NCBI GenBank assembly: GCA_023384455.1
Contig: JAHDWH010000034.1
Span: 1-37,138 of the forward strand
Source of the DNA: Caldilineaceae bacterium
Lineage (GTDB): Bacteria > Chloroflexota > Anaerolineae > Caldilineales > Caldilineaceae
Length of the DNA: 37,138 nucleotides
Direction: 5' to 3'
Shown: piece by piece, positions 1 to 37,138 of the stretch
Layout of the letters: every line of letters begins with the position of its first letter
Position numbering within the stretch: position 1 is the stretch's first letter
Program-made: the position numbers and the translations under genes
Notes under the pieces: generated by a model
Seen by the model: only the letters and a program-made list of their open reading frames with translations
Told to the model about the DNA's origin: nothing
Databases searched by the model: none

Positions 1-50
1 AATCCGTGTGAATCCGTTCTTTCCGTGTCCATCCGTGTTCTATTTTCAGA
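1..50. repeat. Dispersed intergenic repeat containing ATCCGTGT words
   Basis: The first 50 bases are built from repeats of ATCCGT/CCGTGT ending in GTGTTCTATTTTCAG. The reverse complement of 18958-19002 is nearly the same sequence, so the window contains two inverted copies about 19 kb apart. No coding capacity is visible. Such A/C/G-rich words recur between genes in many environmental bacterial genomes; its function is unknown. Confidence 0.7.
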
Positions 51-135
51 ACAGCGGAGAAGATTGCATCTTGCGTCGAGTTTGCTACTCGGCCGGGATC
101 TATTTCCCTTCACTCAGTCCCCGATCATTGGACAG

Positions 136-178
136 TTGACAAGTATGGATGATTCGCCTACAATCCTAATGTAGGATA
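136..178 (+). promoter_or_regulatory. Promoter and operator of the Gfo/Idh/MocA operon
   Basis: TTGACA (136-141) and TACAAT (159-164) are separated by 17 bases, a near-consensus sigma70 promoter with predicted start near 171. The palindrome ATCCTA-ATG-TAGGAT (163-177) overlaps the end of the -10 box and the start site. TAGGATA (172-178) begins after a gap of 7 bases from the -10 box, the same spacing as in the promoters at 4861-4903 and 25883-25925, which suggests a shared operator. The resulting leader to the ATG at 353 would be about 180 nt. Confidence 0.7.
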
Positions 179-352
179 ACAGGACATCTTTTCTCTTGCC
201 TATAGGTGGTTGTGCAAAACATTATTTGCGTGGCTTTTCCCAGTGTAGGGATACCTGTAGAAGCTCTCTTTTTAGCGCAGTCTGCGTTCCCATTTTTGTC
301 CCTATCCATACCCCCCCGGGCGTATCGCTTTCCCCCAACAAAGGATAGACCT

Positions 353-1438
353 ATGAAAACTTACCGTGCTGCTGTCATTGGCTGTAGTCGTATGGGTGGC
401 TTTATCGACAACGAAGTCGTTGGCTCGCCCAAAACAGCTTTGCCCTATTCCCACGCCGCCGGCTATATGGCCTGCGCACAGACTGATCTGATTGCTTGTT
501 CCGATGTGCGCCCGGATGTGATGGCCGAATTCGGCAAACTGTACAAAATACCGGCCAGCCGTCAATACACCGACTATCGGGAACTGATCGACAAAGAGCG
601 TCCTGAAATCCTCAGTATTGCCACCCAACCCGAACAGCGCGCCGAAATTACCATCTACGCGGCCGAGCACGGCGTTAAAGCCATCTACGCCGAAAAAGCC
701 ATGTCGGCCTCTCTGGGCGAGGCCTACGAAATGGTGGAGGCGCTGGAACGCAACGGCGTCTTTTTCAACCTGGGCACCAACCGCCGCTGGTCAGTCGCCT
801 ATGACCAGATGAAGGCGCTGGTGGACAGCGGCGAGCTGGGCGCACTCAAGAATGTCATCATCTACAACAACGGAACCCTCTTCAACACCGGCAGCCACTA
901 TATCGATCTGGCCATGCGGTTGAACAGCGACCAGCCGGCTGTGTGGGCCCAGGGCAATCTGCGCGCCAACGACGACATTTTCCATGGCGATATTCTGACC
1001 GACGACCCGGTGGGCGAAGGCACGATCTATTTCGCCAACGGTGTCACCGGCTACCTGCTGGTAACCCCCCGTAGCGGCGACATCGAAGCGATCTGCGAAA
1101 ATGGCACACTCACCGCCTACAACGACGGGTTGGAGTGGCATCTGCGCCGCCGCCAGCCCATCCAGCCCAGTGGGCGCACAGCACTGATGACCGCGCCCTA
1201 TACAGAACCGCCCATCGCCAGCAGCACCCTGGCGCTGGTCGAAGATCTGGTACACGCTCTGGATACAGGCGAACCGACCCGGGGCGGCCCACGCGTTTCT
1301 CTGGCCAGCACTGAATTGATCTTCGCCCTCATCGAGTCACACCGTCAGGGCGGTGCCAGGATTACTCTGCCAGTGCAAGAACGCGCTATTCGCTTACAAC
1401 GCAACCGCGGGCCGAACAAACCAAAATACTCCGTTTAA
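353..1438 (+). CDS. Gfo/Idh/MocA family oxidoreductase, paralog 1
   Basis: This 361-residue protein has the two-domain architecture of Gfo/Idh/MocA NAD(P)-dependent sugar or cyclitol dehydrogenases. An N-terminal Rossmann nucleotide loop (G-C-S-R-M-G, residues 10-15) is followed by the lysine of the family EKP motif, here read EKA (114-116), and a GSHYID segment (180-185) carrying the usual catalytic-type histidine. The start at 353 is chosen because AAAGGATAG lies just upstream and the protein then begins directly with the Rossmann strand; a longer in-frame start at 206 would add 49 unrelated residues. It is the first of four tandem paralogs that share an RRW/RRF-like segment and a C-terminal SHxxG..R..LP ending. 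Family is certain; substrate unknown. No signal peptide, so cytoplasmic. Confidence 0.9.
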   Translation: MKTYRAAVIGCSRMGGFIDNEVVGSPKTALPYSHAAGYMACAQTDLIACSDVRPDVMAEFGKLYKIPASRQYTDYRELIDKERPEILSIATQPEQRAEITIYAAEHGVKAIYAEKAMSASLGEAYEMVEALERNGVFFNLGTNRRWSVAYDQMKALVDSGELGALKNVIIYNNGTLFNTGSHYIDLAMRLNSDQPAVWAQGNLRANDDIFHGDILTDDPVGEGTIYFANGVTGYLLVTPRSGDIEAICENGTLTAYNDGLEWHLRRRQPIQPSGRTALMTAPYTEPPIASSTLALVEDLVHALDTGEPTRGGPRVSLASTELIFALIESHRQGGARITLPVQERAIRLQRNRGPNKPKYSV

Positions 1439-1597
1439 TCTTTTGGCAGTGTCCAGCATATCGACTTCCCAGAAGAAACTCCCTGGGCTTATCTGTGATC
1501 CGCTACCGGCGGTCTGCCGAGTGGGTCGGGATTGAAAAGGGATTTTCCCCTATTCGTTCCGCGCCCCCGCGCGTTGAATTTACAGGAACCCTCTACT

Positions 1598-2629
1598 ATG
1601 ACAGACAAAATTTATCGCGTTGCCATTGTTGGCCTGGGCCGCATGGGCAGCACCATCGACGATGAAAGACCTGCCGGTTTCCCCGCAGTCTCGATTGCCG
1701 CGGCCTGTGCTGCCAGCCCGCGTCTGAAAGTGGTCGCCGGGGCCGATATTGACCCGGTCAAGCGCGACGCCTTCCAAGCCCGCTGGGGTGTAGCAGCGCT
1801 CTACGACGATTATCTGGAGATGATTCGCCAGGAGCAGCCCGATCTGGTGGCTATCTGCACCAAAGGCGCGCTCCACGCCGAAATGACAGTAGCCGTGGCC
1901 GAAGCCAATGTGCCGATGATCTTCTGCGAAAAGGCGATTGCCTGCTCGATGGAAGAGGCAGACGCGGTCTTGGCCGCGGTGGGCAGCCGCAACATCCCCT
2001 TTAACACCGGTGTATTGCGCCGCTTCAGCCGTTCCTATCACGTGGCCCGGCGTATGATCGCCGACGGCGAGATCGGCGAACCCCGCGCCGCGGTACATTA
2101 CGCCGGCTCGAATCTGCTCCACGGCCACATCCACTCGCTGGACACCCTCAGCTTTTTGCTGGGCGATCCCCCGGTGCTGAGTGTTTTGGGGGAGCTTCTG
2201 CCCCGGAATCTGCTGATCGAAAACAACCGGCTGGACAAAGACCCCAACGCCATCTATCAGGTGCTCTTTGCCAATGGGGTAGAGGCGACCACCGCGCCCG
2301 GCGGCACCTGGGAGTTTGAAGTGATTGGCTCCCTGGGCAGCATCCGCGTCTGCAACAACGGCGACAGCCTGCATCTGCGCAAAGCCAAAAGCGAAAAGGA
2401 GCGCATCTTTCTCGACGCGCCCGCGCCTGCTGTGGAAGCCCACAGCACCACCCAGTCCTGTCTGGAAGATATCCTGGACGCCTATGAAACCGGGCGTCCG
2501 ACTCTGGGCAACATCCAGATCACCCACCACTTGACCGAAGCCTGCCTGGCCGTGGCCGAGAGCCATCGCCAGCAAAAGCGGATCACCCTGCCCCTGGAAA
2601 ACCGTTCGCTCTATGTCTTTCACGTCTAA
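1598..2629 (+). CDS. Gfo/Idh/MocA family oxidoreductase, paralog 2
   Basis: This 343-residue protein starts with a clear nucleotide-binding loop (G-L-G-R-M-G, residues 12-17). The EKP motif reads EKA (111-113, lysine 112), as in the preceding paralog, and His179 in HIHSLD is the likely catalytic histidine. The ATG at 1598 follows CAGGAACC and gives the family-typical N-terminus; an upstream ATG at 1532 would add 22 unrelated residues. It follows the first paralog after a 159-bp gap without a visible promoter or terminator, so probably the same transcript. The C-terminus (ESHRQQKRITLP) matches the other tandem copies. Likely an NAD(P)-linked oxidoreductase or epimerase acting on a sugar-like compound; the substrate cannot be read from sequence. 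Confidence 0.88.
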   Translation: MTDKIYRVAIVGLGRMGSTIDDERPAGFPAVSIAAACAASPRLKVVAGADIDPVKRDAFQARWGVAALYDDYLEMIRQEQPDLVAICTKGALHAEMTVAVAEANVPMIFCEKAIACSMEEADAVLAAVGSRNIPFNTGVLRRFSRSYHVARRMIADGEIGEPRAAVHYAGSNLLHGHIHSLDTLSFLLGDPPVLSVLGELLPRNLLIENNRLDKDPNAIYQVLFANGVEATTAPGGTWEFEVIGSLGSIRVCNNGDSLHLRKAKSEKERIFLDAPAPAVEAHSTTQSCLEDILDAYETGRPTLGNIQITHHLTEACLAVAESHRQQKRITLPLENRSLYVFHV

Positions 2630-2690
2630 AAGGCGTGTCGAGTAGAGAGCGTGTCGATCACACAACGTGTCCTGCATCGAGGAAATAAAA

Positions 2691-3788
2691 ATGACCAAAA
2701 ACTATCGCGTCGCCATTATTGGCACGGGTCGCATGGGCGGTCTGATCGAAGACGAGATTGCACCAGGCAACTTTTCCAAACCCTACAGCCACTTCGGCGC
2801 CTATGCTGCCATTGCAGAGACAGAGGTGATCGCCGTGGCGAACCGGGGCGCCGAGCGTATGCAGCGCTTCGCCGACCGCTTTGGCGTCACCAATACCTAT
2901 TTGGACTACCGGGCGATGATCGAGGAGGAGAAACCCGATATTGTCAGCATCACCACGCCCTCCTTTGCCCGGGCCGAGCCGATTATTTTTGCCGCGGAGC
3001 ACGGCGTCTCCGGCATCTATGCAGAGAAGGGGCTGTGCGCGTCTCTGGCCGAGGCGGATCGCATTGTGGACGCTTGCAAAGCCAATAACGTGGCCTTCAA
3101 CTGGGGCGCGATGCGTCGCCACCACGACGGCTATAAAAAGCTGCAAGCCGCCATTGGCAGGGGCGACATCGGCGAACCCCGCTATGCCACAATGTACTTC
3201 TACACCGACCTGATCAAACACCACCCCCACACCCTCGATCTGGTCGCTATGCTCCTGGGCGATCCCCAACCCCTGTGGGTGGAAGGACGGCTGATCGAGC
3301 AGGGCGATCCCGCGGACCCTGCCCCCCGGCGTGCCCACCCGGTCTACGACCCGGCCGGACATGGTTATCTGCCTTCCCCCGGCTTCGAGATTGCCGATCC
3401 AATGGTCGGTTTCTATCGGGTTGGCTATGCGGGGGAAGCTGAAGGGATTTTTGTACCCCGCCGGGGTTCCTTTGAAATCGATGTACACGGCACCGAAGGC
3501 CGCGCCCTCGCCTCGGAAAGCGGCGGGGATTTCCGTATCCGCCGCACCAATGGCAAGACCCAGACGACCGAAGAGACGATCTTCCGTCCAGGCGGCGAAA
3601 GCCCGACTATCTGCACCATCCGCGACATCCTGAACGAAATCGAGACGGGCGAACGCACCAAAGGCAATCTGGACATTACAATGCAAAGTGTGGAAGTGCA
3701 GTTCGGTCTGGCCCATTCCCATCTGCAAGGGGGCAGCCGCGTCGCCCTGCCGGTGACGGATCGCACGCTGTACATCCCCGGCGGATAA
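2691..3788 (+). CDS. Gfo/Idh/MocA family oxidoreductase, paralog 3
   Basis: A 365-residue member of the same tandem family. The loop G-T-G-R-M-G (11-16) binds the nucleotide, and the canonical EKP motif is changed to EKG (112-114) with the lysine kept. His180 within KHHPHTLD is the probable catalytic histidine. The start at 2691 follows GAGGAAAT; an in-frame start at 2667 would add eight residues. Compared with the neighbours it has a longer C-terminal domain with a charged, proline-rich insertion (about residues 208-225). Co-transcription with its neighbours is inferred from the 61-bp upstream and 12-bp downstream gaps. Substrate unknown. Confidence 0.88.
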   Translation: MTKNYRVAIIGTGRMGGLIEDEIAPGNFSKPYSHFGAYAAIAETEVIAVANRGAERMQRFADRFGVTNTYLDYRAMIEEEKPDIVSITTPSFARAEPIIFAAEHGVSGIYAEKGLCASLAEADRIVDACKANNVAFNWGAMRRHHDGYKKLQAAIGRGDIGEPRYATMYFYTDLIKHHPHTLDLVAMLLGDPQPLWVEGRLIEQGDPADPAPRRAHPVYDPAGHGYLPSPGFEIADPMVGFYRVGYAGEAEGIFVPRRGSFEIDVHGTEGRALASESGGDFRIRRTNGKTQTTEETIFRPGGESPTICTIRDILNEIETGERTKGNLDITMQSVEVQFGLAHSHLQGGSRVALPVTDRTLYIPGG

Positions 3789-3800
3789 AGGAACTTTCTG

Positions 3801-4832
3801 ATGCAATTGCGAGTTGCCATTGCTGGCTGCCATCGAATGTTGCAGCCCCAGTTGACGGGCCACAACTTTGCGTCCGCCTTTGCGGCAGTGCCAGAAACCG
3901 AAATCGTTGCCGTGTACGATCGGGGCGCAGAGACACGCGCCGGTTTTCTCCGCTGTTGGGGAGAAATGCCAGCCTACGACGACTACACGCGCCTGTTGCG
4001 CGAGGTGCAGCCCGATCTGCTCTGCATTGCAACCCGGCAGACATTACACGCCGAACAGATCGAGCAGGCCGCCGCGGCCGGTGTACGGGGCATTCTCTGC
4101 GATAAGCCCCTGGCCACGACGCTGCTGGAAGCCGATCGTATTGTCTCTGCCTGCCAGGAGAGTGGGGTTACACTGACCTTTGCCCTGGATCGGCGCTGGC
4201 ACGAACCCTATCGCCATCTGCGCCAGTTGATTGGCGAAGGGATTGTGGGCCGGGTGACGTCTATTCTGGCCTTCGGCTGTCCGAATCTGATCAACCACGG
4301 CTGCCATTGGTATGATACGGCGTTGATGCTACTGGGGGATCCAGAGCCGCTATGGGTGTGCGGCTGGGTGGACGATCTGGCCGGTGAACCGGCTGATTCC
4401 CGGCGGCGACTGGACCCACCAGGCCGGGGCCAGGTGGGATTGAGCAATGGTGCGACCCTCACTGTGACAGCAGACGGCGGACGACGACCCACTTTTGAGG
4501 TCATCGGTGAAGAAGGCCGACTGCTCATTTTGCAGGATGCCGAGCTTTGTTATCACTGGACTGAGAGCGGTCCGCAAGGAAAACCGGAAATGCGACCGCA
4601 ATTGATACCACTGACCCAAGACCCCTGGCCGGCTGGCCCGGCAATGGTGCGAGATCTGGTGGCGGCTGTGGTGTCCCACTCCACAACAGCCTGTGGTGTC
4701 GAGCAGGCGCGTCGGGCCACGGAGATCGGTTTTGCCATCCATACATCCCACCTGCACACCGGTGCCCGGGTGGCGCTTCCCCTTGCAGACAGAACGCTTT
4801 CCATCCCATCTTTTCCGTGGGGTAATGAATAA
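3801..4832 (+). CDS. Gfo/Idh/MocA family oxidoreductase, paralog 4, atypical nucleotide loop
   Basis: This 343-residue protein begins 12 bp after the previous gene, with AAAGGAAC as ribosome-binding site. It is clearly homologous: DKP (101-103) replaces EKP, RRW (131-133) and GCHWYD (167-172) are present, and the C-terminal SHLHTGARVALPL matches the paralogs. The N-terminal glycine loop is degenerate (G-C-H-R-M-L-Q), lacking the last glycine of GxGxxG, so dinucleotide binding may be altered, or the protein may be a partner subunit or a scaffold instead of an active dehydrogenase. It ends the four-gene tandem array; a new promoter follows at 4861. Confidence 0.85.
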   Translation: MQLRVAIAGCHRMLQPQLTGHNFASAFAAVPETEIVAVYDRGAETRAGFLRCWGEMPAYDDYTRLLREVQPDLLCIATRQTLHAEQIEQAAAAGVRGILCDKPLATTLLEADRIVSACQESGVTLTFALDRRWHEPYRHLRQLIGEGIVGRVTSILAFGCPNLINHGCHWYDTALMLLGDPEPLWVCGWVDDLAGEPADSRRRLDPPGRGQVGLSNGATLTVTADGGRRPTFEVIGEEGRLLILQDAELCYHWTESGPQGKPEMRPQLIPLTQDPWPAGPAMVRDLVAAVVSHSTTACGVEQARRATEIGFAIHTSHLHTGARVALPLADRTLSIPSFPWGNE

Positions 4833-4860
4833 TGGGCCGGGGCGGTTGATGAAAGACGAC

Positions 4861-4903
4861 TTGACAAGGGCAGGTTAATCACCTAGAATTTGAATATAGG
4901 ATA
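4861..4903 (+). promoter_or_regulatory. Promoter and operator of the propeller/importer operon
   Basis: TTGACA (4861-4866), 17 bases, then TAGAAT (4884-4889) make a near-consensus sigma70 promoter. TAGGATA (4897-4903) lies 7 bases after the -10 box, exactly as in the promoters at 136 and 25883. The left operator half is weak here: CCTA (4882-4885) pairs with TAGG (4897-4900) around an 11-base centre. Predicted start is near 4896, giving a leader of about 70 nt. Confidence 0.65.
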
Positions 4904-4966
4904 ATCATATAGCTCGCTAAAGAACGTTCATCCAAAGCAGCCATCTGCGCAACGATCTGAGAAAGC

Positions 4967-5953
4967 ATGACCATACCTATCCACGTAACCTCCATCCGAC
5001 AAATCTTCAACGACGGCAACCACAACGCATTTACAGACCTGTGCCATTTTCAGGACCGGTACTATCTGACCTTCCGTAGCTGCCCCGACGGGCATATGCT
5101 CTTCACAACATCAAAAATCCTGGTGATGTCCAGCGTCGATGGTCAGGATTGGGAAGAGGTACACGCCTTTAGTGTACCCAAACGGGATGTCCGCGACCCC
5201 CACTTTCTTGTCTTCCAGGGGAAGCTCATTGTCTACAGCGGCACTTGGTGGGTGGATACGACAGATGCCAAGGAACGGGATGTCAACGATCATCTGGGGT
5301 TTTGTGTCTGGACTGAAGATGGTCGCAGGTGGGAAGGCCCGCGAATGCTGGACGGCACCCACGGCTATTACATCTGGCGGGCTGCCACCCATAACGGTGT
5401 GGCCTATCTGAATGGGCGGCGTATCCGCAATTTCGATGTGGTTCCCCGCCGGGCCGAACCCGCTGAATATATGGAGTCCTGGCTGCTCCACAGCAGGGAC
5501 GGGTTCACTTGGGCACCGTTGGGCTTAATTCAACCCACATTTGGGGACGAGACGGCCCTGCTCTTTGAGGACGATGGCAGCTTGCTGGCAGTCGCCCGTG
5601 CTGGCGGTCATCCGGCCCAACTCTGTCGTTCACAACCGCCCTATACCGAATGGAGCCGGGTTGATCTGGACCGACACGTGGGGGGACCGCTGCTGACCAA
5701 ATGGGGCGACACCTATCTGGTCGGTGGTCGCAAGCAGATTGGCGACACATCGCCCGTCACCACCCTCTATGAACTGATCGACGACCAGTTGCAGGAGATC
5801 ACGGAATTGCCCAGCGGTGGCGACAACTCCTATCCAGGCTTTGTAGCCTTGTCGGCCAGCGAGGCCCTTCTCTCCTTCTATTCCAGCCACGAAGGCAGTG
5901 GCACCGGTTTGGCCCCTTCGGCTATCTATTTGGCACGCCTCTCTCTACGCTAA
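4967..5953 (+). CDS. Sialidase-like beta-propeller protein (cytoplasmic)
   Basis: The 328-residue protein shows repeated short Asp-box-like segments, SxxDGxxW and close variants, near residues 56-62 (SVDGQDW), 116-122 (TEDGRRW) and 176-182 (SRDGFTW). They are one residue shorter than the classical SxDxGxTW box. A DETALLFEDDGSLLAVAR-like stretch (residues 194-211) resembles the blade carrying the acidic residue of sialidase-fold enzymes. The repeats indicate a beta-propeller of the sialidase/BNR type. No signal peptide is visible, so it should act inside the cell on an imported substrate. It is the first gene behind its own promoter, directly before the importer genes. Activity could be hydrolase, lyase or epimerase. 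Confidence 0.7.
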   Translation: MTIPIHVTSIRQIFNDGNHNAFTDLCHFQDRYYLTFRSCPDGHMLFTTSKILVMSSVDGQDWEEVHAFSVPKRDVRDPHFLVFQGKLIVYSGTWWVDTTDAKERDVNDHLGFCVWTEDGRRWEGPRMLDGTHGYYIWRAATHNGVAYLNGRRIRNFDVVPRRAEPAEYMESWLLHSRDGFTWAPLGLIQPTFGDETALLFEDDGSLLAVARAGGHPAQLCRSQPPYTEWSRVDLDRHVGGPLLTKWGDTYLVGGRKQIGDTSPVTTLYELIDDQLQEITELPSGGDNSYPGFVALSASEALLSFYSSHEGSGTGLAPSAIYLARLSLR

Positions 5954-6044
5954 ATACCTATCAAACCGTTTGGTTGACCACCAATATCGTAGGTTCCGCA
6001 TAGTCTGGGGCTGCTACGATATCCGCAATGCAGGAACCTATCGA

Positions 6045-7031
6045 ATGTTACCGTTTATTCTACGTCGTATATTGTTTATGATTCCCACCCTGGCGGTGAT
6101 CAGTGTGATCTCTTTTGCGATCATCGAAGCGCCTCCGGGCGACTATTTGGACGCCTATGTGGATCGCCTGACATCCCAGATGCAGTCTGTGGACCCTTCC
6201 GAGGTTGAGGCGCTGCGTGCCCGCTACGGGTTGGGTCAATCCTGGAGCGTGCGTTACTGGCGCTGGTTCAGTGGTGTGCTGCAGGGTGATCTGGGGCGGT
6301 CGATGGAGTGGAATCAGCCTGTGGCAAAGCTGATCGGCGCTCGGCTGCCGTGGACACTTGCGATTTCTGTCACATCCCTGGTGCTTGTCTATGTGATCAG
6401 CATCCCTATCGGCATTTATTCAGCCAGCAACCAATATTCGCCGGGCGATTATGTGGCGACGCTGATTGGCTTTCTGGGATTGGCCACCCCCAATTTTCTG
6501 CTTGCGCTCATCTTCCTCTGGCTCTACTTCTTGTGGACGGGCAATGTGGCTGTGGGGCTATTTTCCGACGAATACATTATTGCGCCCTGGAGCTTTGCCA
6601 AGTTTCTTGACCTGCTGAGCCACATCTGGCTGCCCGCACTGATCGTCGGCACATCGGGCACGGCTGGTCTTATCCGGGTGATGCGGGCCAACCTGCTGGA
6701 CGAACTACAAAAACCCTATGTGATGGTGGCCCGTGCCAAGGGTCTCAAAGAAGGGCGGGTATTGGTCAAGTATCCTTTGCGCATTGCCATGAACCCTGTG
6801 GCCAGCACAATCGGCTGGACCCTGCCTGCGCTTGTCAACGGTGAACTGCTGACGTCTATGGTGCTGGGTCTGCCAACCCTGGCGCCGCTCTTCGTCGGTG
6901 CGCTGCTCAGCCAGGATATGTTTTTGGCCGGCAGCGTCGTATTCATTCTGAGCGCCCTGACTTTGATCGGAACGCTCATTTCAGACATTATTCTGGCTTG
7001 GCTGGACCCTCGCATTCGGGAGGCTATATGA
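6045..7031 (+). CDS. ABC transporter permease, DppB/OppB type
   Basis: A 328-residue inner-membrane permease with the typical N-terminal FILRRILFMIP start and first membrane helix, followed by five further hydrophobic segments. The cytoplasmic EAA-like loop reads VMVARAKGLKEGRVLVKYPLR, the ATPase contact of the peptide/nickel family. The start at 6045 is preferred over 5898 because the longer form adds a non-family extension; CAGGAAC lies upstream. Its stop overlaps the next start (ATGA at 7028-7031), showing translational coupling. Opp/Dpp-type importers in Chloroflexota and Thermotogae often carry oligosaccharides, which fits this gene context. Confidence 0.93.
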   Translation: MLPFILRRILFMIPTLAVISVISFAIIEAPPGDYLDAYVDRLTSQMQSVDPSEVEALRARYGLGQSWSVRYWRWFSGVLQGDLGRSMEWNQPVAKLIGARLPWTLAISVTSLVLVYVISIPIGIYSASNQYSPGDYVATLIGFLGLATPNFLLALIFLWLYFLWTGNVAVGLFSDEYIIAPWSFAKFLDLLSHIWLPALIVGTSGTAGLIRVMRANLLDELQKPYVMVARAKGLKEGRVLVKYPLRIAMNPVASTIGWTLPALVNGELLTSMVLGLPTLAPLFVGALLSQDMFLAGSVVFILSALTLIGTLISDIILAWLDPRIREAI

Positions 7032-8170
7032 CTATGTTGGATGCAAGCCCAGAGAATTCCCATCTGGAAACTATGCCCGTCAAGGAAGAAAAGCTGCTGG
7101 TCGCGTCCCAATGGCAGCTTATCCGTTGGAAATTTGTGCGACACCGGGTGGCTGTTTTCTCGCTTATCGTACTGGTGATCTTCTATCTGGCGGCTATGTT
7201 TGCAGAATTTGTTGCGCCCTATGCGCCAGGCCACTACGACGCGGACCTGACCCTGGCCCCGCCCCAATCGCCACATTTCTTCGATAACGGACAATTCCAG
7301 TGGCGGCCTTTTGTCTATGGCGTGTCTTCGGAATATGACATCAATACGTTCAAGACCACCTATACGATAGACGAAAGTTTGAAGTATCCCATCCGGTTCT
7401 TTGTCCACGGGGACCCCTATAAACTCTGGGGCATCTTCGAGAGCGACCGCCATCTCTATGGGGTGGAGGAAGGCACAGTCTTTCTCTTCGGTGCCGACAA
7501 CCAGGGCCGGGATGTACTCTCGCGCGTGATCCACGGGGGACGTATCTCCCTTTCTATCGGGCTGGTCGGGATCGCGATCAGTTCGCTGATCGGTATTCTG
7601 ATTGGCGGTTTGTCGGGCTACTATGGCGGGGTGATCGATATGATCATCCAGCGCATTATCGAGTTCCTGCGCTCCATCCCCACGCTCCCTCTCTGGATGG
7701 CCTTGAGTGTGGCCCTTCCGCCCACCTGGTCTGTGGTGCAGGTCTATTTCGGCATTGTGATGATTCTTTCTCTTGTCGGCTGGACCGGATTGGCCCGGGT
7801 TGTGCGCGGGAAGTTTATGTCCTTGCGCGAGGAAGATTTCGTCATGGCCGCCCAGCTCAACGGCTCTACAGAAATACGCACGATCTTCAAGCATATGCTG
7901 CCCTCCTTCTACAGCCACGTCATCGCTTCCCTCACCCTGAGCGTGCCGGGGATGATTCTGGGTGAAACTGCCCTGAGTTTCTTGGGGCTGGGTCTGCAAG
8001 AACCGGCTGTAAGCTGGGGTGTTCTCCTGCGCGATGCCCAATTCATCCGAGTACTGGCCTCATCGCCCTGGCTGCTGCTGCCGGGGGCACTGGTGGTGGT
8101 GGCGATTCTGTGCTTCAACTTCGTGGGTGACGGTCTACGCGACGCAGCCGATCCATACGCGTCGATTTAG
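7028..8170 (+). CDS. ABC transporter permease, DppC/OppC type
   Basis: A 380-residue partner permease. The first helix (about residues 45-60) is followed by a long extracytoplasmic region of about 110 residues (roughly 65-150), much longer than in E. coli DppC, then five more helices and the EAA-like loop EEDFVMAAQLNGSTEIRTIF. Start 7028 overlaps the previous stop and has GGGAGG upstream. A large external loop of this kind is seen in Opp-type transporters linked to carbohydrate uptake, which is supportive but not proof. Confidence 0.93.
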   Translation: MTMLDASPENSHLETMPVKEEKLLVASQWQLIRWKFVRHRVAVFSLIVLVIFYLAAMFAEFVAPYAPGHYDADLTLAPPQSPHFFDNGQFQWRPFVYGVSSEYDINTFKTTYTIDESLKYPIRFFVHGDPYKLWGIFESDRHLYGVEEGTVFLFGADNQGRDVLSRVIHGGRISLSIGLVGIAISSLIGILIGGLSGYYGGVIDMIIQRIIEFLRSIPTLPLWMALSVALPPTWSVVQVYFGIVMILSLVGWTGLARVVRGKFMSLREEDFVMAAQLNGSTEIRTIFKHMLPSFYSHVIASLTLSVPGMILGETALSFLGLGLQEPAVSWGVLLRDAQFIRVLASSPWLLLPGALVVVAILCFNFVGDGLRDAADPYASI

Positions 8171-8178
8171 GGACAAAT

Positions 8179-9249
8179 ATGTCAATCCATTTACAAAAAA
8201 ACAAGAATATCTCCGACGCACAGGCAGTCGCCAGGCGTGGACGGGACCAGGATATGCTGGCCGAAGATGTTCTGCTCAGTGTGCGCAATCTATCCACCCA
8301 CTTTTTCTCGCGGGAAGGTGTCCTGCGCGCGGTGGATGGTGTCAGCTTCGATATCAAACGGGGTGAAATCTTGGGTGTTGCCGGCGAAAGCGGCTGTGGC
8401 AAAAGCGTGATGGCGCAATCGATCCTGCGCATTGTGCCTACCCACGGCCGTATTGTCGACGGTGAAATGTTGCTCCAGCACGACGATGAGATTGTAGATT
8501 TGGCCCAACTGGATTGGAGGGGTGACAAAATCCGTGAAATCCGTGGGGCCACAGTCTCTATGGTTTTCCAGGAACCGATGACCTCTTTCAGTATGGCGTA
8601 CACCATCGGCAACCAGATTATTGAAGTCATCCGCCTGCATCAGAAAGTAGACGAGAGGGAGGCGCGCAGCCGGGCCATCGACATCCTGCGACGGGTGGGC
8701 ATGCCGCAGCCGGAGCAGAATATCGATGCCTACCCCTTTGCCCTGAGCGGCGGCATGCGTCAGCGGGCAATGATTGCGATGGCTCTCTCCTGTCATCCGC
8801 TTCTGCTCATTGCCGACGAGCCAACAACTGCGGTCGATGTGACTATCCAGGCCCAAATTTTGGAGCTGATGAAAGACCTGCAGAAAGAGATGAATATGGC
8901 GATGGTCGTCATTACCCATGACATGGCGGTCATCTCCGAACTTTGCGATAGGGTTATGATTATGTACCTGGGCAAAGATGTGGAGAGTGCGCCGGCTGGC
9001 GAACTTTTCCGCAATCCCAGGCATCCCTATACAAAGGGCCTTCTGAATTCGGTGCCCCAATTGGGCGGCGGCAAATCCCAAGAGATTGTGGCCATCACCG
9101 GCACAGTGCCCAGCCCATATGACCGACCTACTGGCTGCTCCTTTCATCCCCGATGCCCCGATTTTATCTCCGATGTCTGCGATCAGAGCGAACCGCCACA
9201 AATTACCGTTGGACCCAATCATTCGGTCCGCTGCCACCTCTACGTTTGA
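8179..9249 (+). CDS. ABC transporter ATP-binding protein, DppD/OppD type
   Basis: A 356-residue ATPase with Walker A GESGCGKS (69-76), signature LSGGMRQ (189-195) and Walker B LLIADEP (209-215). The C-terminal extension contains the family segment PTGCSFHPRCP, with cysteines that in relatives can bind an iron-sulfur cluster. It starts 8 bp after the permease, with AGGGAC upstream. An N-terminal extension of about 30 polar residues precedes the ATPase fold. It powers import together with the next gene product. Confidence 0.94.
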   Translation: MSIHLQKNKNISDAQAVARRGRDQDMLAEDVLLSVRNLSTHFFSREGVLRAVDGVSFDIKRGEILGVAGESGCGKSVMAQSILRIVPTHGRIVDGEMLLQHDDEIVDLAQLDWRGDKIREIRGATVSMVFQEPMTSFSMAYTIGNQIIEVIRLHQKVDEREARSRAIDILRRVGMPQPEQNIDAYPFALSGGMRQRAMIAMALSCHPLLLIADEPTTAVDVTIQAQILELMKDLQKEMNMAMVVITHDMAVISELCDRVMIMYLGKDVESAPAGELFRNPRHPYTKGLLNSVPQLGGGKSQEIVAITGTVPSPYDRPTGCSFHPRCPDFISDVCDQSEPPQITVGPNHSVRCHLYV

Positions 9250-9258
9250 GAAATAGAT

Positions 9259-10341
9259 ATGCCTGAGAGAAAAAGTAGATCCAAGACGGATTTCGTAGTG
9301 GAAGTGGATAACCTCACAAAACACTTTCCTATCACCCGCGGTTTTATGCGCACTGTTGTGGGGCAGGTCAAAGCTGTGGATGGCGTGAGTTTTTCTGTGC
9401 GCCGGGGCGAGACCCTGGCGCTGGTGGGCGAGAGCGGCTGCGGCAAGACGACCACCGGGCGCTGCGTTATGCGGGCCATAGAGCCGACCAGCGGTCATAC
9501 AATCTATCGGGTAAGCCCGGACGCGGCCCCTGTGGACATCAACGCGCTGGGCAAAAAGGAACTGCGCGATTTTCAGCGCCACGCGGGGATGATCTTCCAG
9601 GACCCCTATTCGTCCCTCAACCCGCGCCTCTCGATTCTGGAGATCGTCGGTGAGCCTTTTATCACCCGCAAAATCGTGCGCAACCAGCGGGAGCTGGAGG
9701 AACGGGTGGCAGAACTGCTGCGCAGTGTACGGCTGGACCCGACGTATATGCGCCGCTATCCCCACGCATTCAGCGGCGGCCAGCGTCAGCGCATCGCCAT
9801 TGCCCGTGCCCTGGCACTGCGCCCCGCCTTTATTGTGGCCGATGAGCCTGTCTCCGCTTTGGATGTATCGGTCCAAGCCCAGGTTTTGCATCTGCTCAAA
9901 GAATTACAGACCGAGCTTAATCTGACCTATCTGTTTGTGGCCCACAACCTGGCGGTGGTGGAGTATATCAGCGACCGGGTGGCTGTGATGTATGTGGGCA
10001 AGATCGTAGAATTGGGCCAAACCGAAGAGATATTTGCCAACCCCAAGCATCCCTATACCGAAGCACTTCTGTCGGCAGTACCTACAATTTCGGAAGACAC
10101 AACGAAAAAGCAGCGTATCGTCCTGGAAGGAGATGTGGCCGATTCTATGAATGTGCCGACCGGCTGTTATTTCCATCCCCGCTGCAAATATGCCGAGGAT
10201 ATCTGCCGAACAGAAACTCCCCCTTTCGTCAATGTGGCCGCACAGGGCGCATCACCCCATTACTCGTTATGTCACTTTGCCGAATCGCTCTCTCTCGAAG
10301 GGGTTACAATGTCGCCTGTGACAACTGTAAATGTCACATAG
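9259..10341 (+). CDS. ABC transporter ATP-binding protein, DppF/OppF type
   Basis: A 360-residue ATPase with Walker A GESGCGKT (57-64), Q-loop [10 protein letters not shown] (114-123), signature FSGGQRQ (171-177) and Walker B FIVADEP (191-197), followed by the C-terminal [10 protein letters not shown] segment. It follows its partner ATPase by 9 bp. The importer thus encodes both distinct ATPase halves, the usual arrangement for Dpp/Opp systems. Confidence 0.94.
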
Positions 10342-10478
10342 CCTGTGTATAGAAAGGAGAAGCCAGCGCCATCATCTGTGATTTTCCCCGCAGAGACCGT
10401 ATCGTCCGCTTTGTATGAGTGTATATGCGACCGTCGCGGTTGCATAGCTCCATTCAGAAAGGCCAAAGGAGAAACAGA

Positions 10479-12590
10479 ATGTTATTTAGATCGAAGAAAC
10501 TGATGTTGCTCAATCTATTGATTGTGCTTACTATGCTGGTGAGCGCTTGTGGTGCAGCCGCAACACCCGAAGCACCGGCTGCCGCGGAGCAGCCCGCAGC
10601 AACCACAGAGCAGGCCGCGCCCGAGCAGCCTGCCGCAGCCGAGGCCCCGTCCACCGCTGATTCTATGGCGGGGCCTGTGTTGGCGGATAAACCTGCGGAT
10701 GCAGGTGAGCGCCCTGTGACCATGCAAGTCTATAACAGCCCGGCAGACGCGGGCGGCATCACCGAATATCACGAGGCCCCCGAACTGGCGGCAATGGTCG
10801 CCAGCGTTGATCTGCCTGCCGTGGAGGAGCGCCTGCCTGTTGAACCCGTTGTGGTAGAGCCAGATGAAACAATCGGCAAATATGGCGGCACGCTCGTAGC
10901 CAGCATTGATGGGCAGCGCCCTGTGGCTGCCGATGTCAACTACTTTCTCATCGAACCCCTGACTGTACATAACCCACAAGAAGAGATCGTTCCGAATGTG
11001 GCCAGCGGTTGGGAGTGGAATGACGACTATACCCAGTTGACACTCACCCTGCGCAAGGGTATCAAATGGAGCGATGGCGTTCCCTTTACCTCCGAAGACA
11101 TTATGTTCTGGTGGAATGACCTCGTGCTCAACACAGAACTTACCCCCACGCCCCACGCACTGCTGTCGCGCGATGGCGTACTGGCTGAACTGGTCGCACC
11201 GGATGATTTCACCGTGCAGTTCACCTTCTCCAAAGCCTATGCGTTGTTTACTACGTATCTGGGGAGTTGGGGCTTTCCGCGCACAGACCTCACGACTATG
11301 CCCAAGCACTACCTGATGCAATTCCACCCCGGCTACACGGAAATGGCCGACATCGAAGCCAAGATGAAGGAAGAGGGCTTTGATACCTGGGTGGATCTTT
11401 TCAACTACATGCGTTCCAGCGAAAACCCGAATAACCCCTCCCTGGGGGCCTGGATTCTCAACGAGCGACCTCCCCAGCAGGTCCAGACCTATCGACGAAA
11501 TCCCTACTACTGGAAAGTTGACACCGCCGGCAATCAGTTGCCCTATATGGACGGCATACGCACCATCCGCATTGCGGATACCGAAGCGGCCCTGCTCAAA
11601 ACCATCGCCGGGGAATTAGACTACGTGGGCATTGGCTGGACGGGTGGCCCTGCCAATCTGGCTATTCTCTCGGAGAACAAAGAGAAGGCTGACTATCGCT
11701 TTGCCTATGCCAACTGGATGCCCAACGCCTATGGTAACATTATGTTCAACTACACCAGCGGCGACGAGACCAAGCGGGAACTGTACAACCAGAAGGAATT
11801 CCGTCAGGCTCTGTCCGTGGCAATCAATCGCGAGGAGATCATCAAGCTTCAGTATAAGGGCGGCGTCTTTGCTTCCCAGATTGCACCGGCCCGTGGCGCT
11901 CCCTATCACGGCGAATCGGATCTCTTCCAGTCCTGGGCACAGTACGATCCAGAACTGGCCAACCAGATGCTGGACGATCTGGGCTTGACCGAACGGGATG
12001 GCGATGGCTTCCGCTTGGCTCCCAACGGTGACAAGCTGCTGCTGATCATCTCGGCCACCACTTCCTGGCCGGCAGAAACGCCTGTGCTGATGGAACTGGT
12101 GCGGGGCTATTGGGCGGCCGTGGGCATCAATGCATCTGTGGCCCCCGAAGCCGGCGCGCTGTGGGGCACTCGCCACAACAATGGCGAGCACGATGTCTCG
12201 GCTCGGGGCGGTCACTTTGGCGGCGGCCCAGTGCATCCCACGCTGAACAGCAACACCTTTGCCCTGACCGGCTGGCAATGGGCCCCCGAATGGGCCAAGT
12301 GGCTGGACACAGACGGTGCGCAGGGTGTAGAGCCACCGGAAGATGTCAAACAGCTGCGTGTGCTGCGCGATCAGATTCTGGGCGAAGGCGACGAGGATAC
12401 CCGCAATACGCTCATGCAGCAGGTCTTCGAAATCCACATGGACAACCTGTGGTCCATCGGCCTGGTGGTGGACGATCCCCGCTTCGGCCAGTTGAAGATC
12501 GTCAAGAACCGGGTGCGCAATGTGCCTACCTCGTCCATTTCGGGCGAATGGTATCCGATGGTGCCCGCCTCCTGGTTTATCAACGAATAA
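10479..12590 (+). CDS. ABC transporter substrate-binding lipoprotein (SBP_bac_5)
   Basis: A 703-residue extracytoplasmic solute-binding protein. The N-terminus has a charged start, a hydrophobic helix and the lipobox LVSAC with Cys24 as lipidation site, then an Ala/Pro/Glu linker to about residue 60, as is common in Chloroflexota lipoproteins. The family-5 signature TLRKGIKWSDGVPFTSEDI lies near residues 190-210. It is longer than typical DppA/OppA (about 530-550). Start 10479 has AAAGGAGA upstream; an upstream ATG at 10419 would destroy the signal peptide. The 137-bp gap to the ATPase gene holds no clear promoter. It ends just before a strong terminator. It probably sets the substrate range of the importer. 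Confidence 0.93.
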   Translation: MLFRSKKLMLLNLLIVLTMLVSACGAAATPEAPAAAEQPAATTEQAAPEQPAAAEAPSTADSMAGPVLADKPADAGERPVTMQVYNSPADAGGITEYHEAPELAAMVASVDLPAVEERLPVEPVVVEPDETIGKYGGTLVASIDGQRPVAADVNYFLIEPLTVHNPQEEIVPNVASGWEWNDDYTQLTLTLRKGIKWSDGVPFTSEDIMFWWNDLVLNTELTPTPHALLSRDGVLAELVAPDDFTVQFTFSKAYALFTTYLGSWGFPRTDLTTMPKHYLMQFHPGYTEMADIEAKMKEEGFDTWVDLFNYMRSSENPNNPSLGAWILNERPPQQVQTYRRNPYYWKVDTAGNQLPYMDGIRTIRIADTEAALLKTIAGELDYVGIGWTGGPANLAILSENKEKADYRFAYANWMPNAYGNIMFNYTSGDETKRELYNQKEFRQALSVAINREEIIKLQYKGGVFASQIAPARGAPYHGESDLFQSWAQYDPELANQMLDDLGLTERDGDGFRLAPNGDKLLLIISATTSWPAETPVLMELVRGYWAAVGINASVAPEAGALWGTRHNNGEHDVSARGGHFGGGPVHPTLNSNTFALTGWQWAPEWAKWLDTDGAQGVEPPEDVKQLRVLRDQILGEGDEDTRNTLMQQVFEIHMDNLWSIGLVVDDPRFGQLKIVKNRVRNVPTSSISGEWYPMVPASWFINE

Positions 12591-12643
12591 GTGTTGAGCC
12601 AGTGATGGATGCAGAACCCATCACCGCTCAATCCTAGTCAGAC

Positions 12644-12684
12644 AAAGAGACAGGGGGGTCAGATTCTGGCCCCCCTGTCTCTTT
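12644..12684. terminator. Strong hairpin terminator after the importer operon
   Basis: AAAGAGACAGGGGGG (12644-12658) pairs perfectly with CCCCCCTGTCTCTTT (12670-12684) across an 11-base loop, giving a 15-bp stem. The 3' arm ends in CTCTTT instead of a long T tract. The position 53 bp after the binding-protein stop suits a transcription end; the A-rich left and T-rich right arms could work in either direction. Confidence 0.8.
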
Positions 12685-12742
12685 CAGCATTACTTGTTGA
12701 TGACAAAGAAGTTCGACTCTTCGGAAATAAGGCAGCCCACCC

Positions 12743-13729
12743 GTGAAAGCACTCGTCCTCACTGGCCCGCGACAGCTTGAACTGCAAGAGTTACCCATCC
12801 CTGCCCCCGGCCCCGGCCAGGTGTTGGTGCGCCACAAAATCACAGCCATCAGCACAGGCAGCGAAGTCATCCGCTATCTGGCCGGTGGGAGGCCAGCCAT
12901 TGGCTATCTGGGCGCGGGCGTAGTCGAAGCAGTCGGCCCCAGTGTCGATCAGCTTCAACCGGGCGACCGGGTGCGCACCGCCGGTCCCCACCACAAATAT
13001 GTGCTGACACCGGTGGAAGCCGCGCTAAAAATCCCCGACGGCGTGGACTTCGCGCAGGCTGCCTTTGCCTATCTGCCCACCCTCGTCCTCCACGCCCTGC
13101 GTCTGTGCGACTATAGCCTGGGCGAGACGCTCTGTGTGCTGGGGCAAGGGGTGGTCGGTCTGATGGGCAGCGCGCTGGCCGCGGCCCTGGGCATTCCCCT
13201 GCTCGCTTTGGACACCGAAGAGACGCGTCTGAGCATCGCCCGTCAAATGGGCATACGTCACGCGCTCGACCCGCGGGCAAGCGATTTTACCGCTACGCTG
13301 GCTGGCATTGTCGGCGACAGAGGCATCGACGTGACTGTGGATGCCACGGGAAGCTACCGCGGGCTGGTGCAGGCGATGGAGTTGACGCGCAAGTGGGGAC
13401 GGGTGGCGATCCTCGGCATCTACCGTCCCGACCCGCCTGATCCGGCTATGGCCGCGGCCATCCACCAGGCCTATCTGAAGAATTTTCACAGCAAAGAATT
13501 GCGTCTGGTCGGCTGCTCCAACGACCCCGCAGAGAGCTATCCAGCCCACATCTGGCGCTTCACCATCCACGACAACACCCGTCAGAGCCTCGACCTGCTG
13601 GGACAGGGCAGGCTCAACCTGGCCCCGGCTATCACCCACCGCTTTGCGCCGGAGGATGGCCCCACTCTCTACGAGCGTCTCGGCCAGCGGGAAGCGGGGC
13701 TTCTGGGGGCTGTTTACGAATGGGACTGA
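12743..13729 (+). CDS. MDR-family dehydrogenase lacking zinc ligands
   Basis: A 328-residue medium-chain dehydrogenase/reductase with an N-terminal GroES-like domain and a Rossmann domain (VLGQGVVGLMG near residue 132). Where zinc alcohol dehydrogenases have the catalytic cysteine (xCGTD), this protein has ISTGSE, and the usual GHE reads GYL; the four-cysteine structural zinc loop is also absent. It should therefore be a zinc-free reductase or dehydrogenase, as in the BchC-like and quinone-reductase branches. It opens the second plus-strand gene group after the terminator. A second zinc-less MDR is encoded at 22583-23614. Confidence 0.85.
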   Translation: MKALVLTGPRQLELQELPIPAPGPGQVLVRHKITAISTGSEVIRYLAGGRPAIGYLGAGVVEAVGPSVDQLQPGDRVRTAGPHHKYVLTPVEAALKIPDGVDFAQAAFAYLPTLVLHALRLCDYSLGETLCVLGQGVVGLMGSALAAALGIPLLALDTEETRLSIARQMGIRHALDPRASDFTATLAGIVGDRGIDVTVDATGSYRGLVQAMELTRKWGRVAILGIYRPDPPDPAMAAAIHQAYLKNFHSKELRLVGCSNDPAESYPAHIWRFTIHDNTRQSLDLLGQGRLNLAPAITHRFAPEDGPTLYERLGQREAGLLGAVYEWD

Positions 13730-13785
13730 ATCATCGAATTTGACACGTTAAAGATTGCATATCCCGGAGGATAGAGATTTATTTT

Positions 13786-14958
13786 ATGTCAGATCAATCA
13801 ACACCCATTTTGGATGTGCGCGGTCTGCCGGGCACATCGGAAGTCATCGCCTATCAGGACGGCGGCCTTTTCCCTGTGCTGGCCCTGGCTGGCGACGCAG
13901 TGGTTGCGGTGCTGCGCGGTGGGGCCGGCCATTTGGGGCTGGATGGCCGCATCGAAGTCGTGCGTTCCCTGGACGCCGGGCACACCTGGTCGCCGCCGGC
14001 TGTGGTCGCTGACAGCGACTTTGATGACCGCAACCCGGCCTTTGGCGTCACCCCGGCTGGCACATTGATTTTGTCCTACCACCGGCAGGGCAACTACGAC
14101 GAGGCTGGCAACTGGCGTCGCCGTGAGGCAATGGAGCAAAGCCGGGTCGAAATTCGGGTTACCCGCTCCCACGACCGGGGGCTGACCTGGGAGACGCCTT
14201 ATCCCCTGGGTGTTGACCTGCTGGCGGCTGGCTCTCCTTTTGGCAAGATCGTCACCCTGGCCGATGGCACGCTGTTGATGCCCATCTATGGCCGCCCGGT
14301 CGCCCCGCTGCTGGGCAATCGGGCCGATGAGGTGATTGGGGATGGGGATTGTAGCTATCTGGTGCGCTCCCACGACGACGGTGCCACCTGGGGTGAACCG
14401 TCGCTGATTGGCGTCAACAAGAACGAGACGGCCCTGACTGTCCTGCCCGACGGTGGCGTGCTGGCGCTGATGCGCAGCACACCCCCGGATCAGGCGCTCT
14501 ACAGCTCGCGCTCGGATGATGGCGGTCGCACCTGGTCACCGCCGGTGCAGGTGACCGGCGCACGGCAACACCCGGCTGATCTGGTACAACTGGCGAATGG
14601 CGATATTCTGATGACCTATGGCAACCGCACCCCGCCCTATCGCATCGAAGGCAAAGTCAGCCGGGACGGGGGACGCAGTTGGCTGACCCCGCTGCTCACC
14701 TTCTCCGCCCCCCTGTATGGATACGATCTGCCGTCAGAGCGACCCACCGACTTGGGTTATCCGTCCAGCGTTGTGCAGAGGGGGGCGGGTCCAGGCCAGG
14801 GCGTGACAATCTACTACTACAACCCATCCGTGCGCAAGCCCTGGCAGCACGAAAACCGCAGCGCCGAAAGCCGCTACCTGGCCCGCGATTACTACGCCGT
14901 CGCCGTGACCTGGCGGGAAGACGAGTTGATCGCCGCCATTGATCGGCATATCGGATAG
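13786..14958 (+). CDS. Sialidase-like protein with five Asp boxes
   Basis: A 390-residue beta-propeller protein with five textbook Asp boxes: SLDAGHTW (61-68), SHDRGLTW (128-135), SHDDGATW (195-202), SDDGGRTW (243-250) and SRDGGRSW (292-299). Residues DDRNP (80-84), NKNETAL (211-217, possible nucleophile-activating Glu214) and GYPSSV (324-329, possible Tyr325) match positions of sialidase catalytic residues, but the arginine triad cannot be confirmed by eye. There is no signal peptide or carbohydrate-binding module, so it should be cytoplasmic. The ribosome-binding site GGAGG lies about 16 nt upstream of the ATG, somewhat far. Substrate may be a nonulosonate or another sugar; sialidase-fold proteins also include lyases. 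Confidence 0.85.
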   Translation: MSDQSTPILDVRGLPGTSEVIAYQDGGLFPVLALAGDAVVAVLRGGAGHLGLDGRIEVVRSLDAGHTWSPPAVVADSDFDDRNPAFGVTPAGTLILSYHRQGNYDEAGNWRRREAMEQSRVEIRVTRSHDRGLTWETPYPLGVDLLAAGSPFGKIVTLADGTLLMPIYGRPVAPLLGNRADEVIGDGDCSYLVRSHDDGATWGEPSLIGVNKNETALTVLPDGGVLALMRSTPPDQALYSSRSDDGGRTWSPPVQVTGARQHPADLVQLANGDILMTYGNRTPPYRIEGKVSRDGGRSWLTPLLTFSAPLYGYDLPSERPTDLGYPSSVVQRGAGPGQGVTIYYYNPSVRKPWQHENRSAESRYLARDYYAVAVTWREDELIAAIDRHIG

Positions 14959-14967
14959 GAGAGAGAA

Positions 14968-15750
14968 ATGCAGCGATTTGAAGGCAAGACAGCCCTGATT
15001 ACAGGGGCATCGAGAGGGATTGGGCGGGGCATTGCCCTCTGCCTGGCCGCGGAGGGCGCGGATGTGGTGGTGAACTATCGCACACACCCGGACGAGGCCC
15101 AATCGGTGGCGGATGAGATTAGGGGGATGGGCCGCCAGGCAATCATCTGGCAGGCGGATGTGGCTGACCGCTCAGCGTTGGAGGCAATGTTCGCCGGAAC
15201 CGTCGAGCGCTTTGGCCGCGTGGATGTGGTGGTTGCCAATGCCGCCTTCTCCATCCGCGAGCCGGTGCTCGAAGCCAAGTGGGAAAATGTGCGGCGCACG
15301 ATTGAGGTGACCCAATTTGGTGTCTTTCACGCCTGCCAGTTGGCCGCGCAACAGATGGTCAAACAGCCGTTGCTGGGACGCAGCCGGGGCAAAATTGTCA
15401 TCATCAGTTCGGTACACGAGGAGATGGCCTTCGCCCTCAGCGCTGCCTACAATATGTCCAAAGCCGCCATCAACCACCTGGCGCGCACAATGGCGATTGA
15501 ATTGGCCCCTCACCGCATTAATGTCAACGTCGTCAACCCGGGCTGGATCGACACCCCCGGCGAGCGCAATTACTTCAGCGAAGAGCAGATTCAGGAGGGT
15601 GGCGCAAAGATTCCCTGGGGGCGGATTGGCATTCCAGAGGATATCGGCAAAGCAGTGGCCTATCTGGCCAGCGACGATGCGGACTATGCCACCGGCTCGG
15701 TCCTGCGCGTGGACGGCGGCCTGATGGTCGGATTGAGCGCACCAGGATAA
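14968..15750 (+). CDS. Short-chain dehydrogenase/reductase (SDR)
   Basis: A 260-residue classical SDR: TGASRGIG cofactor motif (12-19), NAA in place of NAG (91-93), Ser147/148, and the catalytic pair Tyr161/Lys165 in YNMSK. Annotation as 3-oxoacyl-ACP reductase or glucose dehydrogenase would be only by family resemblance. It starts 9 bp after the sialidase-like gene with AGGAGAG upstream, so very likely co-transcribed and acting on a product of that pathway. Confidence 0.92.
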   Translation: MQRFEGKTALITGASRGIGRGIALCLAAEGADVVVNYRTHPDEAQSVADEIRGMGRQAIIWQADVADRSALEAMFAGTVERFGRVDVVVANAAFSIREPVLEAKWENVRRTIEVTQFGVFHACQLAAQQMVKQPLLGRSRGKIVIISSVHEEMAFALSAAYNMSKAAINHLARTMAIELAPHRINVNVVNPGWIDTPGERNYFSEEQIQEGGAKIPWGRIGIPEDIGKAVAYLASDDADYATGSVLRVDGGLMVGLSAPG

Positions 15751-15758
15751 TTATTCCT

Positions 15759-16184
15759 ATGTCAAAGATAAATCAGGGCGAAATTGACAGCTTTTTGCAG
15801 GAGCCGCGCCATGCGATTGTGGGCACGCTGGGCCGGGACGGTGCGCCCCAGCTCAGCCCGGTCTGGTATATCTACGAAGAGGGGCGCTTCTATATCGGCA
15901 TCACCAGCGACACGGCCAAATACCGCAATCTGCGCCGGGACCCGCGCATCAGCCTGTGCATCGACGGCGGACGGGCGGATGTGCGTACAGTGATGGTGGC
16001 TGGCACAGCCGAACTGTACGAAAAGAGCCATCCTCTGCAAGTAGCAATGCGCTGGCGGCTGATCTCCCACTATATCGCCGATACCGAAGAAGCGCTCCGC
16101 TATGCGAAGTCCAGCCAGGAGTGGGACGCGGTGCTGGTCGTCGTCACCCCCCAGAAGATCATCACACAGAATTTTTCAGCATAA
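15759..16184 (+). CDS. PPOX-class flavin- or F420-dependent enzyme
   Basis: A 141-residue protein with the split-barrel fold signature of the pyridoxamine-phosphate-oxidase family: GTLGRDGAPQLSPVWYIYE (22-40) and a KYRNLRRDPRISLCI segment (54-68). Its length is that of the small F420-dependent or FMN-binding subgroup common in Actinobacteria and Chloroflexota. It follows the SDR by 8 bp; AGGAT at the SDR stop may serve as ribosome-binding site. The reaction is unknown. Confidence 0.8.
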   Translation: MSKINQGEIDSFLQEPRHAIVGTLGRDGAPQLSPVWYIYEEGRFYIGITSDTAKYRNLRRDPRISLCIDGGRADVRTVMVAGTAELYEKSHPLQVAMRWRLISHYIADTEEALRYAKSSQEWDAVLVVVTPQKIITQNFSA

Positions 16185-16208
16185 CCCCTACTTCCAAAGG
16201 AAGCCCCG

Positions 16209-17396
16209 ATGAACCAGACAATCCAACGCATCGGCGAACGGGAGCGCGCCTACGTGCAACAGGTGCTGGACTCACAGTTCCGCAGTTCGGCGGGCAGCCT
16301 GATGACCAAACCATTGGAACAGCTTTTCGCCGAGACCTTTGACTCCCGTTTTGCTATCGCCTTTGTCAACGGCACAGCCACAATGCACGCAGCCCTGGCC
16401 GCGGCTGGGGTAGGCGCGGGGGACGAGGTGATCGTTCCGCCGCTGACGATGGCATCGACCGCCTTTGCTGCCCTGCACGCCAACGCCATCCCCGTCTTCG
16501 CCGATATCGATCCCCACACCTGGACGATCGATCCGAAATCGATTGCCGCCTGTATTACCCCGCGCACCAAAGCCATCATCCCGGTTGCCCTCTATGGCCT
16601 GGCCCCCGATATGGATGGGATTATGGAACTGGCCGCCCGCCACAATCTTTTTGTCCTGGAGGACGACGCTGAATGTTTTCTGGGCTATTACAAAGGGCGC
16701 ATCGTCGGCAGCATCGGTCATGCCTCCAGCTTCAGCTTTCAGAGCACCAAACATATGACCAGCGGCGAAGGGGGGATGATCACCACCAACGACGAGGGGT
16801 TGGCCGAGGGTATCCGCCGCTTCAACAGCCTGGGCTACGCCGCGGTGGGTGCGGCCGCGGGCAAGGGCAAAATCACCCGCGAGACGATTCAAGACCCGCT
16901 GTATGAGCGCCACGCCTCGATTGGCTTCAACTATCGTATGCCCGAACTGTGTGCGGCGGTGGCCCTGGCCCAACTGGAACGGTTGCGCGAACTGGTAGAC
17001 CTGCGGATTGAATCAGCCCGGCTTTTTGCGCAGGCATCGGCGGGCTGCTCCTGGCTGACGCCCCAGGCCACCCCCGATGGCTATGTCCACTCCTATTGGA
17101 CGTTTGTGGCCCACATCGCACCGGAGGTGGACTTTTCCTGGTACGATTTTCGCAACAAATACAAAGAGATGGGTGGCGATGGCATCTACGCTGCCTGGCA
17201 ACTCAACCACCTGGAACCGGCCTTTCGCCGCGCTTCCTTTCACCCGGAGCAGACACAGATATTTGATCGGGGACTCTGCCCGGTTGCCGAGGCCGTGCAA
17301 CCCCGTCTGCTCCAGTTCAAAACCAACTACTTCGACCCGGCTGTGGCCGCCCAGAAAGCGGAAGCACTGGCGAAGACAATCGCCTATTTTGGGTAA
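16209..17396 (+). CDS. DegT/DnrJ/EryC1/StrS family PLP aminotransferase
   Basis: A 395-residue aminotransferase of the sugar-aminotransferase family. Visible are the cofactor loop NGTATMHAAL (54-63), the acidic pair EDDAE (151-155) and the PLP lysine Lys181 in SFQSTKHMTSGEGG. These enzymes interconvert keto-sugars and amino-sugars on nucleotide sugars, or inositols; here the catabolic surroundings make removal of an amino group from an oxidised sugar a possibility. It begins 24 bp after the previous gene with AAAGGAAG upstream and is the last intact gene of the plus-strand group. Confidence 0.92.
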   Translation: MNQTIQRIGERERAYVQQVLDSQFRSSAGSLMTKPLEQLFAETFDSRFAIAFVNGTATMHAALAAAGVGAGDEVIVPPLTMASTAFAALHANAIPVFADIDPHTWTIDPKSIAACITPRTKAIIPVALYGLAPDMDGIMELAARHNLFVLEDDAECFLGYYKGRIVGSIGHASSFSFQSTKHMTSGEGGMITTNDEGLAEGIRRFNSLGYAAVGAAAGKGKITRETIQDPLYERHASIGFNYRMPELCAAVALAQLERLRELVDLRIESARLFAQASAGCSWLTPQATPDGYVHSYWTFVAHIAPEVDFSWYDFRNKYKEMGGDGIYAAWQLNHLEPAFRRASFHPEQTQIFDRGLCPVAEAVQPRLLQFKTNYFDPAVAAQKAEALAKTIAYFG

Positions 17397-17419
17397 ACCA
17401 ACGAGGAAGAAACCGGAGG

Positions 17420-17612
17420 ATGCCCCGCTATCCGCAAGCGGTTTTGGTCTCCTGCGAAGCGCCCTGGGATGAGAAGGAGCAGTTGCTCGAAGACGTCTTC
17501 CGAGGAGATGCCCCTGCGTCTGCTCTCCCCCTATCAGGGCTTCAGCGAAGAGCAATATCAGGCGTGCAAAGAGCGAATACAGGCGAATTTTGCGGAGTGG
17601 CTGCCTCGTTGA
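17420..17612 (+). pseudogene. Truncated, frameshifted remnant, possibly of a DHDPS-family lyase gene
   Basis: From ATG 17420 about 28 codons read MPRYPQAVLVSCEAPWDEKE and on to EDVFR, then the coherent reading shifts frame to EMPLRLLSPYQGFSEEQY and continues to EWLPR and a TGA at 17612. The first part resembles an N-terminus and the second a C-terminus of proteins annotated as dihydrodipicolinate synthase family (about 300 residues), so the middle of roughly 230-240 codons appears deleted. The total of 193 bp is not a multiple of three. The assignment rests on my recollection of the family and needs a search; the frame change itself is visible. It sits 23 bp after the aminotransferase gene, in the same direction. 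Confidence 0.5.
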
Positions 17613-17626
17613 TAGCTGCTCGTGCA

Positions 17627-17682
17627 GGGGCAACAGGCCCGATCGGTACTCCTTTTCCCACAGGGCGACCCCGTTTTTTTTT
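17627..17682 (+). terminator. Possible terminator of the plus-strand group
   Basis: GGGG (17627-17630) plus GCCC (17637-17640) can pair with GGGC (17663-17666) plus CCCC (17669-17672), giving an interrupted stem, followed by nine T residues (17674-17682). It lies between the gene remnant and the convergent minus-strand gene, whose stop codon starts at the end of the T run. Confidence 0.45.
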
Positions 17683-18815
17683 CAGCGTCCTATTTCCAGG
17701 TCAGGGCGCAGCCGCGCCCAGCGAATATCCATTGCCCCGTCGTCTCCCGCATAATAGACCACCAGCACATCCCCGTCGGGCAGGGCCGTGGCGGAGGGCA
17801 GGCCAAAGGACCAGACGCCCATCTCGGCCAGGAGATTGCCGGTGTTGTCATCCCGCTTGGCTTCGTTGTCGTGGGTATAGACCACAACCTCACTGGTCGG
17901 GTCAAAGGGAGCGTCCACCCCGGCGGCGACACGGGCGCGGATCGAATGGCTGACAAAACGATCCACCCAGGCCAGGACGACGCGGCCATCGGCCAGCACA
18001 GCCGGTGGCCCCGCCTGGTCGGTGATGCCCAAATCTTCCGGTGCTGACCAACTGTGACCACCATCCCGGCTGATGCGACGCTGAATGTTGAGGTAGCTGG
18101 TGGTCTGGGTGTCGTAGGTCCAGGCAAAAGTGGCGATGCGCCCATCCGGGGCCACACAGGCCCGCATATCCCAGTTGAAAATGCGTCCTGACGGGTCCTG
18201 ACCCGCGACAACCGGCGCGCTCCAACGCTGGCCCCCGTCGGCTGAATGGAAGTAGACAGCCTTCTGATACCAGCGGCTGGAATCCGCGTAGTGTTTATTC
18301 GTCTCGATGCTCATAGCCAGCGAGCCATCCCCCAACTTGAGAATCGGGTTGGTCAGGCTGGCGGGGCCAATCTCAGCGGGCATGGGGATATGCCGCCATT
18401 CGCTCCAGGTGTGGCCGTCGTCCCGGGAGTCGGCCAGGAGGATTTCCATAGGCAGACAGCCCTCGGTTTCGGCGTTGAAAAGGGGCTGACCCGGATAGGT
18501 CGTCCGGTCGATCCACATACTGGCCGCCAGCAGATGACCGGGGGTCAATTCAGTCAGGTAGCAGATCTTCAGGCTACCAGCCTTGTCGTTGAGTTTGGGT
18601 GGTGTAAAGGGGCGGACGGGGCCGCTCCAGGTGCGACCGCCATCCGCCGAACGGTAGAACTCAATCAACTCATCCGCGCAATCCTTGCTCGAACCGGCAC
18701 GGCAGACCGCCAGCAGACCGCCGCTGTGGAGGTCAACTACCTGCCCAAAGGTCAGAATAGCCCGGGCCGTACCCCGCTCACCCTGGGCCAGAATGCCAGA
18801 CGCCATCATCTGCAT
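17682..18815 (-). CDS. Sialidase-like protein with four Asp boxes
   Basis: A 377-residue beta-propeller protein with Asp boxes SADGGRTW (56-63), SRDDGHTW (130-137), SADGGQRW (191-198) and SRDGGHSW (249-256). The start at 18815 is chosen because AGGGGAAC precedes it and the N-terminus then fits the family; the open frame continues upstream to 19109 but through repeat DNA. No signal peptide is seen. It is the third sialidase-like protein of the locus, convergent with the DegT group. Arg39 in AVCRAG (36-41) may be one of the substrate-carboxylate-binding arginines; the full catalytic set cannot be confirmed by reading. Confidence 0.82.
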   Translation of the reverse strand: MQMMASGILAQGERGTARAILTFGQVVDLHSGGLLAVCRAGSSKDCADELIEFYRSADGGRTWSGPVRPFTPPKLNDKAGSLKICYLTELTPGHLLAASMWIDRTTYPGQPLFNAETEGCLPMEILLADSRDDGHTWSEWRHIPMPAEIGPASLTNPILKLGDGSLAMSIETNKHYADSSRWYQKAVYFHSADGGQRWSAPVVAGQDPSGRIFNWDMRACVAPDGRIATFAWTYDTQTTSYLNIQRRISRDGGHSWSAPEDLGITDQAGPPAVLADGRVVLAWVDRFVSHSIRARVAAGVDAPFDPTSEVVVYTHDNEAKRDDNTGNLLAEMGVWSFGLPSATALPDGDVLVVYYAGDDGAMDIRWARLRPDLEIGR

Positions 18816-19210
18816 AGAGAGTTCCCCTTTGCGTATGAACGATTGCGTGCTCTGAAAAGAAGGAGACGGGTTGACACGGCGATGTCTTGAGCCAGCCAAA
18901 AGGATAAAATCTGCTGTTTCTGCGCGCTCTGCGTTCTGAAAATCGTTGCGGCTGCCCTGAAAAATAGAACACGGATGCACACGGAAAAACGGATTTGCAC
19001 GGCGGTGTCCCTGCGACAAGCTCAGGACAACGCCAGAACCGGCGGTGTCCTGAGCTTGTCGAAGGGTCAAAGGGGATTTAATCTGCGTATATCTGCTGTT
19101 TCTGCGCAATCTGCGTTCTGAAAATCGTTGCGGCTTCCCTGATAGTTGCTGTTGCAGAAGCCATTATCAGTTCTCCCCGGGTGGAATGCCAGAGGGTTGT
19201 CGTGTGTGAA
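18816..19210. repeat. Gene-free interval with direct and inverted repeats
   Basis: The words CTGCTGTTTCTGCGC and GCGTTCTGAAAATCGTTGCG occur twice, near 18911-18950 and 19091-19130, about 180 bp apart. Between them lie the inverted copy of the window-start repeat (18958-19002) and a strong hairpin: CGACAAGCTCAGGACA (19014-19029) pairs perfectly with 19046-19061, with an inner CGCC/GGCG stem. No gene is supported. The hairpin could end the upstream minus-strand operon. Confidence 0.75.
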
Positions 19211-20548
19211 TCATCGCACCTGGCGGCGGAAGGGTTCTTTCTTGACATCGGCCACCAGCAGGGCGTCGAGTTTGTCCTGATCGAGAGCTGTCTTGATGAC
19301 TTTGAACGCTTCCCTGGCCGCGGCCGCGGTCTGGGCGATGTCGGCTTCCGTATGGGCCAGGGTCGCCTTGAAGCTCATATACGTGTGAACCCCGCGCCGG
19401 GCCATCTCCTGGATAAAGAGCGTAGAGACTTTGCGGCTGTCCACACCGGCGGGCAGGTCCAGAGCAATGTAGGGGTTGGCCGCGATCCCCGCGCACTTGC
19501 CGGACAGCCCGGACGCGGCCATCGCGCCGTTGAGCGCCGCGCGCAGGTTCTCGCCGGTCTCAGCCAGGCGACTTTCTGAATCCCGCCGCTTGAGTTCCCG
19601 GATGGTTGTCAGGGAGGCCACCAGACCGATGTTGTCGCTCCAATAGGAGCTGGAGATAAACATACGCGCGGCGGGTTCCATCACCGCCCTTGAGCCGACC
19701 ACCGCGCCCATGGGGTAGCCGTTGGACATAGCTTTGGCGACGACTGTCATATCCGGGGTGACGCCGACAATACTCTGGATACCCCCAATCGCCTGACGCC
19801 AGCCACAGGAGACTTCGTCGAAGATCAGAATGGCTGCGTGCTCTTGGGCCAGAGCCTGCACCCCTTCCAGATAGCCAGCGGGTGGCAATTCGCTGCGGGC
19901 CGGTTCCATCATAATTGCGGCCACATCCCCCGGGTGTTCCGCAAGCAGCGCCTCCAACATCTCCAGATTCCCGTAGGGAAAGGGGATGACTGACCCGGCC
20001 AGGGCACGGGGCACGCCGATAGGTTCGATCCCGGCAAAGGGGTATTCGCCGCTCTCCGGATCAACCCCGTAGTTGGCGGCCTGATACCAATCGTGCCAGC
20101 CGTGATAGCCGCAGATCAGGATTTTATCCCGGCCGGTGGTGCCCCGGGCAATGCGGGCCGCCACAGAGCAGGCCTCGCCCCCGCCCTTCGTGTATCGCAC
20201 CATTTGGGCGCTGGGAATCGTTTGGCAGAGTTCTTCGGCCAGCTCAATTTCGAGGGGGCTGTTGAGGGTGTAGAGGCTGCCCCGGTCGATCTGCTCTTTG
20301 ACCGCGGCGTCCACCACCTCGTCGGCGTGGCCGAGAATGATGGCCCCAACCGCATTGACCCAATCGATATACTCGTTTTCGTCCACATCAATAAAACGCG
20401 AACCTTTGGCGCGTTGCGCATAGATCGGGCTGACACCACTGGCAAACTGGTCGGCCCGGCGGCTGATCAGTTGGGTCCAGCCGGGGATCAGCTCGCCGGC
20501 GCGCTGGTAGAGTTCGAGAGAACGGGAGACATCTGGAAAGTGGGACAT
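19211..20548 (-). CDS. Class III aminotransferase, glutamate-1-semialdehyde aminomutase-like
   Basis: A 445-residue PLP enzyme of fold type I, class III. Visible are YHGWHDW (148-154), the acidic FDEVSCGWR (243-251) with Asp244 for the pyridine nitrogen, and the PLP lysine Lys272 in VVAKAMSNGYP. It resembles glutamate-1-semialdehyde 2,1-aminomutase, but the context is catabolic and heme genes are absent, so it is more likely an aminotransferase or aminomutase of this pathway. AAGGGGT precedes the ATG; the gene starts 11 bp after the amidohydrolase stop. Confidence 0.9.
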   Translation of the reverse strand: MSHFPDVSRSLELYQRAGELIPGWTQLISRRADQFASGVSPIYAQRAKGSRFIDVDENEYIDWVNAVGAIILGHADEVVDAAVKEQIDRGSLYTLNSPLEIELAEELCQTIPSAQMVRYTKGGGEACSVAARIARGTTGRDKILICGYHGWHDWYQAANYGVDPESGEYPFAGIEPIGVPRALAGSVIPFPYGNLEMLEALLAEHPGDVAAIMMEPARSELPPAGYLEGVQALAQEHAAILIFDEVSCGWRQAIGGIQSIVGVTPDMTVVAKAMSNGYPMGAVVGSRAVMEPAARMFISSSYWSDNIGLVASLTTIRELKRRDSESRLAETGENLRAALNGAMAASGLSGKCAGIAANPYIALDLPAGVDSRKVSTLFIQEMARRGVHTYMSFKATLAHTEADIAQTAAAAREAFKVIKTALDQDKLDALLVADVKKEPFRRQVR

Positions 20549-20559
20549 TTGCGTACCCC

Positions 20560-21567
20560 TTAGAACGAAAAGAGCCGGGCGGCGTTGTAATAGAAGATAT
20601 CCTCGATCTGGCGGTCGTTGAGCTTGAGCCGATGGATGGCCAGGAAGAGACTGCGCAGGGATTCCAGCCCGATGAGCACAGGCTTAAGGGTTGCGTGCTT
20701 CTCGGCCAGCCCCATATCTTCCGCATAGAGCCAATGGAAGGAATCCCCGATGGCGATGCAACGCCCACGCATCTGGCTGACGTGGAAGTCTGTGCCGTAG
20801 AGCAGGCGGTCGTGGCCCAGGGTCTCGACGATCGCTTCAAATGCACCCGCCTCCGTCACCGCCGATGTATCACACCAGACATTCTTCAGACCGGCCAGGC
20901 TGCCGATGCCTTCGATGGTGTGCCAGGGGTTGAATCCCCGCGCGGCGTGGGCCAGGATCATCCGCATATTGGGATAGGCTTCGCAGTAGCGGCGAATGGT
21001 GGCCTGGTTGCGCGGGTCGGCCATAGCCCGGTCAAGGACCATATGCAGGGTGATGGACAACCCTTCTTCGTGGGCAATCCGCACATGCGCCTCGCTCAGA
21101 TACTCCTCGATGGAAGCCAGAAAGGTCGGGCCTGTGGTCTTCGCCATCAGGTGATAGGGTTTTAGCCCGACAAAGCCCTGGCGGCGCACACTCTCGCGCA
21201 CAGTTTCCGCGTCCATTTCCGGGGCAATTAACATCTGCCCCAGGCTGTTGAAACCGTTGGCTTGCCCTGCTGCGACCTCCGCGGCCACAAAGTCGTCGTT
21301 CCCTGTGCGGTCGCCCTGGAAGGCCAGGCCAAAAAAGAGACCGCCCACTGTGCGCCCGTGGGGGTGCAGCCATTCCATCTGCTGGCGATAGACGGCAAGA
21401 CCAATCTCTAGGGGCGTACCGTGCAGGTGTTCGGGTACGCCGCCCGCGGGGTAGTGGCTGTGACGGAAGAGGTGGGCGTGGGCGTCAAAGAGTTTGTCGG
21501 GCAGATAGGGTTCAATGTGGCGCGCCACAAATTCCCGGTCAGCGTCCGTATAGGTCCAGGCTGTCAT
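20560..21567 (-). CDS. Metal-dependent hydrolase, amidohydrolase-2 family
   Basis: A 335-residue TIM-barrel hydrolase. The metal site residues are visible: DAHAHLF (28-34, His30 and His32), LHMVLDR (174-180, His175), LAHAARGF (205-212, His207) and LLYGTDFHV (255-263, Asp260). Family members hydrolyse lactones or amides, or decarboxylate; a lactonase acting on a product of the dehydrogenases would suit the setting, but this is inference. AGGGGAA lies upstream of the ATG at 21567. It sits 45 bp after the dehydratase-like gene. Confidence 0.88.
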   Translation of the reverse strand: MTAWTYTDADREFVARHIEPYLPDKLFDAHAHLFRHSHYPAGGVPEHLHGTPLEIGLAVYRQQMEWLHPHGRTVGGLFFGLAFQGDRTGNDDFVAAEVAAGQANGFNSLGQMLIAPEMDAETVRESVRRQGFVGLKPYHLMAKTTGPTFLASIEEYLSEAHVRIAHEEGLSITLHMVLDRAMADPRNQATIRRYCEAYPNMRMILAHAARGFNPWHTIEGIGSLAGLKNVWCDTSAVTEAGAFEAIVETLGHDRLLYGTDFHVSQMRGRCIAIGDSFHWLYAEDMGLAEKHATLKPVLIGLESLRSLFLAIHRLKLNDRQIEDIFYYNAARLFSF

Positions 21568-21612
21568 TGCTTTTCCCCTATGCTTTTTCTCTGTGATAAA
21601 AATGCGCGTATT

Positions 21613-22569
21613 TTACCCAATCGCAATTCTCAACGACTCCATATCCAAATTGCGGCCCGACAAGACCAGCGCCACCGTCTGTCCGGCAAAGCGCGGGGCA
21701 TAGCGCAGGAGCGCGGCCAGGCCCGCCGCGCCCGCACCCTCGACCAGAATGCCGTGGGTCCGCACCAAATGGCCGATGGACTGTAGCAACTCCTGCTCGC
21801 TGACCAGCAGCATATCATCCACCAACTGTTGTATCACCCCAAAGGCCATGGGCACTGGGCCGGTGGTAGCGATCCCGCCGGCAAATGTCGTGGTGGGCCT
21901 GTGGACGACGCGCTTTTGCCGTATTGACTCTACTACGCCGGGCGCTGCTTCCGATTGGATTCCGATGATTTCGACTGGATTTCTGCTTCCACCTTTGGCG
22001 GCAATCGCGCAGCCTGCAATCAGATTGCCACCCCCCACCGGCACAAGCATCGCCTGGACCCCGGGCAGGTCCTGTACGATTTCCAGCCCGACTGTGCCCG
22101 CTCCGGCCATAATCCAGGGGTCTTCGCCATCTTCCAGATAGAGCAACCCTTCGGCCGCGGCCATGGCCCGGGCGATTCTGCAACTGTCGCCCCAATCTGT
22201 GCCTTCGATAATCAGCCGCGCGCCGGCGTTGAGCATATTGTTGCGCTTGATTTCCGGCGTGCCCACAGGTGCGACAACCGTACACTGTGCCTTCACCTTT
22301 TGCGCGGCCCAGGCGATGGCCGCGCCGTGATTGCCCGTGCTGGCACAGATCAGTCCTTGCCCAATTTGCTCTGGCGTCAATTGCCGCACCCCGGCCAGCG
22401 CGCCCCGGGCCTTAAATGAACCGATTTCGGCGAAGCAGTCACACTTGAGCCACACATCGGCCCCGCTCAGGCTGCTGAGTTGGGGCGAATGGATGAGAGG
22501 CGTGCGTAGCAAATCCTGGGCGAGCAGGGCTTGGGCCTGGCGGATGTCATCGTACGTGGGTCTGCTCAT
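21613..22569 (-). CDS. Threonine/serine dehydratase-like PLP enzyme
   Basis: A 318-residue fold-type II PLP enzyme. Lys53 in GSFKARGA (50-57) is the Schiff-base lysine, STGNHGAAIAWA (77-88) binds the substrate carboxylate, and VPVGGGNLIAG holds the phosphate. It is the length of catabolic threonine dehydratases without the C-terminal regulatory domain. In this context it may eliminate an amino group from a hydroxy-amino acid released by the pathway, or be an epimerase-type relative. It begins 13 bp after the MDR gene stop. Confidence 0.88.
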   Translation of the reverse strand: MSRPTYDDIRQAQALLAQDLLRTPLIHSPQLSSLSGADVWLKCDCFAEIGSFKARGALAGVRQLTPEQIGQGLICASTGNHGAAIAWAAQKVKAQCTVVAPVGTPEIKRNNMLNAGARLIIEGTDWGDSCRIARAMAAAEGLLYLEDGEDPWIMAGAGTVGLEIVQDLPGVQAMLVPVGGGNLIAGCAIAAKGGSRNPVEIIGIQSEAAPGVVESIRQKRVVHRPTTTFAGGIATTGPVPMAFGVIQQLVDDMLLVSEQELLQSIGHLVRTHGILVEGAGAAGLAALLRYAPRFAGQTVALVLSGRNLDMESLRIAIG

Positions 22570-22582
22570 CAGGGATCACCAT

Positions 22583-23614
22583 TTATTCCTTCCAGTTGAA
22601 GATAACGCCGAGCATAGATTTTTCTCGGGCATAGGCCATTTCGTAGGCTGTCGCCATCTCGCTGTAATGGAAACGGTGGGTGATCAGCCGTTTCGGTTCC
22701 AGCCGCCCATCCGCCATCAGCGAGAGGATATGCGCGGCGGTGCGATCCGCCGTGTACTGATCCCGTGTGGTGCGGGGATCGCCGCTGCCGTTGGGGTAGA
22801 GATAGCCGGCAGGGCCAGAGACGGCGATCAGGGAGATGCCTTTGATGTAGAAGTTCTGCATAGAGAGCGGATTGAAGTCCAGATCGGCCTCGCCCCGCCC
22901 CAGCAGGCTGACAATCGAAACCCGGCCATTGGGGCGCACAATCTCCACCGCCGTACGATAGGCAGGCCAGGGATTGGCGGTCAGCACCACCAGATCGATG
23001 CCCGCGCCGTCGCTGAACTCTGCCAGCTTTGCGTGCAGGTCTGGGTCGTTGTAGAGCAGTGTGGCGTGGGCGCCCATCCGTTTGGCCAAATCCATGCGAA
23101 AGGCGTCGTTGCCAATCGCCACCACCCGCGCCCCAAAGAGGGGACCGACTGCCACCGCGCCCAGCCCCAATGTGCCCAGACCCACCACCGCCACCGTTTC
23201 GCCGGCCTTGAAATGGGCCTTGTGGTAACAGTGGGCGCTGAGCGCGTAGAGATGGGCGTAGACAGCGTCTTCATCGCTGACATTGGGCGGGGCCTTGACT
23301 ATACTGGCGTCTTGGGTGGTAATATAGGCGGACTGGTGGGGCATACGCGTAATGATGCGGTCGCCCACCTGCACCCGGGTAACAGCGCTGCCCACACCCC
23401 GCACAATGCCCAGATTGCTGTCGCCCACCCAGCGCGGATAGTCAGGTGCGCCGGGAACCCGTTCGGCCCCTTCATAATTGCCCCGATCCGTGCCGATCTT
23501 CAGCGCTGAAATGCGCGTCTCCACCCAGATTTCGTCCGGCTGTAGGTGGCTGGTGTCCAGGGCTTGCTCTTCAATGCGGAGGTCACGGGGGCCGTGCAGA
23601 ATGGCGATTTTCAT
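22583..23614 (-). CDS. MDR-family dehydrogenase lacking zinc ligands
   Basis: A 343-residue medium-chain dehydrogenase with Rossmann motif VAVVGLGTLGLGAVAVG near residues 150-166. The catalytic cysteine position reads ALKIGTD and the GHE position has no histidine (WVGDSNLG), so both catalytic zinc ligands are missing; the structural zinc loop is also absent. It heads a four-gene minus-strand operon: MDR, dehydratase-like, amidohydrolase, class III aminotransferase. AAAGGATT precedes the ATG at 23614 and a candidate promoter lies at 23649-23678. Confidence 0.85.
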   Translation of the reverse strand: MKIAILHGPRDLRIEEQALDTSHLQPDEIWVETRISALKIGTDRGNYEGAERVPGAPDYPRWVGDSNLGIVRGVGSAVTRVQVGDRIITRMPHQSAYITTQDASIVKAPPNVSDEDAVYAHLYALSAHCYHKAHFKAGETVAVVGLGTLGLGAVAVGPLFGARVVAIGNDAFRMDLAKRMGAHATLLYNDPDLHAKLAEFSDGAGIDLVVLTANPWPAYRTAVEIVRPNGRVSIVSLLGRGEADLDFNPLSMQNFYIKGISLIAVSGPAGYLYPNGSGDPRTTRDQYTADRTAAHILSLMADGRLEPKRLITHRFHYSEMATAYEMAYAREKSMLGVIFNWKE

Positions 23615-23641
23615 AGGAATCCTTTTCCTGTAACGAAGATT

Positions 23642-23678
23642 CTGTCCTATTGTACTACAGGTGCAATTAAAAAAACAA
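23642..23678 (-). promoter_or_regulatory. Candidate promoter and operator of the minus-strand MDR operon
   Basis: Read on the minus strand, TTGTTT (23678-23673), 18 bases and TACAAT (23654-23649) form a moderate promoter. It overlaps the partial palindrome CTGTAGTACAATAGGACAG (23660-23642). Aligned on TAGGA, 13 of 17 positions equal the regulator-proximal site near 25911-25927, so it may bind the same regulator, although the spacing to the -10 box differs from the other three sites. Confidence 0.45.
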
Positions 23679-23741
23679 CGGTCTTTTCGGTGATGGGCAT
23701 TGTCGATTGGGGTATCTAATTACCGCACTTCAGACAGGTGA

Positions 23742-24698
23742 TCAGATGCCCCACATGCCTGGGTTGACCAGATTTTCGTCGTCCACCCGCAGCGCTTCCA
23801 GTTCTTTGAGCAAGGATGCCGGCAGGGCTGCGGTCAATGCGGGCAGATTCTCCGCCAGTTCCTCCTGGCTGCGAATACCAACCAGCACTGCGCTGATCTG
23901 CGGTTGGGCCAGGGCAAAGGCAATGGCGGCTTGCGCGGCGGTCAACCCCAATCCGGCCTCTGCTACCAGCCGACGATAGTGACGGGAGCGGGCGCGCAAG
24001 TTTTCCAGATGGTCGGGGAGGAATTCGGCCCGTTCGGTCAACGCCCCTTTGAGCAACACAGAACGCACCATTACCCCCACATTTTGCGCCTGGGCCAGGG
24101 GCAGCACCTGGGCGGCCAGCCGCTGGTCGAAGACCGAAAAGGTTACCTGAAGAACATCGAAAAGGTCCAGGTCCAGAGCCTGGGCCGGTAATTCCGCACC
24201 GTAGAAAGAGCCGCCAGCCCCACGAATCTTGCCGCCGCGCCGGGCCTCTGCGAAGACACTGGCAACCTCCGCGTGTTGCGTCAGGACGGCAGTGTCCACA
24301 TTGTGAATCTGCCAGAGATCGACGTAGTCGGTCTGCAAGAGACGCAGGCTGGTCTCCAGCGAGTCCAGCATCTGACGCCGCAAGGCCGCGCCGGTCGGCA
24401 CGGAGCCATCGGGCTGATGGACGGCCACTTTGGTCGCCAGCACCACCTGGTCACGCCGGCCGTGCAGGGCCTTGCCCAGCACCGCTTCGCTCTCGCCATA
24501 GGCGCGCGCCGTGTCGATAAAATTAATGCCCGCATCGAGGGTGGCGTGTACCAGATGGATGGCAGCCATCTCGGACGGACGCCCGAAATGGCCCGGCGCG
24601 TCAATGCCGTAGTCCATGCCCAGCTCAACGGTCCCCAACGCCAGGGCCGATACCAGCAGTTGCGTGCGTCCGAGGGTGCGGTACTGCATAGCTGTCAT
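23742..24698 (-). CDS. Aldo/keto reductase
   Basis: A 318-residue (alpha/beta)8 NADPH-dependent reductase. The catalytic tetrad is visible: Asp62 and Tyr67 in FIDTARAYG, Lys90 in VLATK and His132 in LWQIHN. The ATG at 24698 follows AAAGGTG with good spacing; a GTG at 24707 in the same frame is less likely. It lies between the aldolase and the MDR operon on the minus strand. Substrate unknown; the class includes sugar-aldehyde and keto-sugar reductases. Confidence 0.92.
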   Translation of the reverse strand: MTAMQYRTLGRTQLLVSALALGTVELGMDYGIDAPGHFGRPSEMAAIHLVHATLDAGINFIDTARAYGESEAVLGKALHGRRDQVVLATKVAVHQPDGSVPTGAALRRQMLDSLETSLRLLQTDYVDLWQIHNVDTAVLTQHAEVASVFAEARRGGKIRGAGGSFYGAELPAQALDLDLFDVLQVTFSVFDQRLAAQVLPLAQAQNVGVMVRSVLLKGALTERAEFLPDHLENLRARSRHYRRLVAEAGLGLTAAQAAIAFALAQPQISAVLVGIRSQEELAENLPALTAALPASLLKELEALRVDDENLVNPGMWGI

Positions 24699-25066
24699 TG
24701 ACTTCACCTTTCATCACAAAAATGCGTCGGGATGCAGTGTATAAGGTGGCGAAGCCACGATTTGCGTACGGAAACGTGAAGAGGTGAAACGTGAGATCAG
24801 GTGACGACACCTCACGTTTCACGTTTTACCGGTCTGACCGAGGAACTAACGCTTGTGCATTAGTTCCTCCCTGGTACGGAGTAGCGTGAAACTGCTACTG
24901 CTATTGGTTTTACGCCCTGCTACAGCCTGGCGGAAATAGCGAGGCTGTTTCTGCCGTAGCGCGACCAGTTCACGCACTACACACCAGATGAACTGTGAGC
25001 AAGCTTCCATCCCTCTGTACTACAACACTGCGAACAGTGGCGCACAGCGCCGTATGACGGCACTCG
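24699..25066. repeat. Gene-free interval with several hairpins
   Basis: No coding region is supported. GTGAAACGTGAG (24784-24795) pairs with CTCACGTTTCAC (24811-24822). GAGGAACTAACGC (24840-24852) pairs with 24857-24869 with one mismatch and a TTGT loop. TATGACG (25053-25059) pairs with CGTCATA (25065-25071) across the aldolase stop codon, and may help terminate that gene on the minus strand. TGTAGTACA (minus strand, around 25017-25025) is also present in the candidate operator at 23642-23660. Confidence 0.7.
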
Positions 25067-25843
25067 TCATAGACCCGCGCTGTCCAGCTCTTTGCTGCGG
25101 GCGTCGAGGACGCTCATCAGGGAAAAGTCACCGCCCCAGGGCACAATTTGGGCACCCATGACCTGGTAGCGCTTGAGCTGCTCCAGCGAACCGACAGCGA
25201 TGCCCCACACTTTGTTGTGCTTTTCACAGGCTGCCGCCACCGTCTCGACGGCTTTGTCAAAGGTCATCGACGTGCCGGCCGCGGCCCCAATGCGCATCTG
25301 GAGGTCCGCAGGTCCGAGGAAAAGCCCATCAATACCCTCGATAGATGCGATGGCCTCGGCATTGGCCACGGCTTCCAGCGTCTCGATCTGGGGCAGGATA
25401 AAGGTTTCCCGGTTGGCGTCCCCGGCAAAATCCATGCCTTCGCCCCAGGCGGCAATGCCGAAATCCGAGTCCAGCCCTGCACCATCCATACCCCGGTTGC
25501 CAATGGGGGGGAATTTGGCCGCTTGCACCAGAGCGTTTGCCATCTCTGGCGTGGAAATGAGGGGTACGAGAAAGCCGCTGGCGCCATCTTCCAAATAGCG
25601 GTAGAGCTTTGTCCGCTCCAATGTGGGTGGGCGCACCATACAATCGATGTCCGCGGCATGGCACATCGCCAGGATCGCCTGCACTTCCCGGTCACTCATA
25701 GTGCGATGTTCCAAATCCAACCAGATACCGTCGAATTGGAAGTGTGCCGCATAGCGTACATAAAAGGGCAGAAAATGGCCCATGGAACAGACTCGGGCGA
25801 AACGCCCACTGCGAAACTTCTCCAACATTTTACTTTTGCGCAT
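25067..25843 (-). CDS. HpcH/HpaI family class II aldolase
   Basis: A 258-residue metal-dependent aldolase. Glu45-His46 in WLDLEHR, Arg71 in VRPP, the Gln152/Glu154 pair in ILPQIETL and Asp180 in GPADL match the order and spacing of catalytic and metal residues of HpaI-type aldolases (in E. coli HpaI H45, R70, Q147, E149, D175, from memory). Such enzymes split 2-keto-3-deoxy sugar acids or similar compounds to pyruvate plus an aldehyde, so this could be the carbon-carbon cleaving step of the locus. AGGAAG precedes the ATG at 25843. It is divergent from the regulator gene and shares an operator region with it. Confidence 0.9.
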   Translation of the reverse strand: MRKSKMLEKFRSGRFARVCSMGHFLPFYVRYAAHFQFDGIWLDLEHRTMSDREVQAILAMCHAADIDCMVRPPTLERTKLYRYLEDGASGFLVPLISTPEMANALVQAAKFPPIGNRGMDGAGLDSDFGIAAWGEGMDFAGDANRETFILPQIETLEAVANAEAIASIEGIDGLFLGPADLQMRIGAAAGTSMTFDKAVETVAAACEKHNKVWGIAVGSLEQLKRYQVMGAQIVPWGGDFSLMSVLDARSKELDSAGL

Positions 25844-25882
25844 GATAGTACTTCCTGCTGGCTATGGGTGAAAAAATGGAAT

Positions 25883-25938
25883 TTGGAATTTAGAGACAAT
25901 TCACATACTATACTACAGTAGGATAGTATTATTGTCAT
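25883..25938. promoter_or_regulatory. Divergent promoters with 25-bp palindromic operator
   Basis: The palindrome 25905-25929 has arms ATACTATACTAC and GTAGGATAGTAT around a central A; only one base pair per arm fails to match. For the plus-strand regulator, TTGGAA (25883-25888), 17 bases and TACTAT (25906-25911) form a promoter, with TAGGATA (25919-25925) 7 bases further on. For the minus-strand aldolase, ATGACA (25938-25933), 17 bases and TAGTAT (25915-25910) form a promoter. A protein bound to the palindrome would cover both, so autoregulation by the adjacent GntR-type protein is likely. Confidence 0.7.
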
Positions 25939-25981
25939 TTCTGCTTTTCGCTGCCATGCACCTAGAGAAATTGGATACCCA

Positions 25982-26743
25982 ATGCTTTCCAAACCAAAAT
26001 TCAAAAATCAGAAATTGAAACGGCCACAATTTCTCTATCAAGCTGTGCAGGATGAGGTCAAAGCGTACATTATTGAGCAGGCGCTGGTGCCAGGAGATGC
26101 CTTGCCGCCGGAGACCGAATTGGCTGAGCAGCTTGGCGTTAGTCGCAATTCCGTGCGCGAGGCGATAAAGTCTCTGGAAACCCTGGGGATTGTGGAGGCC
26201 AGAACCGGCGCTGGTCTCTTTGTCCGCAACTTTTCCTTTGACCCACTGCTCGAAAATTTAGCCTACGGTATGATGTTTGACCTCAAAGACCTGGCCGACA
26301 TTCTGGAAGTGCGTTTTCACATTGAACACAGTATGATTGATCAGGCAGTCGCGGCTGTTACTGATGAACAGTTAGAACAGTTCCACGCCATTTTGGAACG
26401 CATGCGGGCGCTCCTGGGCCAGGGCAAGGATTATGACGAAGAAGATCGGCTATTCCACCGCGCCCTCTGGGCTAATGTAAAGAATCGCAGCGTAGGCAAA
26501 ATTGTTGATGTCTTTTGGATGGTCTTTTCCCAGGCGCGCCAACGCACACAAGTTCCATCCAACCCTGATCCCATGCAAATCTATCAATGGCATGCAGACA
26601 TTGTGGACGCTCTGGCCGCGCGGGACAATGAAGCAGCGCGGGTGGCCATCGTGCGTCACTATGGCAATATCCAGCGAGTTTTGAACGAGATGCGCATTTC
26701 ACGCGACGAACCGGATAATGACGAAGAGAACCCCATTTCTTAA
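25982..26743 (+). CDS. GntR/FadR-family transcriptional regulator
   Basis: A 253-residue regulator with an N-terminal winged helix (about residues 20-88: VKAYIIEQALVPGDALPP, then SRNSVREAIKSLETLGIVEAR) and a C-terminal all-helical FCD ligand domain of the FadR group (about 95-235). FCD regulators usually bind carboxylic or sugar acids, often through a bound metal. It is transcribed away from the aldolase gene and its promoter holds the palindrome repeated in weaker form at other operons of the locus, so it is the natural candidate for the local regulator. The ribosome-binding site is weak (GGAT 7 nt before the ATG). Confidence 0.9.
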   Translation: MLSKPKFKNQKLKRPQFLYQAVQDEVKAYIIEQALVPGDALPPETELAEQLGVSRNSVREAIKSLETLGIVEARTGAGLFVRNFSFDPLLENLAYGMMFDLKDLADILEVRFHIEHSMIDQAVAAVTDEQLEQFHAILERMRALLGQGKDYDEEDRLFHRALWANVKNRSVGKIVDVFWMVFSQARQRTQVPSNPDPMQIYQWHADIVDALAARDNEAARVAIVRHYGNIQRVLNEMRISRDEPDNDEENPIS

Positions 26744-26879
26744 CAATTGACTGATTGAAAAGTAGGTCTGCTGACCACCCCAGCGGGTGGCTACAGGGCA
26801 GAAAAGTGTGTGCTGATCCGCCAAATGGCAAGCGCGATCCATATGCCATCTACCGCGCAAAATCCTCAGGAAACATCTC

Positions 26880-27959
26880 ATGCAACCCATCACAGCCGCC
26901 CTGCTGGGCATTGAACATCCCCATTCCCTGGCCCATCTGCGCACCCTGCAAGCTCTGCCAGAGGTGGGTGAAATCCTGCTCTGGGATGAGAGCGAGCAGG
27001 CATTGGCCGCAGTAGTGGGCAAACAGGGCGCCAAAGTCAGCGCAACCTTCACCGATCTCGACCGTCTGCTGGCGCGGCCCGATCTTTTTTTCGTGATCGG
27101 TGCCCTGCGCAACGATCTTGGACCGGAGATTTTCATCCGCGTCCTGGACGCGGGCAAACATCTGATGGCGGAAAAACCGATTGGGCGCACAGCGACCGAT
27201 ACGGCTCGGGTGATCGCTGTGGCCGAACGCACGGGCACTCACCTGGGCGTCTGCTATCAAAACCGTACCCTCCCCGCGGTACAGCTGATGCGCCAAATAA
27301 TCGGTGATGGGCTGATCGGACCACTGATCTCGGTGGAGATGCGTATGATTACTACCCGGGTGGCCGCGCGCAATCCGGGCCACTGGCTCTTCAACAACGC
27401 CCAGTCGGGTGGCGGGATTCTCTCCTGGCTGGGCTGCCACTATATCGATATGATTCGCTATGTGACCGGCGATGAGGTTGTGGCTGTCAGCGCAGAAGTG
27501 GCTACACGCAGCGGCGAGGCGATTGACGTGGAGGATGTGGCGATACTTTCCCTGCGTTTCCGATCCGGCGCGGTCGGCTCGCTGCATGCGGGCTATATGC
27601 TGGCGCTGAGCGGCAGTGGCTATCACAACAAAGCTGGCTATGATACCTATGGCGGCTTCAGCGGTCAGCTTGGGCGCATCACCTGGAGTTCGCCCAGCTC
27701 ACCCAGCAAAATTACTGCCGAGAGCATCCATCCCGCCTGGGCCAGCGCTCCCCAACGGGTCTTCGATATGCCCCCAGCAGAATCTCCGGCCTATGGCGGC
27801 GTCTCCGGCGAGCACTTTATGCGGGGCTTTATTCGCGCCGCGCAGGGCCAGGGCGAAGCCTGGACCTCTGGCAGGGACGCCATGCAGGTGGCGCGCATCG
27901 TCGATGCCGCCTACGAATCGAGCCGCACTGGCCGACGGATTGAGATTGCCACCCCGTGA
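26880..27959 (+). CDS. Gfo/Idh/MocA family oxidoreductase, divergent member
   Basis: A 359-residue member with a canonical EKP motif (98-100, Lys99) and His187 in GCHYID, preceded by the family GGGILSW stretch (177-183). The N-terminal loop reads LLGIEHPHS, a variant seen in members that open with G-x-x-H-P-H instead of GxGxxG. It differs from the tandem paralogs in lacking the RRW segment and the SHxxG ending, though SGRDAMQVARIVDAAYESSRTGR is the usual C-terminus of classical members. CAGGAAAC precedes the ATG. It follows the regulator gene by 136 bp. Confidence 0.88.
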   Translation: MQPITAALLGIEHPHSLAHLRTLQALPEVGEILLWDESEQALAAVVGKQGAKVSATFTDLDRLLARPDLFFVIGALRNDLGPEIFIRVLDAGKHLMAEKPIGRTATDTARVIAVAERTGTHLGVCYQNRTLPAVQLMRQIIGDGLIGPLISVEMRMITTRVAARNPGHWLFNNAQSGGGILSWLGCHYIDMIRYVTGDEVVAVSAEVATRSGEAIDVEDVAILSLRFRSGAVGSLHAGYMLALSGSGYHNKAGYDTYGGFSGQLGRITWSSPSSPSKITAESIHPAWASAPQRVFDMPPAESPAYGGVSGEHFMRGFIRAAQGQGEAWTSGRDAMQVARIVDAAYESSRTGRRIEIATP

Positions 27960-27979
27960 ATTGGCGAATGTGATCGTAA

Positions 27980-28090
27980 GCGCAGAGTAACTGTTGAGCC
28001 ACCCCACCCTACCCCTCCCCATTTTAGGGAGGGAACTGGATCAACTCCTCCCCCACAGTGGGGGAGGTTGGGAGGGGGTAAGCAGAGTAG
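27980..28090. repeat. G/C-tract inverted repeat between two MocA-type genes
   Basis: CCTCCCCCAC (28047-28056) pairs perfectly with GTGGGGGAGG (28058-28067). Outside it, CCCCTCCC upstream and GGGAGGGGG downstream can extend the pairing. Similar C-tract/G-tract cassettes are common intergenic repeats in environmental genomes; here it may reduce read-through between the two genes. Confidence 0.65.
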
Positions 28091-28104
28091 ATTGGAAAAA
28101 TTCA

Positions 28105-29160
28105 ATGCCAACTTACAAGGCAGTCATTGTTGGACTCACGGGTATTGGGGCGCGACGAGCGAGCGAGCCAGTCGGGTTGCCCATCTATGGCGCGATGCCA
28201 CGCTCCCACGCCGCCGCCTATCATCGCCACCCGCAGACCGAAGTGGTGGCCGTCTGCGACATTCGGCAAGAGGCGCTGGACAGTTTCCAGCGCGAGTGGG
28301 CCGACATCTGGCCGGATGTGCGTTGCTATACAGATTACCGGGCTATGTTGGCCCAGGAGAAGCCCGATCTGGTCAGTGTCTGCACACCGGATCATCTCCA
28401 CGCCGACATTACGGTTGATGCGGCCAATGGCGGGGCCAGGGCGATATTGTGTGAAAAGCCGATTGCCACCACACTGGCCGATGCTGACCGTATGCTTGCC
28501 GCAGCCGAGACGAATAACGTTTTGCTTTCCATCGAACATACACGCCGTTGGTCGCCCATCTTTCTCAAAGCACGGCAGATGATCCGCAGCGGCGAATACG
28601 GCCCTTTGCGCGGTATCACAGCCAATCTGTATAGCCTGCGCTCGATGCTCTTCCGCAACGGCACCCATCTGATGGATATGATCTGTTTCTTCGCTGACGC
28701 AGACCCGGCCTGGGTCTTTGCCGAGTTGGAGGAGGGTTTTGCCTATTTCACCGAATACAAAAGCGACGGCGGCCACGACCCCAAGACCGACCCGGCGGCC
28801 TCGGCCTACATCCACTTTGCCAATGGGGTGCGGGCCTATTACAACAGTCTCAAGATTTCTATGCCCGGTTCGCAATTTGAACTGGTCTGCGACAAAGCGC
28901 GTATCGAAGTTTCAGATCGTGGCGTGACGGTCATCCAGGGCAGCGGCCACACGGAATGGGTCAAATCGGATTTGCCGGTGGATGATTATATGTACACCTA
29001 TCAACTGGCCGCATTGGCCGAGTTGATTCAAGTGCTTGAGCAGGGAGGAGATCTGATTTCGCCCGCACGCGAAGCGCGCAAGACGCTTGAAATCCTGTTG
29101 GCCATGCTCAAATCCCACGAACTGGGCAATGTGCGGGTCAACTTGCCCTTACAGCCATAA
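28105..29160 (+). CDS. Gfo/Idh/MocA family oxidoreductase, related to the tandem paralogs
   Basis: A 351-residue protein with nucleotide loop VGLTGIGARR, canonical EKP (117-119, Lys118), RRW (147-149) and His188 in GTHLMD. The RRW segment and the C-terminal SHELGNVRVNLPL tie it to the four tandem paralogs at 353-4832 more than to its neighbour at 26880. The start at 28105 is taken because the protein then opens with the Rossmann strand; the frame is open from 27994, but that part lies in repeat DNA. The ribosome-binding site is weak (TTGGAAAAA). Confidence 0.88.
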   Translation: MPTYKAVIVGLTGIGARRASEPVGLPIYGAMPRSHAAAYHRHPQTEVVAVCDIRQEALDSFQREWADIWPDVRCYTDYRAMLAQEKPDLVSVCTPDHLHADITVDAANGGARAILCEKPIATTLADADRMLAAAETNNVLLSIEHTRRWSPIFLKARQMIRSGEYGPLRGITANLYSLRSMLFRNGTHLMDMICFFADADPAWVFAELEEGFAYFTEYKSDGGHDPKTDPAASAYIHFANGVRAYYNSLKISMPGSQFELVCDKARIEVSDRGVTVIQGSGHTEWVKSDLPVDDYMYTYQLAALAELIQVLEQGGDLISPAREARKTLEILLAMLKSHELGNVRVNLPLQP

Positions 29161-29178
29161 ACGACAGGAGCCGAACAT

Positions 29179-30087
29179 ATGGAATATCGACAGCTTGGCA
29201 GGAGCGATCTCAAAGTCAGCGCGATTGGTCTCGGCGCGGTCACCTTTAGCCGTGAAATCGACGATGCGACCGCTTTCACAATTATCGATCACGCGCTGGA
29301 TCGGGGGATTAATCTGATCGACACCGCCGAAGCCTACAACAAAGGTGGCTCGGAAAATGTGGTTGGCCGTTGGCTCAAAGAGAGTGGCAAGCGTGACAAA
29401 GTGGTATTGGCAACCAAACTGCTCCCACCACTGAGCGCAGAGCGGATTCCCCAGGCCGCCGAGGCCAGTCTGCGCCGCCTACAGACAGATGTGATTGACC
29501 TGTACCAGCTCCACGCCTTTGACAAAAATACGCCGATGGATGAATCGTTGGCCGCGTTGAGCAAATTGGTTGACGAGGGCAAAGTGCGCTATTTGGGTTG
29601 CAGCAATTTTGCCGCCTGGCAACTCTGCAAAGCCCTCTGGCGGGCGGATGTAAATGGGTGGCCCCGGCTGGAGTCTGTGCAACCGAACTACAACCTCGCC
29701 ATTCGGGAGATCGAGCAGGAGATGCTGCCCCTCTGCGCCGACCAGCAGATCGGCGTCATCTCCTACAGCCCGCTGGGTGCAGGCTTCCTGACAGGCAAAT
29801 ACAGTACAAGCTGGACCGCACCCCAAGGAACCCGCTTCGATATCATCCCCGACCACTGGAAGGTCTATGAAAATGGCCGCTCGATGGAACGCATGGAGAA
29901 GCTGCGCGACAAAGCCGCCGAAAGCGGGCGTTCTATGGTGCAGCTAGCCCTGGCCTGGGTGCTCGGTCAACCGGGCATTACCACGACACTGATCGGCAGC
30001 CGCAGCACGGCCCACATCGATCAAGCATTCGAGGCCGCCGAGGCCGGAATGTCGGCAGAATTGCGCGCTGAATTGAATAGCTGGTAA
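29179..30087 (+). CDS. Aldo/keto reductase
   Basis: A 302-residue reductase with catalytic tetrad Asp48 and Tyr53 (LIDTAEAYN), Lys80 (VLATK) and His112 (LYQLHAF). It starts 18 bp after the MocA-type gene with CAGGAGC upstream, so the pair is probably co-transcribed. It is distinct from the aldo/keto reductase at 23742. It is the last gene of the catabolic locus. Confidence 0.92.
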   Translation: MEYRQLGRSDLKVSAIGLGAVTFSREIDDATAFTIIDHALDRGINLIDTAEAYNKGGSENVVGRWLKESGKRDKVVLATKLLPPLSAERIPQAAEASLRRLQTDVIDLYQLHAFDKNTPMDESLAALSKLVDEGKVRYLGCSNFAAWQLCKALWRADVNGWPRLESVQPNYNLAIREIEQEMLPLCADQQIGVISYSPLGAGFLTGKYSTSWTAPQGTRFDIIPDHWKVYENGRSMERMEKLRDKAAESGRSMVQLALAWVLGQPGITTTLIGSRSTAHIDQAFEAAEAGMSAELRAELNSW

Positions 30088-30136
30088 TGATGGAACGTGC
30101 CCAGTAACTGCTCACCCCCTCCCAACGTTTCTCTTG

Positions 30137-30142
30137 TATAAT
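30137..30142 (+). promoter_or_regulatory. Perfect -10 box TATAAT close to a start codon
   Basis: TATAAT at 30137-30142 ends 9 bases before the ATG at 30152, so transcription would begin at or just before the start codon and produce a leaderless mRNA. No -35 consensus and no Shine-Dalgarno sequence are visible. Confidence 0.5.
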
Positions 30143-30151
30143 AGATTGCCT

Positions 30152-30823
30152 ATGAGCGCAACCCAGCCAGCCAGCCAACCAGCCAACTCGTCCCTTTGTC
30201 CCCCCGTCATTCACCCTTTGACGCCACGCCACGCGGCCGACGCGGCCCGGCTGCATATTCTGGGCCAGCCGGGAACTTTCCTGACCAGCCTGGGGGCTGA
30301 TCTGCTGGCTCTCTTCTACCGGACATTGCCGGTCTCTCCCGTGGGCTTTGGTTTTGCCGCGCTGAATGGGGAGAACCGTACGCTTGGCTTTGCCGCGGTC
30401 ACCACCAGCACTGGACATCTTTTTGTCGAAATGGCAACCCGGCGGCTGGGTCAGCTTTTGCCGCCTCTGTTGACCGCCTTTGCCCGACGGCCCTCCCTCC
30501 TGCTGCGCGCCGGTCAGACACTGCTCTATCCTCTGTTGACCGGTCGGGGCGCAGATGGGGGCGACTTCCACGCCGAGCTTCTGGCAATTATGACGGAACC
30601 CGCTGCCCGCAGCCAGGGAATCGGTGGCGCTCTGCTGGCCGCGGTCTGTGCGGAGTGTGTCAGACGGGGAATGACAGAGCTGTCAGTGACTGTCGATGCG
30701 GCCAACAGCGGCGCCCGCCGTTTTTACGAGCGCCACGATTTTTTCTATGCCAAAGAGTTCCCCCTCTACGGGCGAATGATGGCTCTCTATGTCCGGCGGC
30801 TGGCCGCGGATCGGGGAGAATAG
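30152..30823 (+). CDS. GNAT family N-acetyltransferase
   Basis: A 223-residue acetyltransferase. The acetyl-CoA loop is RSQGIGGALL (153-162) and the C-terminal ANSGARRFYERHDF (184-197) is typical of the GNAT fold. Start 30152 is chosen because a TATAAT lies 9 bases upstream; the in-frame ATG at 30134 would lie over the promoter. The acceptor is unknown; the following genes suggest a role in envelope glycan or lipid modification. Confidence 0.85.
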   Translation: MSATQPASQPANSSLCPPVIHPLTPRHAADAARLHILGQPGTFLTSLGADLLALFYRTLPVSPVGFGFAALNGENRTLGFAAVTTSTGHLFVEMATRRLGQLLPPLLTAFARRPSLLLRAGQTLLYPLLTGRGADGGDFHAELLAIMTEPAARSQGIGGALLAAVCAECVRRGMTELSVTVDAANSGARRFYERHDFFYAKEFPLYGRMMALYVRRLAADRGE

Positions 30824-30826
30824 AGA

Positions 30827-31924
30827 GTGGAGAGCAAACCCCAGACGAGCCTGCTGCACCCTGCCAGTCCTTCTCCACAGGCAGGAAATTATACAGCCCA
30901 CCGATCCCCGATCCCCACTCCCTTCCTCACCCCCAAACGCCTGTTGCTGCTCGCCCTTTGCGCGCTGATCAGCCTGGCCCTTCTGCTCTGGTGGGGGGGC
31001 GGCAGTGGGGAGACCCTCGCTCTGTTGGCCCAAGCCGACAGCCGTTTGCTGGGGCTGGCTGTGCTGATCCATTACAGCGGTTTTGCCCTGCGGGGCTGGC
31101 GCTGGCAGCGGCTTCTGGCCGGGATGGGCCACCCCCTGCCCTATGGCCAGGTGACCGGGCTGCTGATCAGCGGCTGGTTTGTCAGCGCGTTGCTGCCCGC
31201 CAGGGCCGGCGATGCCGCGCGCATTGCCGCGCTGCGTCTGGGTCGCCGGGGGCTGGCGGCTGTGCCTGTGGCCGACAGTCTCAGTTCGATTGTGCTGGAG
31301 CGGGTGCTGGATATGTTTGCCATTCTGGGGTTGGGCGGCGCATTTGGCTTTTTCGTTCTAGCCGATCGGTTGCCCGGCTGGATATTGTCGGCCTATGCCC
31401 TGGGCGGGGCACTGCTGTTGGTTTTTGGCGGCGGACTCCTCCTGGCTCCCTCCCTGTTGGGTTGGCTGGCTGGTCTCTGGTCGCATCGCTATTGGCAGGT
31501 GGGGTTGGGCTTTGCTGGGGAAGCCATTGCTGCCCTGCGTTCGCTCTTGACCCGTCCGGGGCAGGCGTTGCTATTGGTCGGCGGAAGTCTCTATATTTGG
31601 CTGTGCGATGCCCTCCTGCTCTGGCTGGTGGTTTTGGCTCTGGGCGTCCCCCTCCCCTTTGCCGGCGCGGCCTTTGCCGCACTGACCGTCGATGTATTCG
31701 CCACCGTGCCCCTGACCCCCGGCGGCATCGGCCAGATCGAAGCCGCTTACGCCGGATTGCTGGCCCTGCTCTCTCTGCCGGTGGCGGTTGTGCCCGCCGC
31801 GGTTCTGCTCACCCGGGCCATCAGCTATTGGAGTTTTCTGCTTTTTAGCGGGATTATCGCCATCCTGACCGGTTCGGACGCGCTGTTTTTGCGAAAAAAG
31901 ACAGAAATGGTGAATAGTGAATAG
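30827..31924 (+). CDS. Flippase-like integral membrane protein (UPF0104/LPG synthase TM family)
   Basis: A 365-residue multi-spanning protein starting with GTG, 3 bp after the previous stop, with GGGGAGAA upstream. Family marks are PARAGDAAR (124-132) and PGGIGQIEAAYAG (about 296-308), conserved in the LPG-synthase/AglD-like transmembrane family. About seven to eight hydrophobic segments are seen. No soluble catalytic domain is attached. Members are thought to move polyprenyl- or phospholipid-linked sugars across the membrane; with two glycosyltransferases next to it, that is a sensible guess. Confidence 0.85.
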   Translation: MESKPQTSLLHPASPSPQAGNYTAHRSPIPTPFLTPKRLLLLALCALISLALLLWWGGGSGETLALLAQADSRLLGLAVLIHYSGFALRGWRWQRLLAGMGHPLPYGQVTGLLISGWFVSALLPARAGDAARIAALRLGRRGLAAVPVADSLSSIVLERVLDMFAILGLGGAFGFFVLADRLPGWILSAYALGGALLLVFGGGLLLAPSLLGWLAGLWSHRYWQVGLGFAGEAIAALRSLLTRPGQALLLVGGSLYIWLCDALLLWLVVLALGVPLPFAGAAFAALTVDVFATVPLTPGGIGQIEAAYAGLLALLSLPVAVVPAAVLLTRAISYWSFLLFSGIIAILTGSDALFLRKKTEMVNSE

Positions 31925-31953
31925 AGAATTTTGAATTGCTAACCAGCGCTATA

Positions 31954-31995
31954 CCACCTGCCACCTGCCACCTGCCACTTGCCATCTGCCACCTG
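31954..31995. repeat. Six 7-bp tandem repeats of CCACCTG
   Basis: Six consecutive 7-base units, four exact CCACCTG and two single-base variants (CCACTTG, CCATCTG), end 5 bases before the ATG of the glycosyltransferase at 32001. No Shine-Dalgarno sequence is present, so the repeats occupy its place; copy-number change might affect translation. Confidence 0.85.
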
Positions 31996-32000
31996 CCCCT

Positions 32001-34304
32001 ATGCGACGTATCTCCCACCATCCCATCATCCCACTCCTCCTGCTCTTTGTCAGCTTTCGCCTGCTGGCCCTTCTGCTTCTACGGCCCGGCGGCTTTGTCG
32101 CTGACTTTTCCGACTACGACTTCTACCGGGTGTGGGGGCAACTGACACCGGCCGGCTACGCAGCCTATGACAATCTGTGGACGGCCTATCCACCCCTTTT
32201 CCCCGGCCTGATGCTCTGGATTTTTGAGCTTTCGGCCCGCATCCCCCCCTGGGTGGACCCCCGTCTCTCATTCCACACCCTCTTTGGCCTGGCCCTGCTG
32301 CTCTTTGAAACCGGCAATCTCATCCTCCTCTACCGCCTGGCGGAGAAGATTGGGGAGCGGGGATTGGGGAGTGGGGAGCGGGGACTGGGGACTGGGGAGT
32401 GGGGACTGGGCGGCAGCGCTTCTCTCTCGGACACCCGTCTCTCACCCCCCCACCCTGTCACCCTGTCACCCTGTCACCCTGTCACCCTGTCACCCCCTCA
32501 CCCTGTCACCCCCTCACCCTGTCACCCTGTCACCCCCTCACCCCTTGATCCCGTCATCCTCTACGCCCTGCTCTTCACCCCCGTCTATACCCTCCTGGGC
32601 TGGTTCGAGTCGATGCCTCTCTTTTTTATGCTCCTGGGGTTGGACCTTCTCCTGAGTGGAAGGGGCCGGCCCTGGGGTTGGCTGCTCAGCGCGGTGGCTG
32701 CGGGGTTGGGCTTTCTGGTCAAACTGACGCCCGCCCTGCTTGCGCCGGTGGCTGTAGGCTGGCTGGGGGCCAGGCTCAGTTGGAAGGCCGCGCGCCAGGA
32801 GTGGTTCAACCGGGCCAGCCAGGGCAATCTGCTGCGGCCAGCCCTCTACACTCTCCTCTTTGCCGCAACGGTTGTCGGCGTGGGTCTGCCGCTGGTCTGG
32901 CGCAACCCGGCCCTGGCCCTGAGCAGCCTGCGGGTGCAGAGCATCCGCCCGCCCTGGGAGAGCATCTGGGCGCTGCTGGACGGTTACTACGGCTACGGGC
33001 TTGTGCCCCTGGATATGCGCAACCTGGCCGGGTTGGATGGCCCCCTCTGGCAGAGCAGCCTGCCCTGGGGAGTAATTTCCCTGGGCTTTGGTCTGCTCTA
33101 TCTCTGGCTCTACACCCGCCCCTACGACTGGCAGCGCCCGCGCACCGCCGTGGCCTTTGCCGGGTTCAGTGTCATCTGGCTCTTTCTCTACAGCAAAGGC
33201 TGGAGTCCCCAATTTGTGGTCTGGGTGCTGGCCTTTCTCGTCCTCCTCCTGTCCAACCTGCGGGGTGTCGCCATCGCCGTCGGTCTGATGACAAGCAATG
33301 TAATCGAATCTCATCTCTATCTGATTCTGCTGCCCGGGGAAAGCTGGCTGCTGTGGGGGACAGTCCTCTTTCGCACAGCGCTGCTGGTATTACTGGCTGT
33401 GGACTTTCTGGGTCAGGTGTGGCCGGGCAAGACGGGGCAGAGAGCCACTCGCTGGAGCGCACGCTTGAGTTGGGCTGTATTGACAGCCGGTGTGCTGGCC
33501 GTCTTACTATCCGCGCCCGCGGCAGGTCGGGCCTATGCGGCTTCCCGGCTGGCGGCCCACCCCTGCCGGGAAGCGGTAGAACTGTTGCAGGCCGAAGCCG
33601 AGTGGCCGGAGCGTCTCGTTGTCACAGAAGAGGCGGCGCTGTGGGAGCAGTTTTACCCCTGGCTGCGCCAGCGCTACGATCTGCGCATTGTGGACGACTA
33701 TCAGCCCGACCAGGACCCGGCCCAGGTCGCCAGCCAGCGACTGGGCCGTCTGGCCGTGGACAGTCCCGCTTTCTGGTTTGTGGACAGCCTGGACGCGCCG
33801 GGCCACACGATTCCCTTTTTTGAAAAGCCATCCGTATCCGTTCTCTCCACCCAGATTCTGGGGGAGTGCCGCCTGCGCCGTGTCTGGGCAGGGGAAGGGC
33901 CGCGGCTTGCCAGCGCCCAGGTAGAGGGCGGGCCGATTGATCTGCTGGGTGTACAGTTGGATGAGTCGCAGAAGGGCGGACTGCTCCATCTCGTGGTATA
34001 CTGGCAGGCTGAAGCGCCCGTGAGCCTGAGTTATACGGTCTTTGCCCAAGTGCTGGACGATGCCGGGCGGCTGGTGGCCCAACAAGACAATCTACCCGTC
34101 GCTGGTCTGGCCCCCACCAACACCTGGCAGCCGGGTGTTGTGATTCGGGACCCTTACCGGATTGCCCTGCCGGCAGGGACCCCGCCTGGTCACTACGAAC
34201 TGATTGTGGGCCTGTATACCGCTGCGGGCCGGGTCTCTCTGGATATTGGGCAAGACGAAACGGGCGAGTTTATTCGTATCCCTGTCACGATTACCGAACC
34301 GTAG
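32001..34304 (+). CDS. GT-C type membrane glycosyltransferase with low-complexity insert
   Basis: A 767-residue polytopic protein with about nine to ten hydrophobic helices. The first loop has DFSDYDFYR (34-42), acidic as in GT-C polyprenyl-phosphate-sugar enzymes, and a TAYPPLFPG segment (about 63-71). Residues 117-181 are a low-complexity tract of Gly/Glu/Leu then Pro/Ser/His/Thr repeats, encoded by G-rich and C-rich repeat DNA and probably a tolerated insertion in a loop. The C-terminal 130 residues form a soluble beta-sandwich-like domain (VYWQAEAPVSLSYTVFAQVL, WQPG, PGHYELIVGLY) also present in the next gene product. Substrate unknown. The start has no visible ribosome-binding site. Confidence 0.82.
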   Translation: MRRISHHPIIPLLLLFVSFRLLALLLLRPGGFVADFSDYDFYRVWGQLTPAGYAAYDNLWTAYPPLFPGLMLWIFELSARIPPWVDPRLSFHTLFGLALLLFETGNLILLYRLAEKIGERGLGSGERGLGTGEWGLGGSASLSDTRLSPPHPVTLSPCHPVTLSPPHPVTPSPCHPVTPSPLDPVILYALLFTPVYTLLGWFESMPLFFMLLGLDLLLSGRGRPWGWLLSAVAAGLGFLVKLTPALLAPVAVGWLGARLSWKAARQEWFNRASQGNLLRPALYTLLFAATVVGVGLPLVWRNPALALSSLRVQSIRPPWESIWALLDGYYGYGLVPLDMRNLAGLDGPLWQSSLPWGVISLGFGLLYLWLYTRPYDWQRPRTAVAFAGFSVIWLFLYSKGWSPQFVVWVLAFLVLLLSNLRGVAIAVGLMTSNVIESHLYLILLPGESWLLWGTVLFRTALLVLLAVDFLGQVWPGKTGQRATRWSARLSWAVLTAGVLAVLLSAPAAGRAYAASRLAAHPCREAVELLQAEAEWPERLVVTEEAALWEQFYPWLRQRYDLRIVDDYQPDQDPAQVASQRLGRLAVDSPAFWFVDSLDAPGHTIPFFEKPSVSVLSTQILGECRLRRVWAGEGPRLASAQVEGGPIDLLGVQLDESQKGGLLHLVVYWQAEAPVSLSYTVFAQVLDDAGRLVAQQDNLPVAGLAPTNTWQPGVVIRDPYRIALPAGTPPGHYELIVGLYTAAGRVSLDIGQDETGEFIRIPVTITEP
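32351..32545. repeat. In-frame G-rich/C-rich repeat tract inside a coding region
   Basis: Positions 32351-32410 consist of GGGGA-type units (GGGGACTG, GGGGAGTG, GGGGAGCG), with potential to form G-quadruplexes on the plus strand. Positions 32449-32541 are mainly 8-bp CACCCTGT units and related CACCCCCT units. The whole tract stays in frame with the surrounding glycosyltransferase gene. Confidence 0.85.
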
Positions 34305-34359
34305 GCGCGCTGGCCGCGCCCCTCGGGCGTTGCTTGTCTGGTCCCTGAGAGTAATTACT

Positions 34360-34428
34360 CAGGGTGCGACGCACTCGCTACACCCTTTTTGCAATGGAAT
34401 CTACTTTTGGCGAGTGCGTCGCACCCTG
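34360..34428. repeat. 19-bp perfect inverted repeat between the glycosyltransferase genes
   Basis: CAGGGTGCGACGCACTCGC (34360-34378) is perfectly complementary to 34410-34428 across a 31-base loop. Each arm contains the near-palindrome GTGCGACGCAC, which recurs alone as GTGCGTCGCAC at 37117-37127. It may be a mobile palindromic repeat or a terminator for the first glycosyltransferase gene. Confidence 0.8.
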
Positions 34429-34456
34429 GGCCTGAGCAGTTACCCCTGCGATTGTT

Positions 34457-36880
34457 ATGAAAATCCCACTCCTGTACGACTCCATACCTGCACCCCTGCC
34501 CCCGGGCGAACGCAGAATCGCCTTTCTGGTGGCCGCGCTGCTTTTTGCCTGCTATCTGTTAACCTACACAGGGATCATCCAGAGCAGCGACGGGCTGGCG
34601 ATGTTTGCCACCACCGAAAGTATCGTGCGCCGGGGCGAAGTTGACACAAATCAGTTGCTTTGGATGGGTCTGCAACAGGGCAGCTTTGGGCCGGATGGGG
34701 AACTCTACAGCCGCAAGGGGCTGGGGATGACGCTGCTGGCCCTGCCGCTGGTCTGGCTGGCCCGGCTCTGGCCTGCCATCGGGCTTTCCCAGACGGCGCT
34801 CCTGCTCAATCCATTGCTGACCGCCTGGACCGGCGGCCTGCTCTATCTGGCGGTGATACGGCTGGGGTGGGGACGTTTTGCCGCCATTGCCACTGGTCTG
34901 GCCTACGGGCTGGCCTCTCTGGCCTGGCCCTACACCCAGACCTTTTTCAGCGATCCCATGGCCGGTTGGGGTCTCTTTGCCGCGCTCTATTGGCTGCTGG
35001 CTTTCCAGCAGGAGCGGCACAAGCACATCCTCTTCTGGGCAGGTCTGGCCTGGGGACTGGCCTATCTCTCCCGCTCCATCAATCTGGTGACACTGCCCAT
35101 CTACGGGCTGGTCCTCATCGGTCTGTTGGTCGGGGAGCGGGGAGAGGGGATTGGGGAGAGGGGATCGGGGATCGGGGATCGGGGATCGGGAAGTGAAAAG
35201 TCGGGGTATCCCGACTCAGTGCCCAGTCCCCAATCCCCAGTCCCTTCTCTCCAATCCCCAGTCCCCTCTCCCCAATCCCCAATCCCCTGGCGGGAATGGA
35301 TACTCTTTGCCTCTCCCATTTTAGCGGCGGGCCTGCTCTCCCTCTGGTGGAATTGGCTGCGCTTTGGCAGTCTGTTCGACAGCGGCTACGTGGAGAGCGA
35401 AGCCTTCAACGGTGACTGGCTCTTTGGCCTGGTCGGGCTGCTGATCAGCCCTGGCCGGGGGATTCTCTGGTACAGCCCAGTGTTACTGCTTGTCCCTCTG
35501 GGCATTGGCTGGTTCTGGCGACAGGCCCGAGGGCTGTTGCTGGGCAGTGTAGGGGTGGCGTTGCTCTATTGGCTGCTCTACGCCAAGTGGTATATGTGGC
35601 ATGGGGGGTATAGCTGGGGTCCCCGTTTTCTTGTGCCTGTGCTGCCCTTTTTGTTGCTCCTCACTGCGCCCGCCTGGCACACGATTTTTGCCGAGAATCG
35701 TTGGGGACGGCTGGGCCGCTGGGCCGCCACACTGCTTGTGCTGCTCTCCCTGGCCGTGCAGTGGCTGGGGATGCTGATTCCCTTTGCGCTCGTGCAGAAT
35801 TGGCTGGACCGGACGGTGACGCCCCTCTTTGCCCCAGAGACCTTTTCCCGCCTGACCTACTCGCCCCTGCTGCGCCAATGGGATTTTCTGAACAGCGACG
35901 CCATTATTTTTGCCTGGTGGCGGCTGGGACGAAATGGGCCGGACTGGTTCGCACTGGCTCTGCTCCTGGCCGGATTGCTGGGCGGTGCATTGCTGCTGGC
36001 TCAGGTTCTGCGTTCGGCGGAAGATGAGGGAGACGCGCTGTCAACCGCTCTCTATGCCATAGCGTTGGGGCTGATTGCACTGGTTCTGCTGGTGCGTTTT
36101 CAGCTTCCTGCGGGCGGCCTGGAGAATAACGCCACTGCCAGCCAGATTGCCGGGGCGGAGCAGCCGGGAGATGCCATTCTGCATCTGCGCCCCCTGGAAA
36201 CCCAGCAATTTGCCAATGCCTATCACGGCACCCTGCCCGTTTACGGCTTCTTTCCAGTGGATACTCTCTCCCCGGACAATAGCCGTTTGCTCGACAATCT
36301 GTTGCAACGCTATCACCGCCTATGGGTTGTGCCCGACTTTGCGCCACCGAATCAATCAGGCTGGGAACGGGCGTTGCGGGGTCGGGTCTTTCTTCTGTCA
36401 GACACGACAATCCCGCCGGACGATCGGCGGCTGGTGCTCTATGCAGCCGCGCAGGAACAGCCTCTGACCGAAACCGGTGTCGGCATCCGTTTTGGCGATC
36501 CGGCCTGGGTACGGCTCAACGGCTACGGTTTGCCCCGCCGAGCGCAAGCGGGCGGCAGTCTGCTGGTAGCGCTGGACTGGGAGAGTATTGCGGCGGTCGA
36601 ACAGGATTACCGGGTTTTTGTACACCTGCTGGACAGCAATGGCGCCAAACTGGCCCAGCGCGACGGCCAGCCGGTTCTCTGGCAGCGGCCCACCAGCGGC
36701 TGGCAGCCTGGCGAGCGCATTGTAGATCGCTACGGTCTGCTGCTACCTGGTGATCTGCCTGCCGGGGAATATACGGTTGTTGTGGGGTTGTACGAACCGG
36801 AAACCGGCAATCGCCAGCCCAGCAGCGCGGGACCGGGGGATTTTGCTGTGGTGCTGGGTCCGGTGCGGGTGGCAGAATAG
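34457..36880 (+). CDS. GT-C type membrane glycosyltransferase with low-complexity insert
   Basis: An 807-residue polytopic protein. The N-terminal region has a helix, then SSDGLAMFATTESI (46-59) and LYSRKGLGMTLLALP (about 83-97), typical of the large external loop of ArnT/PMT-like enzymes. About eleven hydrophobic segments follow. Residues 225-277 are a low-complexity tract (Gly/Glu/Arg, then Pro/Ser/Gln repeats) encoded by an imperfect DNA palindrome. The C-terminal portion (about 670-800) has the beta-sandwich-like domain with WQPGERIVDRYGLLLP and GEYTVVVGLYEP, matching the preceding protein. The gene has no strong ribosome-binding site. Probably adds polyprenyl-phosphate-linked sugars to an envelope component. 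Confidence 0.82.
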   Translation: MKIPLLYDSIPAPLPPGERRIAFLVAALLFACYLLTYTGIIQSSDGLAMFATTESIVRRGEVDTNQLLWMGLQQGSFGPDGELYSRKGLGMTLLALPLVWLARLWPAIGLSQTALLLNPLLTAWTGGLLYLAVIRLGWGRFAAIATGLAYGLASLAWPYTQTFFSDPMAGWGLFAALYWLLAFQQERHKHILFWAGLAWGLAYLSRSINLVTLPIYGLVLIGLLVGERGEGIGERGSGIGDRGSGSEKSGYPDSVPSPQSPVPSLQSPVPSPQSPIPWREWILFASPILAAGLLSLWWNWLRFGSLFDSGYVESEAFNGDWLFGLVGLLISPGRGILWYSPVLLLVPLGIGWFWRQARGLLLGSVGVALLYWLLYAKWYMWHGGYSWGPRFLVPVLPFLLLLTAPAWHTIFAENRWGRLGRWAATLLVLLSLAVQWLGMLIPFALVQNWLDRTVTPLFAPETFSRLTYSPLLRQWDFLNSDAIIFAWWRLGRNGPDWFALALLLAGLLGGALLLAQVLRSAEDEGDALSTALYAIALGLIALVLLVRFQLPAGGLENNATASQIAGAEQPGDAILHLRPLETQQFANAYHGTLPVYGFFPVDTLSPDNSRLLDNLLQRYHRLWVVPDFAPPNQSGWERALRGRVFLLSDTTIPPDDRRLVLYAAAQEQPLTETGVGIRFGDPAWVRLNGYGLPRRAQAGGSLLVALDWESIAAVEQDYRVFVHLLDSNGAKLAQRDGQPVLWQRPTSGWQPGERIVDRYGLLLPGDLPAGEYTVVVGLYEPETGNRQPSSAGPGDFAVVLGPVRVAE
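35131..35289. repeat. In-frame palindromic repeat cassette inside a coding region
   Basis: A G-rich arm (35131-35190, GGGGAT/GGGGAG units) is followed by a short perfect hairpin AGTCGGG-GTAT-CCCGACT (35199-35216) and a C-rich arm (35219-35288, CCCCAATC/CCCCAGTC units) that is largely complementary to the first. The cassette is in frame and matches the type of intergenic G/C-tract cassettes, e.g. 27980-28090. Confidence 0.85.
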
Positions 36881-36902
36881 AAATGGATGAAAAGAGGACG
36901 CT

Positions 36903-36950
36903 GATTTGCGCTGAAACATCTGATTTTCACAGATAGTTTCAGCGCAAATC
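36903..36950. repeat. 15-bp inverted repeat after the last gene
   Basis: GATTTGCGCTGAAAC (36903-36917) pairs perfectly with 36936-36950; inside, ATCTG (36918-36922) pairs with CAGAT (36930-36934). The stem is thus about 20 bp with one bulge. It begins 23 bases after the stop codon at 36880 and may terminate transcription. Confidence 0.75.
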
Positions 36951-36981
36951 AATTCAGATCAGCGCCACGGGGGATGAAAAT

Positions 36982-37045
36982 GTACGTCGGACTGTTAGTC
37001 CGACGGGCCTGCCACGTCGCTGGTCGGACTGACAGTCCGACGTAC
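36982..37045. repeat. Nested 23-bp palindromic repeat
   Basis: The arms 36982-37004 and 37023-37045 are complementary at 22 of 23 positions. Each arm also contains its own short hairpin (GTCGGACT with AGTCCGAC), so a cruciform or two separate hairpins could form. No gene is seen from 36881 to 37138. Confidence 0.8.
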
Positions 37046-37138
37046 GAGTGGCTATTTTCAGGTGAGCGCTGACAGGACCCAGGACTTAGGACTCGTCAAG
37101 AAATAAGTTCCATCCGGTGCGTCGCACTGTCCACGAAA

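Follow-up and report, generated by a model that had tools for sequence, protein, structure and literature searches.

Why should four Gfo/Idh/MocA genes with altered versions of the EKP motif lie side by side in one bacterial genome? The question is raised by a 37,138-nt stretch of DNA from a Caldilineaceae bacterium (hereafter the window, meaning the whole stretch analysed), in which four such genes, P1–P4, are consecutive, with gaps of 159, 61 and 12 bases, and two further family genes, P5 and P6, lie further along (Table 1). The original prediction was that the four arose by duplication and that their products might form a hetero-oligomer or act on successive positions of one substrate. Re-reading of the open reading frames confirmed that P1–P4 carry EKA, EKA, EKG and DKP (residues 114–116, 111–113, 112–114 and 101–103, respectively) and P5 and P6 EKP, with the lysine of the triplet present in all six. 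All six also contain the N-terminal Rossmann domain PF01408 above the Pfam cut-off, each with more than 24 bits; no named NCBIfam model attains its cut-off with any of them. Other marks proposed to unite the four are less exclusive: the SHxxG ending is exact in P1 (SHRQG) and P3 (SHLQG) but reads SHRQQ in P2 and SHLHTG in P4, and occurs as SHELG in P6, which had been set apart from them; the RR of the RRW-like segment is indeed found in P1–P4, but P6 has it as well, and so do 9 of the 52 other family members compared from the genome.

Table 1. Features of the window, with the sites read in each Gfo/Idh/MocA protein.
Feature	Position	Strand	Details
P1, Gfo/Idh/MocA	353..1438	+	PF01408 E 1.5e-10; EKA nt 692-700; NTGSHYID site nt 884-907
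P2, Gfo/Idh/MocA	1598..2629	+	PF01408 E 2.3e-14; EKA nt 1928-1936; HGHIHSLD site nt 2120-2143
P3, Gfo/Idh/MocA	2691..3788	+	PF01408 E 1e-16; EKG nt 3024-3032; KHHPHTLD site nt 3216-3239
P4, Gfo/Idh/MocA	3801..4832	+	PF01408 E 1.2e-19; DKP nt 4101-4109; NHGCHWYD site nt 4293-4316
Sialidase-fold protein, no clear Pfam/NCBIfam family, no obvious signal peptide	4967..5953	+	AF2 pLDDT 76
Peptide/oligosaccharide-type ABC importer: two permeases (first's start uncertain), two ATPases, 723-aa lipoprotein-like binding protein	6047..12590	+	
Zn-type ADH, BNR_2 propeller, SDR, PNPOx-like, DegT aminotransferase	12743..17396	+	
BNR_2 propeller, class III aminotransferase, amidohydrolase, threonine-dehydratase-like, Zn-type ADH, aldo/keto reductase, HpcH/HpaI aldolase	17682..25843	-	
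P5, distant Gfo/Idh/MocA, full-length loop	26880..27959	+	EKP, WLGCHYID
P6, Gfo/Idh/MocA, short-loop clade of P1-P4	28105..29160	+	EKP, RNGTHLMD

With 62 PF01408 matches, the Gfo/Idh/MocA family has undergone strong expansion in this genome. Our comparison covered 58 of these, including the six of the window (L284 and L286 had no profile match, and C443 and C207 were left out). The triplets of the 52 other members are EKP (42), QKP (3), TKP (2), ETP (2), NKS (1), AVP (1) and DKP (1); ten thus depart from EKP, the full motif being usual for PF01408 proteins rather than defining, and none of the 52 fetched has xKA or xKG. When the 58 family genes were shuffled among an assumed 6,000 genes, a run of four arose in none of 20,000 draws.

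To ask how stable the altered motifs are, we read them in relatives of each protein, gathered by searching with P1–P6 themselves and defined as distinct sequences with at least 50% identity over 250 residues, the window's own protein included. EKA is found in 83 of 85 relatives of P1, EKA together with HGHIH..D in 25/25 of P2, EKG together with KHHPH..D in 36/36 of P3 and EKP in 11/11 of P6; P4 relatives have DKP (22 of 27) or EKP (5 of 27), and DKP occurs in 9 of 16 relatives of P5. The catalytic Lys and His and the Asp of H..D are kept in every group. We regard the DKP of P4 as a minor change, since DKP also occurs in another family member of the genome and among P5 relatives, and since some P4 relatives have EKP. 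As a mark of function the altered triplets are weakened: the signatures are fixed per ortholog group, but P1 relatives at 47–51% identity retain EKP, so that replacement of Pro by Ala or Gly is no proof of new chemistry. These EKP forms are nested inside the P1 group and at least four Pro-to-Ala/Gly changes were counted on the wider tree described below, which together rule out a single such change.

In a tree of 52 hand-picked rows P1–P4 form one clade (98/98). In a tree of wider relatives, likewise hand-picked and built without the long-branch rows own_L241, own_L248, own_L262 and phy_L379_15077 and the near-duplicates L186 and L350, P1–P3 form one clade (100/97) but P4 joins it weakly (92/57), and we therefore do not treat P1–P4 alone as a clade. 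P4 and P6 fall within the same larger clade as P1–P3, and P5 falls outside it. The placement in distant clades that would have spoken against common descent was thus not seen, and the original prediction of duplication stands in a broad sense. The duplications are nevertheless old and not local tandem events, as indicated by long stems (0.7–1.2 changes per column in the wider tree, 0.8–1.75 in the 52-row tree) and by pairwise identities of 27–35% among P1–P4; recent tandem duplication is also ruled out by the orthologs that each paralog has elsewhere. Our reading is that the duplications within the clade of P1–P4 and P6 are ancient and predate the separation of these Chloroflexota lineages. 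The division into four altered and two normal proteins is at odds with the tree, P5 being far from the run (15–22% identity) and P6 near to it (25–31%).

The clade is also marked by a feature that the original prediction missed. P1–P4 and P6 are shortened by about 20 residues ahead of the catalytic His: the segment before it has 19 residues in P1–P4 and 22 in P6, compared with 40 in P5 and 27–67 in 48 of the 52 other members. In addition, the Asp of the K-D-H catalytic triad is replaced in all six proteins, by N, H, K and N in P1–P4, R in P6 and W in P5. Substituting Ala for K, D or H abolished the activity of Pl-scyllo-IDH (PMC5969746), and replacement of the triad Asp in six proteins, and of the Pro of EKP in three, could therefore mean reduced or different chemistry. 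The same replacements might be taken to mean that the paralogs are decaying or purely regulatory, in the manner of Gal80; we consider this extremely unlikely, as the signatures are held constant in sets of 25 to 85 relatives and neither Lys nor His has been lost.

An AF2 model of P1, the one modelled among P1–P4 (pLDDT 92), matches 3db2 with Z 33.1 over 305 residues (rmsd 2.5) and levoglucosan DH, DgpA, 1,5-AF reductase, WlbA and others with Z of about 30–33, and thus has the C-terminal alpha/beta domain and the overall fold of the family. YjhC (6o15) is also in this listing, and 6z3b and 6z3c, which we take to be RgNanOx, are absent from its best 50 rows. The sulfoquinovosidases 8qc3, 8qc5 and 8qc6 score about 31, raising the possibility that P1–P4 cleave glycosides with the help of NAD, as do GH109 enzymes and the sulfoquinovosidases of Gfo/Idh/MocA type; however, ordinary dehydrogenases of the same list are tied with them, and we think this reading very unlikely. 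GH109 and GH188 are family names of such NAD-dependent glycosidases. Dehydrogenases and glycosidases that depend on NAD cannot be told apart by Z in this listing.

Comparison with other genomes indicates that the gene set is a recurring and variable one rather than a new machine. At least two family genes stand in a same-strand row in 29 of 40 loci inspected, the first 20 of which were chosen because searches had shown arrays. One relative (locus L224) has P1-P2-P5-P6 consecutively, and P5 and P6 are thus no outsiders; P5 also adjoins an A-B-C-P2 array in sponge-type loci. P3 and P4 are paired in two genomes of family f122, and P3 stands with a P1-like gene in f105 and f79. In contrast to P1–P4, the copies named A, B and C in sponge-type genomes sit on short branches and look recent. 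Array size in g3 genomes, judged by eye, is four family genes in 11/17, three in 3/17 and two in 3/17.

These arrangements bear on the proposal that P1–P4 form an obligate or preferred hetero-oligomer in which some subunits are structural and others catalytic. The adjacency of four paralogs from one clade on the same strand, with a signature fixed for each gene, could be read this way, in a family whose solved members are homo-dimers or homo-tetramers (PMC5969746). However, P1, P3 and P4 are each found without the others: P1 lacks P2–P4 orthologs in the flanks examined at 48/48 Poribacteria loci, P3 has no family neighbour in 8/8 f68 loci inspected and P4 is solitary in four loci (L312–L314 and L398). 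Moreover, locus L229 has P1 and P3 without P2 between them, the run in L231 is without P4, three single-contig sponge-type genomes have P1, P2 and P4 separated by about 60 kb or more and yielded no P3 ortholog, and a close P4 is absent from 6 of 8 genomes reached via P1 loci. Since Lys and His are kept in every group, none of the proteins looks like a dead structural subunit; since three of them occur alone and the arrays vary by lineage, a four-part complex of this kind is highly improbable.

The variability of the arrays, the many single-gene loci and the modest identity between paralogs would also suit a reading in which the released sugars differ from one paralog to the next and clustering serves co-regulation only, with no common pathway. 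We regard this as unlikely, though less so than the hetero-oligomer: the same few paralog groups meet repeatedly in several of the phylum's families, and linked steps would account for this more readily.

The protein encoded next to P4 is predicted to be a six-bladed propeller, its AF2 model, built on five sequences, matching 5hx0 and sialidases with Z 26–30 over about 290–312 residues; a PDB sequence search with it gave no real match. E195, R211, R255 and Y289 are invariant in 18/18 homologs and the first Arg (R37) is not present in all; GH33-type sialidases have an Arg triad, a Glu/Tyr pair and an Asp acid, to which this Glu/Arg/Arg/Tyr set may correspond in part. The importer that follows has Opp4A as its best NCBIfam match (96 bits, below cut-off). 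In sponge-type genomes the module of importer and sialidase-fold gene is conserved at about 70% and accompanies the arrays at a distance of about 15 kb, and several of the minus-strand genes of the window adjoin P1 orthologs in sponge-type Caldilineaceae. In other loci the neighbours are a sulfatase and a GH116 protein beside the sialidase-fold gene, a GH63-type hydrolase beside the A-B-C-P2 array, a fucosidase beside P3-P4, a BNR protein beside P3 (two f68 loci scanned) and, beside Poribacteria P1, a 3-keto-disaccharide hydrolase (PF06439, match at cut-off in L040) and a xylose-isomerase-like protein; neither of the last two turned up in a Pfam scan of 20 proteins of the window. NanE (PF04131) was not found in this one genome (completeness 98.6%), the same search being positive in 8 of 14 control genomes, and a Neu5Ac route is thus disfavoured.

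Taking the observed gene order, clade, loop deletion, fixed motifs and neighbourhood as a basis, we infer activity, substrate, direction and oligomer for P1–P4 and P6 as follows. P1–P4, P5 and P6 are probably separate NAD(P)-dependent carbohydrate dehydrogenases or ketoreductases of one glycoside-catabolic locus together with the importer and the sialidase-fold protein. A glycoside would enter through the importer and be cut intracellularly by the sialidase-fold and BNR proteins; the dehydrogenases would oxidise the sugars, help to eliminate or rearrange, and re-reduce them. P1–P4 and P6 would be ancient paralogs, each keeping its own active-site signature; they recur in varied sets next to importers, propeller hydrolases and further dehydrogenases, and each probably forms a homo-oligomer by itself and has a substrate or step of its own. 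The predicted action on successive positions of one substrate is compatible with repeated co-clustering in varying combinations. Co-clustering also fits unrelated substrates under one regulator. More speculatively, the short-loop clade may be a functionally distinct Gfo/Idh/MocA branch in which loss of the loop, replacement of the triad Asp (with His in or next to its place in P2–P4) and Ala or Gly after the Lys give NAD-cycling lyase or hydratase chemistry, the tandem paralogs working in line to take apart a carboxylated or anhydro sugar that the neighbouring sialidase-fold enzyme releases; we hold this to be unlikely.

Our literature search, whose reach did not extend to most subscription papers, found no paper on EKA or EKG variants or on tandem Gfo/Idh/MocA sets in Chloroflexota. 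The loop deletion, the fixed per-paralog signatures and the clustering with importers and hydrolases provide a starting point from which functions could be assigned to many genes in Poribacteria and in Chloroflexota, whether sponge-associated or free-living. Furthermore, whether the K-D-H triad needs its Asp and the motif its Pro can be addressed with these natural variants, as close relatives of P1 include both EKA and EKP forms.

Compared with known Gfo/Idh/MocA dehydrogenases (levoglucosan DH, DgpA, 1,5-AF reductase and scyllo-inositol DH), P1–P4 are alike in PF01408, overall fold and catalytic Lys and His, but differ in the shorter segment before the His, in the triad Asp and, in P1–P3, in the Pro of EKP. 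A different likeness is to E. coli NanY (YjhC) and R. gnavus NanOx, and P2–P4 could be NAD-cycling hydratases or lyases of this kind, which oxidise, eliminate or hydrate, and re-reduce the products of the sialidase-fold protein with its invariant Glu/Arg/Arg/Tyr. NanY has HHIHELD where P2–P4 have the sites given in Table 1, the HHxH motif, with His in or next to the Asp place, being full in P3 (HHPH), partial in P2 and P4 and missing from P1 and P6; in NanOx, a His takes the place of the usual Asp and there is an HxxH motif (PMC7535918). However, NanY keeps EKP and a full-length loop (37 residues versus 19) and falls, on a long branch, outside the 66-row short-loop clade (100/96), and given also the NanE result we judge this reading quite improbable. 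The E. coli ycjQRS cluster, whose annotation comprises guloside/glucoside 3-dehydrogenases and an epimerase, is similar in that the Gfo/Idh/MocA dehydrogenase YcjS adjoins another sugar dehydrogenase (YcjQ, presumably a Zn-type ADH), but YcjS falls outside the short-loop clade and the window has no xylose-isomerase-like protein among those scanned. Finally, the levoglucosan pathway lgdA-lgdB1-lgdB2-lgdC (PMC7676230) comprises linked enzymes for oxidation, elimination, hydration and reduction, and it is as a set of several linked enzymes, compared by reaction types, that it can be placed beside P1–P4.

The original prediction held that four tandem Gfo/Idh/MocA genes (P1–P4) carry altered forms of the EKP-type triplet that holds the catalytic Lys, and that two further copies (P5 and P6) keep EKP. 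Inspection of the products bears this out: P1–P4, all plus-strand members of PF01408, read EKA, EKA, EKG and DKP, and P5 and P6 read EKP. The source assembly (Chloroflexota, 6.77 Mb, completeness 98.6%, contamination 6.1%), of which the window is contig C125, holds 62 PF01408 matches; among the 52 other members fetched from it the triplet is EKP in 42, QKP in three, TKP and ETP in two each, and NKS, AVP and DKP in one each, with Ala or Gly at the third position in none (0/52).

Counting distinct relatives at ≥50% identity over ≥250 residues, we found EKA in 83 of 85 relatives of P1 (EKP in 2/85), EKA together with HGHIH..D in 25/25 for P2, and EKG together with KHHPH..D in 36/36 for P3. Relatives of P4 have DKP (22/27) or EKP (5/27), those of P5 EKP (7/16) or DKP (9/16), and those of P6 EKP (11/11). 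Because E and D both occur among relatives of P4 and of P5, E/D swaps are minor; the third-position Ala or Gly is steady within each of P1, P2 and P3. The signatures of the individual paralogs are fixed and are not noise. At the Asp position of the K-D-H triad lie N (P1), H (P2), K (P3), N (P4), R (P6) and W (P5).

An altered EKP alone nevertheless means little, and as a functional mark it is unreliable: P1-like proteins of other families with EKP (47–51% identity to P1) fall inside the P1 group, EKA recurs in a group adjoining P6 (L363, L367), and a 72-row tree requires at least four triplet changes. Two further marks had been proposed for the tandem set. SHxxG is exact in P1 and P3 but in no other of the four, and P6 also has it; the RR of the RRW-like segment occurs in 9 of the 52 other members.

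A feature absent from that prediction is a deletion common to P1–P4 and P6. The interval between a conserved Gly (P1 residue 163) and the catalytic His spans 19 residues in P1–P4, 22 in P6 and 40 in P5; among the 52 other members it is ≤22 in four and 27–67 in the rest. Phylogeny of the six proteins with relatives supports the proposed origin by duplication. A quick 145-row tree that includes the source genome's own members places P1–P4 and P6 in one 82-row clade (SH-aLRT 99), with P5 elsewhere, and a 52-row mixture-model tree unites P1–P4 (98/98), followed by the A, B and C copies of sponge-type Caldilineaceae and then P6. In the 72-row tree this short-loop clade (66 rows; 100/96) leaves P5 and Escherichia coli NanY and YcjS outside; within it P1–P3 form a clade (100/97), which P4 joins weakly (92/57). 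Since the paralogs are only 27–35% identical pairwise, the duplications are old. P1–P4 are old paralogs whose signatures are fixed, and the set is real and not random. Among relatives that carry a name, MAGs of Caldilineaceae and Anaerolineae are the closest to the source genome; the P1 of L001 is 96% identical. The source genome holds further close same-strand PF01408 groups (two of two genes, one of three), so that tandem arrangement of the family is habitual there.

Locations of features
Feature	Location	Strand
P1–P4	353–4832	+
Sialidase-fold gene	4967–5953	+
Genes whose counterparts adjoin P1 in sponge-type genomes	19–25 kb
Counterpart of AKR from P1-adjoining block	29 kb
P5	26880–27959	+
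P6	28105–29160	+
Tandem repeats	31954–31997, 32351–32544, 35130–35288
Large membrane-protein-like ORFs	32001–34304, 34457–36880
Other PF01408 groups, source genome	C139 28309–30823 (three genes); C60 27760–29211 (two); C392 5618–7974 (two)
Sponge-type block (L012, L064 and similar)	~0.2–9 kb
Poribacteria group	L040 6095–13768

The four products had also been suggested to act as a hetero-oligomer or on successive positions of one substrate. Runs of at least two family genes on one strand occur at 29 of 40 loci inspected, the first 20 of which were picked because of their arrays, and their make-up varies.

Same-strand runs at inspected loci
Loci	Genes
L232	P6-like-P1-P2-P3-P4
L231	P1-P2-P3
L229	P1-P3-P4
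L230	P1-P3, plus further singles
L225–L227	P1-P2
L224	P1-P2-P5-P6
L235	P6-P5
L217, L218, L221, L233, L234 (sponge-type)	A-B-C-P2, P5 nearby
L379, L380	P3-P4
L381	P1-like-P4
L382–L384	P3 and P1-like
L385–L389	P3 with two P1-like

P3 is a single gene at all eight loci inspected of family f68 (L390–L397), as is P4 at L312–L314 and L398 and P1 at 48/48 Poribacteria loci, where no P2–P4 orthologs were seen in the available flanks. Among 301 genomes drawn from the phylum (source genome included; E 1e-34), 34 have a P3-type and 33 a P4-type match. Of eight genomes reached via P1 loci, two have a close P4 (49–60%), and the best P2-type match has 40–43% identity in the seven that are Poribacteria and 54% in the remaining one. 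Which paralogs meet in the array differs between lineages, and these singles, runs and genome counts argue against an obligate hetero-oligomer, which we consider unlikely on this comparative evidence; the four may nonetheless share a substrate. Sponge-type genomes (the five tabulated and others of their group, g3) have their own array of recent A-B-C copies and P2, two to four genes long.

Downstream of P4 lie the sialidase-fold gene and an ABC importer whose binding protein is lipoprotein-like. They are followed by genes for a Zn-type ADH, for BNR_2, SDR and PNPOx-like proteins and for a DegT aminotransferase; all are on the plus strand. The sole Pfam match of the sialidase-fold protein, a BT_1020-like propeller, is below cut-off and gives no clear family; its model (pLDDT 76) resembles 5hx0, a structure without assigned function (Z 29.8), and many sialidases (Z 26–28). 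An invariant Glu, two Arg and a Tyr (E195, R211, R255 and Y289, in 18/18 homologs) suggest an active hydrolase, which could found a new glycosidase family. In sponge-type genomes this gene and the importer (~70% identity) lie ~15 kb before the P5/A-B-C-P2 array, an arrangement that links the dehydrogenases to the importer and the sialidase-fold protein in two genera. Several other window genes (HpcH aldolase, ADH, class III aminotransferase, amidohydrolase, AKR) adjoin P1 there; the conserved sponge-type block comprises HpcH aldolase, Zn-ADH, class III aminotransferase, amidohydrolase, a DUF455-type protein, two AKRs and P1. A survey of Chloroflexi from sponges describes the carbohydrate repertoire of Anaerolineae and Caldilineae as expanded and records GH33 in one Caldilineae bin (PMC6306507). 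At one Poribacteria locus P1 accompanies a xylose-isomerase-like protein, a GDSL esterase, a PF06439 3-keto-disaccharide hydrolase, a second Gfo/Idh/MocA protein and an epimerase, likely a 3-keto-glycoside set. Elsewhere in the window are G+C-rich tandem repeats of 7–8 base units; those at 32351–32544 and 35130–35288 fall within the two adjoining large membrane-protein-like ORFs, where they translate as low-complexity inserts.

P1 is modelled with the fold typical of the family (pLDDT 92, Z 33), and Lys, His and the following Asp are retained in all paralog groups, so that the simplest reading is that the paralogs would be active dehydrogenases or ketoreductases. P3 KHHPH, and less so P2 HGHIH and P4 NHGCH, resemble the His-rich site described for NanOx/NanY (PMC7535918; NanY compared by alignment). 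NanY nevertheless lies outside the short-loop clade, and NanE was not found in the source genome; the likeness is therefore at most convergence. In the levoglucosan gene set (PMC7676230), linked dehydrogenases oxidise a ring hydroxyl, the sugar is rearranged or cleaved, and reduction follows, and E. coli ycjQRS is annotated likewise. By analogy, the paralogs may divide their labour in the same way, from ring-hydroxyl oxidation through rearrangement or cleavage to re-reduction.
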